From an uncultured Clostridia bacterium (GTDB taxonomy: Bacteria; Bacillota; Clostridia; Oscillospirales; Ruminococcaceae), in contig CANRFR010000010.1 of NCBI GenBank assembly GCA_947629945.1, positions 1-44,087 on the forward strand: a stretch of 44,087 nucleotides of DNA, given 5' to 3'. A program made the position numbers and the translations under genes. The notes beneath the pieces are model-generated. The model was not told where the DNA came from. It made no database searches and saw only the letters and a program-made list of their open reading frames with translations. Below, one piece after another: positions 1 through 44,087 of this stretch (its first letter is position 1; every line of letters starts with the position of its first letter).

Positions 1-81
1 AACATCTTGCAGCAGGCAGCTCAGTCTATGCTCGCACAGGCAAATCAGCAGCCGCAGAGCATTCTCCAGCTTTTGGGCTAA
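1..81 (+). CDS. Flagellin, C-terminal end (partial)
   Basis: The window opens inside a reading frame whose last 26 residues run from NILQQAAQSMLAQANQQ to a terminal SILQLLG and a TAA stop at 79-81. This is the conserved C-terminal helix (D0) of bacterial flagellin, which packs in the core of the flagellar filament. Only the end is present, so length, start and paralogue cannot be judged. The gene says the organism makes flagella. The next gene on the same strand starts 46 bases later, and no clear terminator separates them. Confidence 0.93.
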   Translation, partial: NILQQAAQSMLAQANQQPQSILQLLG

Positions 82-127
82 TTCAATAGCCGCTTAAATT
101 CCGTGTAAATGTAAGGAGATTTTACTT

Positions 128-691
128 ATGACTGCTCAGGACAGCAAAGAAAAATCCAAGAAAAAACTTATCGTGATTTTGATAATAGTCATTGCCGCAC
201 TGCTTATCGCGGGTGGCGTGGCTCTCGCGCTAGTACTTAATAATGGCAAGGAAGAAGCCGACACCCCCGACGAGGGCTTGATTAAATATGATGAAGCCGC
301 CGTTGCGCTGACTTCGGACGATTTCCGCGATAAGCTTGAGAAAGAAATCGAAAAAGCCAAAGAGGGTCAAGTAGCTTTAAAATACAACTACCAAGCCTAC
401 AGCGACGACGGAAAGCATTTTATATGCAGTCTCGGCAACTCCGAAGCGAACAATTACGATATGTACTTCAACATTTACACAAACGAAAGCTATGATGAAC
501 AAATCCTGCTTACGGGATTGTTCAAACCGGGCACGGGCTTAACGGAATTTGATTCCGATATAACGCTTTCGCCCGGGCAGCACGATGTTATCCTTGTTTT
601 TACACTCGTTGACGACGACCACAAGACTATAAAAGGTCAGACAAAGGTCACTTATGAGATGATTGTAGACGGGGATACAAACGACAACTAA
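128..691 (+). CDS. Membrane-anchored extracellular protein of unknown function
   Basis: The 187-residue protein has a Lys-rich cytoplasmic start (residues 1-14), one hydrophobic segment at about 15-37, and a predicted extracytoplasmic domain of about 150 residues. There is no lipobox and no sortase motif, so the N-terminal helix is probably the anchor. The C-terminal half has the spacing of a small beta-sandwich (YDEQILLTGLFKPG, then LSPGQHDVILVF), a pattern I have seen in Gram-positive surface proteins but cannot tie to a named family. The Shine-Dalgarno is a plain AAGGAGA before the ATG. It lies 19 bases before a secreted protein gene, so the two are probably cotranscribed and may work together on the cell surface. 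Function is not known. Confidence 0.8.
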   Translation: MTAQDSKEKSKKKLIVILIIVIAALLIAGGVALALVLNNGKEEADTPDEGLIKYDEAAVALTSDDFRDKLEKEIEKAKEGQVALKYNYQAYSDDGKHFICSLGNSEANNYDMYFNIYTNESYDEQILLTGLFKPGTGLTEFDSDITLSPGQHDVILVFTLVDDDHKTIKGQTKVTYEMIVDGDTNDN

Positions 692-710
692 TTTTAGGAG
701 GACTAAAACT

Positions 711-1694
711 ATGAGCAAGAAGATTTTATCAGCCGTTCTCGCGAGCGCAACTATACTTTCCACACTTAGCGTTTCCGCTTTTGCCGAGGAGCCTACTCAG
801 GTAACCGGCTCGGCAGTAAGTGCTGCAGGCGCTACCACTTATAAGGTTGAAGCGGGTTTCCAGGCACCCACTATTGACGTGAAAGTTCCCTCTACATACA
901 ATGCAGTTATCAATCCCTACGGCGTACCCGTAAAGATTGGCACTACCGTTTATGGCGCTGGCGGCATTGCAAGTCCGTCTTATGAGATTGAGAACCTGAG
1001 CGCAGATGTTGGTATTAAGGTAAACGTAAACGCCAGCGCTACCACAAGGACTCTCACTATCGTAGATGCTGCAAGCAAAGTTGAAGAAAACAAGGATAAG
1101 TTCGCTTTCATCACCATCAACGCTGACAACGATGACGGTCAGGCAACGGGTTATACCGCTGTTGATGCTAAGACAGAGACCATAGGCGAGGAAGAGTGGG
1201 CTACGTCTAAAACAATGCTCAAGCTGTCAAAGAAAGATGACGCAACACCCAAGGGTTACCTTTGGTTCGCGGGTAATGTTCCCGAGGAGCCGGAAGAGGC
1301 TTGGACCACAACCGATAAGGTAAACATCAATTTGGTTCTCGACATCAAGCCGTTTGGTGTTAAGCCCGTAACGTTTGAAGCTGATGATGCAGGCATATTC
1401 ACAGCTGCTGCAACATCTGATCAGGGTACGCTTGTTCTGACATCTGTTGACAAGGCGAACTCTATTTATGAGTACAACTTGTCTCTCTCTGCTGCCGGAA
1501 CTCAACCTACGTTCACTTTGAATAATGCTTCCGGAACCCCGTCCTACGCAATGGGCAATGGCAACAATGTGCTTCGTGTAAATGCTGGTGCTAATGGAAT
1601 CCAGTCCATAATGGGTAATGCCGGTGATACCGACGATCTTACAATTACCGTTGGCACAGGTAAGATTATAATCCACGTAACTCTTACTGCTTAA
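711..1694 (+). CDS. Secreted surface protein of unknown function
   Basis: The 327-residue protein begins with a classical signal peptide: SKK, a hydrophobic core, then an Ala-x-Ala site after residue 25 (SAFA, then EEP). The mature part is rich in Thr, Ala, Val and Asn with alternating beta-strand character, and contains TIDVKVPSTYNAVINPYGVP near residue 55. Similar VxVP...NPYG stretches occur in repetitive secreted proteins of Clostridia, but I cannot name the family. There is no C-terminal LPxTG, cysteine or transmembrane segment, so retention on the wall would have to be non-covalent. Shine-Dalgarno AGGAGG precedes the ATG. It follows the membrane-anchored gene by 19 bases and is closed by a strong terminator, which suggests a two-gene unit just downstream of flagellin. 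Confidence 0.85.
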   Translation: MSKKILSAVLASATILSTLSVSAFAEEPTQVTGSAVSAAGATTYKVEAGFQAPTIDVKVPSTYNAVINPYGVPVKIGTTVYGAGGIASPSYEIENLSADVGIKVNVNASATTRTLTIVDAASKVEENKDKFAFITINADNDDGQATGYTAVDAKTETIGEEEWATSKTMLKLSKKDDATPKGYLWFAGNVPEEPEEAWTTTDKVNINLVLDIKPFGVKPVTFEADDAGIFTAAATSDQGTLVLTSVDKANSIYEYNLSLSAAGTQPTFTLNNASGTPSYAMGNGNNVLRVNAGANGIQSIMGNAGDTDDLTITVGTGKIIIHVTLTA

Positions 1695-1768
1695 TCTAAC
1701 CTCAATTCTACTTAAAACTTGACAGCTTCATTCCGCAAAGCGGATTGAATGTGATAGTTTAACAATTG

Positions 1769-1797
1769 CGCCCTCCCCTTACGGGGAGGGCGTTTTT
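1769..1797 (+). terminator. Rho-independent terminator after the surface-protein gene
   Basis: A GC-rich stem made of CGCCCTCCCC and GGGGAGGGCG with a short TTA loop is followed by TTTTTG. It lies 75 bases past the stop of the secreted protein gene and before the convergent hemerythrin-REC gene. Confidence 0.9.
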
Positions 1798-1839
1798 GTG
1801 TGCGCGTATATGTGTGAAATGATGATTTTCGTGAAGATA

Positions 1840-3219
1840 TTAATTCTTACCGTTCTGCTGCTTTGCGAAAAATTCATTTATTTCTTTTTTGATTTCTTCC
1901 GGCTTAGAGGTTTTTAAAATATATCCCGAAGGCTTTAAGGGCATAACTCCAATCACGCTTGCGGGGTCTCTGCGCCCCGTAAGGAAGATAACCGGCACAT
2001 TAGCAAAAACCTCGTCCGAGCGGAGCATCTCCAATGTTTGGCGACCGTCGCACACCGGCATTTCGTAGTCAAGAAGCACCAGATCCGGAGCATCCAACGC
2101 AATGGAGCGAATAGCCGCGACCCCCGAATCCACCATGGAAACAGAATAGTCGTCCGAAAGCATTTTTTTCATTCCCTCGCGCATGGTGAGGGAATCGTCT
2201 ACGATAAGCACCTTTTTACGCGGATTTCTTTTTGCTTGCTCTTCCTTTTCCTTACGGCGGTTCAGATACTTTTCAACCTCAGCGGCGGCGTTATCGGACA
2301 TAATAGAAAAGCCGATACCCGTTTCGAGCAAATGCGGCGCGATCACGCAGTAAGCGAAGTAACCTACTCCCGTGTCAAACAACAGACTCAACTGATGCTC
2401 GCATTTAACCATAATCTTGTGAAAATCGCTGTAAGAAAGAAAATCCTCTTCTTCAAGACCGTAATGAGACAATGCCGGAAAACACTCCATAGCCCTATTC
2501 ACAAATTGTCTTGCGGAATAACGCGTAGCGTGTATCAACATAGTATCCAGTTCGTTCGTATGTATTCCGAGAACCTTTCCTACCGTATTTATAACCATCT
2601 GCTCCTCGAATACCAGAATGATTTCCAACTTTTCATCTATATTGGGAGCGCCGTAGACCAAACGGTAGTATATTCCGTTTCCGAACTTTTCCGCGCCGTA
2701 TCTGTCGCTTATAAGGTGCGCTTCAACATGAAACATATTAAACAACTGTTGGAGAATCACCTTTTTAATATCATCCTGCTCCTCGCCGGTAAAAAGATTG
2801 CTCCAATGTAATGCCGTTTCTTTGTTCGCTATCACAATATCCTCGGTGAGCGTGTGACCAATAAGCCATCCCGCGCAAACTCCAAGAAAATGATCCAATG
2901 AATTCTTGGAATAGTTAGTGCGCTCCAGCTCTTTCTCCAAAGCGGGAAGCATATTTTCACGGAAGTTTTGATGAAGAAGACGATGCTGCGGAAGTTCTTT
3001 GTAATTTATGGACTCCATATAAGCTTCTTCATTGGAAAAATGTGTGAGCGCATGGGTCTTAAAGAACTTAATACCCTCGTTGCAAACCCACTCAATATCC
3101 TTTCCTTCTTTTTCCATAGCAAAAAGCTTATTGATTATACTAAAGAGCTGACGGTGTTCCTTATCAATGCTCTCTACGCCAATATTATACTCTTCCCGCC
3201 ATTCGTATTCATCACTCAT
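1840..3219 (-). CDS. Bacteriohemerythrin - middle domain - response-regulator receiver fusion
   Basis: Three parts can be read in the 459 residues. Residues 1-135 are a bacteriohemerythrin domain with the full set of di-iron ligands: H22, H60 and E64 (HxxxE), H79 and H83 (HxxxH), H122 and D127 (HxxxxD). Residues about 150-310 form a mixed alpha/beta domain resembling CheX/CheC-type chemotaxis phosphatases, though I do not see a decisive motif. Residues 335-455 are a CheY-like receiver with acidic pair D341/D342, phosphoacceptor D384 in LVLLDYEMP, T414 and K436. The expected role is an oxygen- or redox-responsive signalling protein in the cytoplasm, probably feeding chemotaxis. It is monocistronic in this view and sits 740 bases from a chemoreceptor gene on the other strand. 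ATG start. Confidence 0.85.
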   Translation of the reverse strand: MSDEYEWREEYNIGVESIDKEHRQLFSIINKLFAMEKEGKDIEWVCNEGIKFFKTHALTHFSNEEAYMESINYKELPQHRLLHQNFRENMLPALEKELERTNYSKNSLDHFLGVCAGWLIGHTLTEDIVIANKETALHWSNLFTGEEQDDIKKVILQQLFNMFHVEAHLISDRYGAEKFGNGIYYRLVYGAPNIDEKLEIILVFEEQMVINTVGKVLGIHTNELDTMLIHATRYSARQFVNRAMECFPALSHYGLEEEDFLSYSDFHKIMVKCEHQLSLLFDTGVGYFAYCVIAPHLLETGIGFSIMSDNAAAEVEKYLNRRKEKEEQAKRNPRKKVLIVDDSLTMREGMKKMLSDDYSVSMVDSGVAAIRSIALDAPDLVLLDYEMPVCDGRQTLEMLRSDEVFANVPVIFLTGRRDPASVIGVMPLKPSGYILKTSKPEEIKKEINEFFAKQQNGKN

Positions 3220-3367
3220 GCCGAAAACCCTCCCGCTGCACTATGTTTTTTTCGCATAAAATTACGCAAGATTTTGTCAAAAAATTTTTATAAAGATTCG
3301 CTTGCGCTTTCCCGGTTCCGTCTTTCAGATACAATTTCTCTTATTAGTATAACACATTCAACCGTTT

Positions 3368-3395
3368 TTGTCAAGCTATTTTATGGTTGTATAAC
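3368..3395 (+). promoter_or_regulatory. Predicted sigma-A promoter for the candidate RNA
   Basis: TTGTCA at 3368-3373 and TATAAC at 3390-3395 are 16 bases apart. No credible coding start follows, so the promoter appears to serve the structured region downstream. Confidence 0.5.
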
Positions 3396-3400
3396 AAAAG

Positions 3401-3640
3401 GTTTAAGGCATGGGTCGGCAAGGACGTACACGGAGCGCTCAAGACGCAGGCGATAAGGCTTGCAAAACGAGGTGTAATCCGAGATCCGAGCGTGTGCGAA
3501 TGTACATGGCGTTCCGAAAAACACTTCGAGGGCGCGGCTTCTTCTTTTGCCCGCTTATGCGGTGTTGCCTGTAATTGTTTTGCGTTCATAGATACATTTT
3601 TACATGTACATAGGTTATGTGTGACGTCGCATATTATAAA
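3401..3640 (+). ncRNA. Candidate structured non-coding RNA (raiA-motif-like)
   Basis: The 740-base gap between divergent genes has no gene with a ribosome binding site, but it has a promoter and then about 240 bases dense in complementary segments. GCAGGC (3444) pairs with GCTTGC across a six-base loop. CCGC-TTAT-GCGG and CGAA-TTCG are local hairpins. GACGTACAC near 3430 can close against GTGTGACGTC near 3620. CGGAGCGC can pair with GCGTTCCG while GTACA pairs with TGTAC, which would make a pseudoknot. Length and flavour fit what I recall of the raiA RNA motif of Firmicutes, but that identity is from memory and untested. The strand is set by the promoter. The rest of the gap (3641-3840) shows only a weak four-base-pair hairpin with a T run near 3740. 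Confidence 0.5.
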
Positions 3641-3821
3641 CAATCAATGCGTTTTGTTGAAATTAACGGAAATCTCACCGCATTTTGCAGCACATTGCTG
3701 AAAATACTCGTGCAATATCCTATTAATACATTCTCTTTATCTCACTTGAGACGTTTTTTTGTACGTTTTGGCTGCGGTTATCTGTAAATATGGAAGTTTT
3801 TTTACAAATTTCGAGAAAAGT

Positions 3822-3852
3822 TTCACACAAATGCTAAAAAAAATGTTATAAT
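3822..3852 (+). promoter_or_regulatory. Predicted promoter for the chemoreceptor gene
   Basis: An extended -10 (TG-N-TATAAT, 3844-3852) lies 111 bases upstream of the receptor ATG. The -35 candidate TTCACA at 3822-3827 is weak and 19 bases away, so the extended -10 probably carries recognition. I see no sigma-28 type motility promoter. Confidence 0.5.
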
Positions 3853-3963
3853 ATATATGATATCATTGTTTTACCCGCGTGTAATCCATGAAAACAAGTT
3901 CTATATTCGGATAGATGCGGGAGGCGTCTCAAAACAAAAAATCTGTACTTCGGAGGTTTATTT

Positions 3964-6024
3964 ATGAGTTCAATTAAAGCGAAGATCTGTTCACTTGTCA
4001 TAGGATGCACTGCGGCAGCGTCCTTGACAGTCAGTTCGATAAGCATTATCAGCGCAAACAATCTTATCAACAACGATTCCGCACAAATCATGAACGACGT
4101 GTGCCACAACGCCACAGCGGATTTTAACGCGGCGCTTTCACGAATAGAACAGGCGGTCAACACCATGGCGTTCTATATCGACAACAATCTTGATGACTTT
4201 GAAAGGTTTAAGACCTCGAACGAATACGTTGACGAGTTTACCGACAGCCTTCAACCGCTTCTGCGTGCCGCGGCGCGCAACACCGACAGTATAGTATGCG
4301 CCTATGTACGCTACAATCCCGAGTTTACCGACCCCGAATCGGGTGCGTTTCTGTCAAGAAGCAACCTCGACGCGCCCTTTGAGGAATTGGTTCCGACGGA
4401 TTTCAGTATGTACGATCCGTCCGACCTTGAGCACGTGGGTTGGTATTACATACCCGTAAACAACGGTCAGCCCACATGGATGGATCCTTATTACAATGCT
4501 AATATCGATATGAATCTCGTATCATATGTCATTCCGCTTACCAAAAATGGAGAAAGCGTAGGCATTGTCGGCATGGATATCGACTTTTCGCTGCTTGAAT
4601 CGCTTACCGAATGTGAGAACATCTACAACGATTCTACCGCGATATTGGTCAGCACAGACAACGATACCGCTCTTTTTGGAGACGGTATCGAGTACGGAGA
4701 TAAGCTAAGCTCTCTCGACCCCGACAGTGAACTTTGCGGTGCGATAGCGTCTCAGGAAAGTTCCGAGGATAAGCTCTATGAAATGGAACTTAACGGAAAT
4801 AAAATGCAGGCATCGTTCCGAAGTCTGCGCAATGGAATGAAACTGCTTACCGCGGCGTCCGAAAAAGAGATAAACAAAAGCGTAAATAATCTTTATATGC
4901 TGAGCGCCATTTCGTCCGGTGTGATAATCATTTTAGGCGCGGGAGTGGCGATCCTTGTAGCTTCCGGTATAGTTAAGCCGCTGCGCCGTCTTAACGACAA
5001 GGTTCGCGAGATAGCCGACGGAAATCTTGACGTTACCGTCGACGTGCACACCAAAGACGAGGTGGGAACGTTGGCAAACAGCTTTTCCATAACAGTGGCA
5101 AGGCTTCATGAATACATAGATTACATTGATGAAATATCGCTCATTCTCAACCAAATCGCGGAGGGCGATCTTGATTTTACGCTCACGAAAAGCTACGAGG
5201 GCAGCTTTGAGGAAGTCAAGAGTTCACTTTTAAATATTTCCGAAACGCTCAACGCAGTAATGAACGACATTAACGACGCCTCGAAGCAGGTGGCGCTCAA
5301 GTCGAGCGAGCTTGCGTCCGGAGCACAGTCGCTTGCACAGACAAGCACCGAGCAGAACGATTCCGTAAACGAGCTTTCCTCCTCCATTGAAAAGTTGACC
5401 CGCGACATTGACGAAAATAACAACAGTATTCACGCGGCGCTTGAATCTGTTGAATTCGCGGTATCGGGAATACGTGAAAGCGCAAAGGATATGGAAGAAA
5501 TGAAGGACGCAATGGACGCTATTTCCGCGGCTTCCAGGGAGATCAGTTCCATTGTAAAGACCGTAGACGACATCGCAACGCAGACCAATATCCTTGCGAT
5601 CAACGCCGCAATTGAAGCGGCAAGAGCGGGCGAATCCGGCAAGGGCTTCTCGGTAGTTTCGGGCGAGATACAGACGCTCGCTTCAAGGACAGCGGGCGCG
5701 ACAAAGAATATATCCGAGCTTGTTCAAAAGGTAATGAAAACCGTGGAAAACGGCTCCGGTATCACCGATAAAACCAACGAATCGCTTAACCGCGTTTCGG
5801 GAGTATCGGACGGTATAGAAAAAGCGCTTAAAGATATTGCCGCGTCCAGCGAAACACAGGCGCAGTCGGTTGAGCAGATTAACATTGGTATCGAGCAGAT
5901 CGGCGACGCGGTACAGAATAACAGCGCAACAGCGGAGCAAAGCGCCGCCGCGAGCGAGGAAATGAGCAGTAATGCTCAGATACTTCATGAGAGAGTATCC
6001 GTTTTCAAGTTGAAAAAACAGTAA
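3964..6024 (+). CDS. Methyl-accepting chemotaxis protein
   Basis: The 686-residue transmembrane receptor senses an extracellular cue and controls the CheA kinase. It has TM1 at about 8-31, a large periplasmic-side domain of about 280 residues with dCache-like features (the [14 protein letters not shown] and [18 protein letters not shown] stretches are typical ligand-pocket strands), TM2 at about 312-335 and a HAMP domain at about 336-388. A second HAMP-like segment follows (IAEGDLDF near residue 396), then a long coiled-coil signalling domain whose hairpin tip is [16 protein letters not shown] near residue 550. The ligand is not predictable. Shine-Dalgarno CGGAGG precedes the ATG, and a terminator follows directly, so the gene is transcribed alone. 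Confidence 0.95.
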
Positions 6025-6041
6025 TCACGTCGGAAATGTGT

Positions 6042-6073
6042 TAGGAAGCCCTGATTTAATCAGAGCTTCCTTT
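6042..6073 (+). terminator. Bidirectional terminator between chemoreceptor and gpr
   Basis: AGGAAGC and GCTTCCT flank a TGATT/AATCA stem, ending in TTTAAT. It sits between two convergent genes. The first 19 bases closely match a sequence at 44020 near the window end. Confidence 0.75.
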
Positions 6074-6109
6074 AATATTATGTCGCTTAATTCTGCGGCT
6101 TACACCATT

Positions 6110-6844
6110 TCAGTCCTCGACAATGGAGTCTATCGCGACGGCGATAATCTCCGACCACATACCTATTATAATATCTATGTCGGCGGTCGAAACAAGAAGC
6201 TTCTTGTCCGCGCTGTCGCGCGTGATATCCGAGAGCTTGGAGACAGTGGGAACTCCCACGGCGACAACGGGACAGCCAAGCTCGCGCTCGGACAAGCCTC
6301 CGCACGTTATTCCCGCGCCCGACCCCGGAATAAGCCCCGCGCTGCCTATCTGCACGGTTTTGCCTATATAGCGCGGATCTTCACATGAAAGCGAATCGAT
6401 AGCTATAACGCAGTCCGCTTTGAGTTCCCGCGCCGCCGCTTTAACAAGCCGCGCCGTATCGATACCGGTTTTAGCCGCCACGTCAGTTTCCACTGCCGCC
6501 AGAGAATAACGGCTGCCCTTTCGCGCCGCCAACCGCCGAACACACTCCGCGCCGAGACTGTCCTGTGTAACGTCCGGGTTGCCCAAACCCGCCGCGAACA
6601 GCCGCCCGCGCGGCGGAAGCATCTGCATGAGCGCTCGACGGAACAGCGCAGTCATACCCGCCGCTCTCGGACTTCCGTAAAGAGTGACATATCTTCCGCC
6701 GCGGCGTCCTATAGATTTGGCGGCAGCGTCGGAGAGCCGCACATCAACGATCTTTACTTCGCCTATCCGCCGCGAGTTTACAAAAGCGCCGTCTTTTTTC
6801 GTCAGTATTTTCGCCGACTCCAACGTCAAACCTTCCTTGTTCAT
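6110..6844 (-). CDS. gpr: GPR-family germination endopeptidase (short form)
   Basis: GPR is the aspartic-type protease that degrades small acid-soluble spore proteins during germination. The match is clear in GLGNPDVTQDSLGAECV (about residues 86-102), in CVIAIDSLSCED, and in IPGSGAGI...LGCPVVAVGVPTV. The two aspartates that correspond to the catalytic pair of the Bacillus enzyme are kept (VTQDSLG and AIDSL). The protein is 244 residues against about 370 in Bacillus. The missing part is one block of roughly 90 residues between SDITRDS and LLVSTADID, plus a shorter N-terminus. The ends align, so this is an internal loop loss rather than a broken gene. Position beside a divergent rpsT is the usual Firmicutes arrangement. 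It implies that the organism sporulates. Confidence 0.88.
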   Translation of the reverse strand: MNKEGLTLESAKILTKKDGAFVNSRRIGEVKIVDVRLSDAAAKSIGRRGGRYVTLYGSPRAAGMTALFRRALMQMLPPRGRLFAAGLGNPDVTQDSLGAECVRRLAARKGSRYSLAAVETDVAAKTGIDTARLVKAAARELKADCVIAIDSLSCEDPRYIGKTVQIGSAGLIPGSGAGITCGGLSERELGCPVVAVGVPTVSKLSDITRDSADKKLLVSTADIDIIIGMWSEIIAVAIDSIVED

Positions 6845-6884
6845 ATAACCTCCGATAAAATTTTTAAAAAATTCTTAAAACCCC

Positions 6885-6913
6885 TTGAATTTTTTCCCCG
6901 AATGTGTTATAAT
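6885..6913 (+). promoter_or_regulatory. Promoter of rpsT
   Basis: TTGAAT (6885-6890), a 17-base spacer and TATAAT (6908-6913), the latter with an upstream TGT (extended -10). It leaves a leader of about 150 bases before rpsT, long enough for autoregulation, although no specific fold is obvious. Confidence 0.8.
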
Positions 6914-7069
6914 AAAATGTACTATGAGAAAAAACAAATCGAAACGCCAATAATTCGGGTAAACATAAAGCGTTTTTTGGTGAATATAAATAAATAATAC
7001 CCTAAAACCTGCGTAAAATACCCGATTTTCCGCAAATTTCGATAACCTTGAAAACGGAGGTGAAAAACA

Positions 7070-7309
7070 ATGCCGAATATTAAAAGCGCCAAAAAGAGAG
7101 TTCTCATCTCTAAGGCGAGAAACGAGGCAAACAAAGCCGCAAAGTCCACTCTGAGAACTTCTATCAGAAAGGCTCGCGCCGAGGGTGCCGACGCCGCGAC
7201 TATCAAAGCGGCAAGCGTAAATGTTGATAAAGCGGCAGGCAAGGGTCTTATTCACAAGAACAAGGCAGCCCGCCTGAAATCACAGCTTGCAAAAAAAGCA
7301 AACGCTTAA
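7070..7309 (+). CDS. rpsT: 30S ribosomal protein S20
   Basis: The 79-residue basic protein starts MPNIKSAKKRVLISKARNE and has the three-helix Lys/Arg/Ala-rich composition of S20, including the late NKAARLKSQLAKK helix. S20 binds 16S rRNA early in small-subunit assembly. Length is normal for Firmicutes. An excellent Shine-Dalgarno (GGAGGTG) precedes the ATG. It is transcribed from its own promoter and closed by a terminator, and it is divergent from gpr as in many Firmicutes. Confidence 0.97.
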   Translation: MPNIKSAKKRVLISKARNEANKAAKSTLRTSIRKARAEGADAATIKAASVNVDKAAGKGLIHKNKAARLKSQLAKKANA

Positions 7310-7317
7310 ATGTTTCG

Positions 7318-7353
7318 CCCGCAGCCTTAACGGTGTGCGGGTGATTGTTTTTT
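7318..7353 (+). terminator. Terminator after rpsT
   Basis: The stem CCCGCA / TGCGGG encloses a loop of about 10 bases and is followed by TGATTGTTTTTT. Confidence 0.85.
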
Positions 7354-7402
7354 GAAGCGCGTAAACCGTTACATTATGCAGAAAAAAGGGGACAAAAGAA
7401 CT

Positions 7403-7891
7403 ATGAACAGAGACGAGATAGAGATAACCGATTTTGACGAAATAGACAAAGTGCTGAGCGAATCGAGGGTGTGCAGAATAGCGCTTTTCGACGGCGACTG
7501 GCCTTATATAGTGCCGATGTGCTTCGGATACAATCTTAAGGGCGGCAAGCTGGAGCTTTTCTTTCGCTGCGAGGAAAAGGGCAAAAAGCTCGACCTTATA
7601 AAAAACAACTCCAACGCCGCGTTTGAGATAGATAAGCTGCGCGAGATCGTTAAAACCGACAGGTTCTACGGCTTTTCCGTGCCGTCCTACAAAAGCATCA
7701 CCGGCACGGGAGTTATCGAGGTGATAACGGGGATCGAAAAAATAACGGGTCTCGATTATATTATGAAAAAATACGGCGAAAAACCCGAAGAGGGCAAGCT
7801 GCCCGAACAGCTTTTGAACGCGTTCGCGGTGCTGAAGCTTACTGCGGGAGAATTTTGCTGTAAAGAACATAATGTGACGATCGAAAATTAA
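7403..7891 (+). CDS. Pyridoxamine-5'-phosphate-oxidase-fold (NimA-like) flavoprotein
   Basis: The 162-residue protein has the split-barrel fold pattern of small PPOX/NimA-type proteins: a helix (IDKVLSESRVCRIAL), strand DWPYIVPMCFGY, LELFFRCEEKGKKLDLIKNN, a middle segment, and a C-terminal strand pair (AVLKLTAGEFCCKEH). These proteins bind FMN, or sometimes F420 or heme, and include the nitroimidazole-resistance family. The substrate here is unknown. The ATG at 7403 is preferred over an in-frame start 51 bases upstream, because a purine-rich GGGG site sits just before it and the family starts at this point. It stands alone between the rpsT terminator and the TPR-SUFU gene. Confidence 0.85.
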   Translation: MNRDEIEITDFDEIDKVLSESRVCRIALFDGDWPYIVPMCFGYNLKGGKLELFFRCEEKGKKLDLIKNNSNAAFEIDKLREIVKTDRFYGFSVPSYKSITGTGVIEVITGIEKITGLDYIMKKYGEKPEEGKLPEQLLNAFAVLKLTAGEFCCKEHNVTIEN

Positions 7892-7946
7892 CAGTTTCGG
7901 CGCGCTTCGCGCACATATTTAAATTTATGAGGCGGTGATTTATCCG

Positions 7947-9971
7947 ATGAATAAAGACGAGCTTATCGAGCATTTCAAAGAATGGCGCGACAATGACGAA
8001 AACGAAAAAATCATCGCGGCAGTCATCGCGCTGCCACAAAGCAGCGTGGACGATGAAATTCTAAGCTGGCTCGCTCAGGCATATATTGATAAGGAAGAGT
8101 ACAAGCGCGCCATCGCCGTGTTGGAAAGCACCAAGGAACGTATGGACGGCGATTACAAGTGGCAATTTATGATGGGACTGGCGCTTCTGCGCGCCGCGGA
8201 CGACGACGAATGCGAGGACGACGACGATCTTCGCCGCAATATTCTCGAACGCGCGAAGGTGTGCCTTGCGCGCGGTATGAATATGAACCCGCCCGAGGAC
8301 GTTCTGGATTCCGCGGACAGGTTTATGGAAGAGATAGAGAGTATGCTCGATGAAATAAACGGCTCTCCCGAGGAGGATTACGGCGACGATATCGAAGCCT
8401 ACGACGACGATGAGCTGGACGTTCTGGAGGAGCACATCAAGGATAACTACGGCGATTTTCCGACGGTTTTCCACGAAATGACCTCGCGCGACATCATTCT
8501 TGACGTAGCCTGTATACCGCCCTCCAAGGAGCGCAATTTCTTCACGCTGGTTACAATGGGTATGGGCGCGCACCTTATGAATATTCCTGAAGCGCTGCCC
8601 GCCGACGAAAACGCCCGCGCGGAACTGCTCATCTGTCTGCCGCCCGACTGGAAGCTCGGCGAAAGCGATGAAAAATGGTTCTGGCCCATCGCTCTGCTGA
8701 AAGACTTGGCGAAGCTACCGCTAAACACCGATTCGTGGCTCGGTTGGGGACATTCCGTTGACCACCAGAATTATCTCGCGCCGAACACGAGCTTCTGCGG
8801 CTCGCTGCTGCTTTATCCGGAGGGCGTTTCCGACGACGCGGAATACTGCGTTCTTCCAAACGGCGACCGCGTGAATTTTTTCGAGGTCATTCCGCTGTAC
8901 CGCGAGGAAATGGAGTTCAAAATATCGCACGACACACAGGCGCTTCTGGAACGAATGAAAAGCGTGAGCCACGTTGTGGACATAAACCGCCCCAACTGCT
9001 GCGAGGGCTTTGAGGACGAAAGCAGACCGCGCCCCGTTGATTCCGCAAAAACGCACAGCGACAAGATTGAGGAAAAACGTCTGCCGCTCGACCTTAAATG
9101 CGGCTGCAATCACCTCGCGATATTTATGCGCTGGTGCGTCGAGCACGATCTGGCAGCGCCCGAACTTTACGAGTACTTTCCCGAAGTGGCGGACGGAGTA
9201 AAGAACGGTACGCAAACCGATATGCGCGACTTTATTCTGAACTGCTGGGGCGGCGATCTCGAGCTTCATCTGTTCAACTATATGGGCGTGTGTTTTACCG
9301 ACTACTATTATAATTGGAACAGTCGCGACGCGGCGCATTTCTATCCTGCCGACGTCGATAAATACGCCGAAAGCTATTTCGGCACCGAAAAATACAACAG
9401 CGAGGAATTTCAAGACGAAGCGTATCTTTTCGTGCCGTTCGACGAGGAATACTACAAGGGCTTGTCGAAATACATCGACCGCGCGTTCGCGGATTTTCTG
9501 CCCGATTTTGCTAAATACCGCCGCAGCTGCGATCTTGAGCTTATAAACGGGGCGAAATCGGAGCTTGACGCGGATATCATTCTTCCGAAGCACGGCGAAT
9601 TCTTAAACGATTTCAAAAACATAGCGTATATGGCGAAAGCGGGCGGAATGACTGCTTTTCCGATACTTATCGACGCGGACGGCAACATTGAAACTCAGGA
9701 GGACGTTGAGGATATACTCGGCGACGCGGTACAACCGTTTTTGGTAACCTCCGCGATAGTGAAATTTCCCGAAAACGCTGCCGATTGGGCGTCAGAAAAC
9801 TTTGCCGCTCAAAAATTCTCGCTTATTCCAACGAACAAAAAAATTATTGAGCTGCAAAATGCTCTGAAAAAAGAATTGGGAGCGATCCCCGCCGTATTTA
9901 CGTTTTCCGACGGACACGCGGCGCTGCTGCTACCCGACAAAAACGGAAATTATATTCGCTTTATGCGATGA
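7947..9971 (+). CDS. TPR and suppressor-of-fused (SUFU)-like domain protein
   Basis: The 674-residue protein starts with tetratricopeptide-like helices (residues 20-110, ILSWLAQAYIDKEEYKRAIA being one repeat) and then a very acidic linker (about 120-165, rich in DDDE). A SUFU-like domain follows at about 170-320 (EMTSRDIILDVACIPPS, MGMGAHLMNIPE, KWFWPIALLKDLAKLP, TDSWLGWGHSVDH). The C-terminal part contains NHLAIFMRWCVEHDLAAPEL, a segment seen with bacterial SUFU-type proteins. Bacterial SUFU proteins are often found near polymorphic toxins as immunity proteins, but no toxin is adjacent here. The ATG at 7947 is chosen over a GTG at 7935 because AGGCGGTGA lies at the right distance from it. 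The next gene overlaps or abuts. Confidence 0.75.
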   Translation: MNKDELIEHFKEWRDNDENEKIIAAVIALPQSSVDDEILSWLAQAYIDKEEYKRAIAVLESTKERMDGDYKWQFMMGLALLRAADDDECEDDDDLRRNILERAKVCLARGMNMNPPEDVLDSADRFMEEIESMLDEINGSPEEDYGDDIEAYDDDELDVLEEHIKDNYGDFPTVFHEMTSRDIILDVACIPPSKERNFFTLVTMGMGAHLMNIPEALPADENARAELLICLPPDWKLGESDEKWFWPIALLKDLAKLPLNTDSWLGWGHSVDHQNYLAPNTSFCGSLLLYPEGVSDDAEYCVLPNGDRVNFFEVIPLYREEMEFKISHDTQALLERMKSVSHVVDINRPNCCEGFEDESRPRPVDSAKTHSDKIEEKRLPLDLKCGCNHLAIFMRWCVEHDLAAPELYEYFPEVADGVKNGTQTDMRDFILNCWGGDLELHLFNYMGVCFTDYYYNWNSRDAAHFYPADVDKYAESYFGTEKYNSEEFQDEAYLFVPFDEEYYKGLSKYIDRAFADFLPDFAKYRRSCDLELINGAKSELDADIILPKHGEFLNDFKNIAYMAKAGGMTAFPILIDADGNIETQEDVEDILGDAVQPFLVTSAIVKFPENAADWASENFAAQKFSLIPTNKKIIELQNALKKELGAIPAVFTFSDGHAALLLPDKNGNYIRFMR

Positions 9972-10003
9972 TTCGGCTTTCAGCCGTATTGGGAGGTGTG
10001 GTC

Positions 10004-10915
10004 TTGAAGAAGCTTACAGCCGCGGCATTCGCGGTTTTTGCTGCGGCGTTTTTAAACGGCTGCGATATAGCCGACGAGACCTATCAGCCTGAAAAGTATG
10101 TGATCTCCGAAGAAAAACAAAACTACGACGGCGGCTCGAACGACAGAACTTCCTCGGAAACGGAGACTCGTTCGGACAGTTCCGCCGCTCCGTCTTCCGC
10201 ACGGCAAAGCACTTCAAGTTCGGAACGCTCTGTCTCTTCCGTCGGCTCGGTAAAAAGCTCATCCGTAAGCTCTTCTAAGAAAAAGGCTCCCGCCGCACCG
10301 AAAAAAACTTCCACCGAACCGGTCATTCATGACAACGAATTGGCTTACATTTTGAAAGATGTTTACCTTGGAGGAAAAAACCGATACGCGGTCATTTCGG
10401 GACAAAAATGCACCTCGGAAAACCCAAACGCGCTCAAAATCGGCGATACTCTTTATGAAAACTTCGCAATATCGCTTTACGACGGCGGCAAGCTTGTTGA
10501 CCGCCTGAAGCTGGACATTCCGAGCGGCGAACGCTTCATCATTTTGGAAAACGCCGCCGAGGGCTTATCCTACGGCTGTGATGTTATCTCTAACAAAAAG
10601 CTTTTCGGCGCCGAGGAGTACCCCGACGTTATCGGACTGGTCTTTCAGGGCGAGGACGAAGCGGCGGTGCCCGTTTACGAACGGTTTTTCTCCGTTTTTG
10701 ACGGTAAGCTGACGGAGCTGCCGATTTACGAGGACGGCTATGAGGTATCGCCGCGCGGCGCGAAGCTGGAGCCGAAAAGCGCGGGGCTTGCCGTGCAGCA
10801 CCTGACTGTGCCGGACGGCGACGGATATCGGATAGTTAAGTACGAATACACGTTCGATATTGAAAACAGGCGGCTGAATAAGCGGCAGGTAAAATTTTAC
10901 GGATGGGACTATTGA
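10004..10915 (+). CDS. Lipoprotein of unknown function
   Basis: A TTG start at 10004 is supported by GGGAGG seven bases upstream and by the signal peptide it produces: LKKLTAAAFAVFAAAFLNGC, with lipobox cysteine at residue 20. Starting at the ATG at 9968 instead would add 12 residues without a ribosome site. After the lipidated Cys comes a charged stretch, then a Ser-rich disordered linker (about 45-105), then a beta-rich domain of about 180 residues without a recognisable family. It should sit on the outer face of the membrane. It begins about 30 bases past the TPR-SUFU gene and ends 16 bases before an HD hydrolase, so the three are likely one transcript. Confidence 0.8.
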   Translation: MKKLTAAAFAVFAAAFLNGCDIADETYQPEKYVISEEKQNYDGGSNDRTSSETETRSDSSAAPSSARQSTSSSERSVSSVGSVKSSSVSSSKKKAPAAPKKTSTEPVIHDNELAYILKDVYLGGKNRYAVISGQKCTSENPNALKIGDTLYENFAISLYDGGKLVDRLKLDIPSGERFIILENAAEGLSYGCDVISNKKLFGAEEYPDVIGLVFQGEDEAAVPVYERFFSVFDGKLTELPIYEDGYEVSPRGAKLEPKSAGLAVQHLTVPDGDGYRIVKYEYTFDIENRRLNKRQVKFYGWDY

Positions 10916-10931
10916 AATAAGGAGACTTTCT

Positions 10932-11534
10932 ATGAGAAACGAACCAAAGTCTACGGACAAAGAAGATTTCATCGGAATATACAAAGAAAAAATAACCCGC
11001 GACGGCGCGGATAAGCTGTTGGAATTTCTTGAAAAAAGCGATTTCTTTACCGCGCCCGCGTCAACGCGTTATCACGGCGCTTATGAGGGCGGGCTTCTGC
11101 GGCACTCGCTGAACGTTTACGAGTGTCTTACGGAATACCTGTCGCGGGAGCGTGTGCGGCAAAAATACGAGTTGAATGTTTCCGAGGAAACCGCCGCGAT
11201 AGTCACGCTGCTTCACGATATCTGCAAGGTAAACTTTTATACGATATCTATGCGTAACGCAAAAAACGAGAAAACGGGACAATGGGAAAAAGTGCCGTAC
11301 TACTCGATAAACGACAAACTTCCCTACGGGCACGGCGAAAAGAGCGTTTATATGATAAGCGGTTTTATGCGGCTGACTCGCGAGGAAGCTATGGCTATCC
11401 GCTGGCACATGGGCTTTTCCGGAATTGAGGACAAGAACACTATTGGAAAGGCTCTGGAAATGTACCCATTGGCATTCGCGCTGTCCGTAGCGGATATGGA
11501 AGCGAGTTATTTTTTGGAGGGCACCGAGGAGTAA
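10932..11534 (+). CDS. HD-domain phosphohydrolase
   Basis: The 200-residue HD-superfamily metal-dependent hydrolase has the ligand pattern in order: H57 (GGLLRHSLNVY), the HD doublet at 94-95 (TLLHDICKV), GHGEKS at about 137, RWHMGF at about 157 and ADMEAS at about 187. The layout resembles the HD domains of YhaM-like exonucleases and phage-associated hydrolases. Substrate could be a nucleotide or RNA end, and the sequence does not decide. A good Shine-Dalgarno (AAGGAGAC) precedes the ATG. It is the last gene of the run starting at 7947 and is followed by a strong terminator. Confidence 0.85.
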   Translation: MRNEPKSTDKEDFIGIYKEKITRDGADKLLEFLEKSDFFTAPASTRYHGAYEGGLLRHSLNVYECLTEYLSRERVRQKYELNVSEETAAIVTLLHDICKVNFYTISMRNAKNEKTGQWEKVPYYSINDKLPYGHGEKSVYMISGFMRLTREEAMAIRWHMGFSGIEDKNTIGKALEMYPLAFALSVADMEASYFLEGTEE

Positions 11535-11536
11535 AA

Positions 11537-11578
11537 AATTCGGCGGCATCGTATGTTCGGTACGGCGCCGCCGATTTT
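11537..11578 (+). terminator. Bidirectional terminator
   Basis: TCGGCGGC and GCCGCCGA form the stem. T runs lie on both sides (ATTTTT rightward, TTTTTT leftward), serving the HD gene and the convergent BofC-like gene. Confidence 0.85.
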
Positions 11579-11591
11579 TGGTTAAGAATAT

Positions 11592-11876
11592 CTATTCCAC
11601 GCCCAAGTCCTCGATAAGGCGCGAGACCTCGGCGCGGCTTTTCAGTCTTATGCCCTCGCGCAAAAGCTCTATATCGGCGGGATAAAGCGAGGTTATCGGC
11701 GTTTCATAGACCGCCAGCGGCTCTTGGGGCAAGTCCTCTTCAAAAAGCGCTATTTTGCCGTCGTACTCCCGCAGCACAAAGCACACCGAATTCTCCGCCG
11801 CGGCGCTCATTGAAATGACGTGAGATGAAAACAGCAGCGCCGACGCTATCACTGCGGTTCTTCCGTATTTTCTCAT
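11592..11876 (-). CDS. BofC-C-terminal-domain-like exported protein
   Basis: The 94-residue protein has a signal peptide (MRKYGRTAVIASALLFSSHV, likely cut near SAAA) and a compact domain reading FVLREYDGKIALFEE, EPLAVYETPITSLYPADIEL and GIRLKSRAEVSRLIEDLGVE. This is the pattern of the small domain found at the end of BofC and in many short Clostridial exported proteins. BofC modulates a forespore protease in Bacillus, but the role of the stand-alone form is unknown. The ATG at 11876 is chosen because AAGGAGCTGATA precedes it. That site lies inside the end of the upstream microprotein gene, so translation of the two is probably coupled. Confidence 0.75.
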   Translation of the reverse strand: MRKYGRTAVIASALLFSSHVISMSAAAENSVCFVLREYDGKIALFEEDLPQEPLAVYETPITSLYPADIELLREGIRLKSRAEVSRLIEDLGVE

Positions 11877-11880
11877 ATTA

Positions 11881-12006
11881 TCAGCTCCTTTTCTCATAAT
11901 AACAGCATTTTGATATGTTTGAAGCGTCCGTAAATTTAAGGTCGCTTCGCGTGCAGTATCCGTCAACCTGATAGCGGCAATTTTCGCCGCAGCATACCAT
12001 ATTCAT
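11881..12006 (-). CDS. Cys-rich 41-residue microprotein (DUF1540-like)
   Basis: This short gene has a strong GGAGGTG six bases before its ATG and encodes 41 residues with six cysteines at 5, 6, 10, 18, 34 and 35 (MNMVCCGENCRYQ, DGYCTRSD, ISKCCYYEKR). The CxxxC...C...CC spacing resembles DUF1540 and related small Cys-rich proteins of Clostridia, which probably bind a metal or form disulfides. Its TGA at 11881-11883 lies four bases before the start of the BofC-like gene, so they form a two-gene unit. No clear promoter is visible immediately upstream. Confidence 0.75.
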   Translation of the reverse strand: MNMVCCGENCRYQVDGYCTRSDLKFTDASNISKCCYYEKRS

Positions 12007-12095
12007 TCCACACCTCCGTTGGCGTTATTTTTCTCCCGTTTTCGCGGATTATTCCCAAATTGCGGGGAATTTTAGCGCGCGTTATCTTCAAATTA

Positions 12096-12124
12096 TTGAC
12101 AAACCCGAGTTTTCGTTGTATAAT
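12096..12124 (+). promoter_or_regulatory. Consensus sigma-A promoter of the lipase gene
   Basis: A perfect TTGACA (12096-12101), a 17-base spacer and a perfect TATAAT (12119-12124) lie 18 bases before the ATG at 12143. Confidence 0.9.
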
Positions 12125-12142
12125 TAAAGCGGGAGAGGTTTT

Positions 12143-13477
12143 ATGAATTTTTTATTGAGAATAGTTAACTTTGTTATTTTGTTTTTCGGGATAAATTCGG
12201 TGTTTATTCTTGAGAACGCTCCGCTGCCGCTGAAGATAGCGGTATGGGTGATATTCTTCTTTTATTTTGTTGCGTGGAACGTTTTTCCGACGCTTAAGCG
12301 TTATCCGAATTGGCGGCTGAAGGTTCTTGGCGACGGCGCGGAGCTTATCCTCGCGTTTTGGGTCACCTGTGCGGCGGCGGTTCCGTTTGCTGTGATGAGT
12401 ATAAGAAATCCGGTGCTGGGCGATGAAAACTACGGATTTTATATTTCTTACGGCGTTGTTCTTGTCGTGTGCGAAGCTGTGATCTTCTGGAACGGCATTA
12501 TTCGAGTTTACGTAACGTCCGTGCAGCTTAGAGTGAAGCACCGAGTTCTCGGATTGGTTTTCGGAATGATATTTCCCGCAAACCTTGTTATGCTGATGAT
12601 AATCTACATCAAAACCCGCCGCGAAGCCATCTCAGAGACTGCACGAATAGAACTTGACAAACGCCGTCACGACCAAAAGATTTGCGCGACGAAATATCCC
12701 ATTTTATTTGTACACGGAGTATTTTTCCGCGACAGCAGACTTCTGAACTACTGGGGACGTATTCCCGCGGCGCTTAAGGAAAACGGCGCGGAGATATACT
12801 ACGGCGAGCAGCAGAGCGCGCTTTCCGTTCCCGAAAGCGCCGAGGAACTTGCGCGCAAGATTGAAAATATCGTTGCGAAAACGGGCTGTGGAAAACTCAA
12901 CATCATAGCGCACTCAAAGGGCGGCTTGGATTCGCGCTACGCGATATCGAAGCTCGGCTGCGGCAAATACGTCGCCAGCCTTACCACTATAAACACCCCG
13001 CATCGCGGCTGTCTTTTCGCCGAATATCTTCTCGGCGCGTGCAAGCCGAAGCTCAAAAACTTTATCGAAAAGACCTACAACAAGATGTTTTATATGCTGG
13101 GCGACGATTCGCCCGACTTTATGTCCGCCGTAAAGTGCCTTACCAACAGCTACTGCGAAAAGTTCAACAAGGAAGTTTTGGACGACCCCGAGGTGATGTA
13201 TCAATCCTACGGCTCAAAAGCCAAAAATCACCGCAGCGGACATTTCCCCTTAAATTTTTCCTATCCCGTTGTGAAAAAATACGACGGAGACAACGACGGC
13301 TTAGTAGCCCTTTCTTCCGCGCCGTGGGGCGAAAAATTTACGCCGATTTACCCCAAGGGACGGCGCGGTATAACTCACGCGGATATGATCGACCTCAATC
13401 GCGTGGATATCAAGGGCTTCGACGTTCGCGAATTTTATGTGCAGATGGTGTCGGAGCTGCGGGAGCGCGGGTTCTGA
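12143..13477 (+). CDS. Membrane-anchored alpha/beta-hydrolase (lipase-like)
   Basis: The 444-residue protein begins with about four hydrophobic segments within residues 1-155, followed by a lipase-type alpha/beta-hydrolase domain. The oxyanion strand is PILFVHGVFF (about 186-195). The nucleophile elbow is AHSKGG with Ser at about 258. The acid is in DGDNDGLV (about 383) and the His in THADMIDL (about 412). The elbow starts with Ala in place of the first Gly, as in Bacillus lipases. The hydrolase side is probably cytoplasmic or membrane-facing. The substrate, a lipid ester, is not predictable. A consensus promoter and GGGAGAGG site precede it, and it is monocistronic. Confidence 0.87.
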   Translation: MNFLLRIVNFVILFFGINSVFILENAPLPLKIAVWVIFFFYFVAWNVFPTLKRYPNWRLKVLGDGAELILAFWVTCAAAVPFAVMSIRNPVLGDENYGFYISYGVVLVVCEAVIFWNGIIRVYVTSVQLRVKHRVLGLVFGMIFPANLVMLMIIYIKTRREAISETARIELDKRRHDQKICATKYPILFVHGVFFRDSRLLNYWGRIPAALKENGAEIYYGEQQSALSVPESAEELARKIENIVAKTGCGKLNIIAHSKGGLDSRYAISKLGCGKYVASLTTINTPHRGCLFAEYLLGACKPKLKNFIEKTYNKMFYMLGDDSPDFMSAVKCLTNSYCEKFNKEVLDDPEVMYQSYGSKAKNHRSGHFPLNFSYPVVKKYDGDNDGLVALSSAPWGEKFTPIYPKGRRGITHADMIDLNRVDIKGFDVREFYVQMVSELRERGF

Positions 13478-13864
13478 CTACTTACGATGTACGTCTGACG
13501 TTGTATAAGGCGGCGCGCGAAAGCTTGCCCTCGGGAAGCAGCAGCGTTTCGGCTTTATTCTCGCGCGATAGCGCGGCAAGCTTGAGTGCGCCGCCTTCGG
13601 CTTTTCCGAATGTCCCTTGAGGGGAATGCCGCCGCAGGCGGCACGACCCGAAAGGGGCGTGAGGAAAAGCCTCCCCGCCCCGCGCCCGAACCCGCCTTAA
13701 ATCTCGAACGTTGACCCCCGCGTCCGTACGTTGCTGCGAGGGGCGGGCTCGCCGCCGCTTACGCAGCGCGGCGGCTGACGCCGCCGTTTTCCGCTGCCGC
13801 GGAAAATCGAGCCCGCCCCCCCAAAAGCGCCACCGGGGCAGACCGACGAGGAAGGAGAAAACAG
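13478..13864. repeat. GC-rich intergenic stretch with inverted repeats
   Basis: This 387-base gap has no convincing gene and is much richer in G+C than its surroundings. A 21-base arm at 13509-13529 pairs with 13575-13595 at 18 of 21 positions. Smaller palindromes follow (GCCGCC-GCA-GGCGGC near 13630, GGCGGC-TGAC-GCCGCC near 13770). It could be a decayed insertion or a species-specific intergenic repeat. The last bases carry AAGGAG for the next gene. Confidence 0.5.
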
Positions 13865-14173
13865 ATGCTAACGTTTGATGAGTTAAAAAGTACGGCGCTC
13901 CGGCACACTGATATGGAGCCGGAAATTTGGCTGAACTTTACGGACAAAAACAGCGATTATATGATAATCGTGTTCAAAGATAAATGCTCGTTCCAACGGT
14001 GCGGCTCCCAAGGAGTTTCACCATTCGACGGCAGCGGAGAAATGTTTTACAAAAGTTTGGACGAACTATACGAGACCGAGACCATAGACGGGATATTACT
14101 GAAACGCGATTGGGATAAGATAACAAGTATCTACAGCTTTGAGCCGGAAGATTTAACCAAAGAGAAACTTTAA
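13865..14173 (+). CDS. Hypothetical protein
   Basis: The 102-residue acidic soluble protein (MLTFDELKSTALRHTDMEPE at the start) has no signal, no membrane segment and no recognised motif. The end (WDKITSIYSFEPEDLTKEKL) looks complete. AGGAAGGAG lies at a good distance before the ATG, and the gene ends 10 bases before phoH, so it is probably the first gene of the phoH transcript. I do not recognise the family. Confidence 0.65.
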   Translation: MLTFDELKSTALRHTDMEPEIWLNFTDKNSDYMIIVFKDKCSFQRCGSQGVSPFDGSGEMFYKSLDELYETETIDGILLKRDWDKITSIYSFEPEDLTKEKL

Positions 14174-14183
14174 TGGAGGTAAA

Positions 14184-15170
14184 ATGGCGGATATAACAAT
14201 AACAATGAACTCAACCGAGCAGGTTCGCGCCGTGTTCGGAGATTTTGACAGAAACATAAATCTGATACAAAAGGCATTTGCGGTGACGGTGCTGTCCCGC
14301 GGAAGCGAGGTAAAAATTGCGGGTGACGACGAGCTTTCAATAGCAAAGGCGCAAAAGGCGATAGTTACGCTTTGCGGAATGTTCGAGCGCGGCGAGATTA
14401 TAGAGGAGCAGAATGTGCGCTACGCGATCTCAATGGTGAACGACGGCGCAGAGGGCGAAATCGCGGCGATATCCGGCGACTGCGTTTGCGTGAGCTTCAC
14501 GGGAAAACCGATAAAGCCGAAAACCGTCGGTCAGAAGAAGTATTGCGATATGATACGCAAAAATACGATAACTTTCGGGGTGGGTCCCGCCGGTACGGGC
14601 AAGACATATCTCGCGGTAGCCTTAGCTGTCACCGCGTTTAAACAGCACCAAGTACAGCGGATAATTTTAACTCGTCCCGCCGTTGAAGCGGGCGAGAAGC
14701 TCGGATTTCTCCCGGGCGACTTGCAGAATAAAGTAGACCCGTATCTGCGACCGCTCTACGACGCGCTGTTTGAGATGTTCGGACAAGAAGCGTTTGCCCG
14801 CAATCAGGAAAAGGGCGCAATTGAAGTGGCACCGCTTGCCTATATGCGCGGACGAACGATCGACGACAGCTTCATAATACTCGACGAGGCGCAGAACACC
14901 ACTCGCGAACAAATGAAAATGTTCTTAACGCGCTTGGGGTTCAATTCAAAAATGGTAATAACGGGCGATATAACGCAGATAGACCTACCCGAGACCAAAA
15001 AGTCGGGGCTTATAGAAGCGCTAAAAGTTCTCCGAAACGTTGAGGACATCGCCCAGAACCGCTTCACCGAAAAAGACGTGGTGCGCCACAAGCTCGTACA
15101 AGATATTGTCAAAGCGTATGACGAATATCAGGGCAGCGCCAAAACCGGTAAGGGCACGTGGAAAAATTAG
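14184..15170 (+). CDS. phoH: PhoH-family ATPase
   Basis: The 328-residue cytoplasmic P-loop ATPase has an N-terminal KH-like region (1-100, LIQKAFAVTVLSRGSEVKI), Walker A GPAGTGKT at 134-141, RPAVEAGEKLGFLPGDL, and Walker B FIILDEAQN near 230-238, with VITGDITQIDLP as the following helicase-like motif. PhoH/YbeZ proteins associate with YbeY in rRNA processing and quality control, and the adjacency to ybeY here is the usual one. Length is normal. Start ATG with GGAGG. Confidence 0.95.
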   Translation: MADITITMNSTEQVRAVFGDFDRNINLIQKAFAVTVLSRGSEVKIAGDDELSIAKAQKAIVTLCGMFERGEIIEEQNVRYAISMVNDGAEGEIAAISGDCVCVSFTGKPIKPKTVGQKKYCDMIRKNTITFGVGPAGTGKTYLAVALAVTAFKQHQVQRIILTRPAVEAGEKLGFLPGDLQNKVDPYLRPLYDALFEMFGQEAFARNQEKGAIEVAPLAYMRGRTIDDSFIILDEAQNTTREQMKMFLTRLGFNSKMVITGDITQIDLPETKKSGLIEALKVLRNVEDIAQNRFTEKDVVRHKLVQDIVKAYDEYQGSAKTGKGTWKN

Positions 15171-15598
15171 TCGCGCTTTGCGTGCTTTGGGCTTGCGGTT
15201 TTGGCGGCAAAAAAGAGTACCTCGCGGAACTTGACGGGCTGTTTCTCGAAAACCCTGAGGACGATTTATTGTTGGAGCTTGAGTGTCTCGGCGGCGACCT
15301 CAAATCTGCTTTTTCAAGGCTTTACACACTTATCGAAACAAGCGCGGATGTTGACGTTGACAAATTCGGCAAAGAACTGTTCTCGGCTCTCAAAAAAATC
15401 TACAATGAAAACTTGTTTCCGCTTAAAGAATTTGGAGAGCAGTGCTATCGGATATGGAGACTGCTGCCTGAAAAAATCGGAGACGATGAGCCGTTTTACA
15501 CATTGTGCTACGCCGATGATCCGCTGTCCTGGGGCGATGAAAAACAAACACTCGAATTATATCAAGCCGCGTTTGATTATTACAAGGAGCGAAAATGA
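15158..15598 (+). CDS. Hypothetical protein between phoH and ybeY
   Basis: The 146-residue acidic protein uses a GTG start overlapping the end of phoH by 13 bases, and its own TGA overlaps the ybeY ATG (ATGA), so it is translationally linked in the operon. It is mostly helical (LDGLFLENPEDDLLLELECL, FGKELFSALKKIYNENLFP) with no signal or known domain. The context suggests a link to the phoH-ybeY unit, but this is guilt by position only. Confidence 0.7.
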   Translation: MEKLVALCVLWACGFGGKKEYLAELDGLFLENPEDDLLLELECLGGDLKSAFSRLYTLIETSADVDVDKFGKELFSALKKIYNENLFPLKEFGEQCYRIWRLLPEKIGDDEPFYTLCYADDPLSWGDEKQTLELYQAAFDYYKERK

Positions 15599-16065
15599 AA
15601 ATTTATATTGAATACAGCAACGAACAGGACAAACTCGACCCGCCGAAGGATTTTGAAAAACTCGTCGAGGACTGCACAAAGGCGGCTCTTGAGGAAGAGG
15701 AAATAGAGGACGATGCGGAAATCTCGGTGACGCTTGTAGATAATTCGCGAATACGGGAACTTAACAATGAATTTCGGGAGATTGACCGTGAAACTGACGT
15801 ACTTTCGTTTCCGCTGGGAGACGAAAACGGCTTTGAAGTCGACCCCGATACGGACGCGATTCTGCTCGGCGATATCGTGATTTCTCTTGAAAGAGCAAAG
15901 TCGCAAGCGGAGGAATACGGACACGGTTTTCGGCGAGAGGTCGCGTTTTTGATAACACACTCGCTGTTTCATCTGCTTGGATACGACCATATAACCTCCA
16001 AGGAGGAAACGGAGATGTTCGCGAAACAGGAAAAGGTTCTCGAAAAGTTGGGGATCACGCGATGA
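15595..16065 (+). CDS. ybeY: Endoribonuclease YbeY (rRNA maturation factor)
   Basis: The 156-residue protein carries the YbeY zinc site HSLFHLLGYDH around residues 122-132, which fits HxxxHxxxxxH. Upstream is the conserved REIDRETDVLSFPLGDE segment. YbeY is a metallo-RNase acting in 16S rRNA 3'-end maturation and ribosome quality control. Length is typical. The gene overlaps both neighbours by four bases, the usual tight phoH-ybeY-dgkA arrangement. Confidence 0.95.
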   Translation: MKIYIEYSNEQDKLDPPKDFEKLVEDCTKAALEEEEIEDDAEISVTLVDNSRIRELNNEFREIDRETDVLSFPLGDENGFEVDPDTDAILLGDIVISLERAKSQAEEYGHGFRREVAFLITHSLFHLLGYDHITSKEETEMFAKQEKVLEKLGITR

Positions 16066-16538
16066 AAAAATTTTTTAAAAGCTTTGTTTACGCATGGCAC
16101 GGAATCAAGGAAGCGTGCAGACAGCGCAACTTCCGATTTCATATCTGCGCTATGGCGTTCGTGATTTTTTTCGCGGCGCGGTTTTATGGGTTTTCTTCGG
16201 AAAAATGGGCGATATTGCTGCTCACTTGCGCGGGCGCGCTCGCTCTCGAAACCGTGAACACGGGACTGGAGCGGCTTGCCGATAAAGTTACCAAAGAATA
16301 CTCTCACCGAATTAGAGTTGCCAAGGACTGCGCGGCGGGCGCAGTGCTTATCTGGGCGGTGTTTGCCGTAGGCGTGGGGTTTCTGCTGTTCTGGGATATC
16401 GATAAATTCCGACTTATCCGTCAATACTTTTCGGAATACTCGCGGCTAGCCATGCTTATACTAGCCATAGCGGGAGCATGGAGCTTTGTATTCATACCGG
16501 AGCTGGTCACCTCTAATACAGATAAGAAAAACAAATAG
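16062..16538 (+). CDS. dgkA: Diacylglycerol/undecaprenol kinase family protein
   Basis: The 158-residue membrane protein has three or four transmembrane helices (about 30-50, 52-72, 98-120, 133-155) and the DgkA signature LETVNTGLERLADKV followed by RVAKDCAAGAVL. Gram-positive members phosphorylate undecaprenol to recycle the lipid carrier of cell-wall synthesis. The gene overlaps ybeY by four bases. The C-terminal extra helix makes it slightly longer than the core enzyme. It ends the operon, and no era gene follows as it would in many Firmicutes. Confidence 0.93.
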   Translation: MKKFFKSFVYAWHGIKEACRQRNFRFHICAMAFVIFFAARFYGFSSEKWAILLLTCAGALALETVNTGLERLADKVTKEYSHRIRVAKDCAAGAVLIWAVFAVGVGFLLFWDIDKFRLIRQYFSEYSRLAMLILAIAGAWSFVFIPELVTSNTDKKNK

Positions 16539-16641
16539 ACGCCCATGAAAAATACCGTCTCTCGGACGCAAGTCATGGAGCGGCTGTTCCGACAGTTCCC
16601 TAAAAATAAAACGAAAATCAATCAAGGAATAAGGAGTTACA

Positions 16642-17319
16642 ATGGCTAAAAGCAGAAAAGAACGATCCGAGAAAATCTTGGCTAAGCACAAAATCGCGAT
16701 AAACCCAAATCTTCCGCGAATTGAAAACGAGGACGAAGCGAAAATAAAATCCCCCGAGGAAATAGTAAAGCGCGCAGTCACGGCGTTTATTACAGTTCAG
16801 ATAGCGATAGATATCTGCAACGATAATGGCGCTTTGGAATCTGCGGAATTTTTCACTCCGATTATGGAGCGGTTCGGTCTGATGGACGAACTAACCGAAG
16901 ATGAGAAAATTTATTTCGATAAAGGAGAATGCGCGGAGATCTCAAAGGACGAGGCATATCAAATGCAATGGCGGCTGGAAATGTGCGTGCCGCTGTTCTG
17001 GGCATGCGGATTCCGCAAAAAGCTCGAGTACCCGAGCGAGATGATGGACACGGTGGCGCAGATACATTTGATCGGCGGCTGTCAAAGCTTCGGGGAGCTT
17101 ATGAAGCAGGTCAAAATGCGAACCCCCGCGGAAATTCTCGATGAAGCGGACTTGATATTCCGTATGGATTGGGCGTGCGTTGAAGCGCGTCTCAAAAACG
17201 ACCCGAGCCTAATGGGCGACCTGTTCCAAGACGTGGTTGTGGAACGACACAAGGGCTTGAATTGGATCATCGGCGCATACGGAGCGGACGATTGGGATAC
17301 CGTCGCGCCGCATACATAA
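16642..17319 (+). CDS. DUF4272-like protein
   Basis: The 225-residue soluble protein opens RKERSEKILAKHKIAINPNLP and has EIVKRAVTAFITVQIAI and YQMQWRLEMCVPLFWACGF. This is the layout of DUF4272 proteins, whose function is unknown. ATG start with AAGGAG. It is the last ordinary gene before the tRNA-Leu island and its codon use still resembles the core genome. Confidence 0.75.
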   Translation: MAKSRKERSEKILAKHKIAINPNLPRIENEDEAKIKSPEEIVKRAVTAFITVQIAIDICNDNGALESAEFFTPIMERFGLMDELTEDEKIYFDKGECAEISKDEAYQMQWRLEMCVPLFWACGFRKKLEYPSEMMDTVAQIHLIGGCQSFGELMKQVKMRTPAEILDEADLIFRMDWACVEARLKNDPSLMGDLFQDVVVERHKGLNWIIGAYGADDWDTVAPHT

Positions 17320-17350
17320 ATCGTTACGTAAATTGATATTAAAGAGCATG

Positions 17351-17448
17351 TGTTCATAGAGTATTGTGCTTGTCATTTCGGCAGATTTTGACGAGAACAA
17401 GGAAAAATCTGCTCGAAAATCAACACACAAGTCCTATGAATACAAGTT
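17351..17448. repeat. MITE-like imperfect inverted repeat
   Basis: Two arms of about 37 bases face each other: TTCATAG...GGCAGATTTT on the left and the complement of AAAATCTGC...CTATGAA on the right, with a loop of about 15 bases. No coding content. A second hairpin (TTTTCCGTA / TACGGAAAA, 17457-17486) follows. It may be a small non-autonomous element or a terminator pair. Confidence 0.5.
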
Positions 17449-17490
17449 CTGAAACAATTTTCCGTAAGGCAGAATATACGGAAAATTTAA

Positions 17491-17550
17491 TATGCAGATA
17501 TGGCAGAACCGTCGGACATTCGGTTTGAGGCGGCATTACTTCAGTAGAGA
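17491..17550 (+). other. Left-junction copy J1: degenerate tRNA-Leu 5' half plus element arm
   Basis: TATGGCAGAACC...CGGTTTG aligns with the tRNA-Leu 5' half with several substitutions and one missing base. It then runs into GGCGGCATTACTTCAGTAG, a diverged copy of the element arm. It is the oldest-looking of five such junctions. Confidence 0.6.
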
Positions 17551-17557
17551 TTTTTAC

Positions 17558-17586
17558 TTGACAAATTCATAAAAATGTTGTATAAT
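17558..17586 (+). promoter_or_regulatory. tRNA-type promoter before junction J2
   Basis: TTGACA, 17-base spacer, TATAAT. The promoter and its upstream bases closely match those in front of the intact tRNA-Leu at 19080-19108, showing that the unit was duplicated. Confidence 0.8.
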
Positions 17587-17636
17587 ATTATTATGATGAT
17601 TATTGACAGTTCGATGTTAAATTGCGAAAATAACAC

Positions 17637-17688
17637 GTACCTGTGGCAAAATTGACATACCCAATAGATTTGGCAGCGTTACTACAGT
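17637..17688 (+). pseudogene. Left-junction copy J2: tRNA-Leu 5' half interrupted at the anticodon loop
   Basis: Thirty-five bases (17637-17671, starting GTACCTGTGGC and ending AATAGATTT) match the 5' half of the intact tRNA-Leu at 19158 with a few changes. The anticodon and 3' half are replaced by GGCAGCGTTACTACAG, the element arm. It keeps a promoter 50 bases upstream. Confidence 0.8.
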
Positions 17689-17743
17689 TATTTTTCCTTT
17701 GGGGTGTCGGATAGCTGCAAAATTAACATAAAAAATTAAATAA

Positions 17744-17798
17744 GCGCCCGTGGCGGAACTGGCAGACGCGTTGGATTTGGGCAGCGTTACTACAGTGG
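17744..17798 (+). pseudogene. Left-junction copy J3: tRNA-Leu 5' half (GCGCCCG type) plus arm
   Basis: 17744-17778 is a clean tRNA-Leu 5' half beginning GCGCCCGTGGCGG and ending GTTGGATTT. From 17779 it continues with GGGCAGCGTTACTACAGTGG. The acceptor strand is fully complementary to the 3' half at 30774-30780. Of all junctions, its arm is closest to the inverted arm at the right edge (17 of 19 positions). Confidence 0.85.
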
Positions 17799-17859
17799 AA
17801 TTTTTGGCGGTTGAAATAAAACAGAAAATCGACAAGTCTGATTCTGAGAGGGCGATCAG

Positions 17860-18156
17860 TTGAAAACTTATACACTTTGCGGCAGTATGCGATTTGCCGA
17901 AGAGATGAAGAAAATCGCTTATGAACTTGAAACCGGTAAGGGATATAATGTACTGCAATGCGTTTATTGCGAGGAAGATGTTATTCTGTCCGATGCGGAG
18001 CTTTCGCGGCTTGCGGCTGCTCATTACAAAAAAATTGACTTGAGTGACGGTATATACGTTGTAAATATTGGTGGATATATCGGCGAATCTGTTAAAAAAG
18101 AGATCGAATATGCCAAAGAACACGGGAAAGATATAGTGTATCATTACAATGGATAG
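17860..18156 (+). CDS. Nucleoside 2-deoxyribosyltransferase-like small protein
   Basis: The 98-residue protein has a TTG start with GAGAGGGCGA upstream. It begins KTYTLCGSMRFAEEMKKIAY and later has SDGIYVVNIGGYIGESVKKE and the EYAKEHGKDI helix. This is the Rossmann-like pattern of nucleoside 2-deoxyribosyltransferases and related DUF4406-type proteins, including the GS.RF nucleotide-site start and the GYIGxSxxxEIxYA segment. It is short but looks complete. It lies alone between two tRNA-Leu junction copies (J3 and J4), so it came with one mobile element and was left behind as a left-end remnant. Role in the host unknown. Confidence 0.75.
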   Translation: MKTYTLCGSMRFAEEMKKIAYELETGKGYNVLQCVYCEEDVILSDAELSRLAAAHYKKIDLSDGIYVVNIGGYIGESVKKEIEYAKEHGKDIVYHYNG

Positions 18157-18230
18157 ATTCGGATAATTAATGAGAGTGGAATTTTCCTGTGGCTGTCGGG
18201 CAGGTAAAAAATCGGCGGATAATTGAATAA

Positions 18231-18285
18231 GCGCCCGTGGCGGAACTGGCAGACGCGTTGGATTTGGGCGGCGTTACTACAGTGG
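18231..18285 (+). pseudogene. Left-junction copy J4 (candidate attL): tRNA-Leu 5' half plus arm
   Basis: 18231-18265 repeats the GCGCCCG-type tRNA-Leu 5' half of J3 without change through GGATTT. Then comes GGGCGGCGTTACTACAGTGG. The sequence just upstream (CTGTCGGGCAGGTAAAA...AATAA) is also related to that before J3. With the 3' half at 30733-30784 it would rebuild a complete tRNA-Leu(UAG). Confidence 0.85.
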
Positions 18286-18333
18286 ATGTTTTACTGAGTT
18301 TGTCAAAAGTAGAAAGTTGGGAGGTGATTTATT

Positions 18334-18990
18334 ATGAATAAGGAATGGTCTGAACTGAATAAAACAATGCAAACGCAAATCAATAAGAAAGGCACCTATA
18401 AAGCGGGAATTAATACTTTATTTGATTTACGAAATGAGTTAATGCAAACCTTAATATCGTTCAAAGAGGAATTATGCAGAGAGGATTTTGACGCAATCCC
18501 CTTTATAAGCGCAGACGGTTACCACAGTAAAACGATTGCCTATTCTATTTGGCATATTTTTCGCATTGAAGATATAGTTGCTCATACAGTGATAAATGAA
18601 GATGAACAAGTGTTTTTTACAGGCAATTATCAGTCACGTATCAATTCGCCAATAATTACAACAGGAAATGAACTTGTAAAACAGCAGATTGCAGACTTTT
18701 CAAAGCAGCTTAATCTGGAAGAATTATATTCATACATCTTTGAAGTAAGAGAAAGTACTGAGAAGATAGTTCAAAGATTGTCTTATGATGAATTGAAAAG
18801 GAAAATACCTGAAGATAGAAGAGAATATTTAAAATCATTGAATGTTGTAAGTACAGATGAAAATGCCATTTGGCTGATTGAATATTGGTGTAATAAAGAT
18901 ATTCGCGGACTAATTCAAATGCCGTTTTCAAGACATTGGATTATGCATATAGAAGCCTGTTTGCGTATTAGGAACAAATTGTATTTATAA
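18334..18990 (+). CDS. DinB-like four-helix protein
   Basis: The 218-residue soluble, mainly helical protein has a pattern fitting the DinB/YfiT metal-binding superfamily: KTIAYSIWHIFRIEDIVAHT near residue 70 supplies His ligands on helix 2, and SRHWIMHIEACLRIR near the end supplies further His residues. Members act as metal-dependent thiol or glutathione-type transferases, or have unknown roles. AT-rich with codon use unlike the core genes. GGGAGGTG before the ATG. It is the only gene between junctions J4 and J5 and so is cargo of an integrated element. Confidence 0.7.
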   Translation: MNKEWSELNKTMQTQINKKGTYKAGINTLFDLRNELMQTLISFKEELCREDFDAIPFISADGYHSKTIAYSIWHIFRIEDIVAHTVINEDEQVFFTGNYQSRINSPIITTGNELVKQQIADFSKQLNLEELYSYIFEVRESTEKIVQRLSYDELKRKIPEDRREYLKSLNVVSTDENAIWLIEYWCNKDIRGLIQMPFSRHWIMHIEACLRIRNKLYL

Positions 18991-19022
18991 GCAGAAGTTC
19001 AGGTTTTATCACACAGGAAATC

Positions 19023-19069
19023 GACAAAATTGGGATACGCGATAGATTTGGGCGGCGTTACTTTAGTGG
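19023..19069 (+). pseudogene. Left-junction copy J5: partly degraded tRNA-Leu 5' half plus arm
   Basis: ACAAAATTGGGATACGCGAT followed by AGATTT matches the D-arm and anticodon 5' strand of the GCACCTG-type tRNA-Leu. The acceptor strand is eroded. It continues into GGGCGGCGTTACTTTAGTGG and then a tRNA promoter. Confidence 0.75.
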
Positions 19070-19079
19070 AGATTTTTAC

Positions 19080-19108
19080 TTGACAAATTTACGAAAACCT
19101 TGTATAAT
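19080..19108 (+). promoter_or_regulatory. Promoter of the intact tRNA-Leu
   Basis: TTGACA (19080-19085), 17-base spacer, TATAAT (19103-19108). It begins 10 bases after the J5 arm, inside the element. Confidence 0.85.
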
Positions 19109-19157
19109 ATAATTGTGCTTATCGGCGATTTGATTTTAAATAGAGAGAAAATATTAT

Positions 19158-19242
19158 GCACCTGTGGCGAAATTGGCATACGCAATAGATTTAGGTTCTA
19201 TTTCCGAGAGGAGTGCAGGTTCGACCCCTGTCAGGTGCACCA
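19158..19242 (+). tRNA. tRNA-Leu (anticodon UAG), intact
   Basis: All parts are present: acceptor GCACCTG paired 7/7 with CAGGTGC, D-arm GCG/CGC, anticodon stem ATAGA/TCTAT with loop TTTAGGT (anticodon TAG), a class II variable arm, T-arm with TTCGACC loop, and encoded CCA at 19240-19242. It lies just inside the element's left end. It differs in acceptor and anticodon-stem bases from the interrupted tRNA (GCGCCCG type), so it is a divergent isoacceptor with the same anticodon that can replace the gene the element broke. Confidence 0.93.
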
Positions 19243-19289
19243 GTCATACAAAATTTTCCTCGGCAAAGCCGAGGAAAATTTTGTATGAC
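19243..19289. terminator. 22-bp perfect hairpin after tRNA-Leu
   Basis: 19243-19264 and 19268-19289 are exact complements around AAA. The GC core CCTCGGC/GCCGAGG is followed by AAAATTTT, which allows termination from both sides: the tRNA and the leftward defence operon. Confidence 0.8.
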
Positions 19290-19447
19290 GCAACCATGCG
19301 GGATCAATCTTCTCTTTTGCGTTACGCTGCTCTATTCGTCCGGGTGATGTTTCGTTTCAGAGCGCCTGCTTTATGAAAGGTCTATTTAGTCACAATTTCA
19401 CAATACAATTTATATAATGTTCAGCTCAAAGAGGGGGAAGTAATATC

Positions 19448-19558
19448 GTGCGCTACCACTTAGTTATCTTTAAACAACCGAACAACAAAACTGTCGGGCT
19501 ATATTCGAGCTATATTTTTACTTTCTTTTTTTACAGTCGTACTCCCGTTCAATTTTAA
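19448..19558 (+). pseudogene. Possible truncated small gene
   Basis: A GTG start with AGAGGGGGAAG upstream opens a 36-residue frame (RYHLVIFKQPNNKTVGLYSS, then low-complexity FTFFFYS). The first 20 residues look protein-like, while the rest runs into the antisense end of the DUF6339-like gene. Probably the stump of a gene cut by arrival of the defence cargo. Nothing else is visible in 19290-19498. Confidence 0.25.
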
Positions 19559-20302
19559 TTCATGCAGTTTTTTCATATAGTTAAAAGCCAGATCCCGAAT
19601 TTCGGAACTGTCAAGGAATTCCAAAGCAGTTACGGCCGCATAATGATTTAAGTATTTCTTGCACTCGCGGAAATAATCGGTAATACCCTCCGAACCGTCA
19701 AGTTCATTCTTGAAGTCCTTTATTGCAAGAAGAACCCCTTTCATTCGTTTGGGATTCATCCTGTTAAAAGTATCCATAACATCGGTACATATTGTTTGAT
19801 TTGTAAGCAACACTTCTGTCAAGGCATAGGGATTGCGATCATTTTTATCATATGTAAGATACCCGTACCACCAAAGTCTTGACAAAGCATTGTCGTTGAG
19901 CAAACTTCCGGGGGTCGTAACAAAAAACCTGGTTTTTATTGTATTCTCCCGTGCTTCTTGAAGCCAGCGATCTCTTATATATGTTTGATATTCGGGAACA
20001 ACGTGACATAAATATGTCCACATATACTTGTTTGAAGCCTGTAACGGGGTAAGGTTTTTGAACGCATCATAGACCAAACGCGTATTAACCAAATCATCCA
20101 GCGATTTTTGTGCATCATCCTTTTTCCCAGGTACATATGACGGTGTGAATTTGTCCACTTCAACAGTTGAAATCTTATAATAATCATTGCTGCCGAAATA
20201 TTCGTTTAACCATTCCCCATCAGTTATATATTTTTCTGCGTTTGCGGATATATCATTAACCAGTTTATCGTACGCTTCTTCGGTAAAAAAGCCCAACTGC
20301 AT
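19499..20302 (-). CDS. DUF6339-like protein of the defence cargo
   Basis: The 267-residue soluble protein has a central RLWWYGYLTYDKNDRNPYAL near residue 150 and the preceding TRFFVTTPGSLLNDNALS, which I associate with the DUF6339 family. Members are found next to DNA-modification and GHKL-ATPase genes, and their biochemical role is unknown. The ATG overlaps the upstream TGA by one base, so it is translated with the preceding gene. It is the last gene of the promoter-23.5 kb operon. The family call is moderate, the operon membership is firm. Confidence 0.65.
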   Translation of the reverse strand: MQLGFFTEEAYDKLVNDISANAEKYITDGEWLNEYFGSNDYYKISTVEVDKFTPSYVPGKKDDAQKSLDDLVNTRLVYDAFKNLTPLQASNKYMWTYLCHVVPEYQTYIRDRWLQEARENTIKTRFFVTTPGSLLNDNALSRLWWYGYLTYDKNDRNPYALTEVLLTNQTICTDVMDTFNRMNPKRMKGVLLAIKDFKNELDGSEGITDYFRECKKYLNHYAAVTALEFLDSSEIRDLAFNYMKKLHELKLNGSTTVKKESKNIARI

Positions 20303-21240
20303 CAGTTCATACCTCCTAACATCTGGTTCATCCCATCATTCATCTCACCAAGAGCATCATTAAGTCGTTTCAATGCGTCAAGAGCAATATTCCCCAACAG
20401 AGAATTTGCTAAGGCAGTCGTTGAATCCACGCTGTTTAAATCGTAACCTTTGGATTCGGCTTGCTTTTCAATGGCTCTGAACCACCTTTTTTCTTTGAAG
20501 CTTTCAAATTCGTCGGTATCTTCGTTCTGATAACTGCTCACAACATAACCGATTGCCTCAACAAGAACAGGATAAACAATTATTCCCGTGACATATCGCC
20601 TATATATGCCGTTGTCGGAGCTTGTTAATTGGCTGTAAAGGTCGTGAAGATTGCTTCTCAGGTCGATAACGATTTTGTCGGAATACTGCAAATCATCGAA
20701 ACATGGTTTTACATAATCGGATTGTTCGTCATTTTTTCTGATAAGGAATATAGAATCAATGGGCTTTTCCAATTCGGAAGCATCAATATAAATGATTCTG
20801 CTATCCTCCGTTGCAAGAATGTCGCCTTTCCTAACTTCAAAGGCAGATGAACCGAAATACAAATCGTTAAACTCACCCTCGCAACGGAAAATATCCATAT
20901 CTTTAGATGCTACGATACTGCACGCTACCTCGATCTTGTCAACAACCGCATATTTCGGAACTTTAACGGTCATTTCGCAGACATCCGCAGCAAATCTAAA
21001 CAGACGGCTGTAAGAAGCGGCACTGCTTTTTACCTTCACAATAACCGCAGCATCCTCTTTTTTAACCAAATCCGAAATACCCTTGCACTCTAAAACATAT
21101 TTTATCGGAAAGACGATATTCTCATTGTCCACAACAATTTTTTCATCGGGTAATTCGGTGTAAAACTTGCAGCTATCAATGTAATCATCTCTTCCCGAAG
21201 CAAGAACAGGATTCGGAAATTCGTATTTCTCGGATTTCAT
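20302..21240 (-). CDS. Uncharacterised 312-aa protein of the GHKL-ATPase operon
   Basis: No family is recognised. The first 200 residues look like beta-sandwich strands (VFPIKYVLECKGISDLV, AAVIVKVKSSAASYSRLFRF, VPKYAVVDKIEVACSIV). The rest is helical (GIIVYPVLVEAIGYVVSSYQ, ALANSLLGNIALDALKRL) and it ends in a Gly/Met/Asn-rich tail (MNQMLGGMN). GGAGG precedes the ATG, and the gene starts two bases after the ATPase stop and runs into the DUF6339-like gene with a one-base overlap. Tight coupling suggests that the three proteins act together. Confidence 0.75.
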   Translation of the reverse strand: MKSEKYEFPNPVLASGRDDYIDSCKFYTELPDEKIVVDNENIVFPIKYVLECKGISDLVKKEDAAVIVKVKSSAASYSRLFRFAADVCEMTVKVPKYAVVDKIEVACSIVASKDMDIFRCEGEFNDLYFGSSAFEVRKGDILATEDSRIIYIDASELEKPIDSIFLIRKNDEQSDYVKPCFDDLQYSDKIVIDLRSNLHDLYSQLTSSDNGIYRRYVTGIIVYPVLVEAIGYVVSSYQNEDTDEFESFKEKRWFRAIEKQAESKGYDLNSVDSTTALANSLLGNIALDALKRLNDALGEMNDGMNQMLGGMN

Positions 21241-21242
21241 TT

Positions 21243-23150
21243 CTAAACAACCTCCGTAAGACGCAATTTTAACATCATTTTTTCTTTCCTTGCGAATGTT
21301 ACAAAGAACACAGCCGGTGTATCTGCGTTAATTGAAATTGCTCCCGCTTTGCCGTCTTTAACATGCACGGTTTTCGAATTGTAAGTAAAAGTTTCAATAT
21401 CCAACAGATCGTCATTCCCGTCCTCTCCGACGGCTAAGGCTTCGACAAACAGGTTGTTATGAGCTTCCGCTGTTTTGATGACGACTTTATACAGCCCTTT
21501 GGAAACGTTAATCGGAAACGCTCTCTGCGCCGAAATGTTTTCAACAGTCACGGTCTTTGTTCCCTTTCCGGAGCTAACTCCCGGACGTGGTTTGGGTTCA
21601 TTCGGATTAGGGGTAACAAGCTTGGTCGGTGGCTTCGGTGGCAATGGCTTGGGATTTCGCGTTTTGTTGTTTACTTTCCCGTTATTCTCGGTTCCTTTTG
21701 ATTTTACTGCCGTATTTGTTGTTGTTCCTTGAGAAATACGGTTAACCTGAACCTTTCCGATTTTTACCTTAGCTTTTAGAATATCGTCACCTTTGCCTTT
21801 ATCGGAGTCTTCCGCAGTTTCATCGGGAAAATATTCTCCGACCCCTACGGCATCCACAATATCTTTTGTATTCGTTTCATACTGAGACTTTAACAGTTGT
21901 AATACAAAGGAATCGATTTTGTCTATCGAAGTTTTAGCTTTATTACGTTTCTCTTTCTCGGAAGAAACAATCTGCTTGTAGTCCCAACGATTATGACGAG
22001 GCGGTTCGGTGTCTCTCAGCAACGACCCGAGTTCTTTTCCGCGGACAATTACCACCGCCGCATAATGCTGAGATATTCTTTTATAATAGGAGCCAACCAT
22101 CATTCCCGTTTCCCTGAAGTTGGCAATTGTTCGGCTATAGCTGTTGTCGGATTTAACATATACCTCAACGTCATCCGGTTCAAACACTTGCAACTTTTCT
22201 CTGCAATCGGGAGATATGAAAGCGTTGTACAATTGATAAGCCGAAGCCATTTCCCTTTCGGAAGAATAGTCCAAAAACAGCTGTGAAATAGTGTTAGAAT
22301 CGATAACAGTTACCTTGTTCTGATCTTTCAATTCAACAATCAGTTTGTTTTCAATAACAGCAACAAAGAAATTCTTAAGCACGGCTTTTGTAATATTTGA
22401 AACCCAACCGTGTGATTCCGTAAAACCGGCAATAATAACATCGGTTCCGCGTTCGGTTCTGGAAAACAAATCTCTGAAATCGTTTGCGTCGGATTGATAA
22501 ATCGGAGTGCGATCGGTCTTCTGATATTTACCGACACGTTGCGTGGGCGCTCCGTCGTTGTTTAGAATAGTCGCGAGCTTAGCTACTCCTACAAATGCAC
22601 CATCGCCCTTTTCGTCTACGGTGTTATAAAAAACCATACTTAATGCGGAACACGCAAACGGAGCGTTTTTTCCGATGCCATACGACCCTGCACTATATTC
22701 ATTATTTTTCACGGAAACGCCTTCGGAACTTGTAAGCCCTACCCATCCTGATTTTATGTCTTCGGTGTGACTGCCATCCAAGCCCTTCGTATTATAGTCA
22801 CTCGCAACCAACGTCAAAACATACGGCTCTTTAAGTGTTTTTTCCGCATTTGTAACGAATTGTGAGAGTCTGGAATCCATATTATCTCCCCAGTATTTAC
22901 GGCATCTTTCCAGGCAGTCCGAATATTGCGAAAAAACATCGTATTGGTCTGCCTTAATTTTTTTCAGTTCAAAAACAACCCTTACAGGCATATCCAAACC
23001 ATCCAAATGCACATCAAGAGAGTTTTGGCATATTTCGCGAGCCAAATTATCAATCATCTCATGCCCTTTGAAACCCTCAATGTCGTTATTGGTATAGCCC
23101 TGTTGCTGTCCTCCGTCAAGCAGAGGAAATCGCCATTCGGTGTTTTTCAC
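21243..23150 (-). CDS. GHKL/MORC-type ATPase
   Basis: The 635-residue protein has an N-terminal GHKL (gyrase-Hsp90-histidine kinase-MutL) ATP-binding domain. The N-box is REICQNSLDVH with E39 and N43, the G1 box is ASDYNTKGLDG near residue 120, and the G2 lid is SAGSYGIGKNAPF near 160. A transducer-like region follows to about 370, then a Lys/Pro-rich linker (about 480-530, PPKPPTKL) and a C-terminal beta domain of about 110 residues. Prokaryotic MORC-like ATPases of this type occur with cytosine methylases and Vsr or other nucleases in modification-dependent defence loci, which fits the context. The GTG start is set by AAGGAGGG. It would act on DNA in the cytoplasm as an ATP-gated clamp. Confidence 0.82.
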   Translation of the reverse strand: MKNTEWRFPLLDGGQQQGYTNNDIEGFKGHEMIDNLAREICQNSLDVHLDGLDMPVRVVFELKKIKADQYDVFSQYSDCLERCRKYWGDNMDSRLSQFVTNAEKTLKEPYVLTLVASDYNTKGLDGSHTEDIKSGWVGLTSSEGVSVKNNEYSAGSYGIGKNAPFACSALSMVFYNTVDEKGDGAFVGVAKLATILNNDGAPTQRVGKYQKTDRTPIYQSDANDFRDLFSRTERGTDVIIAGFTESHGWVSNITKAVLKNFFVAVIENKLIVELKDQNKVTVIDSNTISQLFLDYSSEREMASAYQLYNAFISPDCREKLQVFEPDDVEVYVKSDNSYSRTIANFRETGMMVGSYYKRISQHYAAVVIVRGKELGSLLRDTEPPRHNRWDYKQIVSSEKEKRNKAKTSIDKIDSFVLQLLKSQYETNTKDIVDAVGVGEYFPDETAEDSDKGKGDDILKAKVKIGKVQVNRISQGTTTNTAVKSKGTENNGKVNNKTRNPKPLPPKPPTKLVTPNPNEPKPRPGVSSGKGTKTVTVENISAQRAFPINVSKGLYKVVIKTAEAHNNLFVEALAVGEDGNDDLLDIETFTYNSKTVHVKDGKAGAISINADTPAVFFVTFARKEKMMLKLRLTEVV

Positions 23151-23162
23151 AACATTCCCTCC

Positions 23163-23390
23163 TTACCTTAATGTAAATCTGCCCTCACGCTGCTCATCGG
23201 AACCAAAAAACTTGTTTTTGGTATTTTTAAGTTCTCGCTCAATGGCTGTGAATATTTTTTTCACATCGTCTTCCGAATAATCATAGTTTGATTTGCTTGC
23301 ACAATTGCCGAGAAGTTTCAACATATCAAGAATCTTATTGGTTCTGGCTTCTGCGATCCTGATAAATCTGTCCCTCTTACTTTCTGCCAT
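23163..23390 (-). CDS. Small helical protein, first gene of the GHKL operon
   Basis: The 75-residue, strongly charged protein (KRDRFIRIAEARTNKILDML, then NYDYSEDDVKKIFTAIEREL) is likely two or three helices. I recall similar short proteins upstream of restriction-modification genes, but there is no functional assignment. GGGAGG precedes the ATG. It ends 12 bases before the ATPase GTG. The RFIRIAEARTNKI helix is basic and could contact nucleic acid. Confidence 0.7.
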   Translation of the reverse strand: MAESKRDRFIRIAEARTNKILDMLKLLGNCASKSNYDYSEDDVKKIFTAIERELKNTKNKFFGSDEQREGRFTLR

Positions 23391-23476
23391 TACTGTATAC
23401 CTCCCGCTGACATATGATACATATCGGTTTAATCAAAACATATATTCTATATATTTTTTGAACATTCCGTAAATAT

Positions 23477-23505
23477 ATTATAGCACACCGCTTTACATTT
23501 GTCAA
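23477..23505 (-). promoter_or_regulatory. Consensus promoter of the GHKL-ATPase operon
   Basis: Read leftward: TTGACA, 17-base spacer, TATAAT. It serves the four genes from 23390 down to 19499. The leader is about 80 bases and AT-rich. Confidence 0.9.
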
Positions 23506-23547
23506 TATATTTTTCAAATAAATTCTATATTTTTGTAATATATTAAG

Positions 23548-23575
23548 AAATGCGGCGCATATAAGCGCCGCATTT
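23548..23575 (-). terminator. Hairpin between the methylase and GHKL operons
   Basis: AAATGCGGCGC and GCGCCGCATTT form an 11-bp stem just after the methylase stop. The T-tract is short (TTTC), so termination may be partial. Confidence 0.75.
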
Positions 23576-23579
23576 CATT

Positions 23580-24707
23580 TTATTCGTTAGGAAGATCGCC
23601 CAGAATTTCGAAACAATTCAGCATAAACTCTGCCATGGTTTTTATTACCGGTATTGTTACGGAATTTCCGAATTGCTTATATTGTTGTGCTTGTGACAAT
23701 CCGGGTGGGAACGAAAATTGATCAATACCATTTTCATCAATAAACGCATAATTGATGAACCCCTGTAGTTTTCCCCATTCTCTTGGTGTCATCACGCGAA
23801 TTCCTTTATCGTTCAACGGCGTCTTTTTTGTGGGAATGTCCGTGCCGGCTATCCCTTCCTGAGGATCAAAAACCAAATTGCGCTCTTTTCCGGATCCCCC
23901 CGTAGCCATTATTGTATTCGCGATCGGATGAGGGGTTTGCGGCATATTGACTATTTTATAACCGAAGCCGTTCCCTTTATTCTTTTCGCGCTCTTTGTGC
24001 TTTTCCAAGGTTTCCAAATAGCCGGATGACATATAATACTTAGGTTCCGCATGTAATTCAAGTAGACCATTCAGATCTTCATATAAGTTTAAATCGTTTC
24101 CTTCCGGTAAACGGTTTGCGATCCTTCCCAACAATTCGTTGCCATATCTCTGCCTGTCAAATGCCATAATATATGTTCGAGGTCTGTTTTGAGGAACACC
24201 GAAATTTTTGGAGTTTCGAATAAAACTTTTCCAATTATATGTCTGTTCGCCGTTTTCGTTATAATCAACGCCAATAACCTTATAGTTCAACGTGTTTTCC
24301 AGTCTTGAAATAATTGTTTTAAATGTGTTCCCATCGTCATGGCGGACGAGGTTATCAACATTTTCAAGGAAAATCGAACGGGGTTTGGTTAATTCGATTA
24401 TTTCGGCAATGTGATCAAATATGATCCCTTTTTCTTCATCATTGAAACCTTCTTCCAATCCCGCACGGCTGAATGTTTGACACGGGAAGCCTGCAAGAAG
24501 GACATCGTATGGATTGTTGCGCAATTTTTGTTTGAATTCATCAGAAGTTAAATCATTATACGGATCCCCGCTATACAAATGCGAATATGTCATACAAGCA
24601 TATTTGTCGATCTCGGCAGAAATAACGTTAACGAATTCTCCCGTCAGTTCAAATCCTTTTCTTATTCCGCCTATTCCGGCACACAGATCAATTGTTCTAA
24701 ATGGCAT
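23580..24707 (-). CDS. DNA (cytosine-5)-methyltransferase
   Basis: The 375-residue methylase has the C5 motifs in order: I (DLCAGIGGIRKGFE, SAM site), IV (GFPCQTFSRAG with catalytic Cys), VI (ENVDN), VIII (QNRPRTYIMAF), IX (TPREWGKLQGF) and X (QYKQFGNSV). The target-recognition region (about 190-290) does not reveal the site. The ATG at 24707 is chosen over an upstream in-frame start, since the family begins MxFRTIDLCAG and GGGAGAG precedes it. The start overlaps the last base of the nuclease gene (TAATG). It marks self DNA in a restriction-like locus. Confidence 0.95.
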   Translation of the reverse strand: MPFRTIDLCAGIGGIRKGFELTGEFVNVISAEIDKYACMTYSHLYSGDPYNDLTSDEFKQKLRNNPYDVLLAGFPCQTFSRAGLEEGFNDEEKGIIFDHIAEIIELTKPRSIFLENVDNLVRHDDGNTFKTIISRLENTLNYKVIGVDYNENGEQTYNWKSFIRNSKNFGVPQNRPRTYIMAFDRQRYGNELLGRIANRLPEGNDLNLYEDLNGLLELHAEPKYYMSSGYLETLEKHKEREKNKGNGFGYKIVNMPQTPHPIANTIMATGGSGKERNLVFDPQEGIAGTDIPTKKTPLNDKGIRVMTPREWGKLQGFINYAFIDENGIDQFSFPPGLSQAQQYKQFGNSVTIPVIKTMAEFMLNCFEILGDLPNE

Positions 24708-25123
24708 TATCTTCTCTCCCAAAACGCTTTTTCGATTTTGTCCGCACATTCGCTCACATTATGTTTGATCTCATACCCCCAAAAACGAAGGACAAGCCAA
24801 CCGTCCGATTGCAATGCGGCATTTACTTCAGCATCTCTCTGCATATTTCTTTCAATTTTTTTGATCCAAAAGTCACGGTTTGATTTAATATCGTTTTGCC
24901 TGTTTTCCCAATCAAATCCATGAAAGAACTCGCTATCAACAAAGATCGCAATCTTTTTGCCGATAAAGGCAATGTCGGGTTTTCCTGTTATTGAGGCAAC
25001 GTTTTTCCTGTAACGCAGGTTCCGTTTCCACAGTTCTTTTCGCAACAGGATTTCGATCTTTGAGTCTTTGTTTTTTATCTGTCGCATATTATAACTGATT
25101 TGTTCTTGCGTTTTGTTACTCAT
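24707..25123 (-). CDS. vsr: Vsr-like DNA mismatch/very-short-patch endonuclease
   Basis: The 138-residue protein has the Vsr layout: NMRQIKNKDSKIEILLRKEL at the start, YRKNVASITGKPDIAF with the metal-binding Asp, IAIFVDSEFFHGFDW, then FWIKKIERNMQRD, and LQSDGWLVLRFWGYEI near the end. The usual FVDGCFWHGC is altered here to FVDSEFFHGFDW, so the zinc-type Cys is missing. Vsr nicks at T:G mismatches left by 5-methylcytosine deamination. In loci like this it could instead be the restricting nuclease. The ATG at 25123 overlaps the regulator stop, and a GTG at 25132 is possible. Confidence 0.88.
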   Translation of the reverse strand: MSNKTQEQISYNMRQIKNKDSKIEILLRKELWKRNLRYRKNVASITGKPDIAFIGKKIAIFVDSEFFHGFDWENRQNDIKSNRDFWIKKIERNMQRDAEVNAALQSDGWLVLRFWGYEIKHNVSECADKIEKAFWERR

Positions 25124-25490
25124 TTTCTTCACCGAATCTTTCAGCTACCTTATGCCAATCGGAATCGTTTTTTTCGGATTTCATACCGACAAGTATGGCT
25201 TGGTAGATATTGGGGTTAGAGTAAAAATACTTGGCAATATCATGAGGGATCGAGCCTCTTTCTTCAGCTGCCAAAAACCTTAGCTTTACAGCGTCCGTTT
25301 CATCAAGTGACAGTGTATGAATTATTTGCTCCAAAAGCTCCCCTTGAGGCGGCGCATTTTTGCCTTGTTCAATAAGCGAGACCATCATTTTACCGCGACC
25401 AATTGCGGATGCCAAGTCCGCCTGGGTAACAGCGGGGTTGCGATTAAGGCGTAACTGCCTGAGAAATTTGCCAAATCTCAAGTTGTCCAC
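25116..25490 (-). CDS. XRE-family HTH regulator of the methylase operon
   Basis: The protein has 124 residues with an HTH at about 5-65 (NPAVTQADLASAIGRGKMMV, SLIEQGKNAPP), then a helical tail. It is likely an autoregulating, controller-type repressor or activator of the modification genes. The start is set at the GTG at 25490. The longer frame from 25505 would begin inside the ribosome site GGAGGTGA, which sits five bases before this GTG. First gene of a three-gene operon (regulator, nuclease, methylase) with overlapping ends. Confidence 0.85.
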   Translation of the reverse strand: MDNLRFGKFLRQLRLNRNPAVTQADLASAIGRGKMMVSLIEQGKNAPPQGELLEQIIHTLSLDETDAVKLRFLAAEERGSIPHDIAKYFYSNPNIYQAILVGMKSEKNDSDWHKVAERFGEENE

Positions 25491-25530
25491 AATTGTCACC
25501 TCCATAAGAAATAAGTAAATTTATATATTT

Positions 25531-25559
25531 ATTATAAAATATTTTTCGCTATTTGTCAA
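25531..25559 (-). promoter_or_regulatory. Consensus promoter of the regulator-nuclease-methylase operon
   Basis: Read leftward: TTGACA, 17-base spacer, TATAAT, about 40 bases before the GTG. AT-rich surroundings could hold the regulator's operator. I see no clear inverted repeat. Confidence 0.9.
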
Positions 25560-25674
25560 CCCTTTTTCACAAAGAGTTGTGGAGGATCATTGTTTTTACG
25601 TTTTGACCTTGATGAAACCGCTTCCACTTTTCCGCTTCATATAGTTTGTCTTATGCTTTGTCTAAGCTTTAGCT

Positions 25675-27216
25675 TTATTGCTTGAAATCCCCATTAAACT
25701 CCAGCACCACATCAATCCCGCCATCCTCGTCGTTGAACACCTTGACCTCTTTCAGCATCCGCAAGTTGGCGTCCGACACATAGCCGCTTGAGATTATCTC
25801 GTTCAGCAGCTCGGAGGTGCTTTTCAGGCTGTCACGCTTTTGGCGGCTTACCTCGTTGTATTTTTGACTGTCGGATATCTTCTGCTCCAGTTCCGCGATC
25901 TCATTCTCGCGCTTCTCAATCATGCTGTCGTAATATTCAGATCGGGTTTTATCCGTGACCTTGCCCATGATCAAATCCTCGATCTGATTTTTCAAGGCGG
26001 TGATCTTCTCTGTATATCGCTTGATGTTCTGCTCGTAAAGCGGCTTTTTCCTTATCCAATCTTTGATGATCTGCTCGTATTGTTCGCTTTCCGCAACCAC
26101 CTTATCGCGTATATAAATCAACTGTTTGTTGACGATCTCATCGAGCTGCGACTGATGTATTCGGTGCGGTGTGCAGTATTGTTTTCCATATCTGTGGTGG
26201 TTGTTGCAGGTGTATTCAACGTATTCCTTTCCCTGCCAGTTACGCCTTTTCGCTATCAAGATCGCGCCGCAGTCTCCGCATCTTATCAGCCCCGAATAGC
26301 GATGAATTATTTTACCACGCCCCGCTCTGACGTTGGATTTCGGGCGCTGTTCGAGAAGAAATTGCGCCTGAGCCCACATCTGCTTGTCTATTATCGGCGG
26401 CAGAAAATCCTCGTGGCGGTAGCGTTCCTCATCGGGAATTTCCTTTCGTGTATGGTAGATCTTTGAGATAGAAGTCTTGTGATTTACAAGCGTTCCCGTG
26501 TAGCTTTCGTTTTGGAGAAGCCGTTTTACGGCGGTCTGTGTCCAAAGGAACTTTTTGCACATCTCGGTTCGGGTAGAGCTTATTTTTCTATGCGAGAAAT
26601 ATTCGGGAGATTTGATACCTCGTTTATTAAAATCTCTGGCAATAGCGGTTATTCCATGCCCACCGATATATCGTTGGAACACCTCGCGGATTATCTCCGC
26701 GGCTGTTTCATCAATGAGAACCTCTCCCGTATTCTTGTCCTTGTAGTACCCCATCGGGAGGTTGACAACCAGACCTGTCTTTTGCTTTTGACGTATTCCC
26801 GCGCGGACTTTCTTGCCTATATCTTTAGCGTAGAAGTCGTTGAATATTTGCTTGAACCCGATCAGCAGATCGTCGTTTTCATTCGTGGTATCTATGCCCT
26901 CTGTGACCGATATGACCTTGACATTGTTCTCTCGAAGGTGGTCAATAAAGAGCGCGGTCTGCGTCCTGTGCCGTCCTAATCTTGACAGATCTTTTACCAG
27001 AACCGCCTCGACCTTGCCCTCATCAACTGCGTTTTCAAGTTCGTTCAAGCCCTTGCGGTCGAAGGTCATTCCCGAGACATTGTCGTCAAAACTTTCGCCG
27101 ACGACCTCGTAATTGTTCTGACGAGCATAGTCGATAAGTATTTGCCGCTGGTTCTGTAAGCTGTTCATTTCCTCGTCCTCATCGCGGGACAGTCGATAGT
27201 AAAGCCATGCTTTCAT
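25675..27216 (-). CDS. Large serine recombinase (site-specific integrase)
   Basis: The 513-residue protein has a resolvase catalytic domain (1-150) with the YYRLS motif placing the nucleophile at Ser10 and the helper arginines in LVKDLSRLGRHR. A recombinase domain follows (about 160-290, LPMGYYKDKNTGEVLIDE, LLQNESYTGTL). A zinc ribbon has Cys pairs at about 313/316 and 336/347, and a long coiled coil (about 395-465) is typical of integrases that need a directionality factor. It has the Tn4451/TndX-type layout. It is the obvious enzyme for the att sites at the tRNA-Leu halves. ATG start, AAAGGATGATAAT upstream. It follows two small genes that may regulate it. Confidence 0.95.
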   Translation of the reverse strand: MKAWLYYRLSRDEDEEMNSLQNQRQILIDYARQNNYEVVGESFDDNVSGMTFDRKGLNELENAVDEGKVEAVLVKDLSRLGRHRTQTALFIDHLRENNVKVISVTEGIDTTNENDDLLIGFKQIFNDFYAKDIGKKVRAGIRQKQKTGLVVNLPMGYYKDKNTGEVLIDETAAEIIREVFQRYIGGHGITAIARDFNKRGIKSPEYFSHRKISSTRTEMCKKFLWTQTAVKRLLQNESYTGTLVNHKTSISKIYHTRKEIPDEERYRHEDFLPPIIDKQMWAQAQFLLEQRPKSNVRAGRGKIIHRYSGLIRCGDCGAILIAKRRNWQGKEYVEYTCNNHHRYGKQYCTPHRIHQSQLDEIVNKQLIYIRDKVVAESEQYEQIIKDWIRKKPLYEQNIKRYTEKITALKNQIEDLIMGKVTDKTRSEYYDSMIEKRENEIAELEQKISDSQKYNEVSRQKRDSLKSTSELLNEIISSGYVSDANLRMLKEVKVFNDEDGGIDVVLEFNGDFKQ

Positions 27217-27302
27217 ATTATCATCCTTTCTGTTTTGGCACGCGCACTCGGCAGTGCTGCGTTACCACAACACTACCACATTGCGCTCGAAATATCCAGC
27301 GG

Positions 27303-27482
27303 TTATTTCGCTTTTGACGGATTTTCTACATTACCGACAAGAGCGTTCTCCTGTAATTTGGGCAGTTTATCCGAAATCAAATAATCGGAGATCATGCCTT
27401 TCATAAATGCTCTGAACGCTTCCTTATTACCGGAGTATCTTGCCATAATAAAGCTGATCTTAGGTTCTTTGAGTTTTTTCAA
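27303..27482 (-). CDS. Small element protein upstream of the recombinase
   Basis: A TTG start overlapping the preceding TGA by four bases (TTGA), with GGGGAGGAC eight bases upstream, opens a 59-residue frame: KKLKEPKISFIMARYSGNK, then EAFRAFMKGMISDYLISDKL, ending in NPSKAK. It is basic and helical with no known motif. Its place directly before the recombinase and after the ribbon-helix-helix gene fits a directionality or accessory factor, but that is inference. It ends 87 bases before the recombinase start. Confidence 0.7.
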   Translation of the reverse strand: MKKLKEPKISFIMARYSGNKEAFRAFMKGMISDYLISDKLPKLQENALVGNVENPSKAK

Positions 27483-27895
27483 ATAGTGTCCTCCCCATTT
27501 TGAAATCTGACCGCGCTCTCAAAACTGATCGCGCCGTTTATGTGCCTAACTTCATCAACACACATCGCGTGGAGCTCTCGCAAGGTATCTTCGTCAACAT
27601 CGTTCGCGGCAGCTAATGTGTGAGCGATCTTACCGAGTTCAACCGCCATCTTGAACATATTTCGGTTCATGCGCTGTTCGCAGCCGTTGACGACAGCCTC
27701 CATTGTGGAAGTGATCATCGGCGATAAGTAGTTTACGTTTTTCTCCTGTTTGAGGTAGCCAAGATAGAACTTTATCGCCTTTTCTATGAACTCGCTCTTG
27801 GAGCGACAGTTGTCTGATTCGTAAGTATTTTCAATCTCTCCGTCCGTTGATGGGTAAATCCACAATGGTACTCTAATTTTGGTTTCATGCTCCAT
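27479..27895 (-). CDS. Ribbon-helix-helix-like element protein
   Basis: The 138-residue protein has an N-terminal part (ETKIRVPLWIYPSTDGEI, then RSKSEFIEKAIKFYLGYLK) with the strand-helix-helix order of RHH DNA-binding proteins. A helical C-terminal region of about 80 residues follows (MITSTMEAVVNGCEQRMNRN). It may be a regulator, a partition-type protein, or an accessory of a relaxase that is not present. The ATG at 27895 is preferred because GAAAGGAG lies before it. First of the three-gene run to the recombinase. Confidence 0.75.
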   Translation of the reverse strand: MEHETKIRVPLWIYPSTDGEIENTYESDNCRSKSEFIEKAIKFYLGYLKQEKNVNYLSPMITSTMEAVVNGCEQRMNRNMFKMAVELGKIAHTLAAANDVDEDTLRELHAMCVDEVRHINGAISFESAVRFQNGEDTI

Positions 27896-28025
27896 AGAAA
27901 CTCCTTTCATTCATCTAAGAATTGGCTTAACCGCTTGCATTGCATTAGAGCAGGTGCACCTGAATTCAGCCAAACAGGCGGTTACAGCCACCTTATTTCT
28001 TGCACTTCCTTTTCCACAATTCGCC

Positions 28026-28074
28026 TAACAGCGGTCGGCTTTGCCGTCCGCTGTTATCGCCGGGTACACCCGGC
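28026..28074. other. Two adjacent hairpins in an otherwise empty gap
   Basis: A 14-bp near-perfect stem (TAACAGCGG...CCGCTGTTA, 28026-28056) is followed by GCCGGGT-AC-ACCCGGC (28059-28074). The gap 27896-28091 shows nothing else. They could be a terminator, a recombination or transfer site, or a replication signal for the nearby RepA-like protein. Confidence 0.5.
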
Positions 28075-28091
28075 TTTAACTTGCATGAAAA

Positions 28092-28322
28092 TCATAACCT
28101 CGCCCCTGCCCGATTCTGACTTGAAATCTGCTCAAATAACTCCTGCATTTTGCTCGGTTTGATGTTCTGCTCAAACTCGCTCGGAAACGGCTCAAATTTC
28201 GCTCCGTATTTGCTCGGCGAGGTGTTACTCTACTCGGCGGGAAACCTCGCTAAAACCGCCCGTCAAGCATCGGGAAAGGCGGGAACGATGATCCCGTCCT
28301 TAGCAAGACTTGATTTCATCAT
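28092..28322 (-). pseudogene. Interrupted 76-codon reading frame (internal TGA and TAG)
   Basis: Directly after the RepA-like stop, one frame runs MMKSSLAKDGIIVPAFPDA, TGA, RAVLARFPAE, TAG, then SNTSPSKYGAKFEPFPSEFE and QNIKPSKMQELFEQISSQNR to a final TGA. The three segments read as one coherent hydrophilic protein with repeated FPxE pieces. They sit in the same frame, so two point mutations to stop would explain it. Only the final 18 codons could start at a Met after the stops. It is probably a decayed small protein of the element core. Recoding is possible but not supported by any signal. Confidence 0.5.
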
Positions 28323-29462
28323 TTACGCCGCCATTGCTATGAGCGCATCACCCTGCGTTCGTTCAACAGGGACAGCATAATTTTCACTTGAAAGATCGAT
28401 GCTGCCAGTCTCGATCAAGCTGTAATCAGCATTTGCGACATCTTCAGGGACGGAAGGAACAGCATTTTTCGTACACAATTTTCTACCGCCACTGCTGTCC
28501 CTCTCGGAAGTGTAGCTGATAAATATTTTGCGCGTGCCGTTGCTTTTTGTTTTTCCGTAGTCAATTCCAAGAGCGCGGATCTCATCATCGTGTTGGAGCA
28601 GATCGCGGTAGAGCCAGTTGCTGTTAAATTCCTGTTCAGGGAATTTTTCTTTCAGCATAGAACAAATTTCCGAAGCAGTTCCGCTTACCGAATTTTTCTC
28701 CAGCATAAAATCATGAATTGTGAAGGAGAAAATATCCGACGCACTTTCGGGCGCATCATCGAGCAATATCCACTTGGACTTCTCTCTTTTCAAATTCAAC
28801 TCCAGCGAAGGTGCGCCTCTGCCGCTGATGTGGAGCTTCGCGTTTTCACCGCTGCGAGTGAACACAAGCAAACCGTCAGCGCAGCCTGCTATGCCATTCG
28901 TTCCCGAAATGAGATTGTTGGGATTTGAATCGCGAGCCTTGCGGTTGTGATGAACAAGAACGATAGCGATCCCGAGTTGGTCGGCAATACCTTTTAGAAC
29001 AGAAAGCTCTTGATAATCCGCGCCGTACTTTGTGTCAATGTTGTTCCTGATTTTCTGAAGCGTATCGATAACTATCAGTTTCAATTCTGGAAACATCTTC
29101 TTGCAATCCCGAAGATCTTCCTCCAAGCCGCTGCCGATCGAATTTGCGAGCATTGTGAAGAACTGATTCTCGCTTGGCTCATCTGTCAACTCATACATTC
29201 GCGACTGCAAACTGACGAACGTATCCTCAAGCGCCATGTACACGACTTGACCGCGCTCGGTTTTCCTGCCGAAAAAATCTCCGCCCTTTGCGACTGCTAG
29301 ACACATATCGAGCATCATCCACGACTTGCCGATCTTCGGATCTCCGGACAAAATATGGATGCCGGGATAGATCATCCCGTCAACTATGAACCTCTGTTTT
29401 TTCATCGGTGTGTTCATAATTTCTACGCTGCTGATAAGCTCCAACTTTTTTCTTTCGCCCAT
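28323..29462 (-). CDS. RepA-like RecA-fold ATPase of the element
   Basis: The 379-residue protein has a hexameric-helicase/RecA fold: Walker A GDPKIGKSW near residue 40, EDTFVSLQSR, Walker B KLIVIDTLQK near 130, and AIVLVHHNRKARDSNPN, the sensor/H-motif seen in plasmid RepA and phage replication ATPases. A C-terminal DNA-binding-like segment (SEICSMLKEKFPEQEFNSNW) follows. It is likely to support replication or maintenance of the excised circle. ATG at 29462 with GGGAGG. A hairpin with a T-rich tail lies in its leader, suggesting attenuation. Confidence 0.85.
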   Translation of the reverse strand: MGERKKLELISSVEIMNTPMKKQRFIVDGMIYPGIHILSGDPKIGKSWMMLDMCLAVAKGGDFFGRKTERGQVVYMALEDTFVSLQSRMYELTDEPSENQFFTMLANSIGSGLEEDLRDCKKMFPELKLIVIDTLQKIRNNIDTKYGADYQELSVLKGIADQLGIAIVLVHHNRKARDSNPNNLISGTNGIAGCADGLLVFTRSGENAKLHISGRGAPSLELNLKREKSKWILLDDAPESASDIFSFTIHDFMLEKNSVSGTASEICSMLKEKFPEQEFNSNWLYRDLLQHDDEIRALGIDYGKTKSNGTRKIFISYTSERDSSGGRKLCTKNAVPSVPEDVANADYSLIETGSIDLSSENYAVPVERTQGDALIAMAA

Positions 29463-29490
29463 TAAATTCCTCCCGTCAAATAAATTTTCC

Positions 29491-29522
29491 GAAAACAAAA
29501 TCCCGCCGATGAACAGCGGGAT
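29491..29522 (-). terminator. Terminator-like hairpin in the leader of the RepA-like gene
   Basis: Read leftward: ATCCCGC, nine-base loop, GCGGGAT, TTTTGTTTT. It ends about 30 bases before the ATG. It may end the transcript of the HTH gene or attenuate the ATPase gene. Confidence 0.65.
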
Positions 29523-29674
29523 CGCCCTCTATAAACCTACCGACATAAGGAAAAGATTTTATGCACGGGGAAATTATAATTTTTAGTTTTGTATGGTTGC
29601 ACAAATTTTTATAATCGATTATATGAATTTTGCACATGATCGTTTTGTGAGAAACATAATCAGCCAACGCTTGA

Positions 29675-30472
29675 TTATGCGTCGGCTGATAAGAAGCTTC
29701 TGAATTTTTTGATCTTGCGCGAGATCGTACTTTGGGAAACACCAAGTCGTTCGGCAATTTCGCTTTGGGTGTGACCCTCGGACAATAAACTGATGATCTC
29801 GCGTTCCTGTTCGGTAGAACTGTTGATAAGGCTCTCGATAAGAATATGTATATCTGCTGCGGTTTCGACATTCGTTTTATCGGGGATCTGCGGCGATTCG
29901 TCGTCCGGAAAGCGCTCTGCCATTTCGTCAAGTGACCCGACCTTCATTTTTGCGCGAGTGTGATTCCATTTTTTGATGTGATCCATTCGAGGGTAGTTCA
30001 AGGCTTTGTTCGGGTTGAAGTCCTCGTCGCACGAATACTCCTTTGCGGTTTTCGATATTCCCTCAATGTCCAAAGTTTGCATGAGCGCGTTTGTTGTATT
30101 ATGGAGCGCTTCATCGCTGCTTTTCCTCTTTAAAAACATCGGTATGATAAAACGCCAAAGCATTTTCCAAAACGTTTTCTTATTATCGCACAGCCTGACC
30201 ACGTTATCCGCGATGATACGCTGGACTCTATCCCTGATAAGCTCCGGAGGAAAGTCCTTTGAGTAACACTCCTGCGGATGTGTCAGTCCTAATGACTTCG
30301 AGATAGATTTCCACTCCGAATTAACGATACGTAGCACTCTGTTATAGAGCTTCAATTGCTTTTCGGTATATTCGGACGGGTCCTTGACGGGCATAGTAGA
30401 AAAGTCGTTGTTGTGGAATTGCTCTCTGAGCCTGTCCAATGTTATTTCTTCTTTATTAAATAGGTCTGACAT
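29675..30472 (-). CDS. Element regulator with C-terminal sigma-region-4/LuxR-like HTH
   Basis: The 265-residue protein has a poorly conserved N-terminal 200 residues that are charged and partly helical. The C-terminus EREIISLLSEGHTQSEIAER followed by LGVSQSTISRKIKKF is a clear tetrahelical HTH as in sigma-70 region 4 or transposase-type regulators. It is probably the first gene of the element core transcript and a candidate controller of it. ATG with GGAGGATAG. A consensus promoter and an operator-like repeat lie upstream, and a hairpin (29663-29692) overlaps its end. Confidence 0.75.
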   Translation of the reverse strand: MSDLFNKEEITLDRLREQFHNNDFSTMPVKDPSEYTEKQLKLYNRVLRIVNSEWKSISKSLGLTHPQECYSKDFPPELIRDRVQRIIADNVVRLCDNKKTFWKMLWRFIIPMFLKRKSSDEALHNTTNALMQTLDIEGISKTAKEYSCDEDFNPNKALNYPRMDHIKKWNHTRAKMKVGSLDEMAERFPDDESPQIPDKTNVETAADIHILIESLINSSTEQEREIISLLSEGHTQSEIAERLGVSQSTISRKIKKFRSFLSADA

Positions 30473-30513
30473 CTATCCTCCATTATCTCAACTACCGTTT
30501 TGGTACTTTTGAT

Positions 30514-30534
30514 GGGGTACACATCCGATACCCC
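30514..30534. promoter_or_regulatory. Operator-like inverted repeat
   Basis: GGGGTA and TACCCC are separated by nine bases, in the leader between the promoter and the HTH gene. It could be a binding site for that regulator or a leader hairpin. Confidence 0.5.
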
Positions 30535-30559
30535 ACCCTATATTCACACTTGCCTTTCT

Positions 30560-30588
30560 ATTATACAACACAAACAAAATCTTGTCAA
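30560..30588 (-). promoter_or_regulatory. Consensus promoter of the element core operon
   Basis: Read leftward: TTGACA, 17-base spacer, TATAAT, giving a leader of about 80 bases to the HTH gene. Confidence 0.9.
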
Positions 30589-30644
30589 TAGGAATTTGTT
30601 ATTTTTGCACAAAGGCTGTTGAGGAATGTCGGATTTTAAAGGGC

Positions 30645-30673
30645 TTGACAAAACCGCTTATATGTGGTAAAAT
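30645..30673 (+). promoter_or_regulatory. tRNA-like promoter reading out through the right junction
   Basis: TTGACA (30645-30650), 17-base spacer, TAAAAT (30668-30673). About 40 bases downstream lie a D-arm-like remnant (TGCGATTGGC), the element arm and the tRNA 3' half, so the half-tRNA could be transcribed. Confidence 0.65.
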
Positions 30674-30712
30674 ATAATTATATTGTTGGTGCGATTGGCG
30701 GGCTTAAAAAAT

Positions 30713-30784
30713 CCACTGTAGTGTCGCTGCCATTAGGTTCCAATTTCGAGAGAAGTGCAGGTTCGATTCCTGTCGGGCGCACCA
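30713..30784 (+). pseudogene. Right junction (attR): inverted arm plus tRNA-Leu 3' half
   Basis: 30713-30731 is CCACTGTAGTGTCGCTGCC, the complement of the left arm with two mismatches to J3. From 30733 follows TTAGGTTCCAA, a class II variable arm, T-arm with TTCGATT, CGGGCGC, A and CCA. That is the anticodon loop to 3' end of a tRNA-Leu whose acceptor pairs 7/7 with GCGCCCG of J3 and J4. Its anticodon-stem strand TCCAA pairs with their TTGGA. Confidence 0.88.
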
Positions 30785-30790
30785 TACACG

Positions 30791-30829
30791 AAACCGCTGT
30801 AAGCCGTGATAATCGGCTTACAGCGGTTT
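30791..30829 (+). terminator. Terminator of the split tRNA-Leu gene
   Basis: AACCGCTGTAAGCCG and CGGCTTACAGCGGTT form a 15-bp stem ending in TTTTACTTT, right after the CCA. This is the original host tRNA terminator. 30830-31050 holds no gene I can support, only a 10-bp inverted repeat (ACACAAGAAG near 30910, CTTCTTGTGT near 31000). Confidence 0.85.
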
Positions 30830-31143
30830 TACTTTGCCTTTCAATGCAGTTGAAATTGCATTTTTGCAGTCGGGGTTTCGTATTGATCACAAGAATTTCC
30901 GAAAAAGTCACACAAGAAGATGGCACGGATAGAGCGCGGAAGGGAGCCAAACTAAAAAATTCAGAAGTCAATCCTGCGTTATGCTTGATTGGCTTCTTGT
31001 GTTTTGCATCAAATACATTACCATTTTAGATATGCTCTAATTATTTATGGCAACACCGCACATTGAGCAAAAAAGTAACCACGCTATGAATTTTCAAAGC
31101 ATAGCGCGGTTTATGTGTTTTCTTGTTCGCAAGGCAAACCAAA

Positions 31144-31374
31144 TTAAGCCGGCAGAGAAATTCTGTCAACTAAAATCAAATTTGCCAAAGCGAACATAAC
31201 ATTAAATTTCGCGGACTGTTTGGCTAGACCGCGATAGCACGTTTGCCGGAAACCGAGCTGCCGCTTTACAACCGCGAAAACGTATTCTACTTTTGCTCTT
31301 CCGATAACTGCCCTCATTTCGTCTTTATCACTCTTTTCTGTCGTTTCCTCGTTTTGCATAAATTTTAACCCCAT
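31144..31374 (-). pseudogene. IS5-family transposase, C-terminal remnant
   Basis: The 76-codon frame contains AKVEYVFAVVKRQLGFRQTC and YRGLAKQSAKFNVMFALANL, the C-terminal end of IS5-type DDE transposases, including the last catalytic Glu region. The rest of the transposase is missing. A probable terminal repeat (GGCAACACCGCAC) is at 31051, and a hairpin (CGCTATG/CATAGCG) follows it. Non-functional. Confidence 0.85.
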
Positions 31375-31451
31375 TCTCTTTTTGAAATTGGGATTAATTT
31401 ACAGACCGAACACCCGATCTCAAGTTCGGATGGTTTACGATTTTTACGGGC

Positions 31452-32942
31452 TTACGTTGCCGTTTTCCATTGGTCATCGAGCCATTTGATTCGCTTATTT
31501 ACGTAATCGCACAGCGACGCTGCGTTTTTTACGCGATTGGTATCGTTGTTCAGGTCGCCCGCGAGAGACGCGGTGTGTTCGCGTACCGCTTTGGTAACGG
31601 CGGTAAGAGCGCCGCTTTCCGATAACTCCGCCCATTTGGTTTTTACGATCTCGCTGAACCATTCCTGCTTCATTGCGGTAATGAACCACGAATTGGACCT
31701 GTCGATATTGTTGGCTTTTTTCTGGAACGTGCTTGCGTAATAACCGCCCCGTGGGTTTTCGGTGTAACCCCAGTTGAAATCCCATGGAGCAAGAAACGTC
31801 AGCTTGGGATAAATGCTGTCCTTACCGAAATCGACCGCCATATAGAAACTGCCCTCGCCCACGTCGTAGTTCTGAACCAGCTCTTCAAGTATCAGCATAT
31901 TCGCAAGCGATTCGACGTCGATCACGGCGCTTACAGCCTCCTGCGGCGTGGAATATACGCCCTGCGCCGAAACAAGCTCGTACTTGTCGTTCATCATATA
32001 CAGATTTCCGTCGGCGGCCTCAAACAGTATCTTAAAGGCATTTTCAACGTATTTCGCAATAAAGTCGCGCTGAACTTTGGTAGTCGTATCGCTGCGGATA
32101 GTGTAATCCTTCTTCAGAAACTCGCGCTTCTTTTCCGTAATATCGGTAAACGGTCTGATATTATGATTTACGGTGAAAAAGGGATGCTCCTCGGAATCGG
32201 GATAATTATCCATCTCCAGAAGGTATCCGATCTCATCAGGCTGTTCTCCGCTTTTCGGCTCGGTTACGTCAACGCGTCCTTTTCCCGCTTGATTTTGTTC
32301 ACAAAGGAGATAAACGCCCTTGCTTTTTCCGTTGATATACAGGTTGACGTACTCGCAGTCGGAACTGTAATATTTGCCCTCAAAAATCTCACGCGCAAGG
32401 TTGAATCCCATATAATCGGGCGCTAAATTCCAGTTGGAACGCAGAAGCACCCAGCTTTTGTATTGATTCTGATCATGCAGACCGAGCATACCCTGTTTTT
32501 CCTTGAATTTTATACGGTAAGGCTTTTCGCTTCCCTGATCGGCGGAGGAATTGCCGCGAACCTTTACCCCGCCTTCCGCCGACAGTACATAGCGTTCATC
32601 GCAGTTAAACACGTCGATAACCGAATCAACGTACTTGGTTTTCGAGCGTATCTGTTCCTCGTCAAGCGTTGTGATATTTATTGCGGGGAAATCCTTTTGT
32701 TCAGAGATCTGTTTGTATAATTTATCCAACTCCTCCGATTTTTCGGCATACTGTAAAGCAACGGCGCTTGGCGGAGTTTCGGCTTTACTTTCAGCGGATT
32801 CGGTTTCGGAAGACACAGCCGGCGAGTCCTCCGTTATCGTAGAGTTTTCGCCGTCGGTGCTGTTGCTGTTCTTATTGCAGCCGCAGGCTGATGTTATCAA
32901 AATTACCGATAAAAATGCGGCGACTATTTTTTTCATCTTCAT
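31452..32942 (-). CDS. CotH-family lipoprotein
   Basis: The 496-residue protein starts with a lipoprotein signal (MKMKKIVAAFLSVILITSAC, lipobox TSAC) and a Ser/Glu/Thr-rich linker to about residue 70. It then has a CotH kinase-like domain: VKVRGNSSADQGSEKPYRIKF, WVLLRSNWNLAPDYMGFNLA, and LVQNYDVGEGSFYM with FLAPWDFNWGY, where the Asp would bind metal. CotH proteins are atypical protein kinases of spore coats, and exported relatives occur in gut Clostridia, sometimes as cellulosome or surface proteins. The ATG at 32942 is chosen over an upstream in-frame start because GGAGG precedes it and it begins the signal peptide. Flanked on both sides by decayed IS copies. Confidence 0.88.
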   Translation of the reverse strand: MKMKKIVAAFLSVILITSACGCNKNSNSTDGENSTITEDSPAVSSETESAESKAETPPSAVALQYAEKSEELDKLYKQISEQKDFPAINITTLDEEQIRSKTKYVDSVIDVFNCDERYVLSAEGGVKVRGNSSADQGSEKPYRIKFKEKQGMLGLHDQNQYKSWVLLRSNWNLAPDYMGFNLAREIFEGKYYSSDCEYVNLYINGKSKGVYLLCEQNQAGKGRVDVTEPKSGEQPDEIGYLLEMDNYPDSEEHPFFTVNHNIRPFTDITEKKREFLKKDYTIRSDTTTKVQRDFIAKYVENAFKILFEAADGNLYMMNDKYELVSAQGVYSTPQEAVSAVIDVESLANMLILEELVQNYDVGEGSFYMAVDFGKDSIYPKLTFLAPWDFNWGYTENPRGGYYASTFQKKANNIDRSNSWFITAMKQEWFSEIVKTKWAELSESGALTAVTKAVREHTASLAGDLNNDTNRVKNAASLCDYVNKRIKWLDDQWKTAT

Positions 32943-33018
32943 AGTGATTCCTCCTACTATAATATTTTTGTCGGGTAAATCCATGACAATCCGGTCATGG
33001 TTTACACGCTCTTGTTAC

Positions 33019-34013
33019 TTAAGGCAACACCGCGCAAAGACCGCGCTTCGCGCTTTGTCGTCCGCTTGCTTGCATCTTTTCCGGTGTAGAAAAAACCTCA
33101 TTTTGAAATCCCATTCTACGCAATTCTTTCCATATATGCTCAATAGGGTTCATTTCCGATGTATATGGAGGAATATAGAAAAGACGTATATTTTTTGAAA
33201 TGCACAACGCATAAACTTTTTGCCACGCAGTTCCATCACAGCAAAGAAGAATCATATCATCGTGATATCGTTCCGACAGTTCTTCTAAAAAGATGTTCAT
33301 GCATGTTGTGTTGCAATCGTGCATTACTAAAAAACAAGATTTCCCCGTAAGCGGCTCTACCGCGCCGTATGCATATCGATACTCTCTGATATGATGACAC
33401 GAAACGCTTGGACGGATACCCTTTGCGCACCAACAGTATTTGGGCTAGTTGATGCGCCCAAAGCCGGCTTCGTCCTGAAACATTAAACGAATTTCACAGC
33501 CATTATTGAAGATTTTCAATTCTTCTATTTGTCATTTAATTTTCTTGAGGTCTCTATGACCTCGTCGCTTGCCTTTTTCGGACGCCGACTCCGCAGAATA
33601 ATTTGACTCCATCCATGTCTGTCAAGTACGCGATATATTTGCGCATTCCCAATGCGGTGGTCAACCTTTTCTTGATATGCGTTTTCAATTTCTCGTATAT
33701 CGAGTATTTGTCCCTCTTCAACCTTTTGCCCGAACTGTTCAAGGACCCCTGTTTCCTCGTCAGAGCTTATGTTCCTTCTGTTTCCGCCATAGTGTGTTTC
33801 GGCTACTGCCTGCAAGCCCTTTTCAAAATACAACTTGATCAGGTTACAAACATGAGATCGGTGATACCCCGTTTTTTCCGCTATTTCTTTTTGACCAACT
33901 CCATTGCAGTGCAGTTCCGGCACCTCAAGACGCTTTTCTATCTGCTTATCTCTGCTGCTTCGACGTGCGGCTTTTATTTCTTCTTTCTGTTCTTCATTGA
34001 ACTTGTATTTCAT
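33019..34013 (-). pseudogene. IS630-family transposase, frameshifted and interrupted
   Basis: The N-terminal frame (33525-34013) has the winged HTH start VGQKEIAEKTGYHRSHVCNL and YRVLDRHGWSQIILRSRRPK. After a frameshift near 33530 the second frame has LMFQDEAGFGRIN, a TAG stop, then PKYCWCAKGIRPS. It continues to ILLCCDGTAWQKV and IPPYTSEMNPIEHIWKELRR, the DDE core with the final Asp and Glu. At least one frameshift and one stop make it inactive. The left end carries GGCAACACCGC, as at the IS5 remnant. Confidence 0.88.
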
Positions 34014-34051
34014 TTTTTATTATACCACTTTTTTGCCGATTTGTCTACCTT

Positions 34052-34320
34052 TTATTTAAATTTAGTATAAACCGCGTACGCAACGTTTAAGCTGATCTCA
34101 TCGGCGGTTTTGCGCAACGATGAAATGCCGTACAAATGTTGAATTAGTGCCGTCTTGAACAGCACGACAGGGTCGGTGCTCGGTCTGACATTTTCCTTGC
34201 AATACAAGTCCTTGACTATCTCATATATCTTTGTGAAGTCCACCGCCACCTCTATTTTCCGCAGCAGATGTTCTTTCGGAACCGGATCCTCTATTCATAC
34301 TATTTCACTTTGCGTCCTGT
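34052..34320 (-). pseudogene. IS1182-like transposase, N-terminal remnant
   Basis: The frame IEDPVPKEHLLRKIEVAVDF then TKIYEIVKDLYCKENVRPST and DPVVLFKTALIQHLYGISSL is the N-terminal domain of IS1182/IS5-like transposases. An in-frame TGA sits at about 34295. It stops after YTKFK at 34052, close to the end of the IS630 copy. Only a fragment remains. Confidence 0.8.
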
Positions 34321-34434
34321 TTTCGTTTCCTTTTGTCAGCACTTTTATCACTCTTTTATATTATATCACATTAAACGAAAAAGTCCGGCTTTTACCGGAC
34401 TTTTCAGTCTGTATAAAAAGTCGGTTATAAAAAA

Positions 34435-34880
34435 ATGGCCAACCTCATTGAGTGGTAAAGGGGGAAAGGGGTGAGGGAGAGGGGAAAAGGGAGCTCGAGG
34501 GCGAGTGACCGCAAGCGGTCACCCTAAACCCGTAGGGAGAGGGGAGAGGGGGGCTTCCTGCCGTCTGAAAAAATACTACAGGTAGAAGTCAAGAATGCAT
34601 TTGTGGGGATATCAAAGGTAGGTTGCCCCCCGCTCCCCTTTCCCGAAGGGTTGTCCCCTCGAACCCGGCAACGTAACAATCCAAATTCAGAAAAAATAGG
34701 GATATATGAAGTGTTCCCATCGAAACGGGCGCGTATAGTTTACAATCAAACGTGAAAAAGGACTTTTTCTACAGACCGAATCGTTCTTGTCGGGAGAACG
34801 CTCATATTTTTTAATGATTTCCAGTCTATTTCAGTCTCGTTAGTACGCAAATAGTACGCATTTTATCAATGGTACGCGAA
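34435..34880. other. Non-coding stretch with purine-rich tracts and short direct repeats
   Basis: No gene is supported. It contains a G/A-rich run around 34455-34550, a 7-bp hairpin (GTGACCG-CAAG-CGGTCAC), C-rich tracts near 34625-34670, and three TACGC copies at 34843-34876 (AGTACGCAAATAGTACGCA, then GGTACGCG) next to the tRNA-Thr terminator. The last could be a remnant of an old integration. Confidence 0.4.
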
Positions 34881-34881
34881 A

Positions 34882-34927
34882 CAAAAAGCCGCCCCGCAAG
34901 CCTCAATTGGCTTGTAGAGCGGCCTTA
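34882..34927 (-). terminator. Terminator of tRNA-Thr
   Basis: Read leftward: GCCGC...CAAGCC, six-base loop, GGCTTG...GCGGC, TTTTTG. Confidence 0.85.
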
Positions 34928-34930
34928 GCT

Positions 34931-35006
34931 TGGAGCTGGTGAACGGACTCGAACCCCCGACCTGCGCATTACGAATGCGCTGCTCTACCGACTGAGCTAC
35001 ACCAGC
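34931..35006 (-). tRNA. tRNA-Thr (anticodon CGU)
   Basis: Acceptor GCTGGTG pairs with CACCAGC, the D-arm is GCTC/GAGC, the anticodon stem GCGCA/TGCGC has loop TTCGTAA (anticodon CGT), and CCA is encoded. The T-stem (GGGGG against CCGTT) is imperfect, with one mismatch and two wobble pairs, but the rest is canonical. Confidence 0.9.
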
Positions 35007-35094
35007 GAACCTAATTTCGGCGCAAATTTGCAAAAAGCACTTGCAAAACGCCGAGAAACGTGATATAATTAAAATGTATTAAAACGACTATATT

Positions 35095-35123
35095 ATTATA
35101 TAACATTTTTTTGCATTTGTCAA
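35095..35123 (-). promoter_or_regulatory. Promoter of tRNA-Thr
   Basis: Read leftward: TTGACA, 17-base spacer, TATAAT. Its -35 is only 17 bases from the start of the divergent membrane-protein gene, so the two transcripts must share this region. Confidence 0.85.
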
Positions 35124-35140
35124 GTACCAAAAGGGGGATT

Positions 35141-36424
35141 TTGATAAAATTGAGGAAAAAAATTTTTAGAGGCATAGGATATTTCATCTGTACGCTTTTG
35201 ATGATACTATGCATACTGCTGATAATTCAAACGGCGACATTCGGTACACACAGGAATTTGGGATTGTTTGGTATGAAAGTTTACATTGTTGAAAACGACG
35301 ATCTGCCGACAGCGCCTATGGGCAGCGCGGTCATTGTTAAAAAGTGCGCCACCGCAGAACTGGAAGAAGGGAAAGCGGTTCTGTATCTCAGATCGGAAGC
35401 CGCCGACAATCCCACTTTGGGGTATGTGGAAAACATTTCCGACCGAGATGGGGTACATTATATTACTGTATCATACCATAATGAGCCTTATGAATTCCCG
35501 GAAGCGAAGCTCGTGGGTGTCGCGAATTATTCAAGCGTATTGTGGGGCGGCGTAATACGCTTTATGAGAACGCCGTTGGGAGTTATGATAATGGCTGTTC
35601 TGCCGTGCGCCGCTCTTATCCTGTTTGACGTTATACGTGCATCCGCCGCGAAGAGACCCGAACCCGAAGTCGTTCCAAAAGTAAAAAACGTCGACGAGGA
35701 ACGTCATGTTGACGTAAAACTCTCCGTTGACCCCGAAGGTAAGGCGCTTTACTCCAAAGACCGCAATATGAAAACTCTTCCGAAAAACAGCGGCGTTCTG
35801 TATGATCATACAGCAAAGCAAAAGGCGACTAAACCCGAGATGCCCGCAAAAAACCGTCCAATTATCCCACTGACGGATCGAAAGCCAGCAGTCAAGCCCG
35901 AAGAGACATCGGGCAAAGTTTCGGAGAACACCGGCAGGCTCTTTGATATCAAAATTCCGGCGGATATGCCTGTTTCGGAAAAGCGCAGTCTTGCCGACGA
36001 AGTCATTCCCGAGAACGACGAGGCAATCCGAACCGCCGCGCCGACTGCGCGGTTCAAGAAAACCGCTGTTCACGAGGAACCGCCTATTGTAAACGAAAAG
36101 ACCAATGAACTTCCGATTATCGGAAAGAAAACGAACGATGACGCGTTTTTTGCTCAACCCTCCGTCGTTGGGCGGCAGATAGCTCCGCAAATAGGCAAAA
36201 GCGTTCCCGAGCATAACGCGGATTTGGACGACGAAATCTCCGAAAACGCGCCGCGCGCTTCTCACGCGAAGCCCGAAAGAACCGCAGGCAAACGAAGCTC
36301 TCAAATACTCGCCTCGAAAAGTCTCGATGACTTTTTCGCCGATGACGACGACCCACACTCGACAAGAAACGTCAGAGACAAGGCAGTGGACGACATTCTT
36401 GCGAGTATAAACTCACGCAAATGA
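35141..36424 (+). CDS. SipW/signal-peptidase-like membrane protein without the catalytic serine
   Basis: The 427-residue protein has TM1 at about 11-36 and an extracytoplasmic domain of about 110 residues reading YIVENDDLPTAPMGSAVIVK, ELEEGKAVLYLRSE and PEAKLVGVANYSSVLWGGVI. TM2 is at about 145-165, with a long hydrophilic, probably cytoplasmic tail of 250 residues rich in Lys, Pro and Glu. The domain aligns with type I signal peptidases of the SipW/archaeal class, but where they have the SM of GSMxPT this one has DL. It is therefore likely a pseudo-enzyme. A TTG start at 35141 follows AAGGGGG, and TTG 35150 is possible. No terminator is obvious in 36425-36580. Confidence 0.7.
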   Translation: MIKLRKKIFRGIGYFICTLLMILCILLIIQTATFGTHRNLGLFGMKVYIVENDDLPTAPMGSAVIVKKCATAELEEGKAVLYLRSEAADNPTLGYVENISDRDGVHYITVSYHNEPYEFPEAKLVGVANYSSVLWGGVIRFMRTPLGVMIMAVLPCAALILFDVIRASAAKRPEPEVVPKVKNVDEERHVDVKLSVDPEGKALYSKDRNMKTLPKNSGVLYDHTAKQKATKPEMPAKNRPIIPLTDRKPAVKPEETSGKVSENTGRLFDIKIPADMPVSEKRSLADEVIPENDEAIRTAAPTARFKKTAVHEEPPIVNEKTNELPIIGKKTNDDAFFAQPSVVGRQIAPQIGKSVPEHNADLDDEISENAPRASHAKPERTAGKRSSQILASKSLDDFFADDDDPHSTRNVRDKAVDDILASINSRK

Positions 36425-36581
36425 CCTTTTGCTTTCGACGCCGGCGACTGTTGGCATTTCAAAGCCGGACAAGCCAACTTTTTATCTGCAAAACAACCAA
36501 TATTATAACGTTAAAATTGCTAAGATATACAAAGTTCCGGCATTATTTATAAAAATTGCACAAAATTCCCCATTTTGTTAA

Positions 36582-37754
<1,173 letters not shown>

Positions 37755-37755
37755 A

Positions 37756-38121
37756 ATGGGAATATTCGGTAAACGAAAACCCAAGTGGGAACCGCTTGTC
37801 TGCCGTCCAAAGGACATTATCGAGCTGTTCCGACAGGATATCGCGATAAACGCGCCGCTGGAGGACTTCACGATAGAGATAAACGGCAAGCCGCATAATG
37901 TCGGCATTTCTTCGGAGTACGACAGCCGAAAATGCGTTTACTCGAACACATACTTCTTCCTCGACGACCAATGCTTCAGAACACTTGAGGGGTTCGCCGC
38001 AAAAGCAAGCGCGGACGGCGTTTTGTTCTCCGAAATGGAAACAATTACAATCCTGCGTGAAAACATCGACAGCGGCGACCCGAGAAATTCCGTTCTGCTG
38101 TCGCAAAGAGAAATAAAATAA
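37756..38121 (+). CDS. Hypothetical protein downstream of tgt
   Basis: The 121-residue protein starts one base after the tgt stop with GGGAGG before its ATG, so it is cotranscribed with tgt. It begins MGIFGKRKPKWEPLVCRPKD and has IEINGKPHNVGISSEYDSRK and TYFFLDDQCFRTLEGFAAKA. It is soluble, with mixed strands and helices and no known domain. Confidence 0.75.
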   Translation: MGIFGKRKPKWEPLVCRPKDIIELFRQDIAINAPLEDFTIEINGKPHNVGISSEYDSRKCVYSNTYFFLDDQCFRTLEGFAAKASADGVLFSEMETITILRENIDSGDPRNSVLLSQREIK

Positions 38122-38195
38122 TGGCAAATTCCCCGATCGAACTCTTATTTCTCAGCTTTTGACTAACTTTACATCTGAAAAAGGCGGTGCAAATT

Positions 38196-38864
38196 ATGAT
38201 CAAATACGCAATATTCGATTTGGACGGAACGCTTCTGGATTCCTCGCAAATGTGGCGGACATTGGGAGCGCGTTATTTGGAATTTATGAAAAAAACTCCG
38301 CGCGAGGGTCTCGCCGAGGAAATGAGCGAAATGACTATGCTTGAGGGAGCGCGCTATCTTCGGCGTAATTACGATATTCCGTTTTCCGCCGAAGAAATAA
38401 TGCGGCACATCACGCGAATGATCGAGAGATATTACACCGACGAGGTGCGCCTGAAAGACGGCGTACCGAAGCTTTTGGCTGCGCTGCGTTCGCACTGCGT
38501 ACACATGTGTATCGCTACGGCAAGCGACGAGCGCCTTGGAATGAAAGCGCTGACGCGTTTGGGCGTGGGCGACTTTTTCGCCGGAGCGGTAAGCTGCTCA
38601 AACTACGGAGCGAAAACTTCTCCCGACGTGTTTCTTGCGGCGGCGGACTTGATTTATGCGCTGCCCGAGGAAACGATGGTTTTCGAGGATTCTCTGCACG
38701 CCGTAAAGACCGCTAAATCGGCGGGCTTCGCGACCGCCGCCGTAAAAGACATCGCCGAAAGCGATCAAGAGGGGCTTAAAAACGCCGCCGATTTCTACGC
38801 GGAAAATCTCGGAGAATTTGCCGACAACATCAAGGAAATACTGCGGTTTACTCCGCTAAATTGA
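38196..38864 (+). CDS. HAD-superfamily hydrolase (beta-phosphoglucomutase-like)
   Basis: The 222-residue protein has the HAD motifs: I IFDLDGTLLDSS (nucleophile Asp10 by count from MIKYAI), II CIATAS, III in the KTSPDVF region, IV VFEDSLHAVKTAKSAG. A helical cap occupies about 18-85, as in beta-phosphoglucomutase and phosphoglycolate phosphatase types. Substrate, a sugar or small phosphate ester, is not predictable. The ATG at 38196 has GGCGGTG upstream, 75 bases after the preceding gene. A bidirectional terminator follows. Confidence 0.92.
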   Translation: MIKYAIFDLDGTLLDSSQMWRTLGARYLEFMKKTPREGLAEEMSEMTMLEGARYLRRNYDIPFSAEEIMRHITRMIERYYTDEVRLKDGVPKLLAALRSHCVHMCIATASDERLGMKALTRLGVGDFFAGAVSCSNYGAKTSPDVFLAAADLIYALPEETMVFEDSLHAVKTAKSAGFATAAVKDIAESDQEGLKNAADFYAENLGEFADNIKEILRFTPLN

Positions 38865-38880
38865 AACTTGCGGATCTCCA

Positions 38881-38920
38881 AAAAAACATATTCCCCCGAA
38901 CACAAATTCGAGGGAATTTT
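38881..38920. terminator. Bidirectional terminator between HAD and udp
   Basis: TTCCCCCGAA and TTCGAGGGAA form a stem with one mismatch. T-rich on both sides. Confidence 0.75.
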
Positions 38921-38936
38921 AATATGTTATAATGTG

Positions 38937-39749
38937 TTATGCTTGCTGTGCTTTATCGCGCTCTATCAAAAGCTCTACCGCGCGGACGGCGCATTTTATT
39001 CCTCTTGACGTGTCCTCCGTAATGGTGTCGGACATATCGCGCTTGGAACGCTCGGCGTTCCAAAGAGCGGTAAGTACTCCGCCGCCGCGTATCTTTTTCG
39101 GAAAAGCGCTGCGCACCGTGCATACCGAGTAGATAGCCGCACACTCCATCTCGGAGGTAAGACAGCCGCACTTAAAGTAGCTGTCCCAGCGGCTCTTGAT
39201 GTTCTCTCCAACCGCCGAGCCATCGGGGTTCACCTCGCCGTAAAAACTGTCCTTGCAGTGGACTACTCCAACGTGATAACGTTTGCCCGGCTCCGGCAAG
39301 GAAAGCTCTTTTGCCGCGTCAACAAGCGCGGTGGTCACGTTGAAATCCGCAAGCGCGGGATACCCTTGAGGAAGATACTCGTAACTCGTACCCTCGGCGC
39401 GGATAGCAGCTTCGGCGATAATAAGGTCGCCGCCGAACACGGATAAATCAACACCGCCGCTCGTGCCTATACGGATAAAGGTGTCAGCGCCGCTGTCGAT
39501 TAGCTCCTCGACCGCTATAGCCGCCGACGGTCCGCCGATACCCGTAGAACAAACGCTCACTTTTTCTCCGTTCAAGTACCCCGTATAGATGTTGTACTCA
39601 CGGTTCTGCGCGATTTGTTTTGCATCGTCGAGCAAGGCGGCAATCTTGGGAACTCTGCCGGGGTCGCCGGGCAGAATTACATAGCGCCCAACATCGCCGG
39701 TCTTGATTTTCAGATGAAAACGTTCGTTTTCATTCATAATTGTTGCCAT
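38937..39749 (-). CDS. udp: Uridine phosphorylase
   Basis: The 270-residue nucleoside phosphorylase splits uridine with phosphate to uracil and ribose-1-phosphate. Signatures are YVILPGDPGRVPKIA, VCSTGIGGPSAAIAVEELI, FIRIGTSGGVD, HCKDSFYGEVNPDG and SEMECAAIYSVC, the phosphate- and nucleoside-binding segments. Length is slightly above the 250 of the E. coli enzyme. Start at ATG 39749 with AAGGAGGATGG before it. An upstream ATG would fall inside that site. It is monocistronic. Confidence 0.94.
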   Translation of the reverse strand: MATIMNENERFHLKIKTGDVGRYVILPGDPGRVPKIAALLDDAKQIAQNREYNIYTGYLNGEKVSVCSTGIGGPSAAIAVEELIDSGADTFIRIGTSGGVDLSVFGGDLIIAEAAIRAEGTSYEYLPQGYPALADFNVTTALVDAAKELSLPEPGKRYHVGVVHCKDSFYGEVNPDGSAVGENIKSRWDSYFKCGCLTSEMECAAIYSVCTVRSAFPKKIRGGGVLTALWNAERSKRDMSDTITEDTSRGIKCAVRAVELLIERDKAQQA

Positions 39750-39766
39750 AACCATCCTCCTTTATT

Positions 39767-39826
39767 ATAGCAATCCACACAATTAACGTTTAATTAAACT
39801 GTTGCGTTATTTTCGTGGATTGCTAT
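39767..39826. repeat. 12-bp inverted repeat with 36-base spacer
   Basis: ATAGCAATCCAC (39767-39778) and GTGGATTGCTAT (39815-39826) are exact complements just upstream of udp. It could be an operator, a long hairpin or a small insertion scar. Confidence 0.5.
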
Positions 39827-39860
39827 AGAGCGCGGCTCTGCTTCTTATTTCTTGACCCGC

Positions 39861-40082
39861 TCAGTCCTTTTTACCGAACAGTCCGCCAATCTTATCCGCG
39901 ATGCCGCCAAGGTTTACCTTTGCCTTAACTCCCTCGATGACCGAGTTTATCTGGTCGTCGGGCAAATCAACGCCAAGTACCTCCTCGACTGCCTTTATAG
40001 GCTCGCTTTTGAACTTTTCGGCAAAACCCTCGTCCGATTTTACCTTGTCTACAATTTCTTCAATTTTTTCTTTGATGTTCAT
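39861..40082 (-). CDS. Small conserved-looking helical protein
   Basis: The 73-residue soluble protein reads MNIKEKIEEIVDKVKSDEGF, AEKFKSEPIKAVEEVLGVDL, PDDQINSVIEGVKAKVNL and ends GGIADKIGGLFGKKD. The layout of helices, the LGVDLPDDQI loop and a Gly-rich tail is common in gut Clostridia and recalls Nif11-type leader peptides, but no modification enzyme is nearby. AAAGGAG precedes the ATG. Function unknown. Confidence 0.75.
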   Translation of the reverse strand: MNIKEKIEEIVDKVKSDEGFAEKFKSEPIKAVEEVLGVDLPDDQINSVIEGVKAKVNLGGIADKIGGLFGKKD

Positions 40083-40137
40083 ACCTTTTCTCCTTTGTAT
40101 AAAAATAAATAATTGAAAATTGTAACATTATCAATTA

Positions 40138-41319
40138 TCAATTATCGATTGCCAACTGCGCCGAAGCGTTCTTTAGAGCGTTCTCGTGTGTGCCTATAAT
40201 ATTCAAAAACATAAAGCGTTCGTCCGAAAAATCCTCTTCCAAAGGCTTGCCCGATAAATTGAGATACGCGTAAAAAACCGTGACTTGCTGCGCGGCGTTT
40301 CGGGCGCGTTCTATAAATTCCTCGGAAAGACTGTCGGTTATCAATATTAAAATTGCCGCCGCGCTTTTATCGACCCTGTCTATCACTGCGGCGAAGTCCT
40401 CCGTCTCAAGATCGGGCGGCATTACGCACGCCAGATCATAAAACCTGCCCCATGAGCCTTCATCGTTCACGAACAACGGTTCGGAATTTATGCCGCAAAA
40501 GCTTACCGTTGAGTGTATGCCTTTATCCAGAGCCGTTCTTACGAACGCCAACGCGGTCTCAATGACCATATCCGCGCGTACCATTCCGGCTTCGTCGTTT
40601 TGCTGGTGATAATCGCACAGCACCACGTCTCTAAGGTCGTTCACGCTGTCAAACTGCTTTATCATCAGCTCGTCTTGCTTCGCGGTGAGCTTCCAGTGCA
40701 CCATTTGAAAAATGTCGCCGTCGCGGTATTCGCGGACGTGCGAAAACTCGTCCTCATCCGCCGTGTTCAACTGTTTTTGAACGACGCTCTGCTCCACCGC
40801 CGATTTGAAAAGAATATCCTCCAATTCCAGATTTCGCGGAAGAAACGTTATGGGGATCTCCGCACGATACTTTTTTGAAACGCGGATAATTCGCAGCGGA
40901 TCGACAACATAAACGCGCTCGATCTTACAGGTGCAGTTCCCGCGAAATCTGTGCCTGCACTTTACGGGAACTTCCGCTTTACCGAACGGCGGCAGCGAAA
41001 CAAACAGCCGCTTATCGGCAATCAGCCCCAGATCCTCATCGGGAAGAACGCACTTCAATTCAAACGGCACTGCCGGAAAAATAAAGCGATTGGATACCTC
41101 TATCCCCAATTCAAACAGGATGTCCTTTGGCAAAGCGGCGCGCTTACAGCAAAATCGAGCATTCGCTCCGAAAAGCTGCCATACCGTCATACCAAATGCA
41201 AGCACGGGATACAAAAGCACCGTAAACAGCAATATCGCCGACACTCTGCCCTTATACAGCATAGAAAATCCAACGCACACCAGCACTGCCAATATATAAA
41301 CAATACGGTTTCTTAACAT
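40138..41319 (-). CDS. DUF58 domain protein
   Basis: The 393-residue protein has two N-terminal transmembrane segments (about 5-20, 25-48), beta strands, and the DUF58 signature VREYRDGDIFQMVHWKLTAK near residue 200. A von Willebrand-like fold follows (VVLCDYHQQ, AAAILILITDS). It is partner of the MoxR ATPase gene upstream (12-base gap), a pairing found widely and thought to act in assembly or activation of protein complexes at the membrane. ATG start; no strong Shine-Dalgarno. Confidence 0.9.
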   Translation of the reverse strand: MLRNRIVYILAVLVCVGFSMLYKGRVSAILLFTVLLYPVLAFGMTVWQLFGANARFCCKRAALPKDILFELGIEVSNRFIFPAVPFELKCVLPDEDLGLIADKRLFVSLPPFGKAEVPVKCRHRFRGNCTCKIERVYVVDPLRIIRVSKKYRAEIPITFLPRNLELEDILFKSAVEQSVVQKQLNTADEDEFSHVREYRDGDIFQMVHWKLTAKQDELMIKQFDSVNDLRDVVLCDYHQQNDEAGMVRADMVIETALAFVRTALDKGIHSTVSFCGINSEPLFVNDEGSWGRFYDLACVMPPDLETEDFAAVIDRVDKSAAAILILITDSLSEEFIERARNAAQQVTVFYAYLNLSGKPLEEDFSDERFMFLNIIGTHENALKNASAQLAIDN

Positions 41320-41330
41320 AGCTCTCTCCG

Positions 41331-42284
41331 TCAGCTCCGTTTTACGGGCGGAACAACGGAACTTACCGCGTCCTCCAGCACCGAGCGCACGGAACGCTTA
41401 TTGACGCGCGATTCTTGCTTTAAAACTATCCTGTGCTCAAATACCGGGATAAGCAGCCGCACGATATCCTCGGGCACCACGTAATCTCTGCCGCGAAGAT
41501 AAGCATACGCCCGCGAAGCCTGCATCAAAGCAACAGACGCGCGCGGACTTGCCCCCAGCGCAACAGTCGGGTGATTGCGCGTGGCGGCGGCAAGCTCGGC
41601 TACATATTTGCACAGGCTTTCCGCAAAGATTATATTATTCACCTCCTCTATGCACTCGGATATCTGCTCCGCGCTCATCACGTTTTTCACGTCGTCAAGC
41701 GGATTGTCATAAAGCCTTTCCATCATTATCTGCTGTTCCTCGGCAATCGTCGGATACCCCATGCTTATCTTCACCATAAATCGGTCAAGCTGCGCTTCGG
41801 GCAAAGGAAACGTTCCAACGTAGCCTTGTGAGTTCTGCGTGGCTATTACCATAAACGGCTGCGGGAGCACGTAAGTTGTACCGTCTACCGTCACCTGCTT
41901 TTCCTCCATAGCCTCCAGAAGCGCGGACTGCGTTTTGGGCGAAGTGCGGTTTATTTCATCGGCAAGCAAAATGTTCGTTATAACGAGACCCGCGTGGTAC
42001 TCGAATTTATTTTCTCCCTTATTGTACATCATAAAGCCCGTGATATCGGAAGCCATTACGTCGGGAGTAAACTGCGCTCTTCTGAACGCCAGACCCGAAG
42101 CCTTTCCCAAAGCCATCGCGAGAGTGGTTTTTCCAACGCCGGGCACATCCTCGATAAGCACGTGACCTCTCGCCAGAAGCGACGTCAAAATAATAAGAAG
42201 CGCGTCATCCTTGCCCTTTATCACCTTTGAAACCTCTTTCACCAAATCCGAGAGCAGGTATTGATTCTGAAATTTATGCGACAT
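41331..42284 (-). CDS. MoxR-family AAA ATPase
   Basis: The 317-residue AAA+ chaperone-like ATPase has Walker A EDVPGVGKTTLAMALGKA near residue 48, Walker B NILLADEINRTSPKTQSALL, sensor 1 VIATQNSQGYVGTFPLPEAQ, the arginine finger in LDRFMVKI, and LGASPRASVALMQASRAYAY as sensor 2. It forms the usual pair with DUF58. The ATG at 42284 fits the family start (MSHKFQNQYLLSDLVKEVSK) and GAAAGG lies upstream. Upstream is a tandem repeat with three extended -10 sites. Confidence 0.93.
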   Translation of the reverse strand: MSHKFQNQYLLSDLVKEVSKVIKGKDDALLIILTSLLARGHVLIEDVPGVGKTTLAMALGKASGLAFRRAQFTPDVMASDITGFMMYNKGENKFEYHAGLVITNILLADEINRTSPKTQSALLEAMEEKQVTVDGTTYVLPQPFMVIATQNSQGYVGTFPLPEAQLDRFMVKISMGYPTIAEEQQIMMERLYDNPLDDVKNVMSAEQISECIEEVNNIIFAESLCKYVAELAAATRNHPTVALGASPRASVALMQASRAYAYLRGRDYVVPEDIVRLLIPVFEHRIVLKQESRVNKRSVRSVLEDAVSSVVPPVKRS

Positions 42285-42330
42285 TTTTGCAAAACCTTTC
42301 AAGTTATTCTATCAAATCGTCATATACAAC

Positions 42331-42505
42331 ATTATACCATATTTTTAGTACCAATGTTATGTTCATTGAAATTATAATGTTTCCGCTGTACGTTTCCAAT
42401 GTTTTCTTTATTATACCATATTTTCAGTACCACTGTTATGTTCGTTGAAATTATAACGTTTCCGCTGTACGTTTCCAACGTTTTCTATATTATACCATAT
42501 TTTTC
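42331..42505. repeat. 79-bp tandem repeat (two full copies plus a start)
   Basis: Units begin ATTATACCATATTTT at 42331, 42410 and 42489. The two full copies differ at a few positions. Read leftward each holds TGGTATAAT, an extended -10, so the moxR promoter region has been multiplied. Confidence 0.85.
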
Positions 42506-42521
42506 CGAAAAAATCAACCGT

Positions 42522-43085
42522 TCATTTTTCCCGTCTGTCCTCGAGAATTGACGGCGCTTCTTCGTTCTCCTGTTCAACGCGCCTGTCTATCCACTTGGGA
42601 ACGTTCACCGCAAGCATTATAATAACAGACAACACCGTTATTATAAGGCTGGGCATATAAAGCATCGTGGGTCCGTTTGTCGCGGCGTTTTTATAAAGCT
42701 CGGTAAATAATTTGTAGGTAACGAGCGTTCCGCCTGCCGCCGCAATGTGTATCACTGCGGCGGTTTTTGTGTGTCCGAACATCATAACGAACATTCCGAC
42801 TACATAAATTATCGAGGAAATCATCCACCACATCGCCGACGGATCCGCCGCCACCTCCGCTTCGACGATATCCCCGTTCCAAATGCACAGCGGTCCGAAT
42901 ATTCCCAACACAAACGCGAAAATCGTCGTGACGATAAGCTCCAGTACCTTTAAGATTATGACAAAAACCTTGACCGCGCCCGTGCCTTGATCTTTGGCGA
43001 AAAAGTAGAACGCTTCCTTTTCGCTTGCTTTTTTTGATTTATTTTCCGCGCCTTTTTTCGGCGGCAGTTTTACTTGTTTTCCCAT
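42522..43085 (-). CDS. Four-helix membrane protein of unknown function
   Basis: The 187-residue protein has a Lys-rich cytoplasmic start (1-35), hydrophobic helices at about 38-68, 84-103, 107-125 and 141-162, and an acidic tail (ENEEAPSILEDRREK). There is no enzyme motif. GGGAGG-like AGGGAGG precedes the ATG, 30 bases after ttcA. It lies between ttcA and the moxR promoters and is probably cotranscribed with ttcA. Confidence 0.75.
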   Translation of the reverse strand: MGKQVKLPPKKGAENKSKKASEKEAFYFFAKDQGTGAVKVFVIILKVLELIVTTIFAFVLGIFGPLCIWNGDIVEAEVAADPSAMWWMISSIIYVVGMFVMMFGHTKTAAVIHIAAAGGTLVTYKLFTELYKNAATNGPTMLYMPSLIITVLSVIIMLAVNVPKWIDRRVEQENEEAPSILEDRREK

Positions 43086-43115
43086 TTTTCCTCCCTAACC
43101 GCACATTGCTGATTA

Positions 43116-43841
43116 TCAATTATCCTTATATCCCCAACGGTCTACATTTGCTTTTCTCATCGCGCCGAAAATGCGCTGTTTAACGCCGTGGTTTTGGTGC
43201 TCCAGTTCCGTCAGGAACTCTTTCATAGTCTGCCTTGTCGTATGCTTATCGGCGGGGCATTTGCTTTTTACTATCGTAAAGTTATTTCTGCGCGCACAGG
43301 ACGCGATGATATGCTCCGGCGCGAATACTAATGGTCGGATAAGCGTGATGTCCTTTCTTGAAAGATACGACTTCGGCGAAAAGCAGCCTATCCTGCCCTC
43401 CTGAAAAAGATTCATCATAAATGTTTCCAGCGCGTCGTCGCAGTTATGTCCCAGCGCAATTTTATTGCACCCCGCCGCCTTTGCCGCGTCGTGCAGCGCC
43501 CCTCTTCTCATTTTAGCGCACAGCGAACACGGGTTCGGCTCCTTTCGGATATCGAACACTATCTCTCCGATATCGGTCTTGACAAGCCTGAACTCCACGC
43601 CCAGCTCATTACACATATTCTCAACGGGCGAGTAATCCGTTTCCGTGCCGCCGAATCTCGGGTCGAGCGTTACGCATACCACCTCGTACTTTTTTTCATA
43701 AAATCTCCGCATTTTAGCAAGCCCCGCCAACAGCACAAGACTGTCCTTGCCGCCCGAGACCCCCACGGCTATTCTGTCGCCGTCGTCTATCAAATCAAAT
43801 TCTTGGCAGGCTTTGCGGATATAGCCCAAAATTTTCTGCAT
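43116..43841 (-). CDS. ttcA: TtcA-family tRNA 2-thiolation protein
   Basis: The 241-residue PP-loop ATPase has SGGKDSLVLLAGLAKM near residue 30, the CSLCAKMRRG Cys pair near 105 that would hold an iron-sulfur cluster, LGHNCDDALETFMMNLFQEG, and the late KCPADKHTTRQTM Cys. TtcA makes 2-thiocytidine at tRNA position 32. Gram-positive relatives may have other tRNA targets. The ATG at 43841 is favoured by AGGAAG at eight bases, and a GTG at 43850 is in frame. Confidence 0.85.
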   Translation of the reverse strand: MQKILGYIRKACQEFDLIDDGDRIAVGVSGGKDSLVLLAGLAKMRRFYEKKYEVVCVTLDPRFGGTETDYSPVENMCNELGVEFRLVKTDIGEIVFDIRKEPNPCSLCAKMRRGALHDAAKAAGCNKIALGHNCDDALETFMMNLFQEGRIGCFSPKSYLSRKDITLIRPLVFAPEHIIASCARRNNFTIVKSKCPADKHTTRQTMKEFLTELEHQNHGVKQRIFGAMRKANVDRWGYKDN

Positions 43842-43920
43842 CTTTCTCACTTCCTTACCTATTATAATGCATTTTCCACCTTATGTCAATAGGCTTTTTT
43901 CAACCTCTTGCTTTTTTCGA

Positions 43921-43949
43921 TTGACAAAGGGCTTTAAATGTCGTATAAT
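43921..43949 (+). promoter_or_regulatory. Consensus promoter near the window end
   Basis: TTGACA, 17-base spacer, TATAAT on the plus strand. No start codon with a ribosome site follows in the remaining bases. Confidence 0.85.
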
Positions 43950-44087
43950 GATGTTATGGAGCGCTGTGCGGGCACTGCTTGAAAAATAAGCGGCAAGACT
44001 TCTTTGAACATAAGGAAGCCCTGATTAAATCGGATGCGCGCATCTTGCTTGCATATTTTCCGTCATCTTGCACAAATTTTCCTTGAC
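43950..44087 (+). other. Leader or RNA start, then IS-end-like sequence
   Basis: The transcript would begin near 43957 (GAGCGCTGTGCGGGCACTGC). From 44018 AAGGAAGCCCTGATTAAATC repeats the sequence at 6042, then GCGCGCATCTTGCTTGCAT recalls the Rho-like IS ends nearby (33060). It may be an IS boundary or a small RNA. The window stops before this can be decided. Confidence 0.35.

Follow-up and report, generated by a model that had tools for sequence, protein, structure and literature searches.

Elements encoding a large serine recombinase (LSR) very probably split a tRNA-Leu gene of their host and supply a replacement gene at their left end, with the carried tRNA then being targeted again so that severed 5' halves stack up. 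The case studied here is a 44,087-nucleotide stretch of an uncultured Clostridia bacterium of the family Ruminococcaceae (the window), in which a repeat search found five severed tRNA-Leu 5' halves (J1 to J5) with recombinase arms, followed by an intact tRNA-Leu(UAG) (Table 1). In the mechanism that we propose, apparently non-phage integrative elements would enter a tRNA-Leu(UAG) or tRNA-Leu(CAG) gene at its anticodon loop by means of the LSR, which would catalyse insertion at these sites, and would thereby split an essential tRNA gene. The host would survive because the element brings, at its left end, a whole tRNA-Leu in the same orientation and with the same class of anticodon. Some left ends would bring their own promoter, while most would rely on the promoter of the host tRNA, upstream of the first severed half. 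Since the carried tRNA would be a valid target, later elements could insert there; the severed 5' halves would build up in order at the left, and right ends and bodies would nest rightward and get lost.

The earlier note on this DNA had described five copies of a tRNA-Leu 5' half ending in GATTT plus an element arm, closed by an intact tRNA-Leu(UAG), with an arm-to-promoter unit shared by J1 and J5. The junction family was recovered at all five places, ARAGORN called the closing tRNA, and J1 and J5 are both followed by the same arm-promoter stretch (83% identity over 72 nt). The uniform ending holds for J3 and J4, which are clean, with a 5' half GCGCCCG...GGATTT followed by GGGCRGCGTTACTACAGTGG, and are 94% identical to each other over 72 nt. 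It does not hold for the heavily decayed J1, which ends in GGTTTGAG and not in GATTT. J2 is one base short, and J5 has decayed in its 5' part. When up to three mismatches were allowed, the arm pattern had five matches in the window versus none in 100 shuffles, namely J2, J3, J4, J5 and one inverted copy further right. A search within the window for a right partner of J5 found none.

Table 1. Features of the junction stack, the putative element and its right end (positions in the window).
Feature	Position	Strand	Basis
J1: decayed tRNA-Leu 5' half (17494-17528) and arm (17529-17549)	17494..17549	+	repeat search; decayed half by eye
Promoter-like TTGACA-N17-TATAAT of the J1 unit, inside a repeat	17558..17586	+	sequence reading
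J2: GCACCTG-type tRNA-Leu 5' half, decayed, one base short, and arm	17637..17690	+	repeat and arm-pattern search
J3: GCGCCCG-type tRNA-Leu 5' half and arm; full pairing with attR	17744..17798	+	
J4: GCGCCCG-type tRNA-Leu 5' half and arm; full pairing with attR; likely attL of the element	18231..18285	+	
218-aa ORF between J4 and J5	18334..18990	+	
J5: decayed tRNA-Leu 5' half and arm (19050-19069)	19015..19069	+	repeat and arm-pattern search
Promoter-like TTGACA-N17-TATAAT upstream of the carried tRNA	19080..19108	+	sequence reading
Carried intact tRNA-Leu(UAG); predicted fresh attB	19158..19242	+	ARAGORN
Perfect 22-bp inverted repeat, terminator-like, 3' of the carried tRNA	19243..19289	+	
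PDC-M33 C, B and A candidate defence genes	19499..23150	-	
C5 cytosine DNA methylase	23580..24749	-	
Endonuclease, PHROG 13076	24707..25132	-	PHROGs
LSR, 513 aa, with Resolvase, Recombinase and Zn-ribbon domains	25675..27216	-	Pfam
AAA_25 / DnaB-like ATPase	28323..29498	-	
Protein with sigma-70 region-4-like helix-turn-helix	29675..30472	-	
Inverted arm, right end of the element	30713..30732	-	arm-pattern search
attR: core TT and 3' half of the split host tRNA-Leu(UAG)	30733..30784	+	

The inverted arm continues into ATT-AGGTTCCAATTTCGAG...GGGCGCACCA, which is the 3' half of a tRNA-Leu(UAG). This right end (30713-30784) was absent from the earlier note. The left and right 20-nt arms are inverted repeats around TT, and attL and attR together imply a two-arm attP with a central dinucleotide. 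The cut lies in the anticodon loop (GGAT-TT-AGG), and the core shared in the window is 2-3 bases, with TT within the loop. Each of attL and attR holds only half of the tRNA gene, so that a functional tRNA is not rebuilt, and attP does not restore the tRNA 3' end. When J4 and attR were rejoined, the resulting gene matched the intact tRNA-Leu(UAG) found in two relatives (G020 and G037) at 84 of 85 positions and the carried tRNA at only 69 of 85, which indicates that the carried tRNA is foreign. Judged from these comparisons, the putative element is ~12.5 kb long (18266-30732; starting at 17779 if its left end is J3), split the host gene and brings a different, foreign tRNA-Leu(UAG). The exact tRNA-Leu(UAG) pattern has a single match in the whole assembly (97.75% complete), which is the carried gene, and a BLAST search with that gene found no second full-length copy in the assembly. 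With only one such match, the carried tRNA is likely to be needed for viability after integration, and the host would depend on it.

The domain order and size of the recombinase fit large serine recombinases, and it is not a tyrosine-family integrase. The endonuclease encoded next to the cytosine methylase may be Vsr-like. Pfam found no relaxase among the eight larger ORFs of 18266-30732. In a PHROGs search of ten window ORFs, head and packaging families gave weak matches only (E 3e-4 or worse), through the LSR tail and a helix-turn-helix, and a scan of viral_contigs found no close LSR relatives; a phage origin of the element was left unsupported by these results.

Relatives of the LSR were found at 48 loci in a scan of genome_contigs, many of them under the name Ruminococcus, with R. 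bicirculans 80/3 and isolates of R. flavefaciens among them. An intact tRNA-Leu (UAG or CAG) lies on the expected side of the LSR in 33 of the 48 loci, and a severed 3' half occupies that place in three (L061, L090 and L087), which is the outcome to be expected if a later element had split the carried tRNA. Eight loci with at most 1.7 kb visible on the expected side are uninformative (L051, L058, L059, L068, L074, L084, L094 and L095); L059 shows a partial tRNA at the contig edge. The search for elements at this site without a tRNA, which the earlier note had proposed, thus gave 36 of 40 informative loci with a tRNA-Leu or severed 3' half on the expected side, and four (L048, L057, L078 and L079) with at least 5 kb in view and no tRNA there. 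A tRNA and a long stack lie 13.7 kb off on the same contig in L048, and L057, L078 and L079 are without explanation. At L094, two right ends lie in series.

An LSR tree was built from the window and 32 of the 33 tRNA-bearing loci (L067 omitted), and 28 of these loci have one or more scored junctions. In all 28, the carried tRNA and the last dead half are of one anticodon class. In 23 of the 28 stacks (measured from J5 in the window), the carried tRNA begins no more than 140 bp from the cut, and in the other five (L055, L073, L080, L081 and L089) it lies 0.3 to 6.6 kb from the last junction. The LSR clades separate largely, not wholly, by UAG versus CAG target. Across the 28 loci, the correlation of LSR distance was stronger for the carried tRNA (r = 0.38, p = 0.0002) than for the last dead half (r = 0.23, p = 0.005), and in the 11 CAG loci it tracked both equally (0.66 and 0.65). 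Contig C164 of the window's genome bears a second stack, at a tRNA-Leu(CAG), and the right end that matches it lies on contig C65.

Pairing between halves was scored at loci with both ends on one contig, with G-U pairs counted and L067, which has Ns after its junction, left out. In all eight loci, the stack has one or more junctions with which the attR half of that locus pairs at every one of the 12 positions in the acceptor and anticodon stems. Several mismatched combinations of halves were also accepted by ARAGORN, so only the stem counts discriminate. attR pairs best with the last junction in L049 and L082, with either the last or the first one in L053, and with an earlier one in L066, L086 and the window; in L065 and L072 pairing does not tell the junctions apart. 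A strict rule by which attR pairs with the last junction therefore holds only in part, the window, L066 and L086 being the departures, and in these three the inner right ends must have been lost. The ordered piling up of left ends with bodies moving right, as claimed in the earlier note, agrees with the right ends in series and with the last-junction pairing in L049 and L082, but the window itself deviates: its attR pairs with J3 and J4 and not with J5, whose anticodon stem ATAGA pairs at three of five positions by eye, and the inner right end is missing.

Simple nesting with loss of inner right ends would account for these pairing results, to which cross-excision scars may contribute. Such a scar would form when an inner left junction recombines with an outer right junction, so that both bodies exit and a hybrid tRNA and an extra left junction stay behind. 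The preference of attR for an earlier junction in L066, L086 and the window would fit such events, as would the many junctions that lie 60-260 bp apart with no body between them. However, a GCACCTG-type half in the window would pair with the outer attR at six of seven acceptor positions (one of them G-U) and three of five anticodon-stem positions, though ARAGORN still accepts such a hybrid, and the last-junction partners in L049 and L082 are those predicted by simple nesting. We regard cross-excision, by which stacks would grow through cycles of gain and loss instead of decay, as a rather unlikely source of the stacks.

The left flank of the window matches contig C31 of a sister species (G039) at 77-82% DNA identity. 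The stack on that contig has about 11 junctions, ten detected with the junction model and a truncated eleventh by eye, directly 3' of a DUF4272 gene, and then an intact tRNA-Leu(UAG). A 92% identical copy of the 218-aa ORF lies within the sister stack, so that the older part is common to both stacks and the newer part differs. Genes further upstream, the DUF4272 gene not among them, are in common between the window and G040 (74-79% identity), and 5.7 kb on, G040 has a plain tRNA-Leu(UAG) with TTGACA/TATAAT, at which no junctions were found; it is likely the same site as that of the window. Two junctions were present in G014 and in G020, downstream of a match to the DUF4272 gene (67-68% identity). 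Junction number, whose variation among relatives the earlier note had suggested examining, thus runs from none found in G040 to two in G014 and G020 and about 11 in G039. Together with the right end, the pairing and the 36 of 40 loci, this orthologous site supports the rule first drawn from the window, of insertion in the anticodon loop by an element with its own tRNA-Leu at the left end.

At least 21 of the 43 genomes of the window's genus, including its own, have one or more junctions, counting listed matches that reach model position 52 or beyond, with look-alike scores dropped and part of the matches checked by sequence. With the junction model, 21 of the family's 297 genomes, from 13 of its 126 genera, pass E 1e-12, and these include at least one look-alike (G002). 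The model also matches intact tRNAs with an arm-like variable arm (L219 and L215).

A single insertion followed by local tandem duplication of one junction is a very improbable origin of the stacks. The close similarity of J3 and J4 would suit such a history, as would the alternation of two tRNA types close to the intact tRNA in the sister stack, but tRNA types change along stacks, species differ in how many junctions they have at the orthologous site, and in UAG units the spacer type tracks the next tRNA and not the previous one. For 29 distinct UAG units, spacer distance was correlated with distance of the next tRNA half (r = 0.26, p = 0.0002), and the preceding half showed no such correlation (r = 0.04, p = 0.24). 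For the 13 units taken from L049 and the window's genus, to which the window itself contributes none, the values were r = 0.51 (p = 0.0008) for the next and r = -0.02 (p = 0.47) for the previous half; the G039 stack alone (8 units) gave r = 0.59 (p = 0.002) and -0.05. A label-swap test was weaker, with p = 0.051, 0.038 and 0.098 for the 29, 13 and 8 units, respectively. The 21 CAG units gave r = 0.32 on both sides (swap p = 0.50) and are uninformative. In G039, two pairs of units have identical tRNA halves on both sides, yet their spacers are only 92% and 88% identical. The serial right ends of L094 and the severed 3' halves that adjoin the LSR in the place of the carried tRNA in L061, L090 and L087 also speak against duplication. 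The check for tandem duplication called for in the earlier note is therefore mostly against it in UAG stacks, through the spacer linkage and the differing junction counts, while CAG units cannot tell.

Repeated insertion leaves the question of how the carried tRNA is read. A promoter-like site scoring 10/12 or better was present in only 7 of 59 distinct spacers, a set that excludes the window's own units as too decayed or widely spaced, and four of the seven are of the TTGACA/TATAAT kind seen in the J1 and J5 units. A promoter in every unit is thus rejected, and the left end made of arm, promoter and tRNA, which had been read from the window as the general layout, is present in its J1 and J5 units but absent from most spacers; it is one design of at least two. 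A site of the same quality lies within 150 bp upstream of the first junction in 19 of 30 hand-picked stacks, and in 17 of the 19 it exceeds the 95% point obtained by mononucleotide shuffling of that stretch; the first junction of the window has no good promoter upstream (8/12). Taken with the few spacers that have a promoter, this suggests that many carried tRNAs are probably transcribed from the promoter of the host tRNA, with read-through of the dead 5' halves.

Many spacers could also form a structure. Among 48 distinct spacers without TTGACA, the best possible H-type pseudoknot beats all 20 dinucleotide shuffles in 27 (2.3 expected). The spacers are related sequences and do not count as independent cases, and other structures account for a few of the 27. 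In the common form, the first stem spans 4-6 bp, the second spans 5-9 bp, the third loop is rich in A, and the distance from its end to the tRNA is mostly 5-14 nt. By eye, stem sequences vary between spacers and the pairing is kept. A search of five loci against Rfam found no family but tRNA at gathering score. These predictions suggest that the spacer pseudoknot may keep the transcript of the new tRNA insulated from the dead halves upstream of it. The pseudoknots, together with small palindromic inserts in some dead halves, could be taken to mean that the severed halves are decoys or regulatory RNAs under their own selection and not by-products of insertion, which is highly improbable given that dead halves decay (J1 and J5), range in number from 0 to about 11 and have an exact cut point that insertion alone explains.

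Tyrosine-integrase islands that restore the 3' end of their target tRNA were reportedly described by Williams in 2002. Such islands likewise use tRNA genes as integration targets, but their attP repeats the 3' part of the tRNA and restores the gene, whereas the window shows a core of 2-3 bases and a complete foreign gene brought in by the element. Islands with this 3'-end restoration are also described in the available parts of PMC10865867, which deals with tRNA-dependent lysogeny (Guerrero-Bustamante and Hatfull 2024), a property of temperate phages with tyrosine integrases, mainly actinobacteriophages. As set out in those parts, tRNA-dependent lysogeny resembles the present case in the insertion within a host tRNA, the short core, the tRNA that is not rebuilt and the full tRNA of the same isotype that is carried; it differs in using tyrosine integrases, where the elements here, which come from Ruminococcus and relatives and are apparently not phages, encode a serine recombinase. 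Tandem integration, with the carried tRNA as attB for a second plasmid, is raised by the authors as a speculation, and the same parts contain no serial junction stacks, in contrast to the natural stacks found here, in which the carried tRNA usually lies beside attL. In the Lactobacillus johnsonii prophage Lj965, as summarized there, the tRNA is not rebuilt at the junction and a cognate tRNA lies in the prophage; this is a single prophage, with no stack mentioned in the available text (PMC10865867), unlike the stacks described here.

Among serine-recombinase elements, IME_Rho_tet is also a small element of gut Bacillota, with 21-bp inverted end motifs, and 45% of its matched sites are MAFF2 ORFs according to the available part of PMC12904643. 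The term tRNA is absent from the main text of that paper, and both "tRNA" and "anticodon" are absent from the main text of Durrant et al. 2022 (PMC10083194). The available parts of PMC12904643, PMC4701971 and PMC9897764 contain no serine recombinases at tRNA anticodon loops and no such stacks; neither did a literature search at title and abstract level, in a body of papers with most subscription papers outside it. The earlier note had named no precedent for a renewing anticodon-loop target of serine recombinases; the replacement-tRNA principle is already in print for tyrosine-integrase phages, in the part of PMC10865867 available, and the serine-recombinase version was not found in this literature. 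On present sequence comparisons, what appears new here is that version of tRNA replacement, and its repeated re-use recorded in nature.

More broadly, we consider it fairly probable that this is a self-renewing LSR target, in which an element destroys an essential tRNA gene and puts its own copy, shielded by a pseudoknot, behind the host promoter. The host would stay viable, the newest left end could not be deleted, and one fresh attB would always be on offer. The left side would then be an ordered record of entry, in which several element lineages could be read from spacer and tRNA type.

If this is true, tRNA replacement exists outside tyrosine-integrase phages, in serine recombinases of gut anaerobes. 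An LSR family with differing anticodon targets (UAG or CAG) would be natural material for studies of LSR specificity and stable integration. The arrangement would explain how one site takes element after element without exhausting its targets, and the cell would be made dependent on the newest element. The stacks would also record earlier insertions in their order, which allows comparison across species.

The element in the window carries candidate defence genes, PDC-M33 A/B/C, which are accompanied by a C5 methylase, an endonuclease and a regulator that weakly resembles HipB. A second serine recombinase (32% identical) was found in the same genome, located outside its tRNA-Leu(CAG) stack.

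The spacers between the recombinase arm and the carried tRNA (e.g. loci L177, L066, L054 and L222) may share a conserved H-type pseudoknot, in both the UAG and CAG families. It would lie directly 5' of the tRNA start, with an A-rich third loop. Spacers from five loci gave no Rfam matches at gathering score apart from tRNA.

The window also has a 79-bp head-to-tail repeat, with 92% identity between its two copies, and, to the right of attR, a sequence with further occurrences, entire or partial, of about 81-93% identity on several of the genome's other contigs.

Coordinates of the features described
Feature	Location	Position
Defence genes, methylase, endonuclease and regulator	window	19499-25505
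Sequence right of attR	window	about 31043-31305
79-bp repeat, two copies	window	42331-42488
Second serine recombinase	G000:C164	3484-4935
Palindromic inserts	L206	about 7500-7900
Palindromic inserts	L221	
Palindromic inserts	L231	
Palindromic inserts	L102	about 4211

In several genomes, some severed tRNA-Leu 5' halves contain small palindromic inserts close to the D-arm, such as GTTAACTTCGTTAAC. Among the intact genes, the tRNA-Leu(UAG) of L219 (G002:C7) has an anticodon stem and variable arm that resemble the recombinase arm, as does that of L215 (G034:C95), perhaps hinting at an ancestral half-site.
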